From Microvirga sp. Mcv34 (GTDB taxonomy: Bacteria > Pseudomonadota > Alphaproteobacteria > Rhizobiales > Beijerinckiaceae), in contig NZ_JALJRK010000006.1 in NCBI RefSeq assembly GCF_024519725.1, forward strand, positions 62,001 through 126,000: 64,000 bases of DNA. The letters are read 5' to 3'. A model generated the notes under the pieces. That model was not told the DNA's origin and searched no databases. It was given only the letters and a program-made list of their open reading frames with translations. Below are positions 1-64,000 of the stretch, one piece after another. Every line of letters begins with the position of its first letter. Position 1 is the first letter of the stretch. Both the position numbers and the translations under genes were made by a program.

Positions 1-312
1 GATGTGCAGGGGGCCTTCCCATTCGGCCACAAACGTGCGGAGGCTCCCTTGATCGGACAAGTCGAGACGGCGGACCCGAACAGCGGCATTGCCTGTCGAC
101 GACCGGATTCCGGCAGCCGTTTCCTCACCCGCTTCTACGTTTCGCACTCCCAACGTGACCTCGGCTCCGGCTCCCGCCAAAGCTCGCGCGGTCTCGATCC
201 CAATGCCGGAGGACGCGCCCGTCACGACAACGCGCTTTCCCGCCAGGTTGACATCGGCCACGACCTCAGCAGCGGTCGAGCCAAATCCAAAAGGTGTTGT
301 AACGAGCGTCAT
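1..312 (-). CDS. Short-chain dehydrogenase/reductase, N-terminal part (runs off the window)
   Basis: The minus strand reads an open frame from an ATG at 312 to the left edge, giving 104 residues with no stop. Residues 23-37 hold a Rossmann nucleotide-binding motif (LAGKRVVVTGASSGIGIETA; TGxxxGIG) typical of SDR oxidoreductases. A conserved LDLSD acidic motif follows near residue 86, so this is a classical NAD(P)-dependent SDR. The catalytic YxxxK lies outside the window, so substrate cannot be judged. It is divergent from a LysR regulator 125 bp away, a common arrangement for a regulator and its target. Confidence 0.85.
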   Translation of the reverse strand, partial: MTLVTTPFGFGSTAAEVVADVNLAGKRVVVTGASSGIGIETARALAGAGAEVTLGVRNVEAGEETAAGIRSSTGNAAVRVRRLDLSDQGSLRTFVAEWEGPLHI

Positions 313-437
313 TGTTGATTCCTCTGTGTGGTGGGTACGGCGCTTTTGATCAGCCGAAGCCTGGTGCATAGCTAAATCCCTCCCACTCATGCGATAAGCA
401 GGATAAGTTCGCATGAGGCGATGCAGGAAATCGAACA

Positions 438-1337
438 ATGCCGCGCACTGGTCTGGTCGAGCTGAATGCTGTTGTCGCGGTCGCCTCCCATCGCAGCTTC
501 CGGGCTGCGGCGACGGAGCTTGGGATGTCGCCGTCGGCTCTGAGCCACGCCATTGCGGCGTTGGAGCAGCGGATGGGTGTCCGGCTGTTCAATCGTACGA
601 CCCGGAGTGTGTCGCTCACGGAGGCCGGTGAACAGTTCCTGGCCAAGGTCGGGCCGGCACTGCGCGAGATCGCGGAAGCCATCGACGCGACAAACGTGTT
701 TCGGGACAGCCCCGCCGGCACCCTGCGGCTCAACATGTCGGAAGGAGCCGCCCGGCAGCTCCTGACCCCTATCGTGCTCGAGTTCATGCGGCGTTACCCG
801 CAGATGCACGTCGACCTCGTGACCCAGGGCCGTCTGGTCGACATCGTCGCCGAGGGGTTCGACGCCGGGATCCGCTTGGCTGAGGCAGTGCCGCAGGACA
901 TGATCGCGATTCCCTGTGGGCCGGAGCAGCGATATGCCGTGGTCGGATCCCCAGTCTACTTCGACAGCCACGCACGTCCAAAAACGCCTGGGGATCTTGT
1001 CGCGCACGAATGCATCCGTGGCCGCCTGCCGAGCGGTGCTATGCTCAAGTGGGAGTTTGAGAAGCGGGGCGAACAGATGGTGGTTGACGTGAAAGGGGCG
1101 CTCACCCTCGATCATTACGAGCTCTGGATCGAAGCCGCCCGGGAAGGTGCCGGGTTGGCTTATGTCAACGAATGGTCCGTATCCCATGAGATTTCGTCAG
1201 GGCGACTGATCCGAGTCCTTGAGGACTGGACGCCGCCGTTCCCTGGCCTTTCGCTCTATTACCCAGGTCACCGGCACGTGCCGGCCGGCTTACGGGCGTT
1301 CATCGGAATCATCAGGGAGGCTGTCTCACGACGTTGA
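438..1337 (+). CDS. LysR-family transcriptional regulator
   Basis: This 299-residue protein has the LysR layout. An N-terminal winged helix-turn-helix (about residues 1-62, with [19 protein letters not shown] and a [10 protein letters not shown] wing) is followed by a periplasmic-binding-like effector domain (about 90-295). Its length is normal for the family. The ATG at 438 has an AGGAAA-type ribosome site about 9 nt upstream. It is transcribed divergently from the SDR at the left edge, which is its likely target. It belongs to the CrgA/DmlR-like branch by general appearance; the effector is unknown. Confidence 0.9.
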
Positions 1338-1458
1338 TCGGTCCTCTCCCTGCAACCCGGAAGCTACCCAGGTCAGGAAGCGCCAGCGAGCCCGGTTGCA
1401 GAGGAATGCCGCGCGGGTGCTACCCTCATTGGTTGCAGCCAAGTCCCTGCTTGGTCAG

Positions 1459-2139
1459 TCAGGAACGCTCCAGGTCTGACCGGTGGTCACGGCTGCTGAA
1501 CGGAACCACACGATCGGATGCGGCGCCTTGCGGAACCGCTGTTCTTGCACAACGCCATCTGTGAGGCGTCTCACCCACGAGCCGCCTGAAGACGGTTGTG
1601 AAGTGCGACTGGCTCTGGAACCCAGAGTTCATGGCGACGTCGACGAGCGGAACGTCCGGGTTGAGCATCAGAGATTTGGCCAACTCGATCCTTTTGCCAA
1701 GCACGTAGTCATGCGGACGCCGGCCCATAGCGGCCTTGAACTGCTTGGCGAAATGCATCCGGCTCAGGCCGGCCGCCAAGGCGAGTTCCGGAAGGGTGAT
1801 GTTCCTGTGCAGATGCTCACGAATATACCGGTCCACGCGGCTCAAACGCCATTTTGAGAGCCCTTTCCCACCAAGGTCTGTTGATGGATGCGCGGCATTG
1901 TCGTGAGATCGGGTCTCTGAAGACCCAAGCACCATCTGGATCGCATCAGCCAGGATCGCCTTCAGCGTGCAATCCGATGCATGGGCTTGCTCCAGGGCGA
2001 GCGTCAATTGCCTGAGAAGTTTCTCCCCTATGGGTCCGGCGATCGGCGGCTCCGCTTCCAGCGGTAGAGCCTCCGACCTTTGCGCCCCGTAATGTCGGAC
2101 TGAGAGGGACTCGGTCTGCGCGCGCTGACTCACAAGCAT
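1459..2139 (-). CDS. AraC-family transcriptional regulator
   Basis: The 226-residue protein carries a C-terminal AraC/XylS double helix-turn-helix at about residues 105-205. It includes LPELALAAGLSRMHFAKQF and the second-helix signature VALNSGF-like VAMNSGFQSQSHFTTVFRR. The N-terminal part is short (about 100 residues) and has no recognisable cupin, so the effector domain is reduced or diverged compared with the usual 280-320 residues. No partner gene is obvious; the next genes on the same strand are a tautomerase and a DUF302 protein about 380 bp upstream. Confidence 0.82.
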   Translation of the reverse strand: MLVSQRAQTESLSVRHYGAQRSEALPLEAEPPIAGPIGEKLLRQLTLALEQAHASDCTLKAILADAIQMVLGSSETRSHDNAAHPSTDLGGKGLSKWRLSRVDRYIREHLHRNITLPELALAAGLSRMHFAKQFKAAMGRRPHDYVLGKRIELAKSLMLNPDVPLVDVAMNSGFQSQSHFTTVFRRLVGETPHRWRCARTAVPQGAASDRVVPFSSRDHRSDLERS

Positions 2140-2516
2140 CGAAACGTCTCCTTCGTAGCGGATCGTCTTGGGCCCGAGGACCTGACGTTAGCTCCGACGA
2201 AGCGGTCGATCTGTTACTCTGGAGGACGCGTCTGTTAGCAATAGGCGCAATCGGCCTTATACCTAGGTATTGGTCATGATGCAGCCAGATCTTCGCCAGG
2301 CGCTTTGCCGGGTCCGGCGTGCTTAGCCACAATGCGCTGGAGCCCCAGAGTGTAGGCTTCAAGCGCAAAGACATCATGATCAGTGAGGGTCCAGGGACCG
2401 CGATTGATACACTCAGCCGTATGACCTCGCACGGCGGCGTGGCAATGGCCAATCGCTGCGGTGGCCAGTTGCCAGCGTTACGCTACCGGAAGGAAGGCTG
2501 CTCCCATGAGAGCAGG
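2140..2516. other. Intergenic stretch upstream of the AraC gene
   Basis: No convincing gene is seen. Open frames here are short and lack recognisable motifs. A minus-strand frame running into the AraC gene out of register has no AraC-like sensor domain. The only structure noticed is the 12-bp perfect palindrome at 2259-2270. Confidence 0.5.
2259..2270. promoter_or_regulatory. Perfect 12-bp palindrome, candidate operator
   Basis: ATACCTAGGTAT is self-complementary over 12 bases and lies 120 bp upstream of the AraC-family start at 2139. It could be a regulator-binding site, but no second copy or known consensus supports this. Confidence 0.3.
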
Positions 2517-2816
2517 TCAGATGCGCACGGGCGCTGCCTTGGTAAACTCGGCACGAGTGGTCGGGCGGCCGTCGATCGACTCGACGATGCTTTTTGAGCG
2601 CTCTAAGGACTCCATAAGGGACTTTGGGCCAGCAAAGGGCCGGCCGCCGATGTGCCAGCCATCCGGATGCAACTCTTCAATCAAGACCCACACGACTTCA
2701 CGGAAGGCCTCGGACCCCTCAAAGCGGACCATGACGTCGGTCAGAGCCTTGGCCATCTCATGTTTTTCCTCGGTTGAAAAGACGCCCTCGACGAGCTTCA
2801 CATTCACGAAAGGCAT
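2517..2816 (-). CDS. Tautomerase family protein (4-oxalocrotonate tautomerase-like)
   Basis: I start the gene at the ATG at 2816, giving 99 residues beginning MPFVNVKLVEGVF. In this superfamily the initiator Met is removed and Pro-1 is the catalytic general base, so this start is needed for activity even though the frame is open further upstream. The rest (STEEKHEMAKALTDVMVRF...VWVLIEELHPDGWHIGG) matches the beta-alpha-beta tautomerase fold. The protein is longer than the 62-residue 4-OT, like many uncharacterised family members. The natural substrate is unknown. It lies 40 bp downstream of a DUF302 gene, probably in one transcript. Confidence 0.85.
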   Translation of the reverse strand: MPFVNVKLVEGVFSTEEKHEMAKALTDVMVRFEGSEAFREVVWVLIEELHPDGWHIGGRPFAGPKSLMESLERSKSIVESIDGRPTTRAEFTKAAPVRI

Positions 2817-2856
2817 GGGATCCATCCTTGCTTTGGGGGTTGCCTGCTCAATTCTG

Positions 2857-3234
2857 TCAGGTTGGTGCTGCGAGAGCGTCAGCGATGACGGTTTCCGCTG
2901 ACGCGAGTCGCTCGGCCATGCCTCTCGGCAGGCCATGCTTGCCCTCGAGCGCTGTTGACGGATTGTAGGTCACGTAAACCCTCCCTTGCCGGTCCTCTCG
3001 AACCAGAACGCGGAGGGGGAGTTCGAGGGCGAAGTCCGGCGCTGCGAGCATCAGCGGTGTCCCTCCTTTTGGGTTGCCATACACGACGACGGTCGTTGGA
3101 GGCAGGTCTAGTCCGACCGAGCGGGCAGCCGCACGATGGTCGATTGTCACAAATACCCTCAGGTTTTTGCTCTCAAGCGTTGATTGCAACCGGATCAGAG
3201 TGTCGGCGAATGAATAAGGGCTTTCGAGTCTCAC
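2857..3234 (-). CDS. DUF302 domain protein
   Basis: The frame is open to 3450, but a GTG at 3234 has a GGAGG ribosome site five bases upstream. It yields a 125-residue protein, the usual size of a free-standing DUF302 domain. The family core is clear: SPYSFADTLIRLQSTL, then VFVTIDHRAAA, then YGNPKGGTPLMLAAPDFALELPLRVLVRED and a YNPSTALEGKHGL segment. Family function is not established; these small soluble proteins often sit near redox or stress genes. No signal peptide is evident from this start. It precedes the tautomerase gene. Confidence 0.82.
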   Translation of the reverse strand: MRLESPYSFADTLIRLQSTLESKNLRVFVTIDHRAAARSVGLDLPPTTVVVYGNPKGGTPLMLAAPDFALELPLRVLVREDRQGRVYVTYNPSTALEGKHGLPRGMAERLASAETVIADALAAPT

Positions 3235-3522
3235 GGCATCCTCCGCAGGGCTCCGCCGATCGAAGAGCAGTTCAGCACCACAGCCGTCGTCAGGGGCTTG
3301 ATTCCGACCGCAGTCAGGGCTGTTCGAGGCACCGGATTGCTCCCAGCCCATGATTCTGAACTGAGCCTTTGAGGTGCCTCGAGTCATCCGCGGACCTGCA
3401 ATAGCGGCATGATTGCATGCCTTAGCCGGGAGCGTCTTGCCGCAACGCATTGGTTTTGCGAATTTGCACGCCCAAGCACCCGCCGCTTACTGGAGAGCAT
3501 CTCGTCGGTGTCGAAGAGCTAT

Positions 3523-3546
3523 AAAGGCCGCTAAACGGCGGCCTTT
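3523..3546 (-). terminator. Hairpin terminator of the quinone oxidoreductase gene
   Basis: AAAGGCCGC and GCGGCCTTT form a 9-bp perfect stem with a 6-nt loop, 27 bp beyond the stop of the minus-strand gene ending at 3574. On that strand the stem ends in TTTATAG, a short U-rich tail. Confidence 0.6.
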
Positions 3547-3573
3547 CGAATCCATAGCGGTCGGTTTCGAATC

Positions 3574-4578
3574 TCACTTGTCCGCGATATTGACGATCAG
3601 CTTGCCGCTTGCGTCGCGATCTCGAATGGCCTGATAGGCTTCACCCACCGATTCCAGGGTGAAGTGGCGTTGATCGACACGGGGGGCGAGCTTGCCTGCC
3701 TCTGCCAATTGGGTTGCCTGACGCATGATCTCACCATGATGACTTCTTCCTTCGCCGGTCAGCAGAGGAAGCAATGTGAACACGCCGGAATAGGTTGCAG
3801 CACGAAAGGACAGCGGAGCCAAGGAATGCGTACCCCATCCCAGAATGCTCACAACATGTCCGAACCGGCGGATGGCTTGGAAGGATGCATCCAGCGTGGA
3901 ACCGCCCACGGTATCCAGAATGATATCGAAGCCTTTCCCGTTCGTGTATGCGGCGACGTAGTCCTCGACGGACATCGCATGATAGTTGATTGGGACAGCC
4001 CCGAGTTGCTCGATGTAGGGACTGTTGGCTCCAGAATCTGTTGCGAACACCTCGGCACCGCGAGCATGAGCAATCTGGACCGCGATATGACCAACGCCGC
4101 CAGCACCTCCCTGAATCAGAACTTTCTGCCCGGCCTGCACGTTGGCCCGGTCGACAAGCCCCTCCCACGCCGTGATGAAGATCAACGGCAACGCTGCGGC
4201 TTCCCGCATAGTCAGGTTCGCAGGCTTGGGCGCAAGCAGGTCAGCATCAACCGCCGCAAATTCCGCAAGCGACCCTTGGTGGCCGCCGACACCGCCGGTC
4301 ATGCCATAAACTTCGTCACCCCGTCGGAATTCAGTAACACCGGGACCAACCGCCTCGACGACACCCGCGAGGTCGATCCCCAGTATGGCCGGCAACGGGT
4401 GGCGGGCGTGAGCGGCTTGGCCCGCATGAATTTTGGTATCGAGCGGATTGACACCGCTGGCCATAATCCGAACGAGAACCTGGCCGGCTCTTGGTTCTGG
4501 ACGGGCGACGGCCTCCACACGGAAAGAAGCCCCATGGGTATCGAGTACCGCGGCCGTCATCACGTTTGCTGTGGACAT
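3574..4578 (-). CDS. Zinc-independent quinone oxidoreductase / MDR-family alcohol dehydrogenase
   Basis: The start is the ATG at 4578, preceded by AAGGAG; the frame stays open to 4662 but without a ribosome site. The 334-residue protein has the medium-chain dehydrogenase layout: an N-terminal GroES-like domain (GVNPLDTKIHAG, GIDLAGVVEAVG) and a Rossmann domain with IQGGAGGVGHIAVQIA, the NADPH-binding AxxGVG motif. Cys ligands for a structural zinc are absent, as expected for the QOR branch. It likely reduces quinones or reactive enones with NADPH in the cytoplasm. A LysR gene starts divergently 109 bp away and probably controls it. Confidence 0.88.
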   Translation of the reverse strand: MSTANVMTAAVLDTHGASFRVEAVARPEPRAGQVLVRIMASGVNPLDTKIHAGQAAHARHPLPAILGIDLAGVVEAVGPGVTEFRRGDEVYGMTGGVGGHQGSLAEFAAVDADLLAPKPANLTMREAAALPLIFITAWEGLVDRANVQAGQKVLIQGGAGGVGHIAVQIAHARGAEVFATDSGANSPYIEQLGAVPINYHAMSVEDYVAAYTNGKGFDIILDTVGGSTLDASFQAIRRFGHVVSILGWGTHSLAPLSFRAATYSGVFTLLPLLTGEGRSHHGEIMRQATQLAEAGKLAPRVDQRHFTLESVGEAYQAIRDRDASGKLIVNIADK

Positions 4579-4686
4579 GAATTGCTCCTTCTGCTTTCCG
4601 GCCACAAGGTGAGCGCAATGTTCTTGTTTGGAAACCGACAATGATGCACGCGATTCATTCATAAATGAATGAGCAGGAGAGCGCCC

Positions 4687-5553
4687 GTGGAGTGGAGCGA
4701 CCTACGCATCTTTCTGGCCATTGCCCGCGAGGGTACTCTCGGGGCAGCGGCGCGTAAGCTCGGGCAGAGCCAGCCAACGATGGGCAGGCGACTGCGTGCA
4801 CTGGAGCTGGATGTCGGCCACACGCTGTTTCAACGCACAGGTGACGGCTTCATCCTAACGGATGAGGGTAGTGCGATGCTCTCTCACGCCGAACGGATCG
4901 AGGAAGAGGTGCTGGCCATCCAGCGCCAGCTTTCAGGTCAGGATCAGCAGCTCGAAGGCGCCATCCGCGTCTCGTCCTCGGACTGGTTCGGGACCCATAT
5001 GCTGACACCGATCCTGGCCCAGTTCGCCCGCTTGCACCCACGTGTTGTCGTCGAGTTAGTGACGAGCGCACAACACCTCAGCTTAGTGCGGCGGGATGCC
5101 GACATGGCATTCCGGATCCGGCCATTCGATGATCCGGATGTTATCTCCCGCCGCCTCCTGCGCATTCCGTATGGTGCCTATATCAAATCGGGCTTGGAGC
5201 ACCCACGTGCTGGCGACGGGATCGGCACGCCACTGATCACCATGGATTCAGCGTTAGCGACCCTGCCGGATGCGGTCTGGTTAAAGCGAATGCTTCCGAA
5301 TGCTCACATCGTCTCACGGAGCAACAACAGGGACGTGCAGGGGCAGATGTGCGTCCATGGCGCTGGTGTCGCCGTCCTGCCGCGACCATTGGGGGATGCG
5401 CTCCACGGAGTGGAGCGCATCGACCTCGGTGAAGAGCCTCCCGACCGCGACACCTGGGTTGGCTACCACCGGGACATGAGACGGTTAGCCCGGCTCCGGG
5501 CACTTCTCGATCTCGTCATCGAAAAGCTGGCCGACACGAGTACCAGAGGCTAG
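4687..5553 (+). CDS. LysR-family transcriptional regulator
   Basis: An ATG at 4669 opens the frame, but the GTG at 4687 has AGGAG six bases upstream, so I take the GTG start (288 residues). The N-terminal winged helix-turn-helix is plain: VEWSDLRIFLAIAREG, then LGAAARKLGQSQPTMGRRLRALE. An effector domain follows from about residue 90. It is divergent from the quinone oxidoreductase and probably regulates it. The effector is unknown. Confidence 0.88.
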   Translation: MEWSDLRIFLAIAREGTLGAAARKLGQSQPTMGRRLRALELDVGHTLFQRTGDGFILTDEGSAMLSHAERIEEEVLAIQRQLSGQDQQLEGAIRVSSSDWFGTHMLTPILAQFARLHPRVVVELVTSAQHLSLVRRDADMAFRIRPFDDPDVISRRLLRIPYGAYIKSGLEHPRAGDGIGTPLITMDSALATLPDAVWLKRMLPNAHIVSRSNNRDVQGQMCVHGAGVAVLPRPLGDALHGVERIDLGEEPPDRDTWVGYHRDMRRLARLRALLDLVIEKLADTSTRG

Positions 5554-5579
5554 TGCCTCGTTCAGATTCGGTTTCTCAC

Positions 5580-6108
5580 ATGACGACGAGCGGTCTTAGG
5601 GCTTGTGCTGATCGCCGCTCCTGTGGATTTGGCCAAGGCGGGTGCTGCGTACGCCCAAGCCAAGCGAGCCGAGCCCGAGAAAACTGCACCTGAGAAAAGT
5701 CTGTACAAACGGTTCGGGGTGTCTTCGCCATCGCGGCGGCGCTAGATCACTTCAGCGACGCCGTTGTAAAGAACCCCATCGTCGGCCAGAGAAGTCCAAG
5801 GACCCGAAGTTGCGGGAATGGCACACGAAGCACCTGGATCGGCTGCCCGGCCCCAAGTTCATGCGGACGCTGTGGGTCTGCAACGCTGCAGGTGGGCCGT
5901 CCTAGTTCACGGCCACCAAGCCGGCGCGAAACTGCTCGGCCTGGGGAGGCGCGCCGCAACCTCCAGATCTCCCCCGCAGAATTCGATGATGTGGCTGCTG
6001 AACTCGAAGGGACCCTGGACGTCCTCAAGGTCCCGAAACGCGAGAAGGCTGAGGTCCCAGTTGCCTTCGCCGCTATAAGAACGAGGTCACGGCTGGTTAC
6101 GTCCGACG
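5580..6108 (+). pseudogene. Degenerate group 1 truncated hemoglobin
   Basis: Pieces of a group 1 truncated hemoglobin can be read in order on this strand, but in different frames. SLYKRFG begins near 5697; GVFAIAAALDHFSDAVVKNPIVGQ follows in the next frame. KSKDPKLREWHTKHLDRLPG then runs to FMRTLWVCNAAGGPS, which ends at an in-frame TAG at 5903-5905. FTATKP follows, and NLQISPAEFDDVAAELEG...VPKREKAEV runs to about 6070, with KNEVTAGY in yet another frame. A short Ala-rich stretch before SLYKRFG (AAPVDLAKAGAAYAQA) looks like part of a signal peptide. At least three frameshifts plus the stop make an intact protein impossible unless the assembly is wrong. It would have bound heme and O2/NO. Confidence 0.8.
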
Positions 6109-6187
6109 CTGAATCAGGCTCGCGGCCCGCCGATACGGGCTAAAGTTCAACATGATGTTCTCCTCATGTGAAGCGGTAGTGCCTAGC

Positions 6188-6919
6188 TTAAGGAGCGGAG
6201 CCGGCCGTATGTTGGTCCTGCTCCTGATCGAGGAGCAGGGTTTTGATGTCAGTGAGCACCAGATCCGGGTCGAGGAAGTCCAGGCTGTAGATGTTGCGGA
6301 TCTGGCCCGAGGCATCGATCAGGAAGGCGCGGAAAATGTGGTACAGCGGCCCGCCCGCTGCGTCGGGATTGGGCTTAGCGCTGACAACTTGCCCGTAGGC
6401 GGCGAGCACAGGCGCGAGTGCCGAGTGGTCGGGGGCCGTGAGGAAGAGCCATTCGGGAGCACCAGTTTCATCGGACCGCCAAGCCGCCGCATACTCAGCA
6501 AGGACGCTTGGTGTATCAAGGTCTGGATCAAAGCTCATCGAGACCAGATGCATACGCTGGGCCAACCGTGCGTCCTTGGCTGCGAGGTCTTGCAGAAGAG
6601 ACAACTGCAATGCCGCGGTCGGGCAGACGTCCCCGCAGCGCGTGTACATGAAAGCCAGGACGGTGATCCGCCCCTGAAGGAGGTCGGTCAGATCATGTTC
6701 TCGCCCCGTCTCATCCAGGACACTCCCCCCGGCCGCGGGTCGGATGGCCGGAAGCCGGTAGCTTCCAGGCTTCGGCAATGCAAAGGCGTAGCCGGTGCTC
6801 GGGCCGGTCGGCTGCCCCACGTCGGGGGCGCGCTCGTGCCGATCATGGGCTGGGGCTGTAAACGACGCTCCGCAGAGCAGGGCGGCCAGAATGAGACGGA
6901 TGATGGCAAGGCTCGACAT
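6188..6919 (-). CDS. SCO1/SenC family copper chaperone
   Basis: This 243-residue exported protein starts with a hydrophobic signal segment (MSSLAIIRLILAALLCGASFTAPA). It carries the SCO thioredoxin-like fold with the copper-binding YTRCGDVCPTA (CxxxC) and the distal conserved His in YHIFRAFLID. SCO proteins deliver copper or redox-tune copper sites in the periplasm, classically for CuA of cytochrome oxidase. Here the gene follows the methanethiol-oxidase gene on the same strand with a 69-bp gap. Such pairing is described for mtoX of Hyphomicrobium, so I infer it matures that copper enzyme rather than an oxidase. Confidence 0.88.
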   Translation of the reverse strand: MSSLAIIRLILAALLCGASFTAPAHDRHERAPDVGQPTGPSTGYAFALPKPGSYRLPAIRPAAGGSVLDETGREHDLTDLLQGRITVLAFMYTRCGDVCPTAALQLSLLQDLAAKDARLAQRMHLVSMSFDPDLDTPSVLAEYAAAWRSDETGAPEWLFLTAPDHSALAPVLAAYGQVVSAKPNPDAAGGPLYHIFRAFLIDASGQIRNIYSLDFLDPDLVLTDIKTLLLDQEQDQHTAGSAP

Positions 6920-6988
6920 CGGATTCCTCCCGGATTCCTCCCCTCGCGGGGAACAGGCGGGAGCCCTCGGGCGCCCGCCTGGGGATCG

Positions 6989-8338
6989 TCAGCTCGCGTA
7001 GAGCTTCGAGGAGCCGAACGTCATCATGTGCGGGCGCCCCAATCCCTCGTGCATGAAATCGACCTCGAAGCGCGGCGCCAGCTCCTTTCCGTCCCAGGTG
7101 TAGGCCTTCAGGAACTGTTCGCCGTCAGCGCCCGTCTTGTCCCAGTTTGAGAGAAGCGAGCTGGTGTAATAGAGGCGCTTTCCGTCCCAGCTCTGCGAGA
7201 CCATGTTGACCCCTCCGCCAATCTTCCTCTCGTAGATCTGCTTCGGCTTGTGGGGGTCAGAGACGTCAAAGACCCGGGTCATGCCGTCCATGAAGCTGTC
7301 GACGAACAGCGTCCTGTCGTCGGCGCTCAGGCTGATGTCAACGGGAACCGGCAGCTTGGCCGGATCGCCCACGTCCGCCACGGCTTCCGCCTTCCAGTCG
7401 CCGTCCGCGTCCTCGTAGACGAGCCACAGCTTAGAGGTGAGAGCCGTCGAGGTGAAGGCGTAGTTGTTATGAGGGCCCCAGGCCCAGCGGATCTCCAGCG
7501 GCGCGCCCGGAACGTTGAACACCTTCTTCGGCGTGCGGGCATGGAAGTCCCACAGAACCATGGTCTGACCGAAGTGCTTCATCGCCTCCTCATCCTTCAC
7601 CACCTCGCCGAGGGGGCGCATGTAGTTGCTGAAGCCAGTAAAGGACGAGGTGAGCATGACGTTCTTGCGCGGAAGGACCCGAGCGTCGTAGCCGTAGCCG
7701 TCGGCAACCCTCTCGACGACCGCGCCTTGGGTATTCTCTGCAGTCGGTAGCCAGTGCGTGGTGATATACTGCCCGTCATTGGTGTACTCGACCAGTCCGG
7801 TACGCCCGTCGTGGTTCTTGTTCGACAGCCCCGGGATCAGCATGCGCCCCGGCAGGGCATAGGCGCCATGCGCGCCGACTACGCCCCCGCTCTTTTCAAC
7901 GAAGTCGTCAATCGTCTTGACCAGCTTCGGATTGGCCGGGTCCGTCGCCACGTCAAAGATGTGGATCTTGCTGTCGGCCAAGCCTGCAACCCAGAAGTAG
8001 CGGCGGTCGTCCGTCAGCCCGCCGTGGTGGGCCTCGCCGCGCCCGCCGACCGAGTCCGAGTCGATCACCTTGCCGAAGGTCGGCGAGTCCTTGCGGACGT
8101 CGACGGTGACCACCTTGTCCTGCCCGTCGCCGACCCCCTCGACCCCGAGGGTCCAGACATAGACGAATTCCTCCTCGCCGGCGATCTTGGCCATGTACGG
8201 AGACTGGCAGGTCTCGTCAGCTTGAACTGGCTGACCGGCGAGCCATGCCCAGACGAGGGCGGCCGTACTCAGCAGAACCCGACGCATCCGGTTTCGCCGG
8301 ACCGATAATGGTAACGACAGAACCAAGATCCTCGTCAT
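6989..8338 (-). CDS. mtoX: Methanethiol oxidase (selenium-binding protein 56 family)
   Basis: The start at 8338 is set by a strong GAGGAGGGAG ribosome site; an ATG at 8287 would also leave a workable signal peptide. The 449-residue product has an export signal (MRRVLLSTAALVWAWLAGQPVQA) and the SBP56 beta-propeller. Motifs include GRGEAHHGGLTDDRRYFWVAG, IPGLSNKNHDGRTGLVEY, ARVLPRKNVMLTSSFTG and a C-terminal GLGRPHMMTFG. Bacterial periplasmic members oxidise methanethiol to formaldehyde, H2S and H2O2 and use copper. A SCO1/SenC gene follows directly, supporting a metalated periplasmic enzyme. The mauG gene found in the Hyphomicrobium operon is not here. Confidence 0.85.
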   Translation of the reverse strand: MTRILVLSLPLSVRRNRMRRVLLSTAALVWAWLAGQPVQADETCQSPYMAKIAGEEEFVYVWTLGVEGVGDGQDKVVTVDVRKDSPTFGKVIDSDSVGGRGEAHHGGLTDDRRYFWVAGLADSKIHIFDVATDPANPKLVKTIDDFVEKSGGVVGAHGAYALPGRMLIPGLSNKNHDGRTGLVEYTNDGQYITTHWLPTAENTQGAVVERVADGYGYDARVLPRKNVMLTSSFTGFSNYMRPLGEVVKDEEAMKHFGQTMVLWDFHARTPKKVFNVPGAPLEIRWAWGPHNNYAFTSTALTSKLWLVYEDADGDWKAEAVADVGDPAKLPVPVDISLSADDRTLFVDSFMDGMTRVFDVSDPHKPKQIYERKIGGGVNMVSQSWDGKRLYYTSSLLSNWDKTGADGEQFLKAYTWDGKELAPRFEVDFMHEGLGRPHMMTFGSSKLYAS

Positions 8339-9351
8339 CGCTCCCTCCTCAATATGGATGGTCGGTTGCACGCACGGGGTCGTGTGATCCCAAGCGCTCT
8401 ATGCCGACGAGCAGGCCGTAGTGTGCCGCTCACCAGAATATTATGCGAGAAGTGGTCGGACATTGAGGCAGCCGGTGAGATGCTCCTGGGGCATGCATGG
8501 GAGCGCCTTTCTACTGCTCCGCTTCTCAAGTCGATCCGATCAACTCGGCTTTGTATTATGGGCTCTTACCCGTTGCTGAGCGGTGCGCTTGATCACACCT
8601 TAGGAGCGGGCGTAGGATTTGTACGCAACCTCTCGAGGTCTGTGCATGGTTCAGACGGCCATGTTCCTGCTGCCGGATACCGACATGAAGACCTTGAGGC
8701 GCCTGTCCTCCGCGCTCGCTAGAGCAAGGGTCAGCCAATGCGATCATGCGTTGATGAAAATTCATCTGCTCGCGAACGTCCAGAGTGGGTGAAACCTTCA
8801 CCATCCAGCAGCTCAACGAATGTCGGCCCTTGAGCGTTGAAGCGAACCCGGCGCTGACGTCTCAAGAGTGCCATGTGTGGACGGCTCGCCGTTGGCAAGG
8901 GACCTGTTGAACGTTTCTGCCAGACTGGTCGGTGCGGCTGTGTGTTTGAGCTGCTGGTGCGGTATGCATGACCGCTGGCCGTTATGTCTGTAATACCGTC
9001 ACCCACCTTGAGCAGCATGGCATCCATGATAGGGGATTATGGAGGCTCCAGGAGCTCGTTGCAGGCAAGGCCGTCAACGACGGGGGCGCAGCTCCGACGA
9101 TATCCGAATTGTGCGATCGGGCGCCAGAGCTCCGCGCCGGATCGAGGAGCCGAGGGCAAGGAAAAGTTGCACTCCAGCGTGGCAGATCTCTGGCGTCGTG
9201 CCGCCCCTGGCTCCATAATCGCTGAAATACGACGGCTGCTGGCCTGGGGATCTCGATGATCTATTCGCCCTCCGCTTTAACGCGCCATGACGTGATGCCA
9301 GCGTTGCGGGCCCCGCAGCTCTTCGGCGAAACCGGCTGAGGCGCATGGAAC
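8339..9351. other. Kilobase with no recognisable gene
   Basis: About 1 kb between the mtoX start and the cyclase gene contains only short open frames on both strands with no family motifs. One 48-codon frame (8646-8792) is listed separately. I see no tRNA, insertion-sequence end or long repeat. It probably holds the mtoX promoter and decayed sequence. Confidence 0.5.
8646..8792 (+). CDS. Possible small protein of 48 residues
   Basis: An ATG at 8646 opens 48 codons ending in TGA, encoding a Leu/Ala-rich amphipathic stretch (MFLLPDTDMKTLRRLSSALA). Its composition is more protein-like than the other frames in this kilobase, but there is no clear ribosome site and I recognise no family. It may be chance. 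Confidence 0.2.
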   Translation: MVQTAMFLLPDTDMKTLRRLSSALARARVSQCDHALMKIHLLANVQSG

Positions 9352-11097
9352 ATGGCCGGGAAGCATCTCCGATTCCAGGGTCTGTTTCAGAAATACTTCT
9401 TCGTGTTGTTTCTGGCCGTAGTCATCCCGCTTGCAACCAATGGCATCAGTGAGGCTTGGCTCGGCTATCGCGATCAACGAACGAGGCTCGAGCAGCTTCT
9501 GGGTGTCGAAGCGAGGTCAGCGGGAGCCAAGATCCAGGGCTTCGTCGACGGCCTTACCAATCAGCTGGGCTGGCTGGTTCAACTCCCCTGGACTGAAGAA
9601 CCAGACGAGAGGCGGCGCATCGACTCCCTGCGTCTGCTGCGACAGGTGCCGGCTATCGTCAGCCTCACCCTGCTCGACGGCAATGGCCGGGAACGTCTGT
9701 ATATATCACGTATAGGCCTGAACCGGAATGAGAGCCGGGTGAACCGCTCCGCCGATGTGGCGGTTGCAGGAGCCCGATCGGCCGGGATCTGGTACAGCAA
9801 GGTGAATTATTATCGGGACTCAGAGCCCTATATGACGATCGCGATGTCCGGCAACCGGCCCTCCGTCGGCCTGGTTGTCGCCGAGGTGAACCTAAAGCTG
9901 ATCTGGGATGTGATCGCGGCTATCAAGTTCGGACAGACGGGCCACGCCTTCGTGCTCGATGAACAGGGGCGGCTCGTGGCCCATCCGGACATCAGTCTTA
10001 TGCTGCGGGGTACCGATGAGACCACGATCGCGCCTTTTCGAGAGATCCTTGAGGCTGCCAGGCGGACCGGCCCGGACGTGGCGACGAGTCGGAATGCAGA
10101 AGGCACCGACGTTGCGGTCGCCGCTGCACCCGTAACCGGGCCAGATTGGACCGTTGTGGTCGAGCAGCCTCTCTCCGAAGCCTTCAAACCGATTTATGCA
10201 GCACTGTGGAGGACGGGCTGGCTTCTTATCGCCGGTGCCGCTTTCGCGGGCCTGCTAGCCTATGTGCTGGCCAGCCGGATGACCCAACCGATACATCTGC
10301 TCGAGAAAGGCACCGAGCGCATCGGTGCCGGACAGTTCAGCCACCGGATCGACATTGGGACAGGAGACGAACTTCAGCGGCTTGCCGAAAGCTTCAACGC
10401 AATGGCGGCGGGACTCGCAGAGTCGCAGGAACGTCAGGAGCGGATTGCCAAACTCAAGCGGTTTTTGGCGCCTCAGGTGGCGGAACTGGTTGACCGCACA
10501 GGCGACGACGACGTGCTGGAAGGCCGACGCACCGAAGTGGTAACCGTCTTCTGCGATTTGAGGGGCTTCACGGCATTTTCGGCAAGAGCGACTCCCGAAG
10601 AAGTGATGTACGTCCTGTCGGAGTACTATGATGCTTTGGGCCGGATCATCACAAGGTATGCGGCCACTCTCACCAGCTTTTCGGGCGATGGCCTGATGTT
10701 GCTGATCAACGCCCCTGTTTCCGTCGACGAGCCGGCCCTGCGTGCTGTCGATCTCGCGGTGGATATGCAGGTGAGCGTGCAGAAGCTCATCGTCGGCTGG
10801 CAAGAGCGAGGCTACCGGATCGGATTCGGGATGGGACTTGCCATGGGACCGGCCACGGTCGGGCGGATTGGTTATGAGAGCCGGTTTGACTATACGGCCA
10901 TCGGCAGCGTCGTAAATCTCGCCGCCCGCTTGTGCGCGTCGGCCCTGGATCGCGAGATCCTCGCGGATGCGACGGTTGCGGAAGCGGTTAGGGACAGGCG
11001 CCATGTGCAACCGGTCGGCATGCGTCTGATCAAGGGATACGACAAAGAGTTCCTAGTGTACCGTGTGGCTGTCGCCGAGCGGCCTGAGGCGTCTTGA
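9352..11097 (+). CDS. Membrane-bound class III adenylate/guanylate cyclase with Cache sensor and HAMP
   Basis: The 581-residue protein has an N-terminal membrane helix (about 14-34), then a periplasmic dCache-like sensor (about 40-275) with FGQTGHAFVLDEQGRLVAHPD. A second membrane helix lies at about 289-307, a HAMP linker at about 308-365, and a class III cyclase domain at about 392-575. Both metal-binding aspartates are present: D402 in FCDLRGFT and D446 in FSGDGLM. The segment FDYTAIGSVVNLAARL is also typical. It should make cAMP or cGMP in response to a periplasmic ligand. The nearest genes do not reveal the ligand. Confidence 0.9.
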   Translation: MAGKHLRFQGLFQKYFFVLFLAVVIPLATNGISEAWLGYRDQRTRLEQLLGVEARSAGAKIQGFVDGLTNQLGWLVQLPWTEEPDERRRIDSLRLLRQVPAIVSLTLLDGNGRERLYISRIGLNRNESRVNRSADVAVAGARSAGIWYSKVNYYRDSEPYMTIAMSGNRPSVGLVVAEVNLKLIWDVIAAIKFGQTGHAFVLDEQGRLVAHPDISLMLRGTDETTIAPFREILEAARRTGPDVATSRNAEGTDVAVAAAPVTGPDWTVVVEQPLSEAFKPIYAALWRTGWLLIAGAAFAGLLAYVLASRMTQPIHLLEKGTERIGAGQFSHRIDIGTGDELQRLAESFNAMAAGLAESQERQERIAKLKRFLAPQVAELVDRTGDDDVLEGRRTEVVTVFCDLRGFTAFSARATPEEVMYVLSEYYDALGRIITRYAATLTSFSGDGLMLLINAPVSVDEPALRAVDLAVDMQVSVQKLIVGWQERGYRIGFGMGLAMGPATVGRIGYESRFDYTAIGSVVNLAARLCASALDREILADATVAEAVRDRRHVQPVGMRLIKGYDKEFLVYRVAVAERPEAS

Positions 11098-11127
11098 TCT
11101 CTCCTACCCAAGGTCGCTCAAACTGGT

Positions 11128-11155
11128 TTGTTGACACTGGTGTTGGGGCTATAAT
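11128..11155 (+). promoter_or_regulatory. Candidate sigma-70 promoter
   Basis: A perfect TATAAT at 11150-11155 is preceded by TTGTTG at 11128-11133 with a 16-bp spacer, 110 bp before the binding-protein gene. An overlapping TTGACA is too close (13 bp) to be the -35. Confidence 0.4.
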
Positions 11156-11266
11156 GGCGCCAAGTCGTCGGATGCCCCTGAACACGCAGGATGACTGAAT
11201 GACAGCGCCTGGAGCAAAATCCTATCTAGCCTATGTCCGCTACCTTCACACCCGGAGGCCGGTGCG

Positions 11267-12247
11267 GTGAGACGGCGGGACGCCCTCGCATGGCTCGGCA
11301 GCGCGGCGGCATGGACGCTTCCGGTGCGTGCGCAATCACCAGCCATACCTGTTATAGGCTATCTGGCGCCGGAATCGCCTGGACCGTTCGACAGTCGCCT
11401 CAAGGCATTCCGGCAAGGCCTTGCCGATGCCGGCTATGTCGAGGGCCGCAATGTAGAAATCGAGTACCGATGGGCGGAAGGCCGGTACGACCGGTTGCCC
11501 GCACTGGCGGCCGATCTTGCCAGCAGACAGGTCGCCGTCCTCGTCGCGTCCGGCGGCGCCCCTGCCGCGCTCGCTGCGAAAGCCGCGACGAAGTCGATCA
11601 CCATCATCTTTGAAATGGGAGGTGACCCTGTCGCGCTTGGCGTGGTCGACAGCCTGTCGCGGCCGGGAGGCAATCTCACAGGCGTGTCGAGTTTGAGCGT
11701 GGAAGTATCACGCAAGAGGCTGGAATTCATGCATGACCTGCGTCCTGCTGTGTCGTCCTTCGGCGTTGCCGTCAATCCGACCAGCCCAACCTCAGGATCA
11801 CAGGTGCGTAACCTCCAGACGGCGGCCGAGGCTCTCGGCGTTCGGCTCCATGTCATGAATGCCAGCACCGAAGGCGAGTTCGAAGCGATATTCCTGGCCG
11901 CCACCCGAGAACAGGCAGGAGGGATCGTCTTCACATCGGATCCCTACTTCGCCTTCCGAAGCACTCAGCTTGCCGATCTGTGCTTCCGCTATTCCATGCC
12001 CGCCGTCACGCAGTCCCGCGACTTTCCCATGGCAGGCGGCCTGATGAGTTATGGCGGCGACTTCGCGCAATCCCACCATCGTGCCGGCAGCTATGCCGGG
12101 CAGGTACTGAACGGCGAAAAACCGTCCAATTTACCGGTGCAGCTCGTGACGAAGGTCGAGTTGGCGATCAATCTCAAAACCGCAACCGCACTCAGCATCG
12201 CAGTCCCGTCGTCTCTGATCAGCGGGGCCGATACAGTCATTGAATGA
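11267..12247 (+). CDS. ABC transporter substrate-binding protein (TrpX/ABC_sub_bind family), orphan
   Basis: The GTG start at 11267 has CGGAGG about 10 bases upstream. The 326-residue protein begins with a Tat-like or Sec signal (MRRRDALAWLGSAAAWTLPVRAQ). It continues with the family hallmarks IPVIGYLAPESPGPFDSRLKAFRQGLADAGYVEGRNVEIEYRWAEGRYDRLPALAADL and LSRPGGNLTGVS. This family (PF04392) is greatly expanded in Hyphomicrobiales as lone binding proteins. No permease or ATPase gene lies nearby, so partner and ligand are unknown. Confidence 0.88.
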   Translation: MRRRDALAWLGSAAAWTLPVRAQSPAIPVIGYLAPESPGPFDSRLKAFRQGLADAGYVEGRNVEIEYRWAEGRYDRLPALAADLASRQVAVLVASGGAPAALAAKAATKSITIIFEMGGDPVALGVVDSLSRPGGNLTGVSSLSVEVSRKRLEFMHDLRPAVSSFGVAVNPTSPTSGSQVRNLQTAAEALGVRLHVMNASTEGEFEAIFLAATREQAGGIVFTSDPYFAFRSTQLADLCFRYSMPAVTQSRDFPMAGGLMSYGGDFAQSHHRAGSYAGQVLNGEKPSNLPVQLVTKVELAINLKTATALSIAVPSSLISGADTVIE

Positions 12248-12622
12248 CGTCCCTCTTCGATTTCCAGCTGACGCTTTGGGGGTGACTGCGCGCATTGCGA
12301 TGCAGCCTCACGGACAGGTTTCCCAGGATCCTTACTAATGGAGTCTCAAGCAGGTCGACCTGAGCGCTCGAGCGGGATCGCGTTAAGGTCGCCGCTCAAG
12401 GCGATCCTGGAGATAAGAATAAGTTCTTGCCTCTATTCACTTGCCAGTAGTGGCCGAAATTTGCGACCGTCAGCTCCGGGTCAGATTCAGAAATTGCCTG
12501 ATTGATCTGGAATGTGCGATTTGGGCGTCCCAAGCTGACCTTCGATTTTCCTAAGCTTGATGTCCGCCACGCAATTTTCGTTTGTGGAATGGTCGAGGCA
12601 ATTTTTACTAATGTCCAGCGTG
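12248..12622. other. Intergenic stretch between binding protein and phage-like genes
   Basis: No gene is supported. A minus-strand frame at 12396-12683 overlaps the last phage-like gene and shows no motif. Local composition is more AT-rich near 12530-12610 than in flanking genes, consistent with imported or decayed DNA. Confidence 0.4.
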
Positions 12623-12898
12623 TCACCTCCATGCATAAGTTCGTCCCAAGTTCTGGCAATCGCCCGTTATGACACCTCTCCATCGATTATCGGCGGCGGC
12701 GAGGGTTGGCGGTAAACCAGATATCGGCAGAGATACCTGCGCCGCCTGGATCTGCGCCATCTTGCTAGCGAATTCGCGGATCGAGTCGATCAGCTGATTG
12801 CGACGGCGCAGCTCGGCGTCATCGACCGCGTTGGTTTCCTGCTGCATCTTGTAATCAAATATCCAGACCCGGCGCTCGCCTTCCGGGGCGGTCATCAT
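12623..12898 (-). CDS. Hypothetical protein, third gene of phage-like trio
   Basis: This 91-residue frame starts MMTAPEGERRVWIFDYKMQQETNAVDD and is strongly charged in its first half (DDAELRRRNQLIDSIREFASKMAQIQ), suggesting a helical or coiled segment. It overlaps the preceding gene by four bases (ATGA), a sign of translational coupling. Its C-terminus (NRWRGVITGDCQNLGRTYAWR) looks unstructured and may result from truncation. No family is recognised. Confidence 0.45.
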   Translation of the reverse strand: MMTAPEGERRVWIFDYKMQQETNAVDDAELRRRNQLIDSIREFASKMAQIQAAQVSLPISGLPPTLAAADNRWRGVITGDCQNLGRTYAWR

Positions 12899-13251
12899 CG
12901 CTCGAGCGTCAGTTTCGAAATCACTATCAGCTTGCTCGCCAGGTTGATGCGCCGGGACAGCGTCATCACCTGCGTCTGCTCGATAATCCTGCCGCTTGCG
13001 TCCTTAACGTCATGCTCCAAGGGCCTAGTGACAAGGCGCGTAGGCTCACCGCGCAGCAGCCTAAAAGCATCCTGGCGCAGCTCGTAGATGCCGTCCCGTG
13101 CGGTCTGATGCGCTATGATCAGCGAGGCGCGGTCACCTGCAATTCGGTCGATGGTCGCATTTCGAGTCGCAGTATCGATCGCACGTCGCACCACCTGCAC
13201 CTTACCACGTGTTGAAGCGGCTATGGCTTCTTGCAAAATTGGGGCTTTCAC
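12895..13251 (-). CDS. Hypothetical protein, phage small-terminase-like middle segment
   Basis: GTG at 13251 opens 118 codons. The product is mostly helical (IAASTRGKVQVVRRAIDTATRNATIDRIAGDRASLIIAHQTARDGIYELR). The start overlaps the stop of the upstream helix-turn-helix ORF (GTGA), and its stop overlaps the next start (ATGA). Together with the upstream ORF it resembles a small terminase or phage DNA-binding subunit: HTH, then helical oligomerisation region. That is a resemblance in layout, not a family match. It could also be the frameshifted continuation of the upstream ORF. Confidence 0.5.
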   Translation of the reverse strand: MKAPILQEAIAASTRGKVQVVRRAIDTATRNATIDRIAGDRASLIIAHQTARDGIYELRQDAFRLLRGEPTRLVTRPLEHDVKDASGRIIEQTQVMTLSRRINLASKLIVISKLTLER

Positions 13252-13391
13252 CTACCGATGCGTCTGGCGGCGTTATCGATGGCCTTGCGGGAGACGCCAT
13301 ACTTCTTGGAAAGCGGACTAACCGAGACGCCGGCGCACCATTGCTCGCCAAGCTCCTGCCATTGCTGCTCTGTGAGTTTAGCCTTAGCCAT
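13248..13391 (-). CDS. Small helix-turn-helix protein, first gene of phage-like trio
   Basis: A 47-codon frame encodes MAKAKLTEQQWQELGEQW, then CAGVSVSPLSKKYGVSRKAI and DNAARRIGR. This is a homeodomain-like helix-turn-helix of the kind at the N-terminus of phage small terminases and resolvases. The TGA stop at 13248-13250 overlaps the GTG start of the next gene. Either it is a complete mini-protein in a coupled cluster, or a one-base indel has split a longer gene. A nested inverted repeat lies 37 bp upstream. Confidence 0.55.
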   Translation of the reverse strand: MAKAKLTEQQWQELGEQWCAGVSVSPLSKKYGVSRKAIDNAARRIGR

Positions 13392-13427
13392 AGCGCGTTT
13401 CGCTATCCCTTCTGACTGACCTTTCTA

Positions 13428-13463
13428 AGTCGTAGGTTTGCAAATCTACCTGGGAGTGCGACT
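13428..13463. repeat. Nested inverted repeat upstream of phage-like genes
   Basis: An 18-bp near-palindrome at 13432-13449 (GTAG, TTTGCAAA core, CTAC) is enclosed by a second inverted pair, AGTCG at 13428 and CGACT ending at 13463. It may be an operator or a hairpin. It does not fold as a tRNA. Confidence 0.4.
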
Positions 13464-13662
13464 GGAGCGGAAGCGGCAAGTTTAGCCATGGCGCGTAAGG
13501 CCAAGGGTAGGTCTTCCGATCTACGCATTAGTTAACGTATCAGGGCGGATCCGCGCTAGCCCTATGTCGCGGGAGGAAGCAACAAGTAATCGCCGAATTC
13601 GATCAGTTGCCGCCCAGCCTTATCCTTCGCCAGGCTGGTGTATGAAGGGGCTGCTGGGATAA

Positions 13663-15076
13663 GTCCCAAGGCGTGGTGTAGCTCGACGGGAGCCCAGAGG
13701 TCGGTCCTCGCGCCCTCAATAGCGCCGTAGCGGGCCGGGCGCTGGGCGGGTGGTCATCGGCGATTTCCGGTTAGGGTTGGGTTGCGACATCCAGCTGCAC
13801 CCGTGAGACCCCCCGATGACCAATCCCATGATGGACCTCAAGAGCCTGGTCGAGAAGACCCCTGACGCCGATCTGCTGCGCGAGATGATCAGCTTTGCGG
13901 CCGAACACCTGATGGAGTTGGAGGTCGGCACCCTCACCGGCGCTGCCTATGGCGAGAAGAGCCCGGAGTGCCTCGCCCAGCGCAACGGCTACCGTGAGCG
14001 CAACTGGCATACCCGCGCCGGCACGGTCGAACTGCGCATCCCCAAGCTGCGCACCAGTTCCTACTTCCCGGGCTTTCTCGAGCCGCGCCGCATGGCCGAG
14101 AAGGCGCTCACCACCGTGATCCAGGAGGGCTACATCCAGGGTATCTCGACCCGCTCGGTCGATGATCTCGTCAAGGCACTCTGCATGACCGGCATTTCTA
14201 AAAGTCAGGTCAGCCGCTTGTACGAGGAGATCGATGAGCGCGTGAACGCCTTCCTGGAGCGGCCGATCGAGGGCGAGTGGCCCTACCTGTGGATCGATGC
14301 CACCTACGTGAAGGTGCGCCAGAACGGCCGCATCGTGTCGGTGGCGGTGATTGTGGCGGTGGGCGTCAACAGCGACGGCCGGCGTGAGGTGCTGGGCCTG
14401 GACATCGGCCCTTCGGAGGCGGAAACCTTCTGGACCGCGCTTCTGCGAACGCTCACCCGGCGCGGCTTGCGCGGTGTGAAGCTGGTGATCTCGGACGCCG
14501 ATGAAGAGATCAAGGCCGCCGTGCCCAAGGTGCTGAGCGCTACCTGGCAGAGGTGCCGGGTGCACTTCATAAGGAATGCCCTGGCGCATGCAGGCAAGAG
14601 CGGCCGGCGGGTGGTGTCAGCCTTCATGGCCACGGCTTTTGCCCAGAACACGCCCGAGGCGGCTCGACAGCAGTGGCGGCAAGTCGCTGACCAACTCCGC
14701 CTCAAGTTGCCGAAGCTGTCAGCCCTGATGGATGAAGCCGAGACGGATGTGCTGGCCTACATGGGCTTTCCGCCGCCGCACCGGACCACGCGGCATTCAA
14801 CCAACCCGCTCAAGCGACTCAACGGCGAGATCAAGCGCCGCACGGACGTGCTGGGCATCTTCCCGAACGAGGCGGCGATCCGGCGGCTGGTGGGCGCGAT
14901 CCTGCTGGAGCAGAACGACGAAGGGGCGGTGCAGCGGGCGCGCTATCTGACGCTGGAAACCGTGGCGCCGATGAGCGATGATCTGCTGGTCAGCTTGCCT
15001 GCCGTGGCGATCTGATCATCCCGGCTCTGGCCGGTGATCGTGGTGATCCGCCGTCAGTTACACCACGCTAAGGGAC
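13663..15076 (+). mobile_element. IS256-family insertion sequence
   Basis: The transposase gene is flanked by imperfect terminal inverted repeats. The left end is GTCCCAAGGCGTGGTGTAGC from 13663. The right end, read from 15076 on the minus strand, is GTCCCTTAGCGTGGTGTAAC. These share about 17 of 20 positions, and similarity extends inward through GACGG. The 1.41-kb span fits IS256 elements. The true outer ends may lie a few bases further out. I could not find a clear 8-9-bp target duplication, so ends are approximate or the element is old. Confidence 0.75.
13816..15015 (+). CDS. IS256-family transposase
   Basis: The full-length 399-residue DDE transposase appears intact. Catalytic residues are visible: D161 in [12 protein letters not shown]227 in [10 protein letters not shown] and E338 in [15 protein letters not shown]. 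The family CxxH-type motif is present as [13 protein letters not shown]. The N-terminal region ([34 protein letters not shown]) contains the usual DNA-binding part. It acts on the terminal repeats listed for the element. Several long antisense frames within it are shadows. Confidence 0.95.
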
Positions 15077-15430
15077 ACGATCCGCTCGACGCCGGCCATC
15101 ATCTCGCCGACCGTATCCTCGCCCCAGAGCCCGTTGCCGCCACCTCCAGCAGAATGCTCGGAACGCTGCCCGCGGCCGCTACCCAAACCGGTTCAGGGAA
15201 CCGCCTTTGGGACTCGAACTCCTGATCCGGGCAACTTCAGCGGCAAGCCGTCACATCTCTTAGCGCCATGGTGCAATCTGGCATCCGCCGAACGCATTCA
15301 GGCGAGCTCAGCCCATCGCGCTGTGGCGTCGCATCGTTGAGCCAAGTCCGGCATTAAGGCGTAAACCCACTCCACCCACACCTCTCTGGAACTCAGCCCA
15401 TGGCCCACTGACCTAACCCAACGGCATGTC
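15077..15430. other. Intergenic stretch between IS and FadR-type regulator
   Basis: No gene is recognised over about 350 bp. The minus strand near 15190-15265 contains a GTTCGAGTCCC string reminiscent of a tRNA T-arm, but no cloverleaf can be drawn. Confidence 0.45.
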
Positions 15431-15473
15431 ACGCTTGACTGGACAAGCGTGGTATGTATTTTGGTCTGACCAA
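15431..15473 (+). promoter_or_regulatory. Promoter with FadR-type operator and upstream inverted repeat
   Basis: TTGGTCTGACCAA at 15461-15473 is a perfect 6+1+6 inverted repeat that fits the FadR-subfamily GntR consensus TNGTNNNACNA. It sits just before the FadR-type regulator gene and overlaps a possible -10 (TATTTT, 15457-15462) placed 16 bp after TTGACT (15435-15440). A second inverted repeat, ACGCTTG and CAAGCGT, spans 15431-15450. The arrangement suggests autoregulation of the operon that follows. Confidence 0.65.
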
Positions 15474-15483
15474 GGTAAAAGGA

Positions 15484-16230
15484 ATGACCGGTGATCTTGA
15501 AATCACGCGGCTTAGGGAGAGTGGCGGCAAAGGGTTCGAGAAAGTTTTCGCCTTCCTGCGCGAACGCTTGCTCGCAGGCTCATTGCGACCGGGCGACCGG
15601 CTCATCCCTGAACGCGATCTCGCTGCGCAGCTCGGCGTCAGCCGACCGATCCTGCGTGAGGCTTTGCGTGCCCTGACCGTGCTCGGGGTCGTCGAGATCC
15701 GCGACCGTGTCGGTACGATCGTCCGCCGTCCCGACCTTTCCGTTCTCAACGATTTCTTCACCTTCGCCTTCGCGCAGCAATCGGAGGTCATCGATGACGT
15801 GATGCAGGCGCGCATCGCCATCGAATGCCAGGCCGTCCGATTGGCCGCCGAGCGTGCCACCGTCTCCGATTTCGAGAAGCTTCAGCTCGCCCTCACTCGG
15901 ATCGCCGAGACAATCGACGACGCAGATGCTGGCAGCGCGGCAGATTTCGAGTTCCATCGCGCGGTCGTCACGGCAGGAAAGTCCGAGACGCTCATCGTCC
16001 TTCACGATTCCATGTCGGGTATCCTGATGCGCTCGCATCGGACGCGGCGAGAGTTGCTCCAGGTCTTCGACACGATGAAGACCTACCTGATCGAGGATCA
16101 CCGCCGCATCTTCGATGCGATCGTGGCGCGCGATCCGGAACATGCGGAAAAAGTCATGCGCGAGCATTTCGCGATAGGTGACGATTTCCGCCGTCGCGCA
16201 GCCATCGGCAAGACGCAAAGCGCCTCGTGA
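15484..16230 (+). CDS. FadR-subfamily GntR regulator (FCD domain)
   Basis: The start chosen is the ATG at 15484, next to AAAAGGA; the frame extends to 15454 but that would run through the operator. The 248-residue protein has an N-terminal winged helix (GDRLIPERDLAAQLGVSRPILREALRALTVLGVVEIRDRVGTIV) and a C-terminal FCD ligand domain. The FCD metal/acid-binding residues include FEFHRAV and EDHRRIFDAI, and FCD domains usually sense organic acids. It is first in a same-strand cluster with a dehydrogenase and an ABC importer, so it probably represses them in the absence of their substrate. Confidence 0.88.
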   Translation: MTGDLEITRLRESGGKGFEKVFAFLRERLLAGSLRPGDRLIPERDLAAQLGVSRPILREALRALTVLGVVEIRDRVGTIVRRPDLSVLNDFFTFAFAQQSEVIDDVMQARIAIECQAVRLAAERATVSDFEKLQLALTRIAETIDDADAGSAADFEFHRAVVTAGKSETLIVLHDSMSGILMRSHRTRRELLQVFDTMKTYLIEDHRRIFDAIVARDPEHAEKVMREHFAIGDDFRRRAAIGKTQSAS

Positions 16231-16256
16231 CGGAACAACGATAAGGGAGAGACGCC

Positions 16257-17162
16257 GTGACGGAGAACAACGTCCGCAAAGGAACAGTCGGCTTTGTCGG
16301 CCTGGGCACCATGGGGCGGGAGATGGCCCTCAACCTGCTCAAGGTAGGCTACACGGTCCATGCCTACGACGTCCGGAAGGAAGCCGTGGACGATCTTCTC
16401 CGCCATGGTGTCATCGGCGCCGAAAGCTTGGCGGATGCTACGACCGATGCGGACATCGTCATTTCCATGCTTCCCGACACGCCGCAGGTCGAAGAAGTCG
16501 TCTATGGCGAAGAAGGCCTTCTGGCGTTGCCACCGCGCGGGTGTCTCTTCGTCGACATGAGCACGATCTCGCCCGTCGCAGTCCGGCGCATGCATGCCGA
16601 TCTTCAGTCCAAAGGCATTGCCTTCCTCGATGCGCCCGTGTCCGGTGGCCCGGTCGGCGCGAAGAGCGCTTCTCTTTCGATCATGGCCGGCGGCGACAAA
16701 GACGCCTTCTGGTCGGCCGAGCCGTATTTCCGTGCCATGGGCACGACGATCACCCATGTGGGCGAGGCGGGAGCCGGTCAGACGGTCAAGCTCTGCAATC
16801 AGCTCGTCTGCGCCATGAACATCCAGGCCATTTGCGAGGCGCTGGCGCTCGGCCGCGCCTCCGGCGTGGACCTCGACACGCTCCGCACCGTGCTCCTCGG
16901 CGGTTCGGCCGCATCCTGGATGCTCGACAAGCTCGGCCCCGCGATGATCGCCGGCGATGCCTCCGCGGGCTTTCGCATCGACCTGATGCTCAAGGACCTG
17001 CGTCTCGTGCAGGAGCAGGCGCTCTCCCTGTCCGTCCCGCTGCCGGGAACCGCGCTGGTGACGAGCCAGTACGTCGAGGCGCGCGCACATGGCGAAGGCA
17101 CGAACGGCAACCAGGCTCTCTTCCGCGTCTATGACCGGATGACGAACCAGGCGACCGGGTGA
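16257..17162 (+). CDS. NAD(P)-dependent beta-hydroxyacid dehydrogenase (3-hydroxyisobutyrate dehydrogenase family)
   Basis: GTG at 16257 follows AAGGGAGA. The 301-residue protein begins with the Rossmann motif VGFVGLGTMGREMALNLLKVGY. The substrate-binding DAPVSGGPVGAKSASLSIMAGG and the catalytic lysine in GAGQTVKLCNQ are intact. Relatives oxidise 3-hydroxyisobutyrate, D-glycerate/tartronate semialdehyde or similar beta-hydroxyacids, and motifs alone do not pick among them. It is the first structural gene after the FadR-type regulator, 16 bp from the permease gene, suggesting that it acts on the imported compound or a derivative. Confidence 0.87.
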   Translation: MTENNVRKGTVGFVGLGTMGREMALNLLKVGYTVHAYDVRKEAVDDLLRHGVIGAESLADATTDADIVISMLPDTPQVEEVVYGEEGLLALPPRGCLFVDMSTISPVAVRRMHADLQSKGIAFLDAPVSGGPVGAKSASLSIMAGGDKDAFWSAEPYFRAMGTTITHVGEAGAGQTVKLCNQLVCAMNIQAICEALALGRASGVDLDTLRTVLLGGSAASWMLDKLGPAMIAGDASAGFRIDLMLKDLRLVQEQALSLSVPLPGTALVTSQYVEARAHGEGTNGNQALFRVYDRMTNQATG

Positions 17163-17178
17163 CGAGGGACGCACTGGA

Positions 17179-17862
17179 ATGAACCTCAATCTGGACTTCG
17201 CCACCATCCTTGAGCGATGGCCGGCCTTCCTCGACGGGGCGCTGCTCACCCTTCAACTCGCCTTCATCGCGACTCTGCTCGGCACGGTCATCGGCGTTCT
17301 CGGCGCCATCGGCCGGCGCAGCCATCATCCCGTCGTCTCGCGGATCTGCGGCATCTATGTCGAGGCGATCCGCAACACGCCGCTTCTGGTCCAGATCTTC
17401 CTCGTCTATTTCGGCCTTGCCAGCCTTGGGCTGAAGTTCTCCGCCTTCGCTGTTGCGGCGGCGGCTCTGACGATCAATGTCGGGGCCTACACGACCGAGA
17501 TCATCCGCGCGGGCTTCGACTCGATCCCTCGTGGACAGATTGAGGCCGCGGAAGGCCTCGCCCTGTCCCGCGCGCAGATCTACTGGCACGTGGTCATGTG
17601 GCCGGCCATCGAGAAGGTGTACCCGTCGCTGACAAGCCAGTTCGTGCTGCTGATGCTGGCCTCGTCGGTCACGTCTCAGATCTCGGCCGAGGAACTGACG
17701 GCCGTCGCAAACTACGTGCAGTCCGACACCTATCGAGCCTTCGAGACCTATATTCTGGTCGCGCTCGTCTACATCGTTCTATCGCTTGTCATGCGCGCCG
17801 GGTTCTGGCTGCTCGGGCTTGTCATCTTCCCGCGTCGCAGACGCCTCGGCACCCCTTTGTGA
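17179..17862 (+). CDS. Polar-amino-acid-type ABC transporter permease
   Basis: This 227-residue inner-membrane protein has about five hydrophobic helices and the HisM/GlnP-family cytoplasmic EAA loop, GQIEAAEGLALSRAQIYWHVVMWPA, which docks with the ATPase. An early RNTPLLVQIFLVYFGL segment is highly typical. It pairs with the second permease starting at 17873. Together they would form the heterodimeric channel for a small polar ligand bound by the protein encoded at 19329-20123. Confidence 0.9.
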   Translation: MNLNLDFATILERWPAFLDGALLTLQLAFIATLLGTVIGVLGAIGRRSHHPVVSRICGIYVEAIRNTPLLVQIFLVYFGLASLGLKFSAFAVAAAALTINVGAYTTEIIRAGFDSIPRGQIEAAEGLALSRAQIYWHVVMWPAIEKVYPSLTSQFVLLMLASSVTSQISAEELTAVANYVQSDTYRAFETYILVALVYIVLSLVMRAGFWLLGLVIFPRRRRLGTPL

Positions 17863-17872
17863 GGAGGAGACG

Positions 17873-18541
17873 ATGGGCGGTTCCCTGAATGCCAATCACC
17901 TGATGTTCCTCGGCTATGGAGCCTTGTGGACCATCGGCCTGTCACTCATCGGTCTGCTCGGCGGCGGCATCGCGGGCTTCATCATTGCCCTCTGCCGCAT
18001 TTCTCCGAGCAGGATCGTGCGGCTTCTCAGCGCCGGCTACGTCCAGATCATCCAGGGCACGCCGCTGCTGGTCATCATGTTCCTGACCTATTTCGGCCTG
18101 CCGACGCTCGGTATCACCGTCTCTCCGCTGACGGCCGCCGGAGCTTCGCTGACGATCTATGTCGGAGCCTATCTCGGCGAGATCTGGCGTGGGAGCATCG
18201 AGTCCGTTCCGAAGCCACAATGGGAAGCGGCCGAGGGGCTGGCCCTCAGCCGTTCCCAGCGCATGGTGAAAGTCATCCTGCCGCAGGCGGTCCGGATCGC
18301 CACGCCTCCGACCGTGGGCTTCATGGTCCAGATCATCAAGAACACCTCGCTGGCCTCCGTGGTCGGCTTCGTGGAGCTCGCGCGCTCGGGACAGATCATC
18401 AACAACTCCCTATTCGAGCCTTTCCTGATCTACACCATCATCGCGGTGATCTACTTCGCCCTCTGCTATCCGATCTCGCGCATCAGCCGCCGCCTGGAGA
18501 TGCGCAGCGGCCCTGCCCGCCTCTCACTCGGGACTGCCTGA
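17873..18541 (+). CDS. Polar-amino-acid-type ABC transporter permease
   Basis: The ATG at 17873 has GAGGAGGAG immediately upstream. An earlier in-frame start at 17786 would overlap the previous gene and adds a non-membrane leader, so I reject it. The 222-residue product has the GTPLLVIMFLTYFGLPTLG signature and an EAA loop (PQWEAAEGLALSRSQRMVKVILPQAVR). It is the partner of the preceding permease. Confidence 0.9.
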   Translation: MGGSLNANHLMFLGYGALWTIGLSLIGLLGGGIAGFIIALCRISPSRIVRLLSAGYVQIIQGTPLLVIMFLTYFGLPTLGITVSPLTAAGASLTIYVGAYLGEIWRGSIESVPKPQWEAAEGLALSRSQRMVKVILPQAVRIATPPTVGFMVQIIKNTSLASVVGFVELARSGQIINNSLFEPFLIYTIIAVIYFALCYPISRISRRLEMRSGPARLSLGTA

Positions 18542-18542
18542 T

Positions 18543-19298
18543 ATGCACCAGACACTGAACGCGACACCCCAATCGCCGGTGGTATCCCTCAAGAACGTGC
18601 ACAAGAGCTTCGGTCCGCTCAAAGTGCTCGACGGCGTCAGCTTCGCGGTGGATCGCGGAGAGGTTCTCGTCCTGATCGGGCGCAGCGGCTCCGGCAAGAG
18701 CACGGCCCTTCGCTGCATCGACCGGTTCGAGAAGATCGACAGTGGCGAGATTGTCGTATGCGATCATCGGGTCAGCGATCCCAAGCTCGATCTGAGAGCT
18801 TTGCGGCAGGATGTCGGCATCGTCTTCCAGAGCTACAACCTGTTCCCTCATCTGACGATCGAGGAGAACATCACGCTCGCCCCCTGCTCCGTGAAAGGTG
18901 TCTCTAAGGCCCAGGCTAAGGAGCAGGCACGGCAGGTCCTGGCTCAGGTCGGGCTGGAAGACAAACTCCATCAGTATCCCGAACAGCTCTCCGGCGGCCA
19001 GCAACAGCGGGCGGCGATTGCCCGCTCGCTCGCCATGCAGCCCAAGGTGATGCTGTTCGACGAAGTGACGTCGGCCCTCGACCCGGAACTCACCGGAGAG
19101 GTGCTGAAGGTCATCGAGGCGCTCGCTGCGGACGGCATGACCATGGTGATGGTCACGCACGAGATGGGATTTGCCAGGGGTATCGCCAACCGGGTGGTGT
19201 TCATGCATCGCGGCAAGGTCCATGAGACCGGTCCTGCCGCGATCCTGACATCGCCCGCAACTCCGGAACTCGCCCAGTTCGTTGGCACGGGGCTTTAA
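18543..19298 (+). CDS. Polar-amino-acid-type ABC transporter ATP-binding protein
   Basis: The 251-residue ATPase starts one base after the permease stop. Walker A is GRSGSGKST, the signature is [15 protein letters not shown], Walker B is VMLFDEVTSALDPE, and the H-loop is VMVTHEMG. The DEVTSALD variant of the usual DEPTSALD is tolerated in the GlnQ family. It drives import through the two permeases encoded before it. Confidence 0.93.
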   Translation: MHQTLNATPQSPVVSLKNVHKSFGPLKVLDGVSFAVDRGEVLVLIGRSGSGKSTALRCIDRFEKIDSGEIVVCDHRVSDPKLDLRALRQDVGIVFQSYNLFPHLTIEENITLAPCSVKGVSKAQAKEQARQVLAQVGLEDKLHQYPEQLSGGQQQRAAIARSLAMQPKVMLFDEVTSALDPELTGEVLKVIEALAADGMTMVMVTHEMGFARGIANRVVFMHRGKVHETGPAAILTSPATPELAQFVGTGL

Positions 19299-19328
19299 CG
19301 ACAACGACGATCAAGGGAGAAAACGACG

Positions 19329-20123
19329 ATGATGAAGCGCTCGCTATCCGTAGCCGTATTCGCCATGACCTGCATGGCCGCACTCGGCACCTCGGCCGCC
19401 CATGCGGATCTTCTCGACGACATCATGAAGGCGAAGAAGATCCGCATCGCGACGGACATGGCGATCCCGCCGTCCGGAATGATGGACGCCAATCTCAAGC
19501 CGACGGGCTCGGACGTTGAGACCGCTCAGCTTCTGGCGAAGGATTGGGGCCTTGAGCTCGAGTTCGTCCAGACCACGGGCGCGACCCGCATCCCGAACGT
19601 CCAGACCAACAAGGCGGACATCATCATCTCGACCCTGTCCGTCACGCCGGAGCGCGCCAAGGTCATCGACTTCACCAAGGCCTATGCGGCGCTGCAATCC
19701 GTCGTGGCCTGCCTGAAGACCGTCGAGGCTAAGGACTGGAGCGACCTGAAGGGCAAGACCATTGCGGTTTCCCGCGGCACGACCCAAGACACTGAACTGT
19801 CGAACATGAAGGATCGCAACCTGACCCTCGCTCGCTTCGACGACGACGCCACCATGGTGACGGCCGCCGTCTCCGGACAGGCGGATTGCGTCGCGACCTC
19901 GGCGACGATCGCCAACCAGATCGGCGTCAAGAATCCCTCCCGCCCGTTCGAGCCGAAGGTGCTTATCCGGACCTTCGATCTCGCCATTGGCGTGCGCAAG
20001 GGCGAGCCGGCCCTGGTCGAGAAGCTCAACGAGTGGATTTCAACCAACCTGAAGAACGGCAAGCTGAACGAGATCTACAAGAAGTTCCACGGCACCGAGC
20101 TCCCGCAGGAGATGCGGAGCTGA
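19329..20123 (+). CDS. Periplasmic substrate-binding protein, ABC type 3 family
   Basis: The 264-residue protein starts with a signal peptide (SLSVAVFAMTCMAALGTSAAHA), cleaved probably after AHA. It continues as a family-3 solute-binding domain (KIRIATDMAIPPSGMMDANLKPTGSDVETAQLLAKDWG...IISTLSVTPERAKVIDFTKAY). Many members bind amino acids. Here the usual GFDVDLA is replaced by GSDVETA, so the ligand may differ. It ends the importer cluster and is followed by a stable hairpin. Confidence 0.9.
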   Translation: MMKRSLSVAVFAMTCMAALGTSAAHADLLDDIMKAKKIRIATDMAIPPSGMMDANLKPTGSDVETAQLLAKDWGLELEFVQTTGATRIPNVQTNKADIIISTLSVTPERAKVIDFTKAYAALQSVVACLKTVEAKDWSDLKGKTIAVSRGTTQDTELSNMKDRNLTLARFDDDATMVTAAVSGQADCVATSATIANQIGVKNPSRPFEPKVLIRTFDLAIGVRKGEPALVEKLNEWISTNLKNGKLNEIYKKFHGTELPQEMRS

Positions 20124-20135
20124 GGCTAGAAGAAT

Positions 20136-20161
20136 CCGCGTGGTGCCCCGGCACCACGCGG
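20136..20161 (+). terminator. Stable hairpin between binding protein and isomerase genes
   Basis: CCGCGTGGTG and CACCACGCGG form a perfect 10-bp GC-rich stem with a 6-nt loop, 12 bp after the binding-protein stop. No U-tract follows, so it may protect the upstream mRNA 3' end or attenuate read-through rather than terminate fully. Confidence 0.55.
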
Positions 20162-20192
20162 CCTACAATCGAAAAGCAAAAGGTGATTTTCA

Positions 20193-20639
20193 ATGCGCGT
20201 CGTAATCGGATCGGACCATGCCGGATGGCCCCTCAAGAACGCGGTGGTCGAACACGTACGCTCGCTCGGCCATGAGGTCATCGATGTCGGATCCTTCGAT
20301 GACAAGCCTGTCGACTTTCCGGACATCGCCCGCGCGTTGACCCAGAAGGTGAAGTCCGGCGAGGCGGAGCGGGGCATCATGGTCTGCGGCACTGGCGTCG
20401 GCGCGTCGATCGCGGCGAACAAGGTCAAGGGCATCCGCGCGGCCGTCTGTCACGATATCCACTCGGCCCATCAATCGGTCGAGCACGACGACGTGAACGT
20501 GATGTGCATCGGGGCCAAGATCGTCGGCACCTGGCTGGCGCAGGACCTCGTCGCGTCCTATCTGGCAGCCGAATTCTCGACCGACGAGGATTGCCGCCGG
20601 CGCGTCGAAATGCTTCACGCCATGGATGCCGAAGGCTGA
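20193..20639 (+). CDS. RpiB/LacA/LacB-family sugar-phosphate isomerase
   Basis: This 148-residue enzyme has the family signature: MRVVIGSDHAGWPLKN with the Asp/His pair, MVCGTGVGASIAANKVKGIRAAVCHD with the catalytic Cys, and HDDVNVMCIGAKIVG. Members interconvert ribose-5-P/ribulose-5-P, allose-6-P, galactose-6-P or tetrose phosphates. Genomic context (FadR-type regulator, hydroxyacid dehydrogenase, importer) points to a dedicated catabolic isomerase rather than housekeeping pentose metabolism, but the sugar is not identifiable. It follows the importer after a hairpin. Confidence 0.87.
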   Translation: MRVVIGSDHAGWPLKNAVVEHVRSLGHEVIDVGSFDDKPVDFPDIARALTQKVKSGEAERGIMVCGTGVGASIAANKVKGIRAAVCHDIHSAHQSVEHDDVNVMCIGAKIVGTWLAQDLVASYLAAEFSTDEDCRRRVEMLHAMDAEG

Positions 20640-20758
20640 AGCTGGCAGCGGTCCCGGGGGTACGGGCGACGAGTTTGGTCGAACGGGTTCGCTCCCCCGG
20701 TGCCGATGGATGCGCACCCCCGACCCCAGCTTTCCACAGGCTGGGATCGGGCAGGTTC

Positions 20759-20783
20759 CGCGGCAGTCGATCTGCCGCGCTTT
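20759..20783. terminator. Hairpin between convergent genes
   Basis: CGCGGCAG and CTGCCGCG form an 8-bp perfect stem around TCGAT, followed by CTTT on the plus strand. It lies between the isomerase gene and the convergent M20 hydrolase gene. A weaker hairpin (CCCAGC/GCTGGG) lies about 25 bp upstream. Confidence 0.5.
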
Positions 20784-20786
20784 CCG

Positions 20787-21977
20787 TCACTCGGCGAGGT
20801 AGCGCTCCACCAAACGGGCCCACAGTGCCGCTCCCGTGGTCAGGCTACCGTCGGCGAAGTCGTATTTCGAGCTGTGCAGAATGGCGGAATCCGTGCCGTT
20901 GCCGAGCCGCAGGAAGCTGCCGGGCTTGTGCTCAAGGAAATAGGCGAAATCCTCGCTTCCCGGAATGAGGTGGCAGGTCGAAACCCGGTCCGCTCCGATC
21001 AGCTCCTCCGCGACAGTGCGGGCGAAGGCGGTCTCAGTCTCCGAATTGACGACGACCGGATACCCCCGCTCGTACTCGATCTCAGTGGTGGCGCCATAGC
21101 CGTCTACAACGGACTGCGTCAGCTTGGCGATGCGCTCCTGTAGGAGATCGCGGATCTTCGGATCGAAGGAACGCACGCTGAGCGCGAGTTTGGCATATTC
21201 GGGAATCACGTTGACGGCGCTGCCCGCGTGTATCGTCCCGACAGTGACGACGGCCGTCTGTGTCGGATCGATGTTCCGCGAAACGATCGTCTGCAACGAG
21301 ACCACCAGGTTGCACGCAACCACGATAGGATCGATGGTGAGATGAGGGCGCGAGGCGTGCCCGCCTTTGCCCGTGATGGTGATATTGACGGTGTCGGAGG
21401 AAGCCATCATTGGGCCGGAGCGCAGGAGGATGTTGCCCTCCGGCGCGCCGGGATGATTGTGCAGGCCGAAGATAGCATCGAAGGGAAAGCGCTCGAAGAG
21501 CCCATCGGCGATCATGGCCTGTGCGCCGCTGAACTTGCCGGCCTCTTCGGCCGGCTGGAAGATCAGCGTGACGGTGCCGTTGAAGCGGCGCGTCCGGGCC
21601 AGATACTCGGCGGCTCCCAACAACACGGTCGTATGTCCATCATGGCCGCAGGCATGCATCTTGCCGAGGGATTGGCTCGCATAGGCCAAGCCGCTCTCTT
21701 CCACGATCGGGAGAGCGTCCATGTCGGCCCTGATGGCGATGCCCTTTCGTCCGTCGCCCGCGCTCAGGCGCGCAACGACGCCATGCCCGCCGACATTGCG
21801 GGTTACCTCATAGCCCCAACCCTCGAGCTTGTCGGCGACGAAGCGCGCCGTTTCGGCCTCCTCGAAGGAGAGTTCAGGATTGGCATGAAGATGATGGCGG
21901 ATGCCGGTGAGCTCCGCTTCCATGGTCTCGAAATCCGAGACCATGGCGAAGACGTTGTCGTTGAGCATGGTATTCAT
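20787..21977 (-). CDS. M20-family amidohydrolase (hippurate hydrolase/IAA-amino acid hydrolase-like)
   Basis: The 396-residue enzyme shows M20D metal-site motifs: RADMDALPI, MHACGHDGHTTVLLGAAEYL with the Cys/His ligands, FQPAEEAGKFSGAQAMI with the catalytic glutamate, and GLHNHPG. The dimerisation domain follows (GKGGHASRPH). Such enzymes hydrolyse N-acyl or amide-linked amino acids in the cytoplasm. It is last in a minus-strand cluster after an ABC importer, so it probably releases an amino acid from the imported conjugate. Confidence 0.9.
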   Translation of the reverse strand: MNTMLNDNVFAMVSDFETMEAELTGIRHHLHANPELSFEEAETARFVADKLEGWGYEVTRNVGGHGVVARLSAGDGRKGIAIRADMDALPIVEESGLAYASQSLGKMHACGHDGHTTVLLGAAEYLARTRRFNGTVTLIFQPAEEAGKFSGAQAMIADGLFERFPFDAIFGLHNHPGAPEGNILLRSGPMMASSDTVNITITGKGGHASRPHLTIDPIVVACNLVVSLQTIVSRNIDPTQTAVVTVGTIHAGSAVNVIPEYAKLALSVRSFDPKIRDLLQERIAKLTQSVVDGYGATTEIEYERGYPVVVNSETETAFARTVAEELIGADRVSTCHLIPGSEDFAYFLEHKPGSFLRLGNGTDSAILHSSKYDFADGSLTTGAALWARLVERYLAE

Positions 21978-22025
21978 CCGAATGGCAATGAAACGTTGGC
22001 CTGCAAAGGCGAAGGCCGTCGATGA

Positions 22026-22805
22026 TCACAGGAAGCGCGACAGGAAGGCCTTCGTGCGAGGATGCTGCGGATTTCCGATCACATCGTCCGGGCTGCCCAT
22101 CTCGACGATCTTGCCGCCATCCATGAACACGACCCGATCCGCCGCCTCACGGGCGAAGCCGATCTCGTGGGTGACGACGATCATGGTGAGACCCTGCTTA
22201 GCGAGGTCGCGCATCGTTGCCAGCACCTCGCCGACCAGTTCCGGGTCGAGGGCCGAAGTCGGCTCGTCGAACAGCATCAGTTTGGGCTTGATCGCCAGGG
22301 CCCGGGCGATCGCGACGCGCTGCTGCTGGCCGCCGGAAAGCTGGCGCGGATAGCTGCCGGCCTTTTCGGACAACCCGACCCGCTCCAGGAGGTTCATGGC
22401 ATTTCGCGTCGCCACTTGGCGGCTTTCGCCGTGAATCCCCACGGGCGCCTCGATGATGTTCTGCAGCACCGTCATGTGCGGATAAAGATTGAACTGCTGG
22501 AACACCATGCCGATCTTCCGGCGCTGGCGGGCGATGCCGTTCGCGGAGAGCTTCTCGAGACGATCGCCGCGAAGACGGTAGCCGATCTGCTCGCCATCCA
22601 CCGCGATGAATCCCTTGTTGATGGCCTCCAAGTGGTTGATGCAGCGCAGGAAGGTCGATTTTCCCGAACCGGAGGGGCCGAGGATCACGACGACCTCTCC
22701 CGGCAGGACGTCGAGGTCGATTCCCTTCAGCACTTCGAGCTGATCGAAGGATTTGTGGACGTCGCGGGCCCGGACGAGGGGCGCCAGGGTCTGGGCGGCA
22801 CTCAA
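22026..22805 (-). CDS. Polar-amino-acid-type ABC transporter ATP-binding protein
   Basis: The 259-residue ATPase has Walker [10 protein letters not shown], signature [15 protein letters not shown], Walker [15 protein letters not shown] and switch His in VVTHEIG, so all key residues are intact. The start overlaps the preceding permease stop by four bases, indicating translational coupling. It belongs to the second importer of this type in the window and is distinct in sequence from the first. Confidence 0.93.
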
Positions 22806-23737
22806 TGGCTTGCCTCCTGTACGGCTGCACCGACGGGCGCCGGCTTGTCGGCGGTTCTGTTGCGGCGCTCGCTACGGCCGTAATAGGCCTCGATATAGCT
22901 CTGCCCGACATTGAGGACCGAAGTGATGAGCAGGTACCAGATGACCGCCACGAGCAGCATCGGAATGATTTCGAAGGTGCGGTTGTAGATCGACTGCACG
23001 GAATAGAGCAGATCGGCCATCGCGATCACGCTGACGAGAGACGTCGCCTTGATCATGCTGATCAGCTGGTTGCCGGTCGGCGGCACGATGGAGCGCATGG
23101 CTTGCGGGATGATGATCCGCCACAGGGCGCGAGCCCTCGTCATGCCGAAGGCTTCGGCGGTTTCCGTCTGGCCGCGATCCACGGAGAGGAGGCCGCCACG
23201 GATGATCTCCGCCATATAGGCTGCTTCGTTCAGAGCGAGCCCGACGATCGCGGCCGTCATCGGCGTGATGACCGAATTCGTATCCCAACTCGCGAGCGTC
23301 GGCCCGAAGGGGATGGAAATCGACAGACGCGGGAACAAGGTCGACAGGTTGTACCAGAAGATGAGCTGCACGAGCAGCGGCGTGCCCCGGAAGAACCAGA
23401 TGAACAGGGAGGCGAACGAGTTCGCCAGCCCATCCTTGGACATGCGGGCGATGGCGAGCACCAGTCCGAGAACCGTGCCGATCGCCATCGCGACAACCGT
23501 GAGCCCAAGGCTGACATAGAGGCCGCTGATAACCGTCGGATCGAAGAAATGGGCGATCACGACGGGCCAGCCGAAGTTTTCGTTATGGGCGACGATCCAG
23601 GCGAAGTTCGCCGCCACGAGAAGGATGACGGCCCAGAGGATCAACCGGCCCAGGCGGAATGGAGCATGGGCCGTCGCCACGTCACGGAAGCGCGCATCGC
23701 CCAAGGGCGATGCGCTCGACAGATCAAGACGGCTCAT
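22802..23737 (-). CDS. Polar-amino-acid-type ABC transporter permease
   Basis: At 311 residues this permease is longer than the 220-residue norm because of an N-terminal hydrophobic extension ([21 protein letters not shown]) before the core TM domain. The core has [16 protein letters not shown] and an EAA loop ([27 protein letters not shown]). Only one permease gene is present, so the channel is likely a homodimer. Four-base overlaps occur on both sides (with the binding protein and ATPase genes). Confidence 0.9.
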
Positions 23738-24624
23738 TTCGGAAGCGCTCCACCGAGGTTGATGCCGGGCTCCTTGAGAATGTTGTTCTCAAGGCTCCAC
23801 TTCTTCATGATAGCCGCGTAGGTTCCGTTGCTCATCAGGAGCTTGATGGTGTCGAGCAGCACCGGACCGAGTGGCGATCCCTTGGGCACGACGGCGCCCT
23901 GATAGAGATCTTCGAAGCCGTTCTTCTGCCCGACGCCGGTCAGTTCGAGCTGGCCGTTGGCCTGAGCGACGAAGTAGGTCAGGGGCGCCTGCGAGGAGAA
24001 GAATGCGTCGGCGCGCTTCGAACGGACCGAAAGGATCGAGCTCGGCTGGTCCGTATAGGACTGAACCGTGAGAGGCTCCTTGCCGTCGGCCTTGCACTTC
24101 TCGGCTTGGGCCTGGATCACGCGTTCGGCGGAGCCGCCCGCCATGACGGCGATGCGGTTGCCGCAGGCGGTATCCAGCGAGGTGATGCCCTTAGGATTGC
24201 CCTTCTGAACGGCGAAGACGACGAATTCCTGAACCCAGTCGACGAAGTCGTTGGCCTCTTCGCGGCTCTTGAAGTCGCCCACGGGGCCGAACGCGAACTG
24301 GTAGCGCCCGGAATTCACGCCGGCGAGCAGCGCCGGCAGGCCACCGACCGTGGCATGCTCGATCTTGACGCCGAGAACCTGGCCGATCGCATCCGTGAGG
24401 TCGCTGCTGGCGCCGGTCATTTCTGTTCCGGTGACGATCTCATAGGGAGGGAACGAGCCGTTGTTGACCGAGATCATCTTGCCCTCGGTGCGGATGTTCT
24501 CCGGTAGGCGCGCCCGCAATTCCTCGTTCACGCTCTGCTTCGGGATGGCGGCTTCCTGCGCGATGGCCGAGCCTGCGAGAAGCAGGGCAGCGAATGCGGC
24601 GGAGGCGATCAATTTCGACTGCAT
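23734..24624 (-). CDS. Periplasmic substrate-binding protein, ABC type 3 family
   Basis: I start at the ATG at 24624, where a normal signal peptide begins (MQSKLIASAAFAALLLAGSAIAQ). The frame is open to 24951 but that leader is Arg/Asp-rich and not a protein-like export signal. The 296-residue product has the family-3 fold (ISVNNGSFPPYEIVTGTEMTGASSDLTDAIGQVLG). It overlaps the permease gene by four bases. The ligand is unknown; the linked M20 hydrolase suggests an N-acylated amino acid or amide. Confidence 0.88.
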   Translation of the reverse strand: MQSKLIASAAFAALLLAGSAIAQEAAIPKQSVNEELRARLPENIRTEGKMISVNNGSFPPYEIVTGTEMTGASSDLTDAIGQVLGVKIEHATVGGLPALLAGVNSGRYQFAFGPVGDFKSREEANDFVDWVQEFVVFAVQKGNPKGITSLDTACGNRIAVMAGGSAERVIQAQAEKCKADGKEPLTVQSYTDQPSSILSVRSKRADAFFSSQAPLTYFVAQANGQLELTGVGQKNGFEDLYQGAVVPKGSPLGPVLLDTIKLLMSNGTYAAIMKKWSLENNILKEPGINLGGALPK

Positions 24625-24683
24625 GGGAGAAACCCTTTCTATTTGAAGACGCCGTCTCAGGTCGTCAGTCCCTCTGATGGAAT

Positions 24684-25646
24684 TTATTGGGCGCGCGCCT
24701 GCCAGGGAAAGAAATCGGCGGGCGTCAGCGCGCGCGGCAGGATCTTCTGCTCGTAGAGCTCGATACCGAAGTCGCCGATCATCTTCTCGTTCGCCTCGAA
24801 CCCGCTCACATTCCAGGAGGGCGACAGATCCGCGGCGCAGCGGCGGAGTTCGTCGATCATCCAGGGGGTCGTATCTGCGTATTTCTCGCGCTTCTGCAGC
24901 CACATGCGCTGAGAGGCGTCGATCAGTTCGCTCAGTTCGTCCATGACCCATGGATTGTCCTGCACGATCTCGGCCTTAAGGCCGATCAGGTGCATGCCCG
25001 GCACGTAGCCGACGTCATGAAAGTAGGCGACCTCGGCCGCTCTGAAGTCGTCGAGGACTTGGCGAAGCGGGGAATTCTGATCAAAGAAGCCTGGCGGCAT
25101 GAAGGGCGTGAAAATCGCATCCAGGCCACCCTCCTTCAGAAGATCGACCATCGGCCTCTCGCCCGGAGCGGCTTCGATGCGCCCCGGACGACCAAACCCG
25201 TCGAGCCGGTCCGTGATGGGATGGACTTCCGTCAACCGGCCCGCATACCACATCGCGTCCTCGATCCCGACACCTTCGCGACGGAGGGCGGCGCGGGTCC
25301 AGGTATTGCCGGAATCCCGCCAGCCCGTCATGCCGATCTTCTTGCCGGCGAGATCCGACAGCTTGCGGATCGGGCTTTCCTTCATAGTTATGATACACCG
25401 ATGCCGGAAGCCGCGCATGATGAAGTTCGGAATGCCCACGACACTGTCGTCACCGTCATGTCGCAGCTGCGAATAGCGGCTGAAGGACATCTCCGCCCCT
25501 TCATACGACGGATCCTGAGCGACATTGGAGATGAGAGTGCCGACGCGATCGACCTTGATATCGAGGCGATCGGACCGGACGTCGCCCAACACCAGAGGCG
25601 TCATGTAATCCCAGTCACGAAGGGCGAGACGGAGGGTCAACGGCAT
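24684..25646 (-). CDS. Periplasmic-binding-fold protein resembling 4,5-dihydroxyphthalate decarboxylase
   Basis: This 320-residue protein has no signal peptide, so it is cytoplasmic. It resembles the DhpD/NMT1-like fold family: an N-terminal LRLALRDWDYMTPLVLGDV, EMSFSRYSQLRHDGDDSVVGIPNFIMRGFRHRCI, and LAGKKIGMTGWRDSGNTWTRAALR. Members annotated as 4,5-dihydroxyphthalate decarboxylases share these positions, but the true substrate is unproven. It leads the transporter/M20 cluster, 59 bp upstream of the binding-protein start and divergent from a MocR regulator. It may be an enzyme acting on the imported compound. Confidence 0.62.
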   Translation of the reverse strand: MPLTLRLALRDWDYMTPLVLGDVRSDRLDIKVDRVGTLISNVAQDPSYEGAEMSFSRYSQLRHDGDDSVVGIPNFIMRGFRHRCIITMKESPIRKLSDLAGKKIGMTGWRDSGNTWTRAALRREGVGIEDAMWYAGRLTEVHPITDRLDGFGRPGRIEAAPGERPMVDLLKEGGLDAIFTPFMPPGFFDQNSPLRQVLDDFRAAEVAYFHDVGYVPGMHLIGLKAEIVQDNPWVMDELSELIDASQRMWLQKREKYADTTPWMIDELRRCAADLSPSWNVSGFEANEKMIGDFGIELYEQKILPRALTPADFFPWQARAQ

Positions 25647-25686
25647 CAGAATTCACTCGCAGCAAACTTGTCCTCCTTGTAATTAG

Positions 25687-25732
25687 AATGTTCATAATAC
25701 GTTGATCAAACTCTATTATGTTATTGAACATT
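25687..25732. promoter_or_regulatory. Divergent operator: paired inverted repeats
   Basis: AATGTTCA (25687-25694) and TGAACATT (25725-25732) form an 8-bp perfect inverted repeat. A second inner pair, ATAATA (25694-25699) and TATTAT (25714-25719), shares the same centre. The site fills the AT-rich gap between the MocR gene and the divergent cluster. It is the natural place for MocR binding. Confidence 0.6.
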
Positions 25733-25734
25733 AA

Positions 25735-27072
25735 ATGTGGTGCTGCATGACTGATATCAGGGACGCGCAATGGTTTGCCGAGAAGCTCAACGATAGGACC
25801 ATTCGAGGGATCGCTCTCGAGACCAGTGCCTTGATCCGCGCCGGCGCCCTCACGGTTGGTACGAAGCTGCCGCCGATCCGCGATCTTGCATTCGCACTCG
25901 GTGTCAGCCCTGCGACAATTTCGGAAGCGTGGAGCGAGCTACGCCGTCAGAACATCATCAGCGGTCGAGGTAGAAACGGCACCTGGGTAAGCGGCGACCG
26001 TTTCGTCGCAAAGCCGAACCGGCTCGGAAGCTCAGGCCATTACGGCGAAGGTATTCTGAACCTGACCGCAGCCGTTCCCGACGTCCGCCTGTTGCCGCCA
26101 CTTGCGCAAGCGATGGCGTACGGCGCCTCGGCGGAGAACCTCAACAGCTACGAGCGCAACCGGATTCTGCCGGAACTGGAAGAAGAAGTGAGGAAAACGT
26201 GGCCCTATGAGCCGGAGGCCTTTCTGGCGACCAATGGCGGCTACAACGCGGTCTACACCCTGGTTCATGCGCTGCTGCCGCCGGGGGCATCCGTGGCGAT
26301 TGAAAATCCCACGGGCATGCGCCTCCTCGATATCCTGGAGGACCGGGGCGTTCGGATCGTGCCGGTCGAATGCGACAGCGAAGGACCGCTGCCGTCGTCC
26401 CTTGAGACGGCGCTGAAGGCAAGACCCGCAGCCTTCATCTTTCAACCGCGCCTGCATTCCGTGACCGGTCAGAGCGTCAGCCGGAAACGCCTGGAAACCC
26501 TTGCCGGAATCCTGAAAGAGGTCGATACCTTGATCGTCGAAGACGACGGTGCCGGAGATATCTCATCAGCTCCACGCCATTCGATGGGAGTTCATTTTCC
26601 GAACCGCGTCATCCACATCCTGTCGTTCTCGAAGACACATGGCCCGGACCTGCGTTTGGCCGTCCTCTCCAGCTCACGCGCCATCGTTGAACAGATCCAA
26701 TCCTACCGCAGCTTCAGCGCCGGCTGGACCAGCCGCATCCTGCAAGGCGCCACGGCTTGGCTGCTCCGCGATGCGGCGACAAAAGAATCCATCGATCACG
26801 CTCGGACGATTTATCAGAGCCGGCGCGCCCATCTCGTCGGAGCCCTGCAGCAGAGAGGCGTCGATGCCATGCACGGTGAGGGTCTTTGCGCATGGGTCCC
26901 GGTGTCGTCCGAGCCGTTCGCCATGGTAACGCTTGCAGCCCATGGCATCGCCGTCCATCCGGGAGCCAAGTTCTCCAACCTGCCGACGTGTCATCTGCGC
27001 GTTGCAACGGCCACCTTATCGGATCGATATGAGAGTGTGGCGGACTCGATTGCGCTGGCAGCGGCGACGTGA
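25735..27072 (+). CDS. MocR-type regulator (GntR DNA-binding domain fused to aminotransferase domain)
   Basis: The 445-residue protein has an N-terminal GntR winged helix (GTKLPPIRDLAFALGVSPATISEAWSELRRQNIISGRGRNGTWV). A fold-type I aminotransferase domain follows, with the PLP lysine in HILSFSKTHGPDLRLAVL. An alternative start at 25747 is equally possible. MocR proteins use PLP plus an amino-group ligand to activate neighbouring genes. Its divergent placement suggests that it controls the decarboxylase-like/ABC/M20 cluster. Confidence 0.92.
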   Translation: MWCCMTDIRDAQWFAEKLNDRTIRGIALETSALIRAGALTVGTKLPPIRDLAFALGVSPATISEAWSELRRQNIISGRGRNGTWVSGDRFVAKPNRLGSSGHYGEGILNLTAAVPDVRLLPPLAQAMAYGASAENLNSYERNRILPELEEEVRKTWPYEPEAFLATNGGYNAVYTLVHALLPPGASVAIENPTGMRLLDILEDRGVRIVPVECDSEGPLPSSLETALKARPAAFIFQPRLHSVTGQSVSRKRLETLAGILKEVDTLIVEDDGAGDISSAPRHSMGVHFPNRVIHILSFSKTHGPDLRLAVLSSSRAIVEQIQSYRSFSAGWTSRILQGATAWLLRDAATKESIDHARTIYQSRRAHLVGALQQRGVDAMHGEGLCAWVPVSSEPFAMVTLAAHGIAVHPGAKFSNLPTCHLRVATATLSDRYESVADSIALAAAT

Positions 27073-27461
27073 GCAAGACCGGAGAGCGAATACCGGAAAG
27101 TTCAGAGCCGCCTCGAGTTCAGACCAGCTCCTAAGACGGCCGAGATTCGGCGCGTACACGAAAATACACGCATTACTAGGATGATATTCAGTAAACCTTT
27201 GCTGAAACGGCGCGCGATCCTTCACTTGGAAGTGCGTGGTTGAGATGGCTGAATGTCCAGCCTGCACGCGGCGCCGACATGACCAGATCCAAACCGTGTT
27301 CATTACTGACAGGTCGATACCGCGACAGCATTCATTGGCCATGCATGGTATGAAACCTTAAGGGCTTCTTCACGTCTTTGCCTAATCTTGGCGCCGCCTG
27401 GTTCATGCGCGTCTGGGGGCGTGCGCTTCTCGCGGCGATGCGAGCAGGCCAATGAAAGACA
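27073..27461. other. Intergenic stretch upstream of chemoreceptor gene
   Basis: About 390 bp with no convincing gene. Short frames on either strand lack motifs. It presumably holds the promoter of the chemoreceptor; no clear -35/-10 pair was identified. Confidence 0.45.
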
Positions 27462-29159
27462 ATGAGACTCCTCAACAATTTGAAGTTACTCACCAAGATT
27501 GCCGTTCCGGTGGTGATCTTCGTTGCGATCACACTCGGCCTGATTGCCATGGCCGTCTCGGGCCTCGACGAAATGAATTCCAATGCCGAGCGTATCGTCG
27601 ACAACGATGCGAAACGGCTGAGCCTGGTTCAGAGCGTCAACACGCAGATCAACGAGGCATCGATTCAGGAGAAGGGCATGATCCTGACGCCGAAGAACCT
27701 TCCGGATCGGGTCAGGAGCGTCGAAAATGCTTTCAAGACCGCGACCAGGAAGGCGTCGGAAGACCTTGATCGGATCGTTGATCTGTCCAGCTCGGCTGAA
27801 TTCAGGCAGCTGAACGAGGAGCTGAGAAGCGCTACTCTGAACTACTTCCGGGTACTGGAACAGAGCCTCTCCGCCTCGATGGCGGGCAACGATGCTGCGG
27901 CGACCGAGATCACGAACGGTTCCGCTCGCGACCTGCGCCGCGCCTTGCGGGACCAGATCACCACCAGCATTGACGGCATCGCTCTCGAACTGGAGCAGAT
28001 GAAGCAGGAAGCGTCTTCGGATGCGCTGAACACGAGATGGTGGCTGATCGGCTCTGCCGCAGGCGGGTTGACGTTCGCCATCGGGTTGATCTGCTCGATC
28101 GTTCTCCTCGGTGTCACTCGCCCGCTCGGATCGATGACCGAGACCATGGGCCGCTTGGCCGGAGGTGAGCTCGATATCCGCGTGACCGGCACTGATCGTC
28201 AGGACGAGGTGGGCGCATTGGCCCGTTCGCTCCAGGTTTTCAAGGACAATGCAATTGAAGCCCGCCGCCTCGCGGCGGAGCAGGAGGCCGAAAGCGACGC
28301 CAAGATGCGACGGGCCCAGCTCCTCGACCAGCTGACCAAGGACTTCGAGCGCAACGTCTCCGCCATGACACAAGGGTTGGCCTCTGCTGCGACGGAGATG
28401 GAAGCGACCGCGCAGACCATGACGTCGATCGCGGATCAGACCAACAACCAGACGGTCAGCGCTGCCTCGGCCGCCGAGCAGACATCCGCCAACGTGCAGA
28501 CGGTCGCAGCCGCCACTGAAGAGCTGTCGATCTCCATCAGGGAGATTGCCTCTCAGGTCAGTCAATCGTCGCGGATCGCCGAGCGTGCCGTGCACGATGC
28601 CCAGCGCACCGACGCCATCGTACAGCAGCTGGCGTCCACGGCCGAGCGGATCGGCAACGTCATCGCCCTAATCAATTCGGTGGCTGGGCAAACCAATCTG
28701 CTGGCGCTCAACGCCACGATCGAGGCAGCCAGGGCGGGCGAAGCCGGCAAGGGCTTCGCAGTCGTTGCTTCCGAGGTGAAGGAACTCGCCAACCAGACGG
28801 CCAAGGCGACGGACGAGATCTCGCAGCAGATCGCCTCGGTGCAGCAAGCGACGCGGGAGGCGGTTCAGGCCATCCAGACCATTACCCACACCATCGGGGA
28901 AATGTCACAGATCTCGGTCACGATCGCTGCAGCGATGGAAGAGCAAGGCGCGGCAACGGGCGAGATCGCCCGCAACGTTCACGAAGCAGCCCGTGGCACC
29001 GAGCACGTCACCGGGAATATCGGCGATGTGCGCCGGGGTGCCGGCGAGACCGGAGCGGCTGCATCTCAGGTCCTGAGCGCAGCCCAGGAGCTGGCCCGTC
29101 ATTCCAACAGCCTTGGAGACGAAGTCAGTCAGTTCCTTCGTGGCGTGAAGGCCGCCTGA
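27462..29159 (+). CDS. Methyl-accepting chemotaxis protein
   Basis: The 565-residue receptor has an N-terminal TM helix (about 13-33) and a four-helix-bundle periplasmic sensor (about 34-190). A second TM helix lies near 192-215 and a HAMP domain at about 216-270 ([23 protein letters not shown]). The cytoplasmic MA signalling domain carries the conserved hairpin tip around [22 protein letters not shown] and [23 protein letters not shown]. Glu/Gln pairs suitable for methylation are visible. It lacks a C-terminal CheR-tethering pentapeptide. The ligand is unknown, and no che genes lie nearby. Confidence 0.93.
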
Positions 29160-29223
29160 ACCGACATGCCAGGCCCCCGGCGAATGGAGCTTCGCCCGGG
29201 GAACGCTCCGATGTCAGATTGGG

Positions 29224-29256
29224 AAAGCGCCCTGCTCGAAGGGGCGCTTTCTTTTA
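29224..29256 (+). terminator. Rho-independent terminator
   Basis: AAAGCGCCC and GGGCGCTTT form a 9-bp perfect stem followed by CTTTT, 65 bp after the chemoreceptor stop. The A-rich left arm could also let it serve the convergent minus-strand gene. Confidence 0.85.
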
Positions 29257-29289
29257 CGGCCGGGTCTCGCCGCAAGATCCTGCTGATGA

Positions 29290-30258
29290 TCAATGGGTGA
29301 CAGCCGGCATGCGGGCATAGCGGCGAGCCAGAACTGCCCCGACGATGATCTGAATCTGGTTATAGAACATGATCGGCAGCACGATCATGCCGAAGCCTGG
29401 AGCCGTCGCGAACAGAACCTTAGCGAGCGGCAAGCCGGAAGCCAGGCTCTTCTTCGAGCCGCAGAACACAGCGGCGATTTCGTCTCGGCGGGTGAATCCG
29501 AACCAACGGGCGATGAAGGTGGTGAGAGCCAGCACGACCGTCAGCAAAATCAGAGACAGCACCGCCGTAAGGACTACACTGGCCGGTGGAAGGCGAGACC
29601 ACAGACCGTCGACCACAGATTGCGAGAACGCAGTGTAGACAATCATCAGGATAACCCCTTGGTCGAGGGTACCGATCCGTTGCTCATGTCGCGCCAAAAC
29701 GCCTGCCAACCATGGGCGGACGAACTGGCCGGCCGCGAACGGGACCAGAAGCTGGAGCACCACGTCGCTGATGGCTTGGGCAAGGTCAAAGCCGCCCTCA
29801 ACGGACGTCCGCGCGAGCAACGACAACAGTACCGGCGTCAGCAGCAGGCCGAAAACATTCGAGGCGGCGGAACTGCAGATGGCCGCCGGCACATTGCCCT
29901 TGGCCATAGCCGTGAAGGCGATGGAGGACGACACCGCCGATGGCAACGCCGCCAAGTAGAGAAAGCCCAGAAACAGGTCTGCCGGCATCCACGCCGGCGG
30001 CAATATGCCGAGCGGAATCACGGCTAGGGGAAACACCACGAATGTAATGGCGAAGATGAAGAGGTGCAGCCGCCATTGAACGAGGCCATGGATCATCACC
30101 TCCCGCGGAAGGGCTGCTCCATGAACGAAGAAGAGCAACCCGATTCCCAAGCTCCCCAACGTGTCGAGGATTCGGGCGCTGACGCCCTGCGCGGGAAGTA
30201 CGGTGGCCACGGCGATGGCCGCCATGATCAGCAGAAGAAACGGATCGATCTTTCGCAT
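29290..30258 (-). CDS. Bile acid:sodium symporter family (SBF-like) transporter
   Basis: The 322-residue protein has about ten hydrophobic helices and matches the bacterial SBF-like group. It has an N-terminal RKIDPFLLLIMAAIAVATVLPAQG and LGSLGIGLLFFVHGAALP. The crossover region is PSAVSSSIAFTAMAKGNVPAAICSSAASNVFGLLLTPVL, with CGSKKSLASGLPLAKVLF later. The family uses sodium to move organic anions; the substrate here is unknown. It is transcribed away from the YoaK gene with a 40-bp gap on the same strand, so they may be co-expressed. Confidence 0.88.
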   Translation of the reverse strand: MRKIDPFLLLIMAAIAVATVLPAQGVSARILDTLGSLGIGLLFFVHGAALPREVMIHGLVQWRLHLFIFAITFVVFPLAVIPLGILPPAWMPADLFLGFLYLAALPSAVSSSIAFTAMAKGNVPAAICSSAASNVFGLLLTPVLLSLLARTSVEGGFDLAQAISDVVLQLLVPFAAGQFVRPWLAGVLARHEQRIGTLDQGVILMIVYTAFSQSVVDGLWSRLPPASVVLTAVLSLILLTVVLALTTFIARWFGFTRRDEIAAVFCGSKKSLASGLPLAKVLFATAPGFGMIVLPIMFYNQIQIIVGAVLARRYARMPAVTH

Positions 30259-30298
30259 ACCTATTCCGATCTGATGATGAACTGCGTGCTCGCGCCAG

Positions 30299-31048
30299 TC
30301 AGTAGTACGGCCACACAGAGGGATGAACCGGCTCTGGATCGCGATACGCGTATGCCGGATCAGGGAGCCTCGTCGCCAGCACGGAGACGGCGCTGAGGAG
30401 TGCCAGGAAAATAACCAGAATGGCCGGGACGATCAGGACTCTCGGTCCGAATGCGCCGTTCAGGCTGGTCCCCACCGTGGCCCCGACGACGAGTGCGCCC
30501 CACAACACGGAATGGCCCCGTCGACGCCAAGCCTCCGACTGCCCGAGAAGAGCTTGTCCGAAGGCCTGTCCCAGGCTCACCAGCGTACCCGTTATGAACG
30601 TCACGCCGAGCCGCACCCCGCTCACAGGCTGCAGGGCCGTATTCTGCACGCCCATGGCTGCCGCGACCGGGAGGATCGAGGCGGGGACAGCCCACCCGGA
30701 GCCCGCCATCAGAGCCGCGCCCGCTAGGAAGATCGCCTCGATGAGCAGGACGGACGAAAGAGCCCATGGACCCACAGTCCCGCGCAGCACCGTTCCAAGC
30801 GTCACTCCGCCCAGGAAGGATGCGATCATGAACAAGCCCTGCCCGACAGCATCCCAATGACCGTCCTTGAGCCCGACACCGAGCGATACGCTGGCTCCGC
30901 TCATGAAGGAGACGAACAGACCGCCGAGGCCAATGTAGCCGATGGTGTCGACAAAGCCGGCCACGGCGGTCAGCAGCACACCCAGCAGAACCTGGGTTTG
31001 AAGGCTCCTCTGCAGACGGTCCGTGTCTTCCACCTCTGGGCCTGTCAT
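30299..31048 (-). CDS. YoaK/DUF1275 family membrane protein
   Basis: The 249-residue protein has about six TM helices and the DUF1275 motifs AGFVDTIGYIGLGGLFVSFMSGASVSLGVGL and MGVQNTALQPVSGVRLGVTFITGTLVSLGQAF. Function is not established for the family. It follows a 50-residue membrane protein gene with a 3-bp gap, forming a small operon divergent from a GntR regulator. Confidence 0.88.
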   Translation of the reverse strand: MTGPEVEDTDRLQRSLQTQVLLGVLLTAVAGFVDTIGYIGLGGLFVSFMSGASVSLGVGLKDGHWDAVGQGLFMIASFLGGVTLGTVLRGTVGPWALSSVLLIEAIFLAGAALMAGSGWAVPASILPVAAAMGVQNTALQPVSGVRLGVTFITGTLVSLGQAFGQALLGQSEAWRRRGHSVLWGALVVGATVGTSLNGAFGPRVLIVPAILVIFLALLSAVSVLATRLPDPAYAYRDPEPVHPSVWPYY

Positions 31049-31051
31049 GGC

Positions 31052-31204
31052 TCACAGGATCCGGAAGAGTCCGTCGATGACGATCCAGACGAACATGGGA
31101 TAGATCAGCAAGCCCAGAATGGTGCCGATGAGGCGGCCCAGACGGACGGCCGGATCGTGAGTGGGCTCATCGCCGAAAAAACGGTCAGCAAGTGTCGCTT
31201 TCAT
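31052..31204 (-). CDS. Small single-pass membrane protein (50 residues)
   Basis: ATG at 31204 is preceded by AGAAGGA. The 50 residues comprise a polar N-terminus (MKATLADRFFGDEPTHDPAVRL) and one long membrane helix (IGTILGLLIYPMFVWIVIDGLF). The frame is open to 31576 but that would cross the divergent promoter and the GntR gene. It ends just before the YoaK-family gene and is probably co-translated; it may be a transporter accessory peptide. No family is recognised. Confidence 0.7.
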   Translation of the reverse strand: MKATLADRFFGDEPTHDPAVRLGRLIGTILGLLIYPMFVWIVIDGLFRIL

Positions 31205-31280
31205 GAGACGTCCTTCTCCCTCCTCTCGCTTGGCCGCAGCTTTCGCATTCGGGCCGGGCCTGCTACATAGGACAGATCGT

Positions 31281-31301
31281 AATTGGTCTAAAAATTGGTC
31301 T
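31281..31301. promoter_or_regulatory. Direct repeat AATTGGTCT x2, candidate GntR operator
   Basis: Two copies of AATTGGTCT at 31281-31289 and 31293-31301 lie 12 bp apart, about one helical turn, in the 104-bp gap between the divergent membrane-protein and GntR genes. The TTGGTC core also occurs in the FadR-type operator at 15461. Confidence 0.5.
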
Positions 31302-31308
31302 GGACACA

Positions 31309-32004
31309 TTGCCTGGAACACGCCTGACGACGGAGGTCGCAACCCAGCGTCTGCGCGCCCATCTTCGGCGACGCGCCTTCGGCCCGCAGGATCGGCTGGA
31401 ACCGGAGCGGGTCCTCGCGCCCATGATCGGCTGTAGTCGCGAGACTTTGCGGGCAGCCCTCGAGGTGCTGGAGAAGGAGGGCCTGATCTGGCGGCACGTG
31501 GGACAAGGCACCTTCGTGGGGCCACCACCCGCCTCCGAGCCGATTCGCCCCTCGATCTTGGTCGAGATGGCTTCACCCGCCGACGTGCTCGCGGCCCGGC
31601 TCCTGATCGAGCCGCCCATCGCCGGCGAGGCCGCGCTGTGCGCGGCCGCCCAGGACATTGCCCTCCTGCGCGGACATGCGTCGAGGAGCAGCGAAGCGCC
31701 TGACTGGCAGGCTTATGAGCAGGCAGATGACGCGTTCCACAAGGGGATCGCTCGCATTACCGGCAATTCACTGCTGATCGCGTTCCTGGATGTCCTGTCA
31801 TCGGTGAGAGGCCGCGCCCGCTGGCAGCGGCAGCACGATCTCGCCTTCCGGCGGGCTCGCAAGAAGGAGTATGCAGCCCAGCAGGGGCGCATGCATCTGG
31901 CCATCGTCGAGGCCATCGCGATCCGGGATCCAGCGGCAGCACAAAAGGCCATGTTCGACCACCTGAGCACGATCCGGACCATCATGATTCATGAGGGCGC
32001 CTAG
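31309..32004 (+). CDS. GntR-family regulator, FadR/FCD type
   Basis: The frame begins with a TTG at 31309 and gives 231 residues. A winged helix (VLAPMIGCSRETLRAALEVLEKEGLIWRHVGQGTFVG) is followed by an FCD domain (VLAARLLIEPPIAGEAALCAA...DDAFHKGIARITGNSLLIAFLDVL...HLAIVEAIAIRDPAAAQKAMFDHL). It is divergent from the small membrane protein/YoaK operon. The TAG stop codon is contributed by the left end of an interspersed palindromic repeat (CTAGAGC), so the natural C-terminus may once have been longer. Confidence 0.83.
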   Translation: MPGTRLTTEVATQRLRAHLRRRAFGPQDRLEPERVLAPMIGCSRETLRAALEVLEKEGLIWRHVGQGTFVGPPPASEPIRPSILVEMASPADVLAARLLIEPPIAGEAALCAAAQDIALLRGHASRSSEAPDWQAYEQADDAFHKGIARITGNSLLIAFLDVLSSVRGRARWQRQHDLAFRRARKKEYAAQQGRMHLAIVEAIAIRDPAAAQKAMFDHLSTIRTIMIHEGA

Positions 32005-32097
32005 AGCATTTTTCGGTGAAGTGGATCCGGTTCACCGTCAAAAAATGCGGTCAAACAAGAAAGAGAGCTGATTCCATGTCAATGGAATCAGCTCTAG
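32001..32097. repeat. Interspersed palindromic repeat, copy 1 (97 bp)
   Basis: The element is bounded by CTAGAGC and its complement GCTCTAG. Inside are a GGTGAA/TTCACC stem around GTGGATCCGG and a perfect 13-bp stem, GAGCTGATTCCAT with ATGGAATCAGCTC. A second copy lies at 34332-34415. The two share the CGAAGTGGATCCGG-type core and the ends. It may also act as a transcription terminator between convergent genes. Confidence 0.85.
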
Positions 32098-32122
32098 GTC
32101 GGAGAGGTTCATGAGGTAGCGA

Positions 32123-32947
32123 TCAACGATCTCGGAACTGCCGTTCTTGCTGCGTCTTGCGCGGGCCTGGACTCACACGGGCCGGAATATCCAGCATCGC
32201 CTTCTCGTCCACAGAGAGATGCCGAACAGCGCCTCTTGGCAGATCCCCCAGCTGCACACCGCCGACATCGACACGCACGAGGCGGAGCACGTCCGCACCG
32301 ACGGCGCCGAGCAGGCGCCGGATCTGGCGGTTCTTGCCCTCGTTGAGAACGACCTCCAGCCACGCGTTGCGCGTACCAGCACGGAGCAGGCTCGCCGATT
32401 TTGCGACGAGACGCTCGCCGTTGAGCATCATGCCCGCTTGTAGCCGCTCGAGCATTTCCCCATCCGGCAGGCGATCAATCTGAACGTGATAGGCCTTCTC
32501 GACGTTTGATGCAGGGTCCAGCACGCGCTGCGCCCAGCGCGTGTCGTTCGTCATGAGAAGAAGGCCCTCGCTCGCCTTGTCGAGGCGGCCCACGGGTGAG
32601 ACGAACGGAAGAACGAGCCCTTCAAGGCAGTCGTAGACGGTCGATCGCTCCTCGGGATCGTCTCGGGTTGTAACCAAGCCGCGTGGCTTGTTGAGCATCA
32701 GGTAGACCCTGCGCTCGGCTGCCACCGCGTTGCCATTGACGGTAATGCAGGTGCGCCCCGGATCGACGCGAGCCGCCAGATTGCGGACAACCCGGCCGTC
32801 GACACTCACGCGCCCGGCCGCGACCAAGGCCTCGGCTTGCGTGCGGGAGCAGAACCCGAGCTTCGACAGGGCGCGTGGCAAGCTGACCACAGCGCCGTTC
32901 TGACGCCGGGGACGCGCTGCGCCCCGCAATTGCGGCGGTGATTTCAT
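32123..32947 (-). CDS. Pseudouridine synthase, RsuA/RluB/RluE/RluF family
   Basis: The start at 32947 gives 274 residues. An S4 RNA-binding domain ([34 protein letters not shown], about residues 20-80) precedes the catalytic domain. The catalytic domain carries the family motif [18 protein letters not shown] (catalytic Asp) and [15 protein letters not shown]. It isomerises uridine in ribosomal RNA. The C-terminal tail ([20 protein letters not shown]) is basic. The frame extends further upstream to 33115, but that would overlap the GDH remnant. Confidence 0.9.
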
Positions 32948-32966
32948 GATGTTGCCGTTCCGGATG

Positions 32967-33383
32967 TCAGTTCGTGAAGAACTGCTGCGTGCCGGGGGCC
33001 TCGATAGGGCCCTCAAATCGCGCGAGCGCCTGCACGCAGGCACACGAGAGGCGCTCCAGCTCGGCCTTCGACAGGCTGCCGGGATCGACCTGCATGGCAG
33101 CCTTGCCGCCGCCATACGGCAGGTTCATCCCCGCACGATTGATGGCCAGAAAAGAGGCAGGCGCCTCCACCTCCTCCAAGGTCGTATCGCAGGTGTCGTC
33201 ATAGCTGCAGCGCCAGGCCAGGAAAGATTTTCGGGATGCCTCGTCCATGCGGATCATCAGATGGACCGTCGTGATGTCGCGCAAATCATTCACGCTACCG
33301 AGAACGTCTGCGTCGGAATCGAGATGCCGGGCTGCTTCGTCGCGGCGCGTCAGCGCCTGGTCCGGCATGGAGGCCGCTTGCAA
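32967..33383 (-). pseudogene. Glutamate (Glu/Leu/Phe/Val) dehydrogenase N-terminal remnant
   Basis: The 138-codon frame resembles the N-terminal domain of hexameric glutamate dehydrogenases: LDSDADVLGSVNDLRDITTVHLMIRMDEASRKSFLAWRCSYDDT, then [29 protein letters not shown], ending EGPIEAPGT. The segment between (normally containing GGIR and the MTWKCA-type helix) is shortened and scrambled. Everything after APGT, including the NAD-binding domain, is missing. A full GDH has about 420 residues. TTG and ATG starts at 33383 and 33368 are available. I call it a decayed fragment; a short stand-alone protein is less likely. Confidence 0.65.
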
Positions 33384-33836
33384 TCTATCTTGCTCCTATG
33401 TGTCGACGTCTTTCGGGCAGGTTGCCACTGCGAAGCCTTAATGGCGTCTTCCATTGCGGAGCGCAATATCCCCGGGGAAGGCTGCGTCGATCAGGAACAG
33501 GCTCATCCACGCCAGGGACTACTCCCTTCGTGCAAGCGCCTGCAACGCCCATAACCTTGCATTTGCCCGCGAAGGAACTATCTTGTCTCTATCATGACGA
33601 TGTTCGTGAAAATTCTCCGTCTTCAAGCGCACGCGGGTTGCCTCAAAGCAGGCAGGTAAGCCCCAGGAGTCGGATTGACCCATGCGCGGTCACCGACACT
33701 CCGGGGCGTCAAATCGATCTCACACCGTTGTTGAGCGTTCCGCATGCCGTTCAGGCGCGTCCCGACTTGCTGTGTCCGGACGGCCTGCGGGAATGCTCCT
33801 GCACGTCCCACATCTGACCGTTTCGAGGAGGCTTTC
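33384..33836. other. Intergenic stretch between GDH remnant and rnk-like gene
   Basis: About 450 bp with only overlapping short frames of Arg/Ser-rich composition and no motifs on either strand. No further GDH sequence was recognised here. It should include the promoter of the downstream Rnk-like gene. Confidence 0.45.
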
Positions 33837-34283
33837 ATGAGCACGCGGAACAAACTCCCACCAATCACAATTGCGACCAGCGACTATAACCGCTTGCTGT
33901 TCACCGCGATGATCCGGCAGAAGCGCAACTACCGGACGCCCGACTTCCTGCTCAAAGAATTGCGTCGCGCAGAGGTCTGCCATCCCGCCGCGCTGCCGGA
34001 CGATGTCGTCTCGACGAACTGTCGGGTGATCTATCGCATTGACGACGATCCGAAGTCGCGCGCGCACCTGCTCGTCCATCCTGAAGATCTGATCTGGCCC
34101 GGCGCGGAGATCTCCGTAACGACTCCGCTGGGAACGGCGCTCCTGGGCCTTCGCGTCGGTGACCGTATGTCGTTCGTGGAGGATGGCACGGTTCGCGAGG
34201 TATATGTGGAGGGTATCGGCCTACGCTTTCTGGACGCTGGTTCGACGGTCACCCGCAGTCCCGGTAACGTAATCTGGACTTGA
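33837..34283 (+). CDS. rnk: Rnk-type nucleoside diphosphate kinase regulator (GreA/GreB C-terminal fold)
   Basis: ATG at 33837 follows GAGGAGG. The 148-residue protein has a short N-terminal helical part (ITIATSDYNRLLFTAM) and a GreA/GreB-type C-terminal domain. That domain includes CRVIYRIDDDPKSRAHLLVHPED and ISVTTPLGTALLGLRVGDRMSFVEDG. It lacks the long Gre coiled coil, as in Rnk, which binds RNA polymerase and affects nucleotide pools. The gene stands alone and is followed by the second copy of the interspersed repeat. Confidence 0.85.
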   Translation: MSTRNKLPPITIATSDYNRLLFTAMIRQKRNYRTPDFLLKELRRAEVCHPAALPDDVVSTNCRVIYRIDDDPKSRAHLLVHPEDLIWPGAEISVTTPLGTALLGLRVGDRMSFVEDGTVREVYVEGIGLRFLDAGSTVTRSPGNVIWT

Positions 34284-34331
34284 GGCGCCTTGCCCTCTAT
34301 CAGCCTGCTCCATTGAGGCGAAGACCATCCA

Positions 34332-34415
34332 CTCGAGCATTTTCGGCGAAGTGGATCCGGTCCACCGTCAAAGCAAACAAGAGAGCTGAAGCCATACCAA
34401 TGGAAACAGCTCTAG
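34332..34415. repeat. Interspersed palindromic repeat, copy 2 (84 bp)
   Basis: The ends are CTCGAGC and GCTCTAG. The core GGCGAAGTGGATCCGGTCCACC and the terminal stem (GAGCTGAAGCCAT with ATGGAAACAGCTC, imperfect) match copy 1 at 32001-32097, with about 13 bp deleted in the middle. The right end supplies the TAG stop codon of the minus-strand phosphatase gene at 34412. Confidence 0.85.
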
Positions 34416-35041
34416 ACGGGAGCATGATCCAGACCGCGCGTTCTCAGGTCGTCAGGTGACACAGTGAAGTTGAATGCGACAAGGCGCGCTTTGTGCGACG
34501 GCGCCAAGGGATCAACATCGAAGATCGTGATCGCTGCCGACGCTACTGGTGAAAGTTGGGACGGACCCAAGCCGACCAGAACGTCGCAGGCCGCCCGGAC
34601 CACGCCCTCATGCGCCACGATTACAACATCGCCGTCGGCATGGTCGATGGCCGCGTGCATCGCTGCGCTGACACGTTCCCGAAACGGCAGCCATTCTTCA
34701 CCGCCCGGCGGCGTGTAGAGTCCGAGGCGCCAGTCGCGATAGGCGCCCCGATCGGATGCCTCGATCTGCTCGATCCATTGACCTGCCCAGTCGCCGAGAT
34801 CCATCTCGCGCAGGCGCTCATCGGTTGAAAATTCGGCAAAGCCAAGAAGTTCTGCCGTATGGCGCGCCCTTCTCAGATCGGAGGATACGATGTAGCTGGG
34901 AGCGGGACCGCCTGCGAAGAACATCGCCGCGCGCCGCGCCTGCTCGATGCCACGTGGTGACAGGGGGGCATCCGCATGTCCCTGCAAACGGCGCTCCGCG
35001 TTCCACAAGGTCTCGCCATGACGCACGAGGATCAATCTCAC
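34412..35041 (-). CDS. Histidine phosphatase family protein (phosphoglycerate-mutase-like)
   Basis: The 209-residue enzyme begins MRLILVRHGETLWNAERRLQGHADAPLSPRG, the RHGE motif with the phosphorylated His. The second catalytic His is in VVIVAHEGVVRAA. Members are broad phosphatases (SixA/CobC/PhoE types) or cofactor-dependent mutases. It is 30 bp downstream of the HAD phosphatase and closes a run that begins with an ABC importer, suggesting a role in dephosphorylating imported esters. Its stop codon lies inside the palindromic repeat, so the extreme C-terminus may be altered. Confidence 0.88.
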   Translation of the reverse strand: MRLILVRHGETLWNAERRLQGHADAPLSPRGIEQARRAAMFFAGGPAPSYIVSSDLRRARHTAELLGFAEFSTDERLREMDLGDWAGQWIEQIEASDRGAYRDWRLGLYTPPGGEEWLPFRERVSAAMHAAIDHADGDVVIVAHEGVVRAACDVLVGLGPSQLSPVASAAITIFDVDPLAPSHKARLVAFNFTVSPDDLRTRGLDHAPV

Positions 35042-35071
35042 GGCATAAGTCTCCAGGCTGTGTTCAGAGGC

Positions 35072-35740
35072 TCACGCGGCCGCGGTCTTCGTCACGATTG
35101 ACAGCAGATCGGGCATGGCGTCGATCAGTCGATCCGCGCCCAATTCAGCATGAGGCTTGTGGCTGTAGCCGTAGGTGACAGCGAAGGCCCGCACGCCTGC
35201 CGAGCGGGCCGCCTGCACGTCGTGATAATTGTCGCCGACCATGAGCGCCGCCTCGGGTGCGACGCCCAGTTGGTTCAACGCCGCCAGGATCGGAGCGGGG
35301 TGCGGCTTGCGCTCGGGAAGCGTGTCGCCCCCGACGACCGCATCGAAGAAGGCGCGCAGGTCGAGCGCCTCCAGAATTGCGATGGTGGCCCCGTAGGGCT
35401 TGTTGGTGACGACCGCCAGGGGAAGTCCAAGACTGCGCAGGCCGGCCAGCGTATCTGCGACACCGGGATATGCCTCGGTATGGTGGGACGCCTTGCCCTC
35501 ATAGATCTGGAGGAAATGTGCGACAAGTGTAGGCAGACGCGACAGGTCTCCTCCCGTCGCCGAGACGGCCCGCTCCACGAGCTTGGCCGCTCCGTCGCCG
35601 ATCATGGATTTGACCTCGACGAGGTCGATCGGACGAAGGCCCTCGTGCGCTAGGAGGATGTTCACCGCGTCCATCAGGTCGCGGGCGCTGTCGACCAGGG
35701 TTCCGTCCAGGTCGAAAATGATGGCTTTCAGGGGAGACAT
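35072..35740 (-). CDS. gph: HAD-family hydrolase, phosphoglycolate phosphatase-like
   Basis: The start is the ATG at 35740 (222 residues). The frame opens 12 codons earlier but MSPLKAIIFDLDGTLVDS is the standard beginning. The nucleophile/acid motif DLDGT, the Thr of motif II (AVVTNKP), the Lys of motif III (ERKPHPAPI) and the acidic motif IV (ALMVGDNYHD) are intact. The helical cap with EVKSMIGDGAAKLVERA is typical of Gph. It hydrolyses 2-phosphoglycolate or related phosphates. It follows an ABC importer ATPase by 87 bp on the same strand and precedes a histidine phosphatase. Confidence 0.85.
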   Translation of the reverse strand: MSPLKAIIFDLDGTLVDSARDLMDAVNILLAHEGLRPIDLVEVKSMIGDGAAKLVERAVSATGGDLSRLPTLVAHFLQIYEGKASHHTEAYPGVADTLAGLRSLGLPLAVVTNKPYGATIAILEALDLRAFFDAVVGGDTLPERKPHPAPILAALNQLGVAPEAALMVGDNYHDVQAARSAGVRAFAVTYGYSHKPHAELGADRLIDAMPDLLSIVTKTAAA

Positions 35741-35827
35741 GCGGTCGGTACTAGCGTTCGGAGAAAGGCGTGGCAATGGCGGAAGGATGCGTCCCTTCCG
35801 CCCGGCGGCAATGTTGCGCGGGGCCTC

Positions 35828-36925
35828 TCAGGCGGCGAGCCAGAGGGCGGAGCGCAGAGAGAGGCCGATCTCGACGGCGGAGCCCGGCTGGCGGAGCGCT
35901 TCTCCCGAGTGGAAGGGCGTATCGATGGAGACTTCCGCCGCCCCGATCTTCACCCCGTATCGAAGGGTGGACCCGAGGAACTCGCTGTGCACGACGGTGC
36001 CTGGCAGAAGGACGTCGCCCGTGCCGCCTCTACCAAGAGAAGCGTGCTGGGGCCGGAAGACGAGCTTGGCCTCGTCGGGCACGATAACGTGCGTCGGGAT
36101 CGGCAGGCGAACCCCACCATCGATGTCGAAGAAACGCTCGCCTCCCACGCGGATTACGCGCCCTGGCAGGATGTTTGCGGTGCCGAGGAAGTTCGCGACG
36201 AACAGATTGGCGGGCTTCTCGTACAGCTCCATGGGCGTGCCGACCTGCTGCACGATACCGTCATTCATGACGGCGATCCGGTCACAGATCGTGTTGGCCT
36301 CCTCCTGATCGTGCGTGACGAAGATCGTCGTCAGGCCGAGGCGCTGCTGCAGGTCGCGCAGCTCCCGACGAACTTGCACGCGCATCTTCGCATCAAGATT
36401 GGACAAAGGCTCGTCGAGAAGCAGCACCTTCGGCTCGATCGCGATGGTGCGCGCGACCGCGACACGCTGCTGCTGGCCACCGGAAAGCTGGGATGGGCGT
36501 CGGTCGGCCAGATGGGCAAGGCCGACGAGTTCCAACGCAGCGGCGACGCGCCTGTCGATCTCGGCCTTCGGAACCTTCCGCTCCTCCAGGCCGAACGCGA
36601 CATTGCGTTTGACTGTCATATGCGGCCACAGGGCATAGGATTGAAAGACCATGCCCACATCGCGCTTCCAGGGCGGAAGGTGAGCCACGTCGCGGCCACC
36701 GACCAGGACCTCGCCGCCATCGGCCTCGTTGAATCCTGCGATGAGGCGCAGAAGCGTCGTCTTTCCGCAGCCGGACGGCCCGAGGAAGGCGAAGAACTCA
36801 CCGGGCCGGATGTGCAGGTTGATCCCCTTGAGAACATGATTGGCGCCATAGGACAGGTCGACGTTGCGGATGTCGACGTCGACCGCCTTGGTTTCAAGGG
36901 ACGTGATGGGAAATGGCTGGTTCAT
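35828..36925 (-). CDS. ABC transporter ATP-binding protein, Fe3+/AfuC/PotA type
   Basis: The start chosen is the ATG at 36925 (365 residues); the open frame to 37489 lies over the permease gene. Walker A is GPSGCGKTT, the signature [15 protein letters not shown], Walker B VLLLDEPLSNLDAK. A C-terminal TOBE-type regulatory domain (about 245-360) is present. This subfamily energises Fe3+ and sugar-phosphate (AfuABC) importers. It follows the permease gene after 29 bp. Confidence 0.92.
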   Translation of the reverse strand: MNQPFPITSLETKAVDVDIRNVDLSYGANHVLKGINLHIRPGEFFAFLGPSGCGKTTLLRLIAGFNEADGGEVLVGGRDVAHLPPWKRDVGMVFQSYALWPHMTVKRNVAFGLEERKVPKAEIDRRVAAALELVGLAHLADRRPSQLSGGQQQRVAVARTIAIEPKVLLLDEPLSNLDAKMRVQVRRELRDLQQRLGLTTIFVTHDQEEANTICDRIAVMNDGIVQQVGTPMELYEKPANLFVANFLGTANILPGRVIRVGGERFFDIDGGVRLPIPTHVIVPDEAKLVFRPQHASLGRGGTGDVLLPGTVVHSEFLGSTLRYGVKIGAAEVSIDTPFHSGEALRQPGSAVEIGLSLRSALWLAA

Positions 36926-36954
36926 GGGTGTGATTTCCTCCGGCACGGACGCGT

Positions 36955-38697
36955 TCAGCGTCCGACCGCCTTGGCCTTTTGGCTTCTTTCGATGATCAGA
37001 TGAGACGCGAAGGTGCACACTGCGACGAGCAGCACGGCGATGACGCCCAACGCCGCACCAGGACCCCGGCCCGCCGGCGACTGCATGAAGACGTAGAGGC
37101 CGTAGGCGAGAGGCGCGTCCGAGTTCGATTGGACGAGCATCAGCGTTGCCGAGAGCTCCACGGCCGCAGTGGCGAAGCTCGTGACGAAGCCTGCCAGAAT
37201 GCCGCCGCCCATCAGCGGCAGCACGATGCGACGGATCGTGCGCAGCTTCGTGGCGCCGAGGTTCTCGGCCGCCTCTTCGAGAGAGACCGAGATCTGCTGC
37301 AGGGCCGCGTAGCAGGCGCGCAGTGCATAGGGTAGGCGTCGGATCGCCAGCGCCAGTACGATCATGATCCAGAGAGCCGCAAGCGGAGTGCCGTCGGGCA
37401 GTTGCACGCCATAGAATGTGCGCAGATAGCCGATGCCGAGCACCACTCCTGGGATCGCCAGAGCAGCGGTGGCAGCCCAGTCCAGCCATTCGCGGCCGAT
37501 CAGCTTCGTCCTTAGCACGAGGTAGGCGATAGCCGTGCCGAGAACCACGTCGATCAGGCCCGCGATGGAGGCATAGATCATCGTGTTCTTGACGTACACG
37601 AAACTCTCGCCGAACACGCGCCCATAATGAGCCAGGGTATAGGCATCAGGCAGCGGGCTGAAGGACCAGACGGTCGCGAAGGAGAGCAGCAGGAGACCGA
37701 GATGCGGCGCCAGGACAAGGAACAGAATGAGCAGGACAGCCCCATAGGCGACGGCGCTTTCCCAGGGCCGCATCCGGCGCTTCGCCAGACCGCCACCGCC
37801 GCGCTGCACCGTGGCGTAGTCCTTCCCGCGCATGGCCCGCGCCGAGATCCACATGGCCAGGATCGACATGCAGATCAGCACCACGGAGATCACGTAGCCC
37901 ATCGGATCCGCGATGCCGATGGAGGTGACCCGCAGATAGGCTTGCGGGGCGAGCATGTCCTTGACATTCAGGAGCAGCGGCGTGGCCAGATCGTCGAAGA
38001 CCTTGACGAAGACGAGCGATGCTCCCGCGATGTAGCCCGGCATGGCGAGCGGAAACACGATGCGACGGAACAGGCGGAAACCGGAGCTGCCGAGATTCTG
38101 CGCCGCCTCCTCCATAGCTCGGTCGATGTTGCGCAACGCGGCCGAGAGATTGATCAGGATAAAGGGAAAATAATGCACGGCCTGAACGAAGATGACACCG
38201 TTCAAGCCTTCCATGAAGGGGATCTTGATACCGAGCCAATCGTCGAGGAGCAGGTTCACCGATCCATTGCGGCCGAACAGCAGGAGCATCGCGACCGCTC
38301 CGACGAAGGGAGGCATGATCAGCGGGAGAAAGCCGAGCGTCTGGATCAGCATTGCGCCGCGGAACTCGAAGCGCGTGGTGATATAGGCGAGCGGCAGCGC
38401 GAAGACCGATGCGACGACAACCGACATCGCGGATACATAGACGGAATTCCAGAACGAGCGGATGAACAGGTCTGTCCGCGCGAAGTCGAGGAAGTTGACG
38501 AGAGTGAACTCACCTGTGCCCTTCTCCGTGAAGGCGACGTAAATCACCGTTCCGACGGGAACGACGAGGAAAAGAAGCAGGAAGAGGGCAATTCCGAAAG
38601 CCAGAGCGATCTGCCCCGGCGATGCCAATAGCCTTTTAAAATTGCCGGAAGAGGTGGACGACGCTCGTGCTCGCCCGGCAGTGGTGGCGCCAGCCAT
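36955..38697 (-). CDS. ABC transporter permease with two fused TM domains, Fe3+/AfuB type
   Basis: ATG at 38697 follows GAGGAGAG. The 580-residue membrane protein has about twelve helices in two homologous halves. Each half carries an EAA loop: MEEAAQNLGSSGFRLFRRIVFPLAMPG in the first and LEEAAENLGATKLRTIRRIVLPLMGGG in the second. It would form the complete channel for the binding protein encoded upstream. It is the second gene of the putatively sigma-54-driven operon. Confidence 0.92.
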   Translation of the reverse strand: MAGATTAGRARASSTSSGNFKRLLASPGQIALAFGIALFLLLFLVVPVGTVIYVAFTEKGTGEFTLVNFLDFARTDLFIRSFWNSVYVSAMSVVVASVFALPLAYITTRFEFRGAMLIQTLGFLPLIMPPFVGAVAMLLLFGRNGSVNLLLDDWLGIKIPFMEGLNGVIFVQAVHYFPFILINLSAALRNIDRAMEEAAQNLGSSGFRLFRRIVFPLAMPGYIAGASLVFVKVFDDLATPLLLNVKDMLAPQAYLRVTSIGIADPMGYVISVVLICMSILAMWISARAMRGKDYATVQRGGGGLAKRRMRPWESAVAYGAVLLILFLVLAPHLGLLLLSFATVWSFSPLPDAYTLAHYGRVFGESFVYVKNTMIYASIAGLIDVVLGTAIAYLVLRTKLIGREWLDWAATAALAIPGVVLGIGYLRTFYGVQLPDGTPLAALWIMIVLALAIRRLPYALRACYAALQQISVSLEEAAENLGATKLRTIRRIVLPLMGGGILAGFVTSFATAAVELSATLMLVQSNSDAPLAYGLYVFMQSPAGRGPGAALGVIAVLLVAVCTFASHLIIERSQKAKAVGR

Positions 38698-38768
38698 GGA
38701 CGCTCTCCTCAACAGTCAAGAAGTGCCTTTGACGGGCGGCTCGGCGATGCGAGCCGCCCGATGGACGA

Positions 38769-40091
38769 TCAGCGGGCCAGCTTCTGGGCCTGCTCGGCCT
38801 TGGCCTGGGCCTGCTGATAGCGTTCCTTCGCAAAGGCAGCCCATTTCTGCTCGAGCTCGGCCTGACGGGCGCCCTTCTCCTTGCCGCCCGTGAAGGCGCC
38901 GGCGATTTCAGGCGACGAGGCCTCCTGCTCGGTCACAGGCATGGCGGCGACAAGGTCGCGGGCCTCCTTCACCAGGGCTTTGGCGTCCGCGTTGTCCTTC
39001 TTGGCGATTGCGGCCTCAGCGTCCTGGATGGCCTTGGTGGCTCCCTTGAGGGCTTCGAGCTGGAACGTCACGGTCTGGTCGTAGAGCACGTCGACGACGT
39101 TCGTGCGCTTCTCCGAAATGTCTACGTTGAACTTCACCCGCGCCCCGAGGGACGGATCCTTGAAGGGGTTCGGGTAATCAGCCGGAGCCTTGGCATAGAT
39201 GGCCGGGTTCACGGGAAGACGGCGGATGCTCGGCTCGAGCAGAACCTCCTGGCCGGCGGAAGACACGAGATAATCGACGAAGGCCTCGGCCCCAGCCTTG
39301 TTGGGTGCATTCGCGATCACACCCACGTTCGCCGGCACAATGGTGGTGACCGTCGGATAGACGAACTTCACCGGGAAGCCCGATGCTTGGGACGAGAAGG
39401 CGAAGAAGTCGATCACGATGCCGAGGCCGACCTGTCCCGAATTGACGGCTTCCGGAACGCCGAAGGAGCGCTCGGTGATCTGGCGGAAGTTGCCGGAGAC
39501 TTCTTTCAGCGTGCGCCAGCCTTGATCCCAGCCCTCGCCCTGGAGGATCGTCTCGATGGTCAGGTGCGTCGTGCCGGAGCGCGAAGGCGCCGCCATGGCA
39601 ACGTGATCGAAGTAGATCGGCTTGGCGAGATCCTGCCAGTCCTTCGGATCGGGCAGTTTGTTGGCCTTGGCGTAGCGATCGTTCCACATGATGCCGTAGC
39701 CGGAAGCCGCAAAGCCGGAATAGAAGTTCTCCGGATCGTTGATGGGATAAGAACCAATCTTGTCCGGAATACCTTCGGCCTTCGGCTTGTACTTCTGGAG
39801 CAGACCCTTGCCCTTCAGGACCTCGAAGGCATCCGGGGCAGAGGCCCAGAATATATCGACCTGGTTGTTGCCCTTCGTCTCCTCGACGAACTTCACGCCC
39901 GCATTGGTGTTACGGTTCTGCACATCGAGCGTCACACCCGGATGCGCTTTCTCGAAGGCCTGCTTGAACGGGTCGGTCACATCCTTTGAGAACGAGGTCA
40001 CCACAGTGACTTTCCCGGACTGGGCAAAGGCGACGCCCGTGAACAGGGCAGTACCGATCAATGCCGCCGCGGCGACAGAATGGCGAAGCAT
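38769..40091 (-). CDS. Periplasmic substrate-binding protein, Fe3+/AfuA/PgtC-like, with C-terminal extension
   Basis: The 440-residue protein has a signal peptide (MLRHSVAAAALIGTALFTGVAFAQ). The binding domain has VTVVTSFSKDVTDPFKQAFEKAHPGVTLDV, FWASAPDAFEVLKGKG and APSRSGTTHLTIETIL. From about residue 345 a long helical, Ala/Lys/Glu-rich tail follows (KDNADAKALVKEARDL ... ELEQKWAAFAKERYQQAQAKAEQAQKLAR), absent from ordinary iron-binding proteins. A paralogue with the same layout lies in the adjacent sensor operon. Tyr residues for Fe3+ coordination are not arranged as in FbpA, and AfuA relatives bind sugar phosphates. The gene is first in the operon, 64 bp from a -24/-12 promoter. Confidence 0.88.
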   Translation of the reverse strand: MLRHSVAAAALIGTALFTGVAFAQSGKVTVVTSFSKDVTDPFKQAFEKAHPGVTLDVQNRNTNAGVKFVEETKGNNQVDIFWASAPDAFEVLKGKGLLQKYKPKAEGIPDKIGSYPINDPENFYSGFAASGYGIMWNDRYAKANKLPDPKDWQDLAKPIYFDHVAMAAPSRSGTTHLTIETILQGEGWDQGWRTLKEVSGNFRQITERSFGVPEAVNSGQVGLGIVIDFFAFSSQASGFPVKFVYPTVTTIVPANVGVIANAPNKAGAEAFVDYLVSSAGQEVLLEPSIRRLPVNPAIYAKAPADYPNPFKDPSLGARVKFNVDISEKRTNVVDVLYDQTVTFQLEALKGATKAIQDAEAAIAKKDNADAKALVKEARDLVAAMPVTEQEASSPEIAGAFTGGKEKGARQAELEQKWAAFAKERYQQAQAKAEQAQKLAR

Positions 40092-40154
40092 CAGTTTCCT
40101 CCAACTTGATGGCTTTTGACTTGGGCCCGCACGAAGGCGGCCACGAAGCCATAA

Positions 40155-40170
40155 GCAATAAGCGTGCCAA
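40155..40170 (-). promoter_or_regulatory. Sigma-54 (-24/-12) promoter
   Basis: On the minus strand this reads TTGGCACGCTTATTGC, matching the sigma-54 consensus TGGCACG-N4-TTGC at all key positions, including the GG and GC dinucleotides with correct spacing. It lies 64 bp upstream of the binding-protein start at 40091, and the gene just upstream encodes a sigma-54 activator. Transcription would start near 40143. Confidence 0.85.
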
Positions 40171-40228
40171 CCCCGGCCGCATCGCTTCGCGCTCGTTTGA
40201 AGGAGGAATTGTCAGGTGCAACACACGA

Positions 40229-40240
40229 ATGGTCTGCCAT
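40229..40240. promoter_or_regulatory. Candidate upstream activator site
   Basis: ATGGTCTGCCAT has 4-bp perfect arms around TCTG and lies about 90 bp upstream of the predicted sigma-54 start, a normal enhancer distance. The spacing fits the linked response regulator, but the sequence is short and unproven. Confidence 0.35.
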
Positions 40241-40291
40241 ACGGGAAAGGATGGTAACGCTCCCTACCCGCCATGGGACAGATATGTAACG

Positions 40292-41641
40292 TCAGGTCTC
40301 GATCTCTCCCGGCCGGCCGAGATCGTATTTCCTCATTTTCAGATAAAGGGTTTTGCGCGTGATCCCGAGTGCCTCCGCAGTGGCGCCGATGCGCCCGGCG
40401 AAGCGCACGAGGGTTTCTTCGATCACGCGGCGTTCGGCGATCTCCATCTGCCGCTCGAGAGTCGGCATGCCATCGAGGTTCAGCGCCGCATGAGGCGGCT
40501 CGTCCTCGTCGAGGCCGAGAAGATACCGCTCGGCTGCATTGCGCAACTCGCGCACATTGCCGGGCCATTCCTGCTGCTGAAGCCTTGAGAGGAAAGACGG
40601 ATCGAGTGACGGCGCCGCCCTCACTTGGCGGGCGGCCGCGAGATGGAGGAAGTGGGTGAACAGCATGGGCACGTCCTCCCGCCGCTCGCGGAGAGGAGGG
40701 AGGCGGACTGTGACGACATTCAGCCGATAGACCAGATCCTCACGGAACGCGCCTCTGCCGGCGAGTTGGGTGAGATCCGCCTTGGTGGCCGCAATGACAC
40801 GGATGTCGACAGGAATCTCCTTGTTCGATCCGATCCGCTCGATGGTTCTCTCCTGAAGAACGCGCAGAAGCCGGATCTGGGCCGTCATGGGCATGGACTC
40901 GATCTCATCGAGAAAGAGTGTGCCGCCGCTCGCATGCTCGATCTTGCCGATCCGTCGCTCACGGGCTCCCGTGAAAGCGCCAGGCTCATGACCGAAGAGC
41001 TCGCTTTCGATCATGGTCTCTGGCATTGCACCGCAATTGACCGCCACGAAGCGACCGTTCCGACGTCGTCCGAAATCGTGGAGAGCGCGGGCAGCAACCT
41101 CTTTGCCCGTGCCCGTCTCGCCGAGGAGGAGCACGTCGGCCTCGGCATCCGCAAGGGTCCGGAGATTGCGCCGCAGCCGTTCGATGGCGGCGGAACGGCC
41201 GATGAGCCGGCCTGTAATCGAATCGTGATCGGCACCCCCTGCCCTGAGGGACCGGTTTTCGAGGATGAGGCGCCGGTGCGCAAGAGCGCGCCTGACAGTC
41301 TCGACGAGCCTCACAGGATCGGCCGGCTTCTCGATGAAATCCCAGGCTCCGCCTCGAACCGCCTTGATCGCCATCGGCACGTCGCCATGCCCGGTCACGA
41401 GGATGACCGGGATCTCGGAATCCACCGCGCGGACTGCATCGAGAAGGGCAAAACCGTCGAGCCCAGGCATCCGGACGTCACTCACGACGGCGACGGGCAG
41501 ATCGGGTGACAGGATCTCGAGCCCAGCATTGGCCGAGCCCACGGCCGCGACGTCGAATCCATCGAGCTCCAGCGTTTGCCGGTAAGCGTCCAGAACTTCC
41601 TGATCGTCGTCCACGAGGACGACCTTCGTCTCCGCACTCAT
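40292..41641 (-). CDS. Sigma-54-dependent response regulator (PgtA/DctD-like)
   Basis: The 449-residue activator has a receiver domain (residues 1-120, phospho-acceptor D55 in VVSDVRMPG). An AAA+ domain follows, with Walker A GETGTGKE, the sigma-54-contacting GAFTGA loop (EPGAFTGARERR) and Walker B GTLFLDEI. A C-terminal FIS-type helix-turn-helix (ATAEALGITRKTLYLKMRKYDLG) ends it. Its start overlaps the kinase stop by four bases. A sigma-54 promoter lies just past its stop, making the ABC operon its obvious target. Confidence 0.93.
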   Translation of the reverse strand: MSAETKVVLVDDDQEVLDAYRQTLELDGFDVAAVGSANAGLEILSPDLPVAVVSDVRMPGLDGFALLDAVRAVDSEIPVILVTGHGDVPMAIKAVRGGAWDFIEKPADPVRLVETVRRALAHRRLILENRSLRAGGADHDSITGRLIGRSAAIERLRRNLRTLADAEADVLLLGETGTGKEVAARALHDFGRRRNGRFVAVNCGAMPETMIESELFGHEPGAFTGARERRIGKIEHASGGTLFLDEIESMPMTAQIRLLRVLQERTIERIGSNKEIPVDIRVIAATKADLTQLAGRGAFREDLVYRLNVVTVRLPPLRERREDVPMLFTHFLHLAAARQVRAAPSLDPSFLSRLQQQEWPGNVRELRNAAERYLLGLDEDEPPHAALNLDGMPTLERQMEIAERRVIEETLVRFAGRIGATAEALGITRKTLYLKMRKYDLGRPGEIET

Positions 41642-43542
41642 GACCTGGTCGCCACCAGATGGATCGCAAAGGTCGTTCCCGTCGGTCCTGTTCTCGCCAA
41701 AATCAAGTCTCCTCCGAAGTCTTTGACGATATTGTACGACATTGAGAGGCCGAGACCGAGTCCCAGGCCTGCGGGCTTGGTGGTGAAGAACGGATCGAAG
41801 ATGGCGGCACGGTGCTGCTCCGCAATGCCTGGTCCATTATCAGTCACGGCCAGGTGAACGTGACCTCCCATGACGTGAGCCCCGATGTCGATGCGTCTCT
41901 CCGCCAGTCCTTCGAGGACATCCAGTGCGTTCGAGATCAGATTGACGACCACCTGCTCGAGTCTCACCTCCTCGGCGAGGACAGACAGCGGACCATCGGG
42001 AAAGCTCAACCGCACGGCGACTTTCTCCTCGTCGAGGCGCTGCTCGAACAGGCTCAGGGCTCCTTGGACCACCGCGTGGAGATCGACGGCCTCGAGACTC
42101 GTTGCTGGGCGGCGAGCGAAACGCTTGAGATGCTTGATCAGCTCGGCCATCCGGGCGGTCAGGCCCTGGATTCGGTCCAGGCTCGCCCTCGCCTCTTCGG
42201 CACGGCCGCGTTGGAGCAGCACAGCACCGTTATAGGCGTGTGAGCGGATCGCCGCGAGCGGCTGATTCAGCTCGTGGCTGATGCCGGCGGCCATCTGGCC
42301 GAGCGCCGCGAGCTTGGCCGCCTGGACCAGATCGTCCCGGGTCTGCCGGAAGACCGTGAGAGCCTTGGCGAGATCGCCAAGTTCGTCGTTGGTGGGAAGT
42401 GGCAGGACCGGCATCGTGGGACCGCTCGCAATAGTCGTCGCTGCCAGCGTCAGTTCCTGGAGGCGCACGACCAAGTTTCGGCGGATATAAAACCAGCCGA
42501 TTGCGACCGTGATGGCCAGTGACGCGGCGGCGATGGCCAGAAGGAGATTGCGTCCGATCACGATGGCGGCCGCGGAGCGTTCCGCGGCCCTGCGCGCGAT
42601 CGCTTCCGTGCGACTGACCTCCTGCGATACGAGCGTACCGAGCTGGGTGACGAGACGCCGGTTCTCGGCGAGAAGCGCCTGCGCGTCGGCAATGGCTTCG
42701 AGCTCGGCCCGCTTCACGGCCGCCAGGCCCAATATCGGATCCGAGACGGCCAGCAGGCGCGCCGCGATTTGGCTGATGGTGATCGTATCCGTCCAGCTGG
42801 CGAGCGCCTTGGTTTCCAAATCGAGCTGATCCGTCATTTCACCGAGGAAGTTGCTCGTCTCCTGAAGGTCCTCGGCCGTCGGCACGGTGCCGAGCCGCCC
42901 TAGCAGTCCCACGATTAGGTTAGCATGGGCATTGATGGTCAGGAGGGCTTCGCTCTTGCGGCTCTCCTCCAGCAGCGTCTTGCGCCCGGCCTCGGCGGCC
43001 TCGCCCGGAGCAACCCTGCTAATGGCGGTCTCCATGTTGAAGCGAGCGTCGTCGATGAGCGGCTCGATCTCTTCGATCAGGTCAGCCTGCAGCCATCGCA
43101 ACTCTTCCCCGATTTCCCGCGAGCGCTCGTGCAGCGGAAAGCGCCGGTCGGCGACCTGGTCAATCGACTTGAGATTGGCCTCGATCCCGTCCTGCACGAC
43201 GAGAAGCTCGGGCGAGAGTGAGTGTTCGTCGCTACGTTCGTTGAGAACCGACCGGAGAACGGCCAAACGCTCGACGAGCGTCTGGCGAATGCGGTCGTAC
43301 GCTTCGCGCCGCTCCGCAACCGCGAGATCGGGCGTGCTTGCGATTACATTCGCTCCCGCCTCCGCGAGGCGGGCCGAGAAAGCGAGAGCCGGGAGATGAT
43401 CCGTCGCGACGGAACTCAGCTCTGCGCTGAGACGAGCGTAGGATAACCAGCCCACGATGCAGGCGCCGACCGCAAGCCCACCCACGGCGAGAAAGGAGAT
43501 GGTCAGGCGTCCGCCAATCCCGAGCCGCTTCCGCCGGATCAT
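41638..43542 (-). CDS. Sensor histidine kinase (PgtB-like) with large periplasmic domain
   Basis: The 634-residue kinase has TM1 at about 12-34, a mainly helical periplasmic region at about 35-328 and TM2 at about 329-352. A HAMP linker and a HisKA domain follow, with the phospho-acceptor H423 in AAGISHELNQPLAAIRSH. The HATPase domain has NLISNALDVL, VTDNGPGIAEQ and GLGLGLSMSYNIV. It overlaps the neighbouring genes by four bases on each side, so the binding protein, kinase and regulator are made together. The helical periplasmic part may contact the co-encoded binding protein rather than a free ligand. Confidence 0.92.
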   Translation of the reverse strand: MIRRKRLGIGGRLTISFLAVGGLAVGACIVGWLSYARLSAELSSVATDHLPALAFSARLAEAGANVIASTPDLAVAERREAYDRIRQTLVERLAVLRSVLNERSDEHSLSPELLVVQDGIEANLKSIDQVADRRFPLHERSREIGEELRWLQADLIEEIEPLIDDARFNMETAISRVAPGEAAEAGRKTLLEESRKSEALLTINAHANLIVGLLGRLGTVPTAEDLQETSNFLGEMTDQLDLETKALASWTDTITISQIAARLLAVSDPILGLAAVKRAELEAIADAQALLAENRRLVTQLGTLVSQEVSRTEAIARRAAERSAAAIVIGRNLLLAIAAASLAITVAIGWFYIRRNLVVRLQELTLAATTIASGPTMPVLPLPTNDELGDLAKALTVFRQTRDDLVQAAKLAALGQMAAGISHELNQPLAAIRSHAYNGAVLLQRGRAEEARASLDRIQGLTARMAELIKHLKRFARRPATSLEAVDLHAVVQGALSLFEQRLDEEKVAVRLSFPDGPLSVLAEEVRLEQVVVNLISNALDVLEGLAERRIDIGAHVMGGHVHLAVTDNGPGIAEQHRAAIFDPFFTTKPAGLGLGLGLSMSYNIVKDFGGDLILARTGPTGTTFAIHLVATRS

Positions 43543-44906
43543 GGCCGCAGAGCCTCCGGTCTCGCGTCACGGCCGGCATTGTCCAGTCGCGCAGATGCGG
43601 CGGTCAGGGCGCGTGCCGCTCTCTGCATATTGTCATCGATCCGTGCCTTGATGTCTTCTTCGAGCCGGGCCTGGGGTTCGGGCGTGGGAAGCCCCCGTGG
43701 CACGCGCACGAGGTCCCTCCAGCGTTCCAGCTCCATGGCCTCCGCTCCGTTCAGTGGCGGTCGTGTCAGGGCATCGCGAGCATCGCTCACGAGCCTCGCC
43801 ACCTCAGCGTCCGATCGTTCCGCCAAAGCCGCCTCAAGCAAGCGCACGGAGCGCCACAGCCGCACTAGTTCGGATCTGCGAAAGGTCACCATCTCGTCGA
43901 AAATGATATTGACCAGCTCATATCGTGCGGCCGAAAGGCTGGCGTCGAAAAGGCTTTTGGTGAAAAGCCCATTCTGTTGGAATGGATTACCGTCCGATGT
44001 CCCGTCGGCCCGATAGACGACCGGAGAAATCGGCAATCGCGCAACCGCAGGATCGAGCAGCAGCGCTTGGCCTTCGGGCGACAAGACGAAATCGACAAAG
44101 CGTTCGGCACCGCTCCGATTGGCCGCGTCGGTTAGAATCGCGATGCTGGCGGGCACGAACAGCGTCTCCTCTGGAAGAGCAAACCGGGTAGATCCCTTCG
44201 GCATGCCCTCCGGGTTCGCGAGGAAGTCGATTGACGGACCAATCCCGAACCGACCGCGGGCAACCCCAGCAGCGACGCCGAAGCTGCGTGCCGTCACGGT
44301 CGCGAGATTGCCACCAACCTCAGACCACATGCCCCACCCGCGGTCCCACCCGTAGACCTGGAGAATGGCCTCGACCATGAGGTGCATCGTACCCGACCGC
44401 GACGGGGAGCTGATGCCGATATGTCCGGCATAGATGGGGGCCGCGAGATCACCCCAGCGTTTTGGGACCGGCAATTCCCGCTGCTCGATGTAGTTGGGAT
44501 TGTACACGAACCCGTAACCCGACAGGGCAAAACCGAGATATGTTAGGTCCGGATCGTTGACGGGATAGCCGGCGATTAGGTCCGGCGCTCCCGTGGAGCG
44601 GGGCTTCAACACGGCCAGCCGTCCTGCGCGCTTCAGGATCTCGAAAGCATCCGGCGCCGACGCCCAGAAAATGTCGGCCCTGTGCCTCCCGCCCGCGATG
44701 TCGGCGATGGCCGTCGTCGTCTTGCGCTGGACGAATTCAAGGGAGATTTCAGGATTGCGGGTGCTGAAAGCGGTTTGGAACAGTTCGAGAACCTGCGGCG
44801 GAAAGGATGTCAGGACACGCACCTTTTCAGCCGCCATGGCCGTCGCGGCGGTCGGGACCGCAGGGGCGAGCAATACAGCCAGGCAAAAGAAGAATGTGCG
44901 AACCAT
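43539..44906 (-). CDS. PgtC-like periplasmic binding protein of the sensory operon
   Basis: I start at the ATG at 44906 because it begins a proper signal peptide (MVRTFFFCLAVLLAPAVPTAATAMA); the frame is open to 44963. The 455-residue protein is a paralogue of the importer binding protein at 38769-40091. Matching segments include VRVLTSFPPQVLELFQTAF, DIFWASAPDAFEILKRAG and ISSPSRSGTMHLMVEAIL, and it shares the unusual helical C-terminal tail. No permease belongs to this operon. By analogy with Salmonella PgtC, which acts with PgtB/PgtA in induction, it is probably the ligand sensor. Confidence 0.87.
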   Translation of the reverse strand: MVRTFFFCLAVLLAPAVPTAATAMAAEKVRVLTSFPPQVLELFQTAFSTRNPEISLEFVQRKTTTAIADIAGGRHRADIFWASAPDAFEILKRAGRLAVLKPRSTGAPDLIAGYPVNDPDLTYLGFALSGYGFVYNPNYIEQRELPVPKRWGDLAAPIYAGHIGISSPSRSGTMHLMVEAILQVYGWDRGWGMWSEVGGNLATVTARSFGVAAGVARGRFGIGPSIDFLANPEGMPKGSTRFALPEETLFVPASIAILTDAANRSGAERFVDFVLSPEGQALLLDPAVARLPISPVVYRADGTSDGNPFQQNGLFTKSLFDASLSAARYELVNIIFDEMVTFRRSELVRLWRSVRLLEAALAERSDAEVARLVSDARDALTRPPLNGAEAMELERWRDLVRVPRGLPTPEPQARLEEDIKARIDDNMQRAARALTAASARLDNAGRDARPEALRP

Positions 44907-45040
44907 GAACAGATGAAGCGGCCAGTGTCGGGCTGCATCATAGGCCCGAGACGGACCGGGCAATCAAGTCATTCTTCAAAAAGCAAAGTACGTCATTCGG
45001 CCAGCTCAGACGTGCTTGAGTTGGCAGACGACGGCGAAAA

Positions 45041-45859
45041 TCAGAACAGCGTCTCCCGTATCGTCCTCCAGCTTTCAGCGTCGGGAGCGCAGATAATGCC
45101 TCCGGTATGAAGGGTTGGGCGATATGGTGATCCGTCGAACCGTGCGGAATATCCGCCCGCTTCGCGATGGAGGAGCCAGCCGGCCGCGTGGTCCCACGGC
45201 ATGAGCTTCGATTGAACAAGGAAATGGCTATGCCCGGCGGCTGCCATTCGATACTCGTGTGCGGCGCAGCGATAACATGCGACGGCTCCGAATCCGGTCA
45301 GGTTCGCCGCCACGGTCGATCGCATGGGTTCCTGCATATGATTCCAGGATGCACAGCCTGACATCTCCTGAACGGGAAGCGGAGCTGCGACCCGGAGGTC
45401 GACACGAGCGCCGGACATCTGGATCCACGCCCCCTCTCCTCGAATGGCAATTGCGGTGTCATCGCCGACCGGGTCATGAATCCAACCGGCAACGATCTCT
45501 CCCCGCATCACGGCTGCCACCATCACCCCGAACAATGGAAGACCCGAAGCAAAATTCTTGGTTCCGTCCACCGGATCGATCAGGAGAGCAAGCTCTGCAT
45601 CCGCCAGCTTATTCAGCAGCGAGGGATCACGCTCCGCGGCCTCCTCGCCGACCATCACAGCCTGCGGGAAGATTCGTCTCAGCCCGCTGCTGATCATCCG
45701 TTCGGCTGCCTCATCGGCATCCGTCACGAGATCCAAGGCCGACGATTTTTGCCGGACCTCGTGGGCTGCCAGGTTCCGGAAGCGGGGCATGATCTCGACC
45801 CTTGCGACTTCGCGGAGAAGCTGATCCACAGCTTCGGCATCACGGGTCGAGAACGGCAT
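45041..45859 (-). CDS. Inositol monophosphatase family protein
   Basis: The 272-residue enzyme has all family metal-site motifs: GEEAAE, LLIDPVDGTKNFASG and WDHAAGWLLHREAGG. It hydrolyses small phosphomonoesters such as inositol-1-phosphate or histidinol phosphate with Mg2+. It is the last gene of a LacI-linked importer operon and sits next to a second family member, with which it shares only moderate similarity. Two such genes in tandem suggest two related substrates. Confidence 0.88.
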   Translation of the reverse strand: MPFSTRDAEAVDQLLREVARVEIMPRFRNLAAHEVRQKSSALDLVTDADEAAERMISSGLRRIFPQAVMVGEEAAERDPSLLNKLADAELALLIDPVDGTKNFASGLPLFGVMVAAVMRGEIVAGWIHDPVGDDTAIAIRGEGAWIQMSGARVDLRVAAPLPVQEMSGCASWNHMQEPMRSTVAANLTGFGAVACYRCAAHEYRMAAAGHSHFLVQSKLMPWDHAAGWLLHREAGGYSARFDGSPYRPTLHTGGIICAPDAESWRTIRETLF

Positions 45860-45947
45860 GGGGAATCGCTTTCATAGTATCCAGGATGGTAAAATTCCGG
45901 ACGCTGGACAGGATAGAGTTGTCGCCATTCTGCATCGAGGATCCGAG

Positions 45948-46778
45948 TCAGGTCATTCCCATCGCTTTGACGAGAGAGTCCTTCAAGCCCGAGGTGCAGC
46001 CGAGCACGATGTTGCCGTCGCGCAGGCCCGCATCGGCAAGGAAGTCGTTCGCCCAGCCTCCGGCTTCCTCGATCAACAGCAGCCCGGCCAATGCATCCCA
46101 CGAGTTCATGTGCAGTTCGCAATAGCCGTCGATCCGGCCGGCCGCCACATAAGCGAGGGCGAGCGCGCCGGATCCGCCGCGCCGGACGCCGGCCCCATCC
46201 GCCAAAATCCGGTCCACGAGTTCGACATATCGGGTGAGTGGCAGGCGGGTCGACCAGCCCGCCTCGATGGTCGCCGATTGCATATCGGCCAAACCGCTGA
46301 CCCGGATCGGCTCGCCATTCAGGGTTGCTCCCCCGTCGCGCTCCGAAGCGAATAACTCGTCATGCATCGGATCGTAGATGATCCCGATCTGCATCCGACC
46401 ATCGCGGACATAGGCAATGGAGATGCAGAACTGCGAAATGCCGCGCACGAAGTTCGCGGTGCCGTCGATAGGATCCACCACCCAGACATCGCGGTCGAAC
46501 GATCCTCCCCCCTCCTCACCGAAGAAGGCATCCTCAGGAAAGCTATCCAGCAATCGCATTCGGATCAGGTTCTCGACCTCTGCGTCGACAGCCGAGAGGT
46601 AGTCCTGATGGCCTTTGAGATTGATGCCGGTCGTGCCCGGACGCCCGTTGAAACGGCGGCGGGCCAAGGCCCCGGCTTCGCGAGCAACCGCGCATGCAAC
46701 GGAGAATCTGAGATCGGCTCTCTCTGCTACAGGCAAAGAAGCAGTATCTGAAGCCCTGGCAATGTTCGAGAAGGCCAT
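45948..46778 (-). CDS. Inositol monophosphatase family protein
   Basis: The 276-residue enzyme has GEEGGG, VWVVDPIDGTANFVRG and WDALAGLLLIEEAGG, so the metal-binding Asp/Glu residues are all present. An N-terminal helix (FSVACAVAREAGALARRRF) is typical. It starts 15 bp after the tyrosine-phosphatase gene and is followed by the other family member. Context suggests hydrolysis of an imported phosphate ester rather than inositol biosynthesis. Confidence 0.9.
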   Translation of the reverse strand: MAFSNIARASDTASLPVAERADLRFSVACAVAREAGALARRRFNGRPGTTGINLKGHQDYLSAVDAEVENLIRMRLLDSFPEDAFFGEEGGGSFDRDVWVVDPIDGTANFVRGISQFCISIAYVRDGRMQIGIIYDPMHDELFASERDGGATLNGEPIRVSGLADMQSATIEAGWSTRLPLTRYVELVDRILADGAGVRRGGSGALALAYVAAGRIDGYCELHMNSWDALAGLLLIEEAGGWANDFLADAGLRDGNIVLGCTSGLKDSLVKAMGMT

Positions 46779-46793
46779 AAGGGTCTGTCCTGG

Positions 46794-47417
46794 TTATCGA
46801 ATGGTGGAAATGGCCGGCGGGGCGTCATGCTTATCGCTCTCGATCCGCTGGATCCAAGCAGCTGCGTAACGTGCGGCCGCGATCAGCATCGGCTTCGGCG
46901 TTTCCATCCATTCATCGGGGTGAAGCTCGCGCGTGACACGCAGGTGGTCGATGGCGGAATCGAGGTTCGGGAAGCGGTCAGGAAGCTGGACATGGATGTA
47001 TAGGGCCGCGAGGATCACGGATCGGCTGCGACCGCCGCGGCAGTGCAACAGGACATTGCCGCGGCGCCGATGGGGATAGGTGCAGCGGTCGGGCAGTTGC
47101 TGATGGAGAGCGCCGTCGAGCAGGTAATAGCCTGCAAGCAGCATCGTGTCCGGGTTACCCGCATCGTCGATGAGGCCAAGCTTGTAGTTTCGAACCGGTC
47201 CGTGAGGCGACGCGATTTCCGAGGCTCCCACGCCGGCCGTGTAGTCAATGTCGAGATTGACGGCGCAGTTCACCACGATGGCGATGTCGTTCATCTCGAG
47301 CATTTCCCTGTCCGAAGCCGCGTTTGCGTCCCCGACATAGAGCTTGACGCCAAAGGGCGGGAGATCATCGACGATCAGGCTCATCGGAGGACGGGGAAAG
47401 TTGAACTGGGTTGCCAT
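46794..47417 (-). CDS. Tyrosine/dual-specificity phosphatase-like protein
   Basis: The start taken is the ATG at 47417 (207 residues); a start at 47438 is possible. The cysteine phosphatase P-loop is clear as NVLLHCRGGRSRSVILAALY (HCx5RS). An upstream Asp in YKLGLIDDAGNPD is a possible general acid. Such domains dephosphorylate proteins, phosphoinositides or inositol phosphates. It lies between an ABC ATPase gene and two inositol-monophosphatase genes, which favours a small-molecule phosphate substrate. Confidence 0.82.
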   Translation of the reverse strand: MATQFNFPRPPMSLIVDDLPPFGVKLYVGDANAASDREMLEMNDIAIVVNCAVNLDIDYTAGVGASEIASPHGPVRNYKLGLIDDAGNPDTMLLAGYYLLDGALHQQLPDRCTYPHRRRGNVLLHCRGGRSRSVILAALYIHVQLPDRFPNLDSAIDHLRVTRELHPDEWMETPKPMLIAAARYAAAWIQRIESDKHDAPPAISTIR

Positions 47418-47471
47418 CTTATATCCTAAACTCTTCAACGTATTGCCGCGACAGTCGGAGGCGTTCTGCCT

Positions 47472-48596
47472 TCAGGCCGCATGGGATGTTCCGAGAACTT
47501 GTTGTTGCAGTGCGACCCGGTTTCCGGCCTTGTCGAAGAAGGTGAGCTGGTCAGCGGGAAACTCGATCCAAATGTTCTTCCTCGACAAGGAGGTTTCGAA
47601 GCGCGGAATGAGCGCCGTGACCCGGTGTCCCTTGACCGAGAGAGAAATGATCGTCTGCGACCCGGTGGGCTGAACGACGTCGACTTCGGCCGGCAGACTG
47701 AACGGACCCTGCCGCTCGACGATCGTGATGTTCTCCGGGCGGATCGCGAACGTCACGGGGCCGTCCCCGCATTGCAGACGCGCCGGAGCGGGAATATTGC
47801 TGTCCTCGAAGCGCACGACGCGTTCGCTGCCGTTCGTGCTCAGAACTCCTTCGAAAAGGTTGATCTTGGGATCGCCGATGAACTCGGCAACGAAGAGATT
47901 GGCGGGATTGTGATAGATTTCATATGGCGATCCCTGCTGCTGGATAACGCCGTCCTTCATCACGACGACTATATCCGACATGGTCAGCGCCTCGACCTGA
48001 TCGTGCGTGACATAGACCGTCGTCGCCTGCAACTCACGATGCATGCGCTTCAGCTCCGTCCGCATCTCGGTCCTGAGCTTCGCGTCGAGGTTGGACAGAG
48101 GCTCGTCCATGAGCAGGATTGAGTTGCGTGCCGCGATCAGACGGGCCACAGCGACGCGCTGCTGCTGACCACCCGATAGTTCCGACGGATAGCGGTCGGA
48201 TAGTCCCGTCAGCTGGACCTTCGCGAGTGCCTCGGCGAGACGATCCTCAATCACCTTCTTTGGCTGCTTCGCCTCCGAGAGCGCCAAGGTGATGTTCCGG
48301 TCGACCTTCATGTTGGGCCAAAGCGCATAGCTTTGGAAAATGAAGCCGAGTCCGCGCCGCTCGGGCGGAACGAAAACGCCGGTACCGCTGGAATAAACCG
48401 TCTTGCCGCCAAGCACGACCTCCCCCGTAGTAGCCTGCTCGAGGCCCGCGATAACGCGCAAGGTCGTGGTCTTGCCGCAGCCTGACGGTCCGAGGAGGGT
48501 CACGAAACTTCCCTTCGGAATGTCGAGGTCCAGGCTCGGAAGGGCCAGATGGCTTCCGTACGACTTGGTGATGTTTCTGAGGGTGATTTCAGACAT
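47472..48596 (-). CDS. ABC transporter ATP-binding protein, Fe3+/AfuC type
   Basis: The ATG at 48596 gives 374 residues; a GTG two codons earlier is an alternative. Walker A GPSGCGKTT, signature [15 protein letters not shown], Walker B ILLMDEPLSNLDAK and a C-terminal TOBE domain (VTFAIRPENITIVERQG) are all present. It is similar to, but clearly distinct from, the ATPase at 35828-36925. It serves the permease and binding protein encoded just upstream. Confidence 0.92.
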   Translation of the reverse strand: MSEITLRNITKSYGSHLALPSLDLDIPKGSFVTLLGPSGCGKTTTLRVIAGLEQATTGEVVLGGKTVYSSGTGVFVPPERRGLGFIFQSYALWPNMKVDRNITLALSEAKQPKKVIEDRLAEALAKVQLTGLSDRYPSELSGGQQQRVAVARLIAARNSILLMDEPLSNLDAKLRTEMRTELKRMHRELQATTVYVTHDQVEALTMSDIVVVMKDGVIQQQGSPYEIYHNPANLFVAEFIGDPKINLFEGVLSTNGSERVVRFEDSNIPAPARLQCGDGPVTFAIRPENITIVERQGPFSLPAEVDVVQPTGSQTIISLSVKGHRVTALIPRFETSLSRKNIWIEFPADQLTFFDKAGNRVALQQQVLGTSHAA

Positions 48597-48631
48597 GGGC
48601 ACTCTCTCGTGCGGAAGCCATTCGGAACGGG

Positions 48632-49870
48632 TTAGCGGCTCGTCTCGGCCATCCAGAAGTCACTGATCTTCGCGATGTTGTCCCTCACGAATTCAGGCGA
48701 TGCCGTGAGCTTCCGAGCCTTGGGCCACATTTCGCTGTAGGGCGGAGGCGGAACGTCGGTGCGCGGCGAAAAGGTGCCGACCTGATAGAATGCCGCCATG
48801 CCCTGCAGGAGTTCAAGGGACTTCCCGGACCGGAACGGTGCCTTCAGTTCCGAGTTGCCGCTCAGATCCTTGCTGCCCATAAGGAAAGCCACGAAGAGTT
48901 TCGCGGCATTCGGATGCGGCGCCTGTCCAGCGACCGCCACAAAGGTCGGGTAGGAGAACAGGGCCGACGGCGTCAGGTCATAGGGAACCGCATTCGCGTA
49001 GTTGTCGCTCTGGTTCTTGGTCAGATAGTGGATGACCGAGAATGCCATCGGCGGCTTGGCCTGGCCACGAAGACCAACGGCTGTGGCAATCTTCGAGCTG
49101 TTGTCGGAGATGACGATATCGTTTGCGATCAGCCGGTGAAGGAACTCGTAGCCGGCGTTCTCGACTCCGGATGTGAGTTCTAGCTTCTTGCCATAGTGCT
49201 GCTCGTAGGCCTTCTGCATGTCGTCGGAATGCTCGACGATGGCCGCCAGCATCATCAGCGTCGTGAGCGAGCCAGCCGGTGACTTCATGGAGAAACGACC
49301 CTTCCATTGCGGCTCGGTGAGCTCCCATAGGGTCTTGATCGGCGGCTGCGGGTGGGTTTCCGAATTGTAGAAGACACCATAAGCCTCGATCACGTGCGTC
49401 AGCAGAGGCTCGCGGTGCTCCGCAGGGATCTTGTCCGTCAGGTAGGAAGGCACGTAATTGACGATGCGGTGATTGGGGAGCAGGTCGAACACCATCTGTT
49501 CGGTGCCACCTGAATAGACAACGTCAGCCGCATACACACCGGCCTGATGCTCACGCACGATCTTCTCGATGGTCTTCTCAGAGCCCAGATCATAGGCCTT
49601 GACCTTGATCTCCGGATGGAATTTCGCGAAATCCTCGGCAACCTTCAGCATCGTGCCGGTGGAGGAATAGACAACGACCTCTCCCTCCTTCTTTGCATTG
49701 GCGATGACCTCGTCCCAATTCTCGTTCTTCTGGTAAGGGCCGAGCTGGCTCTTCTGCAACCAGGCGTCCCATTTCGGGTCGGATGTCTGCGCAAGTGCCG
49801 GCGCCACCAATGCGAGGCTAAGGGCGCCAGCAGCGATCCATGTTCCGGCGCTGCGAAATGTCAGTGTCAT
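48632..49870 (-). CDS. Periplasmic substrate-binding protein, Fe3+/AfuA type
   Basis: The 412-residue protein has a signal peptide (AGTWIAAGALSLALVAPALAQ). The family-1/AfuA-like binding domain has GEVVVYSSTGTMLKVAEDFAKFHPEIKVKAYDLGSEKTIEKI and ADVVYSGGTEQMV. It lacks the long helical tail of the two PgtC-like paralogues, so it belongs to a different clade. In Actinobacillus, AfuA of this superfamily binds hexose phosphates rather than iron. The phosphatases downstream suggest a phosphorylated ligand here. Confidence 0.88.
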   Translation of the reverse strand: MTLTFRSAGTWIAAGALSLALVAPALAQTSDPKWDAWLQKSQLGPYQKNENWDEVIANAKKEGEVVVYSSTGTMLKVAEDFAKFHPEIKVKAYDLGSEKTIEKIVREHQAGVYAADVVYSGGTEQMVFDLLPNHRIVNYVPSYLTDKIPAEHREPLLTHVIEAYGVFYNSETHPQPPIKTLWELTEPQWKGRFSMKSPAGSLTTLMMLAAIVEHSDDMQKAYEQHYGKKLELTSGVENAGYEFLHRLIANDIVISDNSSKIATAVGLRGQAKPPMAFSVIHYLTKNQSDNYANAVPYDLTPSALFSYPTFVAVAGQAPHPNAAKLFVAFLMGSKDLSGNSELKAPFRSGKSLELLQGMAAFYQVGTFSPRTDVPPPPYSEMWPKARKLTASPEFVRDNIAKISDFWMAETSR

Positions 49871-49918
49871 GATGGGCTTCCTCCTTCTCTTCTCGTTACG
49901 ACAAGTTAAATCAAAGCT

Positions 49919-51754
49919 TCAGACCGCTCCGATCCTCATCTTCGTTGACAAGGCACGGACGAGCAGGTTGACCGCAATGACGATGGCAACGAGCATCACG
50001 GTGGCGACGCCGACAAGCTGCGGCATATCCTGGTTCTGGTAGTTGTAGATGACGCCTGCGAGTACGTTCGTCGAAGGCGTGACGAGAAGAATGATGAGCG
50101 ACAGCTCTCGCATGATGCTGATGAAGCTCAGCAGCATGCCGGAGAGAAGCCCACCAGCCGCGATGGGCACGATGATCCGAAGCATTCGGCGAATCCAGCC
50201 GATGCCTTGGACGCGTGCAGCCTCCTCCAGCGACTTGTCGATCTGCAGTAGCGCCGCGATGCCGGTGCGCGAGGTGAAGGGCAGCGTCTTGACCGAGCAG
50301 ATCAGGACGAGTAGCGCGAAGGTGCCGTAGAGAGCAGGGATCGGCCCGAATGGACGGGCGAACATACCGATATAGATCGCTCCGAAGGCGAGAGCCGGGA
50401 AGATATACGGTAGGAAAGCCACCATCTCGAGCGTCCGCGAGGTGAGCGAACCGCGCGTCCTGACCACCACGTAGCCGATGAGAAAGCCGAAGATTCCTGT
50501 CGTCATGGCCGTGAGGAACGCGAGCTTGAGACTGTTCCAGGTGGCATCGAGGATATTGCTGTTGTCGACGAGCGCGGCCTGCAGCTGATCAACGCCCTCA
50601 CCTCCTCCGCCGATCCAGTAATGCAGGGTCAGGTTGCCGAAGCTGTAATTGCCGGCCGTCTTGATCAGCGATTGCAGGACCAGCAGGACGAGCGGGAACG
50701 CGACAGCAGCCGTCATGAGCAGCATGACGAGGAAGAAGAGCGGCCATCGCCATGACCCCAGATCGATCTCCTTGCTGCGGAAGCCCTTGCCGGACAAGGT
50801 CACGAAACTCTTGCGGACTCCAATGAGGCGCTGGTTGATGAAGATGAACAGGCACGCGAGAACGACGAGAACCAGAGCGAGGAGAAAACCATCGCCCGCA
50901 TTACGGGTCCCCATGGCGGCATAGATCTGCGTCGGCAGCACGTAATAGCGCACCGGCATACCGAGGACAGCGGGCGTTCCGAACGATCCGACCACCCGGA
51001 TGAACGTCATCACCACAGCGGAACCGATCGCAGGCAGCAGCAGCGGAGCCGTGATCCACAGAAACTGCTTGAGACGGGAAAGGCCTGCCATGGCTCCCGC
51101 CTCCTCGAGCTGGCTGTCGACGCTCGTGATCGAGCTCGACACGGAGAGGTAGGCGTAGACGTAGTAATGCAGCGACAGGCAGATGATGATCGGGATCGGG
51201 CCATAGGCGATCCAATCCGGCGGCTGGACGCCGAAGAAATACGCGAAGGCGCCTGAAGCTCCGCCAATGCGGTCGTTCTTGAAGAACGTGATCCAGGCGA
51301 GCGCCATCACCCACGAAGGCAACATGTAGGGGATCATCACAAGCGTATGCAGAAAATTCCGGAACGGGATGTTCGTACGGACGATCAGCCAAGCGAATCC
51401 TGCGCCGAAGGCAAGGCAGATGATGGTGGCGGCGAATGCCGTGATGAGCGAGTTGAAGAACGGTTTGTAGAAAATCGCCCAGGAGAGACGACCGGCGAAG
51501 ACGCGCTCGTAGTGAAACCATGTGAAGTCGCCCGGCTGGGCCTTCGGCAAATAGGCGCGGTCATAAGGCTGGACGGTAAGTGTCTCTCGGATCAGCTCGA
51601 ACAGTGGCACGAGAACCAGTCCCCCCAACACGATGGCGAGGAGGATGCCCAATAGGCGTTCGGGCTGGGTGAAGGATTGCCAGAGGCGACTGGCGACGGC
51701 TCCTGTCGAAGGGACACGCGATGGGGTGTGCGCTGGTGCCGCCGAGCTCGTCAT
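49919..51754 (-). CDS. ABC transporter permease with two fused TM domains, Fe3+/AfuB type
   Basis: The 611-residue membrane protein has about twelve helices and two EAA loops (QLEEAGAMAGLSRLKQFLWITAPLLLPA and LEEAARVQGIGWIRRMLRIIVPIAAGG). It is first in the importer operon and lies 144 bp downstream of an 18-bp palindrome that should be the LacI operator. The gene is complete; the N-terminus up to residue 20 is polar and cytoplasmic. Confidence 0.92.
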   Translation of the reverse strand: MTSSAAPAHTPSRVPSTGAVASRLWQSFTQPERLLGILLAIVLGGLVLVPLFELIRETLTVQPYDRAYLPKAQPGDFTWFHYERVFAGRLSWAIFYKPFFNSLITAFAATIICLAFGAGFAWLIVRTNIPFRNFLHTLVMIPYMLPSWVMALAWITFFKNDRIGGASGAFAYFFGVQPPDWIAYGPIPIIICLSLHYYVYAYLSVSSSITSVDSQLEEAGAMAGLSRLKQFLWITAPLLLPAIGSAVVMTFIRVVGSFGTPAVLGMPVRYYVLPTQIYAAMGTRNAGDGFLLALVLVVLACLFIFINQRLIGVRKSFVTLSGKGFRSKEIDLGSWRWPLFFLVMLLMTAAVAFPLVLLVLQSLIKTAGNYSFGNLTLHYWIGGGGEGVDQLQAALVDNSNILDATWNSLKLAFLTAMTTGIFGFLIGYVVVRTRGSLTSRTLEMVAFLPYIFPALAFGAIYIGMFARPFGPIPALYGTFALLVLICSVKTLPFTSRTGIAALLQIDKSLEEAARVQGIGWIRRMLRIIVPIAAGGLLSGMLLSFISIMRELSLIILLVTPSTNVLAGVIYNYQNQDMPQLVGVATVMLVAIVIAVNLLVRALSTKMRIGAV

Positions 51755-51897
51755 TCCGCTCCATCCTTCCCGAGGCCGGAATCCGGCCCGATAGCGTTTC
51801 CCGTGGCGTCTGACATTCGGGTGCTCTCATTCGGCTTGGCCGGACGGGCGGTCAGTTCGCTGATCTTCTCCCCACTTTGGAGCGAAGCACCGTTAGG

Positions 51898-51915
51898 TTT
51901 GCACACGTGTGCAAA
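51898..51915. promoter_or_regulatory. LacI-family operator, 18-bp perfect palindrome
   Basis: TTTGCACACGTGTGCAAA is fully self-complementary with a CpG centre, as is common for LacI-family operators. It lies between the LacI-family gene and the permease gene of the importer operon, upstream of the latter by 144 bp. Confidence 0.8.
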
Positions 51916-51953
51916 GGTTGCAAGAGCCAATCTGAGCAAGAAATGATCTTGGA

Positions 51954-53024
51954 TCAGGAGGTGGAACGGACGGTCGCTCGCTCGACGAGTTCGACCGGGA
52001 GAACCTCGTGCGCGAGGTCACCCCTCTCCCCGGTCATTTTGCGCTCGATGGCCGCCAGCACGGATTCCGTAAGATCGCTCATCGACTGCCTGATCGTGGT
52101 CAGGCGATAGGCAGCCCATGCCGATTGCTGGATATCGTCGAAGCCAATGATCGACAGATCGTCGGGAACGCGCCGCCCCATCTCGCGCGCGCCGTCGAGG
52201 AAGCCCAGCGCCATGAGGTCGGTGACGCAAAAGACGCCATCGAGGTCATGGGCGGAAAGCAAGCCTCTTGCGGCGTCCATCCCGGTCTCGTAGGCGGTCC
52301 CGCCAGAGGCCCAGACGGCCGGCTCGATCCCGGCCTCCCTCACGCGGTCCACGAAGGCACCGCGACGACGGATCTGGGTTGGAGTCTGGGCGCCGCTCCC
52401 GACGACGCCGATCCGCCGACAGCCCGCGCGGAGCAGTCGCTCGGCCGCAATACGGGCTCCATTGAGATCATCGCTGATGATCGTATCGGCTTCGGTGTCA
52501 TCGTCCTGTCGGTTGACCAGGATCACCCGTACGCCATTGGCCATGCACTCGTCGATGATCGACGAGGGGGGCGAACCGGACATCACCACGATGGCCCGGA
52601 CACGGAATTCGAGTATCAGTTCGATCAGAGGCGTGATCCCCTGCTCCGCCTCGGCGGCATTCAGGAGCAGGCATTGCATGCCGCGCCTGAGAAGCTCCCG
52701 GCTCAGTTCGTCGAGCTGGCGAGCCATGAAGGGCAGGGACAGGTTGGCGCCGACCACCCCGACCAAGTTGGACTGATCGCTGATCAGGCTCCGGGCCAGG
52801 CGATTGACCCGGTATCCAAGAGTCTTGGCCGCTTCCTGAACACGATGCCTCACATCGGCCGAGACACTGGCGCCGGGCGTGAAGGTGCGCGAAACGGCCG
52901 AGCGGGAGACACCGGCGAGCCGCGCCACGTCCTCAGACGTCACGAAGCTTCGCGCTGTGCGGTCACGTTTCAGATGGTCTTCACGATCCGAAGACGTCTC
53001 TGGGGGGGCTTGCTCCGCGTCCAT
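51954..53024 (-). CDS. LacI-family transcriptional regulator
   Basis: The 356-residue protein has an N-terminal LacI headpiece at about residues 28-80 (TSEDVARLAGVSRSAVSRTFTPGASVSADVRHRVQEAAKTLGYRVNRLARSL). A periplasmic-binding-like effector domain follows, with VGVVGANLSLPFMARQLDELSREL and DDLSIIGFDDIQQSAWAAYRLTTIRQ. The first 27 residues are a polar extension. It precedes the importer/phosphatase operon on the same strand and probably represses it through the palindrome at 51898-51915. Confidence 0.92.
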   Translation of the reverse strand: MDAEQAPPETSSDREDHLKRDRTARSFVTSEDVARLAGVSRSAVSRTFTPGASVSADVRHRVQEAAKTLGYRVNRLARSLISDQSNLVGVVGANLSLPFMARQLDELSRELLRRGMQCLLLNAAEAEQGITPLIELILEFRVRAIVVMSGSPPSSIIDECMANGVRVILVNRQDDDTEADTIISDDLNGARIAAERLLRAGCRRIGVVGSGAQTPTQIRRRGAFVDRVREAGIEPAVWASGGTAYETGMDAARGLLSAHDLDGVFCVTDLMALGFLDGAREMGRRVPDDLSIIGFDDIQQSAWAAYRLTTIRQSMSDLTESVLAAIERKMTGERGDLAHEVLPVELVERATVRSTS

Positions 53025-53217
53025 TGATGCCCTGTGTGCGTTCGGCAGCTAATATTCAGCATGCCTCCGAACTGACAAGGGAAATCTATGCACACGCATT
53101 CAGCCCAGGCAAGCGCGCACGAGGCCGGCGCCACACGGGTCCGCCCCGGGCAATCGTTTGGCCAAGATCGGTTGAGGCAGACACCATTGTCGACGATGCT
53201 ATCCCGAGGAACGACTG

Positions 53218-53670
53218 TCACTGCGTTGATCGCGGCTTCAAGGCACGCTCGACCGTTTCCACGAGTTCGGTGAGCCGGTAAGGCTTGGCGAGGAAAGGCA
53301 CACCCACCGACACACACCTCCCGTGGCAGATCCGGGAGCGGCCGGAGGTGAAGACGATTGAGATGAGCGGCTGGAGCGACAAGGCGACCTGCGCGAGATC
53401 GAAGCCGTCTCGGCCACCCAGATCGATGTCGGTGAACAGAATATCCACCGACTCGTCCCTCAAGATGACCTCGGCCTCCTCTGCGCTGGCCGCCGTGAAG
53501 ACCTCGTAGCCCGCTTCGATGAGGGCTTCGGCCGCAAGCTCTCCGATGATCAACTCGTCCTCGACGACGAGAACGCGCTGACGCAGTGACTTGGGAGCTG
53601 GTTTCTTCGCCGGCTTGGGGCGAGTCCAAGGGGACAGCATTGGAGCCATGTACGCAACCTCACTGAACAC
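53218..53670 (-). CDS. Single-domain response regulator (CheY-like receiver)
   Basis: The protein is 150 residues (start at 53670, or the ATG at 53640). A basic, Pro/Lys-rich N-terminus is followed by a receiver domain: VLVVEDELIIGELAAEALIEAGYEVFTA, the phospho-acceptor in DILFTDIDLGGRDGFDLA, a Ser/Thr switch in IVFTSGRS and the conserved Lys in PFLAKPYRL. It has no output domain. No kinase gene is adjacent, so the partner is unknown. It is divergent from an AraC-family gene 247 bp away. Confidence 0.88.
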   Translation of the reverse strand: MFSEVAYMAPMLSPWTRPKPAKKPAPKSLRQRVLVVEDELIIGELAAEALIEAGYEVFTAASAEEAEVILRDESVDILFTDIDLGGRDGFDLAQVALSLQPLISIVFTSGRSRICHGRCVSVGVPFLAKPYRLTELVETVERALKPRSTQ

Positions 53671-53917
53671 ATCCGTGTGGTTAACGAACGATCGTGGCAG
53701 GTGTTCGAAGCAGAATTCGCCAAGTCAGGATATGGTCACCAAAGAGTTAACGATCGGCTCAACCTTCCAGACGCTGTGATATCTCGCGGCGACGATCTTG
53801 CCGGAGACAGAAATTCTATTCGATCCTGCGGACAATACGTATTCCTTTTCCACCACGCTCCATTAACGTTCCCGTTCGATGAACAACATCATATGATCCT
53901 GGGGTGCGCAATCGATC

Positions 53918-54958
53918 ATGTCCGGCCTCCCATCCTTCTCGTTCGTCGGCTCTGCGGCCTCGTCCGCCGAAGAGGCATTCTGGACATGGCGCAGCATCAC
54001 ATCGCCCCTGTTCGACGTATCGATGCCCGATTCACGAGCCGTCGAGGCTTTCGAGGTCGAAGTCGACAGCTATCATCTTGGGCCGCTCGTCTTTGGAAGC
54101 GTAAGCGCAAACGCTCAGCGGTTCCATCGCTCGCCACGCACGATCGCCCGCAGTGGGATCGATCATTACGTGGTCCAGCTCTACTCGCAGGGCGGCTATG
54201 CTGGAGAGGTCGACGGCCAAGACATCCAAGTGAAACCAGGCGATATCAGCATTCTCGACCTCTCCCGGACATTGCAGACCCAAGCCGAGCGCTTCCATAA
54301 CTTGAACTGCATCGTTCCGAGAACCATGCTGGAGCCACTTCTCAGACATCCTGACGGGCTGCACGGCACCGTGTTATCGGGCCGGACCGGGCTCGGCCAT
54401 GTCCTCGGCACCTATTTGCAGACGATTTACAAGACGGCCGGCTCGTTGAGTGCAGAGGATGGGGCAGCCATCTCAGAAGCGACGGCCAGCCTGATCGCCG
54501 GCTGCTTCGGCCCCTCAGCCAATTCACGGGAGACGGTCGCGACGGCCAAGAAAGGGGCCCTGCTCCTGACGATCAAGCGTTACATTGAAGCCAATCTCGC
54601 TGACCCGGATTTGACGGTCGAGAGCATGACCCGCGAATTCCACGTCTCGCGGGCGACGCTTGTCCGCATGTTCGAACCCCTCGGCGGACTGAGCGGCTAT
54701 ATCCGGGAGCGCCGGATGTTCCGCTGCTTTGCCGAACTCACCTCTCCCTCTCCATCCCATCGCTCCATAGCGGATCTCGCGTATTCATGGGGCTTCGGGA
54801 ACGAGGCGGCCTTCAGCCGAGCGTTCCGGCGCATGTTCGGCATGTCGCCTCGCGAAGCCCGCGCTGAAGGAACGCTGGCCCGGGTCGCCGTCCAGCGGCA
54901 CAGGCCCGGTTCGAGCGGCCCGGCTGTGGCACAGTGGATCCGCGATCTGCAGATGTGA
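53918..54958 (+). CDS. AraC-family transcriptional regulator
   Basis: The 346-residue protein has an N-terminal AraC_binding_2-type sensing domain (about 40-200; HYVVQLYSQGGYAGEVDGQDIQVKPGDISILDLS). A C-terminal AraC helix-turn-helix pair (about 225-325) follows, with LTVESMTREFHVSRATLVRMFEPLGG and SIADLAYSWGFGNEAAFSRAFRRMFGMSPREARA. Length is normal. Its target and effector are not evident; the single-domain response regulator is divergent. Confidence 0.9.
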   Translation: MSGLPSFSFVGSAASSAEEAFWTWRSITSPLFDVSMPDSRAVEAFEVEVDSYHLGPLVFGSVSANAQRFHRSPRTIARSGIDHYVVQLYSQGGYAGEVDGQDIQVKPGDISILDLSRTLQTQAERFHNLNCIVPRTMLEPLLRHPDGLHGTVLSGRTGLGHVLGTYLQTIYKTAGSLSAEDGAAISEATASLIAGCFGPSANSRETVATAKKGALLLTIKRYIEANLADPDLTVESMTREFHVSRATLVRMFEPLGGLSGYIRERRMFRCFAELTSPSPSHRSIADLAYSWGFGNEAAFSRAFRRMFGMSPREARAEGTLARVAVQRHRPGSSGPAVAQWIRDLQM

Positions 54959-55083
54959 TCGACCCTGCCGCCTTCGACCCGTCGCTTGAGGCATACGGCA
55001 CAGAGATTGCGCCGACCTGCAAAGTGAAACACCCCGCCTGACGCTATAATACGTTGAAACAGCGTTGCTGGGGGGCAGCTGCC

Positions 55084-55365
55084 ATGACAGGAAATCTCAT
55101 CTGCCTTCGCTGCAAACGAAGGCACCGATCTCATATACAGTCCAGAACAGATGCGTCCTCTACCGCTCTGTTCCCTCAAGAAGCGCAAGTGCTTTGTCTC
55201 GTCGCGAGCGGCGAAACGAATTCCGACATCGCACGTGCCCTGTCCTTGAGCGAATGCGCCGTCAAGCAGCACGTCAAGTCTCTGCTCTACAAGGCACGGG
55301 CCCGAAGCAGGCCGGGCCGCTCCGCTCCTTTGCAGGATCCCGCGCGGTCTCAGCGCCGATCCTGA
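55084..55365 (+). CDS. Small LuxR/GerE-type helix-turn-helix protein
   Basis: The ATG at 55084 has a G-rich ribosome site (GGGGGG). The 93 residues contain a LuxR-type DNA-binding domain at about 34-80 (FPQEAQVLCLVASGETNSDIARALSLSECAVKQHVKSLLYKA). No receiver or autoinducer domain precedes it; instead there is a basic stretch with two cysteines (LICLRCKRRHR). It could be a stand-alone regulator or the remnant of a larger one. No partner is identified. Confidence 0.68.
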   Translation: MTGNLICLRCKRRHRSHIQSRTDASSTALFPQEAQVLCLVASGETNSDIARALSLSECAVKQHVKSLLYKARARSRPGRSAPLQDPARSQRRS

Positions 55366-55433
55366 CGCGACATTGCGTCGGGGGCTGAATCTTCGCCCGC
55401 CCGACCCACGCCCGACTGCGGCGTCCGCCCTAC

Positions 55434-56180
55434 TCAAGCGCTCTGAAGGTCGGATTTCGCCCGCAGCGCGAGGTCGGGACGATCGGTCGTGATTTGCCGG
55501 ACGGGCTGGCGAAACCAGTAGCGGAGATCGGCTTCTTCGTTCGGCACCCACGCACCGAGCCTATCCGCTCCGAACGCGTCGGTGAACGCTTGCATGGTAT
55601 GGATCAGAAGGAATTTTTCAACCGCCACAAAAATGCCCGGGATAGCCTGGAGACGATCGATGGCTCGATTCAGCCCTCCCAGCATTTCGCAGGAGCGCCG
55701 ATCGACGGAAGCCAGCACCGGGATGTCCGGATCGAGCCGTCGGACGGTCTCGAGCACCTCCAGCATGAAGCACGTCAGAATCGACCTCGTCTCGAGGCCG
55801 TGGCGATGCACGGCCTCCAGGACCTTGGCCTCCATGCCGGCATAGGCATTTCCAACGGCGTCGGTCTTCAGCTCGATATGAAGTTCGAGAGCGCTGCCGG
55901 CGAGCACTTGCAGGACCTGATCGAGGCTCGGAACGGTTTCTTGGCAGTCACGCAGGGGAATTGCCTGGAGTTCGGCCAAGGTCCGGGCGCCGACTGGGCC
56001 GGATCCCGTCGTGGTCCGTTCCAGCGTCGGATCGTGGATCACGGCGAGCTTGCCGTCCGCCGTCAGGTGAACGTCGAACTCGACGCCTTCCACGTCGAGC
56101 TCCGCGAGCCTCCGGAAACCGTCCAGGCTGTTCTCGGGCCACAGGTTGCGCGCCCCGCGATGACCGATGATCATGACCAT
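55434..56180 (-). CDS. ugpQ: Glycerophosphodiester phosphodiesterase (UgpQ-like)
   Basis: The 248-residue enzyme starts MVMIIGHRGARNLWPENSLDGF, the HRG/PEN catalytic motif. It continues with GVEFDVHLTADGKLAVIHDPTLERTT (metal-binding Glu/Asp and catalytic His). No signal peptide is present, so it acts in the cytoplasm on imported glycerophosphodiesters, releasing an alcohol and glycerol phosphate. It is the last gene of the ugp-like operon, 12 bp after the permease gene. Confidence 0.92.
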   Translation of the reverse strand: MVMIIGHRGARNLWPENSLDGFRRLAELDVEGVEFDVHLTADGKLAVIHDPTLERTTTGSGPVGARTLAELQAIPLRDCQETVPSLDQVLQVLAGSALELHIELKTDAVGNAYAGMEAKVLEAVHRHGLETRSILTCFMLEVLETVRRLDPDIPVLASVDRRSCEMLGGLNRAIDRLQAIPGIFVAVEKFLLIHTMQAFTDAFGADRLGAWVPNEEADLRYWFRQPVRQITTDRPDLALRAKSDLQSA

Positions 56181-56192
56181 GAAAATTCTGCC

Positions 56193-57113
56193 TTACTTGC
56201 TGCTGTCGACGAGACCGCGCACGAACCAGCGCTGCATGATGAGAACCACCAGAACGGGCGGGAGCATCACCAGGAGCGCGCCGCTCATCGCCACGTTCCA
56301 GGCCGGTTCCGTGTCCGAGCGCGGGATGAGATGCTTCACACCGATGACGGCCGTAGCCATGTCTTTCTCGGTCGTGAAGAGCAGCGGCCAGAGATACTGG
56401 TTCCACCCATAAAGGAACAGGATGATCGACAAGGCGATGATGTTGGAACGCGAGAGCGGCAGAAGGATCGTCCAGAAGAAGCGCATGGCCGATGCGCCGT
56501 CGAGACGCGCCGCTTCCAGAAGCTCCTCGGGAACGGTGAGGAAGAACTGCCGGAACAGGAACGTGGCGGATGCCGATGCAATCAGCGGCAGGATCAGCCC
56601 CTGATAGGTGTTCAGCATGTTCCATTCGAGGGCAATCTCGATCCGGTTGCCCGTGATCCACTCCCAGAGCCCCTGGATGTTGAGGAGATCGATCACCCAT
56701 TGGACCGGCAGTGCCGCATTCGCGACGGCCTCGTAGGTCGGCACGATCCTCACCTCGACCGGAAGCATCAGCGACATGAAGATCAGCCAGAAGGCCAGGA
56801 TGCGAAATCGGAACCGGAAATAGGTGATCGCGAAGGCAGACAGCAGCGAGATCGCCACCTTGCCGACCGTAATGCCGATCGCCACGATGAAGGAGTTCAG
56901 GAGGAGTTGTCCGAAGTCCGCCTTGATCCATGCGGTCGCCAGATTCTCCAGGAAGTGGCCACCGGGCAGCCACGGCATCGGCACCTGCTGCACCTCTTCC
57001 ATCGTCAGCGAGCCGGCGATAAAGGCGAAATAGAGCGGCAGGCAGACCAGCACGATGCCCCCGAGGAGGATCAGATGGCAGATCGCCGTGAGAATGGGGG
57101 AGCGTTCAACCAT
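56193..57113 (-). CDS. ugpE: Glycerol-phosphate ABC transporter permease (UgpE-like)
   Basis: The 306-residue protein has six TM helices and the carbohydrate-type (MalG/UgpE) EAA loop VPEELLEAARLDGASAMRFFWTILLPLSRSN. The N-terminus (AICHLILLGGIVLVCLPLYFAFIAGSL) and the C-terminal MQRWFVRGL are typical. It starts 2 bp after the UgpA-like gene. No ATPase (ugpC) follows, so the importer must borrow one from elsewhere. Confidence 0.92.
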   Translation of the reverse strand: MVERSPILTAICHLILLGGIVLVCLPLYFAFIAGSLTMEEVQQVPMPWLPGGHFLENLATAWIKADFGQLLLNSFIVAIGITVGKVAISLLSAFAITYFRFRFRILAFWLIFMSLMLPVEVRIVPTYEAVANAALPVQWVIDLLNIQGLWEWITGNRIEIALEWNMLNTYQGLILPLIASASATFLFRQFFLTVPEELLEAARLDGASAMRFFWTILLPLSRSNIIALSIILFLYGWNQYLWPLLFTTEKDMATAVIGVKHLIPRSDTEPAWNVAMSGALLVMLPPVLVVLIMQRWFVRGLVDSSK

Positions 57114-57115
57114 GA

Positions 57116-58027
57116 TCAGATGCTGTAATTGACCTTGCGTTCAACATACTTGAACTGCAGGAGAGTCAGGAGGAGAGCGAATGTCATCAGGAGAACCGAC
57201 TGGGCCGCCGAGGACCCGAGATCGAGATTGATGAAGCCGTCCTGATAGACCTTGTAGACCAGGATGTTCGTGGCTCCGGCCGGACCGCCTCGGGTAACCG
57301 CGTCGATGATGGCGAAGGTCTCGAAGAACCCGTAGACGAAGTTCATGGTTGTAAGGAAGAAAAGCGTGGGTCCGAGCAGCGGCAGCGCAATCTGGAAGAA
57401 GCGCCTGATCGGCCCCGCACCGTCGACCGCGGCGGCCTCCATCAAGGATCTCGGCACGGCCAGAAGGCCCGCGACGAGAAAGATATAATCGTAGCAGATG
57501 TGCTTCCAGGACGCTGCGAGCACCACGAGCAGCATGGCATCGGAGCCATTGCGGTTGGGATCCCACTGGATCCCCAGCGATTTGATGAAGAACGCGATGG
57601 GGCCCACGGCCGGATTGAACAGGAACGCCCACATCACGCCCGCGATGACGGGTGCGATCGCATAGGGCAGCAGGATCACGCCTTTGTAAGCGGACTGGAA
57701 GCGCACCACCCGATCCGTCGCGAAGGCGAGAACGAGCGCGACAGTGATTGTTACGACGTTCTGTGCCAGAGTGAACCAGATCGTTACCCAGATGGAGTTG
57801 CGGTAGCTGTCGCTCGCGAAGAGCGCCGTGAAATTGTCCAACCAGACGAAATGAACGCTGGCCCCGAACGGATCCGTCAGCAGGAACGCCTGCATGAGGG
57901 CCCGGATGGACGGGATGAAGAAAAAGAAGAGAAGAATGAGGAGCTGCGGCAGAAGCAGCAGGGCCGGCAGGCCCGCGGTCTGAAAATGAGCATGTTTCAG
58001 ACCGGGTTCGTGAGTGGTTGCGACCAC
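57116..58027 (-). CDS. ugpA: Glycerol-phosphate ABC transporter permease (UgpA-like)
   Basis: The 303-residue protein has six TM helices (LLLPQLLILLFFFFIPSIRALMQAF first). The EAA loop is VPRSLMEAAAVDGAGPIRRFFQIALPLLGP, and VTRGGPAGATNILVYKVYQDGF is highly characteristic of UgpA. It is the partner of the UgpE-like permease encoded next. Confidence 0.92.
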   Translation of the reverse strand: MVATTHEPGLKHAHFQTAGLPALLLLPQLLILLFFFFIPSIRALMQAFLLTDPFGASVHFVWLDNFTALFASDSYRNSIWVTIWFTLAQNVVTITVALVLAFATDRVVRFQSAYKGVILLPYAIAPVIAGVMWAFLFNPAVGPIAFFIKSLGIQWDPNRNGSDAMLLVVLAASWKHICYDYIFLVAGLLAVPRSLMEAAAVDGAGPIRRFFQIALPLLGPTLFFLTTMNFVYGFFETFAIIDAVTRGGPAGATNILVYKVYQDGFINLDLGSSAAQSVLLMTFALLLTLLQFKYVERKVNYSI

Positions 58028-58095
58028 GTCTAATCTCCGCTCGACAGACAGGATGCGGCACTGATCCGGATTCGGACCAGTGCCGCTTCGCTCGA

Positions 58096-59415
58096 TCAGT
58101 ACTTGCCTTTGTTGAGGCGCTCGTACTGGCGGAGAACCTCGTTGCCGCGCTTCACGGCGTCATCCATGGCCTGTTGCGCGTCCTTCTTACCGGCGAACAG
58201 AGCCTCGACTTCCTCACGCTGGGCGAACATGGACTGGGTGAAGTTGCCGAAGTGGAAGCCGAGCGAATTGTCGGTCGGCGTGCCGCGGTTGAGCTGCTGG
58301 ATGGCGATCTCGCGTGTGGGGCTCTCCTTGTAGTACCCTTCCGATTTCGCCATCTCGTAAGCCTTGTTGGTGAGCGGGACATAGCCCGTCGCCTTGTGCC
58401 ACCAGAGCTGCGTCTCGGGCTTCGCGAGATAGTCGAAGAAGGCCGCTATCGCTTTCTCCTCCTCCGGCTTGTGCCCCTTGATCACCCACAGGGCGGCGCC
58501 GCCGATGGTGCTGTTCTTCGGCTGCCTACCTTCCTCCCACGGCATGAAGGTCGCGCTCCAGGCGATCTTCGAGTTGCGCTCGATACCGCTATGCGCTGCG
58601 GTCGACGCGAAGTAGGTGGCGCATTTTCCGGACGTGAAGAGCTGCTCGGGGCTGAAGCCCTGGCCGGCAATCTGAAGCACGCCGTCATCGAGCCATTTCT
58701 TCAGGCGAGCCACCTGAGGCACCACGAGCGTCTTGTTGTAGACGAACTCCGTGTCGAGCCCATTGTAGCCGTTCGCCTGCGTGGCGTAGGGCTGGTCGTT
58801 GATGGCGCTGTAATTCTCGATGAGGCTCCAGTGATAATCCGTCGCCAGTGCCGTTCCGCACTCGGCCGCGCCGGATTTCTTGATGACGTAGAGCTGCTTC
58901 TCGAACTCGCCCCAGGTCTCCGCCGGCTTGTCGAACCCAGCCTTCTGGAACTGGTCCTTGTTGTAGAAGAGGATCGGCGAGGATGAATTGAAGGGCATCG
59001 CCGCGAGCTTGCCCTTGTAGGAATAGAACCCAGCCACAGGCTTGATGAAGTCGGACCAATCCACCTTATGGCCCGTCTTGTCCATGAGATCCTGCACCGG
59101 GACGATGGCGTCCGAGAGCAGCATGGTCATGAAGCCGCGCTCGTAGATCTGCACGATGTGAGGAGGACGCTTGGCCCGATAGGCCGCAATGGTGCTGTTG
59201 ATGACTTCGTCGTAGTTGCCCTTGTTCACCGCGACGACCTTGTACTGGTCGTTCGACTCGTTGAACTTCTTGGCAAGCTCCTCGACGCGCTCTCCGTTGA
59301 CGCCGTTCATGGCGTGCCACCATTGCACCTCGACGGGCTCGGCAGAGGCGGCACCGGACATGATCAGGGCCAGCGCTCCGACGGCGATGCGCGGTATCGT
59401 CTTGTCATTTTTCAT
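58096..59415 (-). CDS. ugpB: Glycerol-phosphate-binding periplasmic protein (UgpB-like)
   Basis: The 439-residue protein has a signal peptide ending near SAEP and the UgpB pattern VEVQWWHAMNGVNGERVEELAKKFNESNDQYKVVAVNKGNYDEVINSTIAAYRAKRPPHIVQIYERG. It also has MPFNSSSPILFYNKDQFQKAG and a late ETQLWWHKATGYVPL. These positions include residues that line the glycerol-phosphate site in UgpB. It binds sn-glycerol-3-phosphate or glycerophosphocholine in the family. The linked G1P-dehydrogenase-like gene raises the question of enantiomer preference. Confidence 0.92.
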   Translation of the reverse strand: MKNDKTIPRIAVGALALIMSGAASAEPVEVQWWHAMNGVNGERVEELAKKFNESNDQYKVVAVNKGNYDEVINSTIAAYRAKRPPHIVQIYERGFMTMLLSDAIVPVQDLMDKTGHKVDWSDFIKPVAGFYSYKGKLAAMPFNSSSPILFYNKDQFQKAGFDKPAETWGEFEKQLYVIKKSGAAECGTALATDYHWSLIENYSAINDQPYATQANGYNGLDTEFVYNKTLVVPQVARLKKWLDDGVLQIAGQGFSPEQLFTSGKCATYFASTAAHSGIERNSKIAWSATFMPWEEGRQPKNSTIGGAALWVIKGHKPEEEKAIAAFFDYLAKPETQLWWHKATGYVPLTNKAYEMAKSEGYYKESPTREIAIQQLNRGTPTDNSLGFHFGNFTQSMFAQREEVEALFAGKKDAQQAMDDAVKRGNEVLRQYERLNKGKY

Positions 59416-59450
59416 TCTGATGTCCTCCCATTTGATCCTTCTCTCCCGCT

Positions 59451-60833
59451 TCAGGGCGTCGAGATAGCGATCCCCTGCCCTTTCGAACGCCTTCCCCAGA
59501 AGCCTCCTTCGGCCATGAGGGCGGCAATCCCCTTGTCGAGCCAGCCCAGATCATCGAGAAGATCCAGGATGGTGAAGCGCCGGCGGATCAACCGCGCGCG
59601 CCGACATTCCTTCGCCAGCTGCGCCAGCGGCACCCCGAGGTCGCCGGGATGCGCCGCGGCGCCGGCCGCGCGAAGCCAGGTTTCCATTTCGTCGGGTGCA
59701 ATGCAGTACCGGCGCAACTCTTCGCGCAGCGCCGGCCAGTCGGCGGCGAGCGTCGCCAAGCGCTCGGCCCGGCGCGGAGCCCGCTCCATCTTGACCCGCA
59801 TCTCCGTCCGCGCGGATTCGGCAATGTGCGGATCAGAGAATGCCGCTTCGATCTCGGCCTCCACCGCCTCGGGTGTGGACGCGGCGCCACGCGCTTGCGC
59901 GATGACGTTTTCATCGATGTCCTGCGCCAGGAACCACTCGTACAAGGCGAGGATCGCCACGGTCCCGATCCCCACGCAGGCGCCGTGCGCCGCAGGCTCG
60001 CCCTCGTAGGTGAGTCGTTCCATCTCCCAGACGTGCGAGATGAGGTGCTCGGCCCCGCTCGCCGGGCGAGAATTGCCATGAGCCTGCATGGCGAAGCCTG
60101 AGACGAGCAGGCCGTTCATGAGATCGCCCATGGCGGCAGAGTTGCCGGCGCCGATTGCGTCAGGCTGCGACAGCCATCCACGCACATTGTCCTGAACAAG
60201 CGCGAACGGCTCGGGATTGATCGGCTCCTCGCCCAGCAGGTCGGCCAGCTTCCAGTCCGCGCCGGCGACGATCTTTCCGGCCAGGTCGCCATAGCCCCAG
60301 CCCGCCATGCGGGCAGGAGCCCGCGCGATCACATCGAGATCGGCCACCACGCTGACGGGCGGTGCGCAGTCCAGCGTGCGCTTGAAGCCGTCGTCGAGCA
60401 AGGCGGCGCCCGAAGCGGCATAGCCGTCCATCGAGGCCGCCGTCGCCACGCAGATATAGGGAACACCGGCGAGTTCGGCCGCGTATTTCGTGAGGTCGTT
60501 GATGACGCCCGACCCGACGGCGACCGGAGTTGTTCCCTGCGCCTTGATCGCGCCGGCGATATCTCTCGCGAGGGCGGCATGAGGCTTCACCCGCGGGGCG
60601 GCCTCCAGAAGGACCGGAGCGACACTCGCAAGACCGGCCTGTTCCAGGATCGCGTGCGCATCGTAGCCGGCAGCCTCCATGGTATTGCGATCGCCGACGA
60701 TCATCGGCGCGCGGCCTCCCGCGGCGCGTACCGCATCGGGCAGGAAAGCAAGCGCCGAAGAGGAGACGAACACCTGACGTGTCGTCGTCGCCTTCCGTAC
60801 CGCCTCGTTGAGAACCTGCGCCTGACCTGCCAT
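59451..60833 (-). CDS. sn-Glycerol-1-phosphate dehydrogenase family protein (AraM/EgsA-like)
   Basis: The 460-residue protein belongs to the iron/zinc alcohol-dehydrogenase-like superfamily, G1PDH branch. An NAD(P)-binding VGSGVINDLTKYAA is followed by the metal ligands D136 (ATAASMDGYAS-type), H263 (SGAEHLISHVWEM) and H283 (HGACVG). The extra C-terminal region (ILDLLDDLGWLDKGIAALMAEGGFWGRR) makes it longer than Bacillus AraM (about 394). It would interconvert glycerol-1-phosphate and dihydroxyacetone phosphate. It is the first gene of the ugp-like operon, suggesting catabolic use of an imported glycerol phosphate. Confidence 0.82.
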   Translation of the reverse strand: MAGQAQVLNEAVRKATTTRQVFVSSSALAFLPDAVRAAGGRAPMIVGDRNTMEAAGYDAHAILEQAGLASVAPVLLEAAPRVKPHAALARDIAGAIKAQGTTPVAVGSGVINDLTKYAAELAGVPYICVATAASMDGYAASGAALLDDGFKRTLDCAPPVSVVADLDVIARAPARMAGWGYGDLAGKIVAGADWKLADLLGEEPINPEPFALVQDNVRGWLSQPDAIGAGNSAAMGDLMNGLLVSGFAMQAHGNSRPASGAEHLISHVWEMERLTYEGEPAAHGACVGIGTVAILALYEWFLAQDIDENVIAQARGAASTPEAVEAEIEAAFSDPHIAESARTEMRVKMERAPRRAERLATLAADWPALREELRRYCIAPDEMETWLRAAGAAAHPGDLGVPLAQLAKECRRARLIRRRFTILDLLDDLGWLDKGIAALMAEGGFWGRRSKGQGIAISTP

Positions 60834-60860
60834 TGACCCCTCACTCGCGATACATTTGCA

Positions 60861-60880
60861 TATTGTGTATTACAATTGTA
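60861..60880. promoter_or_regulatory. Candidate SorC operator in divergent promoter region
   Basis: ATTGT-GTATT-ACAAT is a perfect 5-bp inverted repeat, and the overlapping TACAATTGTA (60871-60880) is a 10-bp perfect palindrome. Both lie in an AT-rich patch 28-47 bp upstream of the G1P-dehydrogenase-like start and in the divergent gap before the SorC gene. Confidence 0.5.
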
Positions 60881-61079
60881 TGACGATGACAACGGGGTCC
60901 TGGCCCCTTGCTCCCGCCGGTGGATTCGTTCGATGATGGCGCCGATACCTTGTTCCACCCTCACGAACGCCTCGGGATGATCGGAATGCGTTGCACCCGA
61001 TGGTGCGGCGGACCCGGCTCAGCGGGAGCGCCTTGACGGCTTGATACAGGCTTCGGACAATCATTGCAGGCGCGCGACC

Positions 61080-62081
61080 ATGCTGAACACGGATGACAAT
61101 TCTCTCGAGGCGCGGGTTGCGTGGCTCTACTTCATGGAAGGCATGACCCAGGCCGACATCGCAGAGAAGCTCGGCATGACGAGACTTCGCGTGAACCGGA
61201 TGCTGGTCGAGGCGCGCACGAGCGGCCTTATCAGCATCACCCTCAATTCGCGCTTTGCCACCTGCGTTGAACTCGAACAGATCCTCATTAGCGAGTTCGG
61301 CCTGAAGGATGCCGTCATCATTCCGACGCCGGATGATCCGGATCTCGTTCCGGTCCTGCTCGGTCAGGCGGCGGGCGAGTATCTGTCGAATTTCCTTGAG
61401 ACGAATCGCGTCAAAGGTCTTGGGCTTGGCTGGGGTGCGACCCTGCGCGAGACTATCCGCAACACGCGGCCGGGCCGCTATCCGGACTTGTGCGTCAACT
61501 CGATGATGGGCGGGCTGACGCACGGCCTGGAACTCAACACCTTCGAGACGGCGAGCAGCCTTGCCAACCGCCTGAACGCCGAATGCCAGTATCTGGCCGC
61601 GCCCATCTATGCTGGCAGTCCTGCGTCACGCGACATCATCCTGTCGCAGGACGTGTTTCGCGAGGCCTTCGAGCGCATTTCAGCAAACGATGTCGCGGTG
61701 CTCAGCATCGGCGATCTCTCCCTCCGCTCCCTGCTGATCCGCTACGGTCTGCCGCGGGATGTGCCCACCGACGAGCTGCTGGCGCTCGGCGCCGTTGGCG
61801 ATATCCTGGGGCAGTTCTACGATGCTGAAGGCCACGTGATCGACCATCCGCTCAACCTGCGCGCCATCGCCTTGCCGCTCAGCGAACTCTCTCGCATTCC
61901 GACCGTCGTCCTCGCGTCCGGCGGGCGCAACAAGATTCCTGCCATCGCGGCAGCCCTCAAGGCCCACCTCGCCTCCGTGGTCATCTGCGACGAGACCACG
62001 GCCCGGACGGCGCGTGACCTTGTTCTGGCCGGCGACGCATCTAAGAGATCGCCGCCGGGGAAACGCCGCAGCCGCGGATAG
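61080..62081 (+). CDS. SorC-family transcriptional regulator
   Basis: ATG at 61080 (333 residues) is preferred because MLNTDDNSLEARVAWLYF is a usual SorC beginning; the frame opens at 61041. The N-terminal helix-turn-helix (MEGMTQADIAEKLGMTRLRVNRMLVEARTSGLI) is followed by a sugar-phosphate-sensing SorC domain. That domain has GLGLGWGATLRETI, CQYLAAPIYAGSPASRDIIL and a late LASGGRNKIPAIAAAL. Family members sense phosphorylated sugars or polyols. It is divergent from, and likely controls, the ugp/G1PDH operon. Confidence 0.9.
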   Translation: MLNTDDNSLEARVAWLYFMEGMTQADIAEKLGMTRLRVNRMLVEARTSGLISITLNSRFATCVELEQILISEFGLKDAVIIPTPDDPDLVPVLLGQAAGEYLSNFLETNRVKGLGLGWGATLRETIRNTRPGRYPDLCVNSMMGGLTHGLELNTFETASSLANRLNAECQYLAAPIYAGSPASRDIILSQDVFREAFERISANDVAVLSIGDLSLRSLLIRYGLPRDVPTDELLALGAVGDILGQFYDAEGHVIDHPLNLRAIALPLSELSRIPTVVLASGGRNKIPAIAAALKAHLASVVICDETTARTARDLVLAGDASKRSPPGKRRSRG

Positions 62082-62100
62082 ACGGGCGCTCTGCACGCCT

Positions 62101-62190
62101 TCACATATTGACGTAGTTGAGTCCGCCGCCTTCGGGGGTGACCCAGGTGATGTTCTGGTTCGGGTCCTTGATGTCGCAGGTCTTGCAGTG
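62101..62190 (-). pseudogene. C-terminal scrap of ETF-ubiquinone oxidoreductase
   Basis: The minus strand encodes [29 protein letters not shown] and a stop. This matches the extreme C-terminus of ETF-QO, including two cysteines of its 4Fe-4S cluster site. Upstream, the frame diverges at once (LETRRQMP) and the rest of the 550-residue enzyme is missing. It is a leftover from a deletion or rearrangement. Confidence 0.75.
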
Positions 62191-62304
62191 GGGCATCTGA
62201 CGTCGAGTCTCCAGGCATGCTCGCCGATCAAGCCTGCTTCTAAAGCCACGCTGGTCGATCCAGGTTAAAGCCGTATAAGACAGATCGACATGCGGCACAC
62301 CTTA

Positions 62305-63999
62305 TCACCGCAGATAGGCTTCGCTGGCATAGCGGCGCATCATGTGCTGGCTGTTGAAGATCGGGCCGATCTTGCTGATCGTCTGCTTCATCATCCAGAT
62401 CCAGCGGGACCTGTCCTGGGCGTAAAGCGGGAGGACAACAGCTTCTAGTTTCTCGTACAGCGCGCGGGCGTGATCCTCGCGGGTTCCCTCGGGCCGGTGG
62501 TCGATACTCCAGCCGGTGATACCCTCCTCGCAGGCTTCAAGCCACCATCCGTCGAGAATGCTGAGGTTGAGAACCCCATTCAGCGCCGCCTTCATGCCGC
62601 TCGTCCCGGAAGCCTCCAGGGACGGCAGCGGCGTGTTGAGCCAGATGTCGCTGCCGGCCGTGAGCGTCCGGGCGATCTCCATGTCATAATTCGGAAGGAA
62701 GACGATGGGGACGTCCCGCAGATCGTCGATATGGCCGTGGATCTGCTGAATGAGCGCCTTGCCCCCTTCGTCCCGCGGATGAGCCTTTCCGGCGACGACG
62801 ATCTGCAGCGCGAACTCGCGATGGAGCCGCCTCACGCGCTCCAGATCCATAAACAGTAGGTTCGGACGCTTATATCCGGTCATGCGCCGTGCGAACCCGA
62901 TCACGGGCGCTTCGGGATCGAAGTCTATCCCCGACTGCCCCTTGACTATCTCCAGCAGGTCGCGCTTGGCCTCGCGATGTGCGTCCCAGACATTCCCGTC
63001 GTCGAGTTGATCGGCACGCGACAGGACTTCCGGTTCGTGGCACCAATGGGGAAGGATACTCTGGAACAGGCGCGCGAAGGCCGGATGTGTCCAATGCTCC
63101 ACATGCACGCCGTTGGTGATCGCCCGGACGCGATACCCGGGGAACATCCGCCGGGTCGTCTCCGCATGACGCCGTGCAACGCCGTTGACATATCCGCTGA
63201 GATTCAGCGCGAGCCGCGTCATGTTCAGGCGATCCTCTCCTGCGAGGCTCTTCAGCTCGTCGAGCGCCACGACGTCGCCAAGGACACGCGCCACATCCTC
63301 ATAGGCGAAGCGGTCATGTCCCGCCTCAACCGGCGTGTGCGTGGTGAAGATGCATTGCCGGCGGACAGGGTCGGTATTGTGGGGCCGGGGCTCGAGCGGG
63401 TTGTCCGAAGGAGCGCGAGCGTGGCGGCGCAGAAGGTTTAGCGCAAGCAGGGCGGCGTGCCCCTCGTTGAGATGATAGGTCTCGATACTGAAGCCGAGCG
63501 CCCGCAACATGCGCTCGCCACCGATCCCGAGAACGGCCTCCTGCCTGAGCCGGTCGCACTCCCCGCCGCCGTAAAGCCGGTCCGTGACGGTGCGATCTTG
63601 AGTGGCGTTCTGATCGAGCCGGGTGTCCAGGAGGATCACCGGCACCTTGTATCCGAGGGGCGATGCAAGCTCGTACAGCCAGGGACGTATCCAGACGTCC
63701 CGCCCCTCCAGGGTGACGGCGACCATCGCGGGAACCTGCGCGGTCCATTGTTCCGGCTCCCACGGATCGGGCCAGTCGATCTGGCGCCCCTCCCCGTCGA
63801 TCGTCTGGCGCAGATAGCCGTCGCGGCTGGCCAGCGTGACGAACACCATCGGGAGTTCCAGGTCGGCGGCGGAGTGCGCCACGTCTCCGGCGAGGATGCC
63901 GAGGCCGCCCGCATAGGTGTGCATCTCGGGCCGCAGGGCGATTTCCATGCTGAAATAGGCAATCCGCGTGCTCGGCAGATAGCTTTCGATCACCGACAC
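62305..63999 (-). CDS. glgP: Alpha-glucan (glycogen) phosphorylase, at window edge
   Basis: The 564-residue frame reaches a GTG one base from the window end, so the true start may be here or beyond. It is a GT35-family phosphorylase of the short bacterial type: RIAYFSMEIALRPEMHTYAGGLGILAGD at the N-terminus and LNEGHAALLALNLLR, then TTHTPVEAGHDRF, ITNGVHVEHWTHPAF and GFARRMTGYKRPNLL. The PLP lysine is in LEASGTSGMKAALNG. It releases glucose-1-phosphate from glycogen or maltodextrins. It is the only gene of glycogen metabolism visible here. Confidence 0.9.
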   Translation of the reverse strand: MSVIESYLPSTRIAYFSMEIALRPEMHTYAGGLGILAGDVAHSAADLELPMVFVTLASRDGYLRQTIDGEGRQIDWPDPWEPEQWTAQVPAMVAVTLEGRDVWIRPWLYELASPLGYKVPVILLDTRLDQNATQDRTVTDRLYGGGECDRLRQEAVLGIGGERMLRALGFSIETYHLNEGHAALLALNLLRRHARAPSDNPLEPRPHNTDPVRRQCIFTTHTPVEAGHDRFAYEDVARVLGDVVALDELKSLAGEDRLNMTRLALNLSGYVNGVARRHAETTRRMFPGYRVRAITNGVHVEHWTHPAFARLFQSILPHWCHEPEVLSRADQLDDGNVWDAHREAKRDLLEIVKGQSGIDFDPEAPVIGFARRMTGYKRPNLLFMDLERVRRLHREFALQIVVAGKAHPRDEGGKALIQQIHGHIDDLRDVPIVFLPNYDMEIARTLTAGSDIWLNTPLPSLEASGTSGMKAALNGVLNLSILDGWWLEACEEGITGWSIDHRPEGTREDHARALYEKLEAVVLPLYAQDRSRWIWMMKQTISKIGPIFNSQHMMRRYASEAYLR

Positions 64000-64000
64000 G

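Follow-up and report, generated by a model that had tools for sequence, protein, structure and literature searches.

An eight-gene unit that joins a PgtABC-like sensory system to an ABC importer was identified in the 6.18-Mb draft genome of a Microvirga strain. The genes lie on the minus strand, from 44906 to 34412 of the window (the whole analysed stretch of 64,000 nucleotides). They encode in this order a PgtC-like binding protein, a PgtB-like kinase, a sigma-54 activator, the binding protein, fused permease and ATPase of the importer, a HAD phosphatase and a histidine phosphatase (Table 1). The unit is probably a ligand-inducible, ATP-driven import system for small phosphorylated carboxylates, i.e. 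phosphoenolpyruvate (PEP), 2- or 3-phosphoglycerate and possibly phosphoglycolate.

In such a system the secreted PgtC-like protein would capture the ligand and, docked on its periplasmic domain, change the activity of the PgtB-like kinase, the docking site being that of the kinase. The kinase would phosphorylate the sigma-54 activator, which together with RpoN would open the -24/-12 promoter before the importer operon. The paralogous binding protein would feed the ABC importer with its fused permease, and the HAD and histidine phosphatases may release phosphate from the imported compound. The analysis was based on sequence: gene order, homology, co-occurrence of promoter and activator, covariation of the GAFTGA motif, pocket residues and neighbouring genes. 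From these we infer ligand identity, docking, phosphotransfer, direction of import and the role of the phosphatases. All features described in an earlier note on this DNA are present in the sequence, and its overall interpretation as a sensing, uptake and hydrolysis system for phosphoglycerate- or phosphoglycolate-type esters is partly supported.

Table 1 Features of the eight-gene unit, with positions in the window
Feature	Position	Strand	Basis
PgtC-like sensory binding protein, 455 aa, signal-peptide-like start	43539..44906	-	SBP_bac_6, 80.6 bits
PgtB-like histidine kinase, 634 aa	41638..43542	-	best NCBIfam model PgtB NF047794, 225.7 bits (cut-off 1000)
Sigma-54-type response regulator, 449 aa; GAFTGA, Walker A, Fis-type HTH	40292..41641	-	Pfam, motifs
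Predicted -24/-12 (RpoN) promoter TGGCACGCTTATTGCT before importer operon	40154..40169	-	exact TGGCAC-N5-TTGCW match
ABC importer binding protein, 440 aa, paralogue of the sensory one	38769..40091	-	Pfam SBP_bac_6; PDB relatives; trees
Fused ABC permease, 580 aa, one ORF, two BPD_transp_1 stretches	36955..38697	-	Pfam
ABC ATPase, 365 aa	35828..36925	-	ABC_tran + TOBE_2
Gph-like HAD phosphatase, 222 aa	35072..35740	-	TIGR01449, 213.2 bits (cut-off 180)
Histidine phosphatase, 209 aa	34412..35041	-	His_Phos_1, 159.9 bits

Composition and conservation of the unit

The sensory genes form one operon with 4-bp overlaps at both junctions (binding protein/kinase and kinase/regulator), as the earlier note had stated, and their products are homologous to PgtC, PgtB and PgtA. 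The sensory binding protein showed 30–31% identity to the proteins in PgtC position of Providencia (E 1e-49) and V. fluvialis (E 2e-48). For the kinase, 25% identity over 656 positions to PgtB of E. coli (E 2e-45) was found, and for the regulator 36% identity to PgtA of E. coli (E 5e-83). The kinase has two hydrophobic segments about 300 residues apart, and its N-terminal part alone also matches the PgtB model (68.9 bits). The scores of both proteins were below the NCBIfam equivalog cut-offs, for the kinase as given in Table 1 and for the regulator with 329.6 against 650 bits (PgtA, NF047793). By these profiles the sensor proteins are classed as homologues of PgtB and PgtA outside the NCBIfam equivalogs.

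PgtC, PgtB and PgtA of Salmonella are described as responding to 3-phosphoglycerate (PMC11077982), and impaired growth on phosphoglycerate or PEP is reported for a Salmonella pgtP deletion (PMC10715179). The enteric PgtABC-PgtP system and the unit have a secreted binding protein, a kinase and a response regulator in common, encoded in the order C-B-A with short overlaps and homologous over most of their length. In contrast to the enteric MFS antiporter PgtP, the transporter encoded here is an ABC importer that has a PgtC-like binding protein to itself; no PgtP-type antiporter was found within the unit. Thus, the proposed replacement of the MFS transporter holds, with binding protein, fused permease and ATPase standing in the place of PgtP. 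Furthermore, two phosphatases are added in the Microvirga unit.

The two phosphatases in the operon had been called Gph-like and phosphoglycerate-mutase-like. The first name can be kept: the HAD protein is, by profile score, a predicted phosphoglycolate phosphatase (Gph, TIGR01449) and the only one of nine TIGR01449 matches above the cut-off in a genome-wide search, while it is narrowly under the cut-off of NF009695 (215 against 225). The second protein turned out to be a short histidine phosphatase; among the NCBIfam models it scored best with a CobC-type one, but below the cut-off (115.2 against 162.9 bits).

The sensory protein was searched for in two sets of genomes. Relatives were found in 47 of 297 genomes of the order at E ≤1e-20, many of them weak, and in 16 of 61 genomes at E ≤1e-40, the own genome included in each case. 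The nearest named relatives are encoded at Microvirga loci, seven of them among the matches listed, with 75–83% identity. All eight genes were present in the same order in the seven other genomes of the genus with the sensor (7/7). Three genomes of the genus contain the importer protein without the sensor.

A set of 79 named loci with the sensory protein was taken from the best 80 of 199 relatives; within this selection, most belong to Hyphomicrobiales and Azospirillum and a few to Gammaproteobacteria. Sensory binding protein, kinase, regulator, importer binding protein, permease and ATPase follow each other in that order in 69 of the 79 loci. Four further loci show the same order minus the ATPase, the stretch ending within the permease. 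Two loci have the sensor trio and no importer within the stretch, one stretch ends within the importer protein, two are cut off in the trio and one (L168) contains the importer without the sensor cassette. The unit is present in many other alphaproteobacteria. An inositol-monophosphatase operon upstream was rejected as part of it, since it adjoins in only one of the seven same-genus genomes. The conserved unit consists of eight genes instead of the ten that the earlier note had assumed.

Probable sigma-54 control of the importer operon

The promoter is located between regulator and importer, 62 bp before the importer start codon. It is the sole mismatch-free site among 22 matches with up to two mismatches in the window. 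The number of these sites is not in excess of the chance mean of 26.65; thus, the weight lies on the conservation test.

For this test a stretch of 350 bases before the start of the importer binding protein was scored. In five loci with over-extended ORF starts the anchor was corrected, and at most one mismatch was found in each. A site with at most one mismatch was detected in 71 of the 73 named loci with activator and importer. With the regulator adjacent, 67 of 69 loci had at most one mismatch and all 69 at most two. An aspartate-alanine antiporter is encoded between regulator and importer in four loci, and the promoter was exact in all of them. Eighteen additional copies were available, 17 from further genomes (at least eight of them repeating named loci) and one from a plasmid; 13 had at most one mismatch, four had two and one (Paracoccus denitrificans) had four. 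In Aminobacter the importer is about 11 kb away from its regulator on the same plasmid, and an exact promoter element was found.

Importers without such a regulator in the stretch, L168 among them, had no site with up to two mismatches (0/6; three or four mismatches each). For three importers near an unrelated kinase-regulator pair and TRAP genes, the best sites had two, four and four mismatches. In total, none of the nine cassette-free importer copies had a site with at most one mismatch. Genome-wide searches covered eight of these nine (all but L168), and at the E thresholds used no second, sensory protein was found in any of the eight. As control, stretches of 380 bases were drawn at random from the 79 loci; 19 of 1580 contained a site with at most one mismatch, and real promoters may be among these 19. 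No probability was attached to the counts, because the promoter copies are related by descent. The TRAP-linked kinase-regulator pair was considered as a form of the same cassette and rejected: only the kinase core matched and no sensory binding protein adjoins. One of these kinases carries a Cache domain. As a different two-component system, the pair was left out of the claims on covariation and portability.

The GAFTGA motif was found in 71 of the 76 regulators in the 79 loci; the others have GSFTGA (three), GAFTSA (one) and GAFTNA (one). Two regulators linked to TTT transporter genes also contain GAFTGA, and the promoters before the TTT genes have no and one mismatch. P. denitrificans and P. 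zhejiangensis have the same layout without promoter and without GAFTGA; thus, RpoN control is not universal. In the comparison set, PgtA of E. coli, Providencia and V. fluvialis differs from the regulator studied here by lacking Walker A, GAFTGA and a -24/-12 target, and the transporter promoters of these strains have at least four mismatches. Hence, the analogy to Salmonella drawn in the earlier note stands for the homology of the trio, but not for the sigma-54 step. GAFTGA and promoter covary: activators without GAFTGA serve genes without the promoter.

RpoN is encoded in the Microvirga genome, and the regulator has both the AAA+ Walker A and the GAFTGA motif. Control of the importer by RpoN is well supported by these comparisons, since the promoter is present with the activator and absent without the cassette. 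The RpoN-type promoter assigned to the ABC operon was confirmed as an exact -24/-12 element that is conserved with the activator and lost with the cassette. This joint loss speaks against importer transcription independent of regulator and RpoN, which the earlier note had named as a refuting outcome.

Binding pocket, neighbouring genes and the probable ligand

By sequence, the binding proteins are closest to 8x1a, P5PA and AfuA among the PDB entries. The structure 8x1a, named iron(III), is the top match of both. Automatic annotation as 'iron ABC transporter permease' and the product names in plasmid records would make the unit a ferric-iron importer, and the fold family is common with FbpA-type proteins. 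However, most other iron-named proteins matched the importer binding protein more weakly (E 1e-4 to 1e-6) than AfuA and P5PA (E 1e-14 to 1e-16), which speaks against Fe3+ binding, another refuting outcome named in the earlier note. The iron ligands of FbpA include an adjacent Tyr-Tyr pair; such a pair is absent from both binding proteins, as read from their unaligned sequences. Together with the linkage to phosphatases and pyruvate kinase described below, this makes iron a very improbable substrate. Iron transport was set aside, as was AfuA-type sugar phosphate, by pocket residues and neighbouring genes.

The pocket residues were read by hand off the alignment, with the contacts of AfuA and P5PA as given in passages of PMC4546632 and PMC8427247. 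The phosphate-binding Ser-Gly-Thr of both proteins is kept as S172-G173-T174, and T62 stands at the position of Ser37/Thr37. From the sugar motif His205/Asp206/Glu229 of AfuA only Asp206 is kept (D228), with I227 and V252 at the other two positions; Ile and Val were found there in all 77 transport proteins. The residues R171, S172, R208, S209 and D228 are present in 78 of 78 sensor, 77 of 77 transport, two of two TTT-linked and two of two PgtC proteins, one sequence of no assigned role being left out of the counts. The two patterns used for gathering the 79 loci include the stretches of R171 and R208, so that the invariance among the sensor proteins is partly built in. In a pattern-free set, R171 and R208 occurred together in 47 of 48 sequences (one gap) and D228 in 44 of 48. 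R171 and R208 adjoin the contact positions of AfuA and P5PA in sequence. Neither was found in eight control binding proteins. The controls were the binding protein of the window's second importer and seven weak relatives, of which three were identical in the alignment columns displayed. Conservation does not extend fully to T62 and G173 in the two PgtC proteins (Ser and Ala; Asp in one). By this alignment, both binding proteins share the pocket signature of PgtC and are without two of the three sugar residues of AfuA.

The unit has the ABC and binding-protein superfamily in common with AfuABC and P5PA, including the phosphate-binding residues. Besides the two replaced sugar determinants, it differs in a C-terminal extension: the matched domain ends close to residue 300, and beyond this residue the importer binding protein continues for about 140 residues and the sensory one for about 155. 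In those parts of the literature that were covered, AfuABC is mentioned with a single regulator, a two-component system for fucose sensing encoded on the same island of E. coli, and not with a PgtABC-like trio. By the profile and motif comparisons applied, the unit is placed outside both the PgtABCP and the AfuABC families. In design it resembles CuaDSR-CuaABC of Ruminiclostridium cellulolyticum, for which control of an ABC importer with its own binding protein by a sensory binding protein and a two-component system is described, but with cellobiose as ligand (PMC10384115). By analogy, the working pattern appears to be that of PgtABC joined to an AfuABC-type importer.

Downstream genes were counted in the 70 loci with the ATPase in view, with some histidine phosphatases called by the RHGET motif alone. 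Both HAD and histidine phosphatase follow in 19 loci, a histidine phosphatase alone in 17 and a HAD phosphatase alone in one, where a weak histidine phosphatase was also seen. Pyruvate kinase was found in two loci, and histidine phosphatase with pyruvate kinase in another two. Neither phosphatase nor pyruvate kinase was detected in 29 loci, one of them with just 167 bases to check. The association with phosphatases claimed for the operon thus extends to 39 of 70 loci in several lineages. The four loci with pyruvate kinase belong to three lineages (Devosia, Pseudochrobactrum and the MAG Proteobacteria bacterium BEIJ4), and in the pgt-like locus of V. fluvialis an MFS gene is followed by pyruvate kinase as well. 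These neighbours suggest PEP, or metabolites a single step away, as substrate. PEP and phosphoglycerates are usable without a phosphatase; hence, scavenging of phosphorus or a different ester would better account for the phosphatases. They point to release of phosphate, and both signals would fit if the ester serves as carbon source in some lineages and as phosphorus source in others. Phosphoglycolate is suggested solely by the Gph-like HAD, which was unseen in 50 of the 70 loci.

With the same wiring of sensor, sigma-54 activator and ABC importer, the ligand could also be a sugar, glycerol or inositol phosphate that is taken up chiefly as a source of phosphate. The phosphatases in 39 of 70 loci fit such a substrate, as do the PDB neighbours AfuA (hexose phosphates) and P5PA (pyridoxal phosphate) and the Ugp-like genes, inositol monophosphatases and further importers that the 64-kb window also holds. 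On the other hand, the pocket resembles PgtC and not AfuA, with Ile and Val in place of His205 and Glu229 throughout the transport proteins, the inositol-monophosphatase operon is no constant neighbour within the genus, and pyruvate kinase adjoins in some loci. Therefore, this substrate class is regarded as unlikely.

Finally, the ligand might be an unphosphorylated polycarboxylate or a phosphonate, with the phosphatases as passengers. Two genomes have the same kind of sensor cassette beside a TTT transporter, whose genes are preceded by the -24/-12 promoter. Since carboxylates are the usual substrates of TTT systems, some lineages may use a ligand that has no phosphate group. The leading NCBIfam labels of the importer proteins are those of PhnS2-PhnU2-PhnT2, a putative 2-aminoethylphosphonate importer. 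However, all of these labels are below the curated cut-offs (TIGR03261 for PhnS2, 125.8 against 392.75 bits; TIGR03265 for PhnT2, 384.6 against 457.7 bits; TIGR03262 for PhnU2, 166.8 against 593.25 bits), and no phosphonate-degrading family was matched above cut-off among the eight proteins in Pfam and NCBIfam profiles. Since, in addition, the phosphate-binding Ser-Gly-Thr is kept and the phosphatases recur across several lineages, we consider such a ligand quite improbable. One of the TTT-linked kinases matches the Pfam TorS sensor domain (36.6 bits, cut-off 27). In TorS this domain meets a binding protein, and the match fits the docking step assumed above.

Origin of the binding proteins and significance

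A tree built from 160 binding proteins unites the 77 transport proteins in one clade (SH-aLRT 100), but not the sensor proteins. A tree of 50 sequences with five outgroup proteins gave a support of 100/97 for the transport clade, and the sensor group was one clade in 0% of 200 bootstrap trees. A single duplication behind the transport binding proteins is thus supported by the sequences. Both trees nest the transport proteins among the sensor proteins. A tree in which the sensor, TTT-linked and PgtC proteins are all kept in one group scores 3.24 log-likelihood units lower and is not rejected by the AU test (p 0.161); the group was chosen after the tree was seen, and long branches are present. 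Derivation of the transport protein from a sensor protein is the better-scoring, yet unproven, reading of the trees.

For the family as a whole, a tentative scenario can be drawn. A PgtC-like sensor gene may have been duplicated once, one copy being kept with the kinase and the other feeding an ABC importer for PEP and phosphoglycerates. The sensor cassette would be portable and coupled to ABC, TTT or MFS transporters, with sigma-54 control kept or lost together with the matching promoter. No publication on this combination was found among the matches listed from the open-licence literature, judged mostly by title, which is no proof of its absence from print.

If the preferred reading as an importer of phosphorylated carboxylates is true, the unit would provide an ATP-driven uptake route for phosphoglycerates and PEP beside the antiporter PgtP. 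A widespread family, at present with a permease annotated for iron transport, would thereby be assigned a function. Furthermore, the unit would be a clear example of two binding proteins, one for sensing and one for transport, that share a common ancestral gene and are encoded in one locus.

PgtA and sigma-54 contact

For PgtA of Salmonella, the enteric counterpart of the regulator in the sensor cassette, a contact with sigma-54 was proposed in PMC11077982. Walker A and GAFTGA were both absent from the three PgtA proteins examined, and no -24/-12 element was found in the transporter promoters of the pgt loci of the same organisms (Providencia, V. fluvialis and E. coli). Both results, obtained in species other than Salmonella, argue against the proposed contact.

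Features located in the window and in enteric pgt loci (feature, source, positions, strand)
Second importer region (fused permease, binding protein, UgpC-like ATPase)	window	45041-51754	minus
Region with UgpB-like and permease genes	window	55434-62081	
ORF of 399 aa	window	13816-15015	plus
PgtA gene	Providencia (L089)	11166-12413	
PgtA gene	V. fluvialis (L090)	11538-12803	
PgtA gene	E. coli (L178)	1302-2549	

Sensor cassettes and importers in other genomes

In five loci (L137, L139, L144, L145, L087), from Azospirillum and one record titled Roseomonas, an aspartate-alanine antiporter gene separates regulator and importer. The -24/-12 element is exact in all of them despite this gene. A similar sensor cassette, comprising a binding protein, a kinase and a regulator with GAFTGA, precedes tripartite tricarboxylate transporter genes, accompanied by a -24/-12 promoter, in two further loci (L043, L045); for L045 the identity as TctC/B/A was upheld by Pfam. 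A Cache-domain kinase and a regulator adjoin TRAP genes in L051, L052 and L053 (Pfam on L053 only). The regulator has GAFPGA at the GAFTGA position, and no -24/-12 element was found upstream of the TRAP genes. This pair is a two-component system distinct from that of the main unit.

The main unit was also present in a contig titled as a Euryarchaeota MAG (L156). In the tree, its binding proteins are placed next to their counterparts from L169, a gammaproteobacterial MAG, and the contig is probably misbinned.

Further importers in the window

The ORF of 399 aa presumably resembles an IS256-type transposase. In the second importer region, a gene resembling those of dual-specificity phosphatases (29.1 bits against a cut-off of 33.5) and two inositol monophosphatase genes come after the importer genes. 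Perhaps this region is an inositol-phosphate uptake unit; it adjoins the main unit in one of seven genomes of the genus.

The UgpB-like protein of the other region scored 375.6 bits (cut-off 411). A glycerophosphodiester phosphodiesterase, a glycerol-1-phosphate-dehydrogenase-like protein and a regulator with sugar-binding domain are also encoded there. This region is a third organophosphate-type importer inside about 25 kb of the window.
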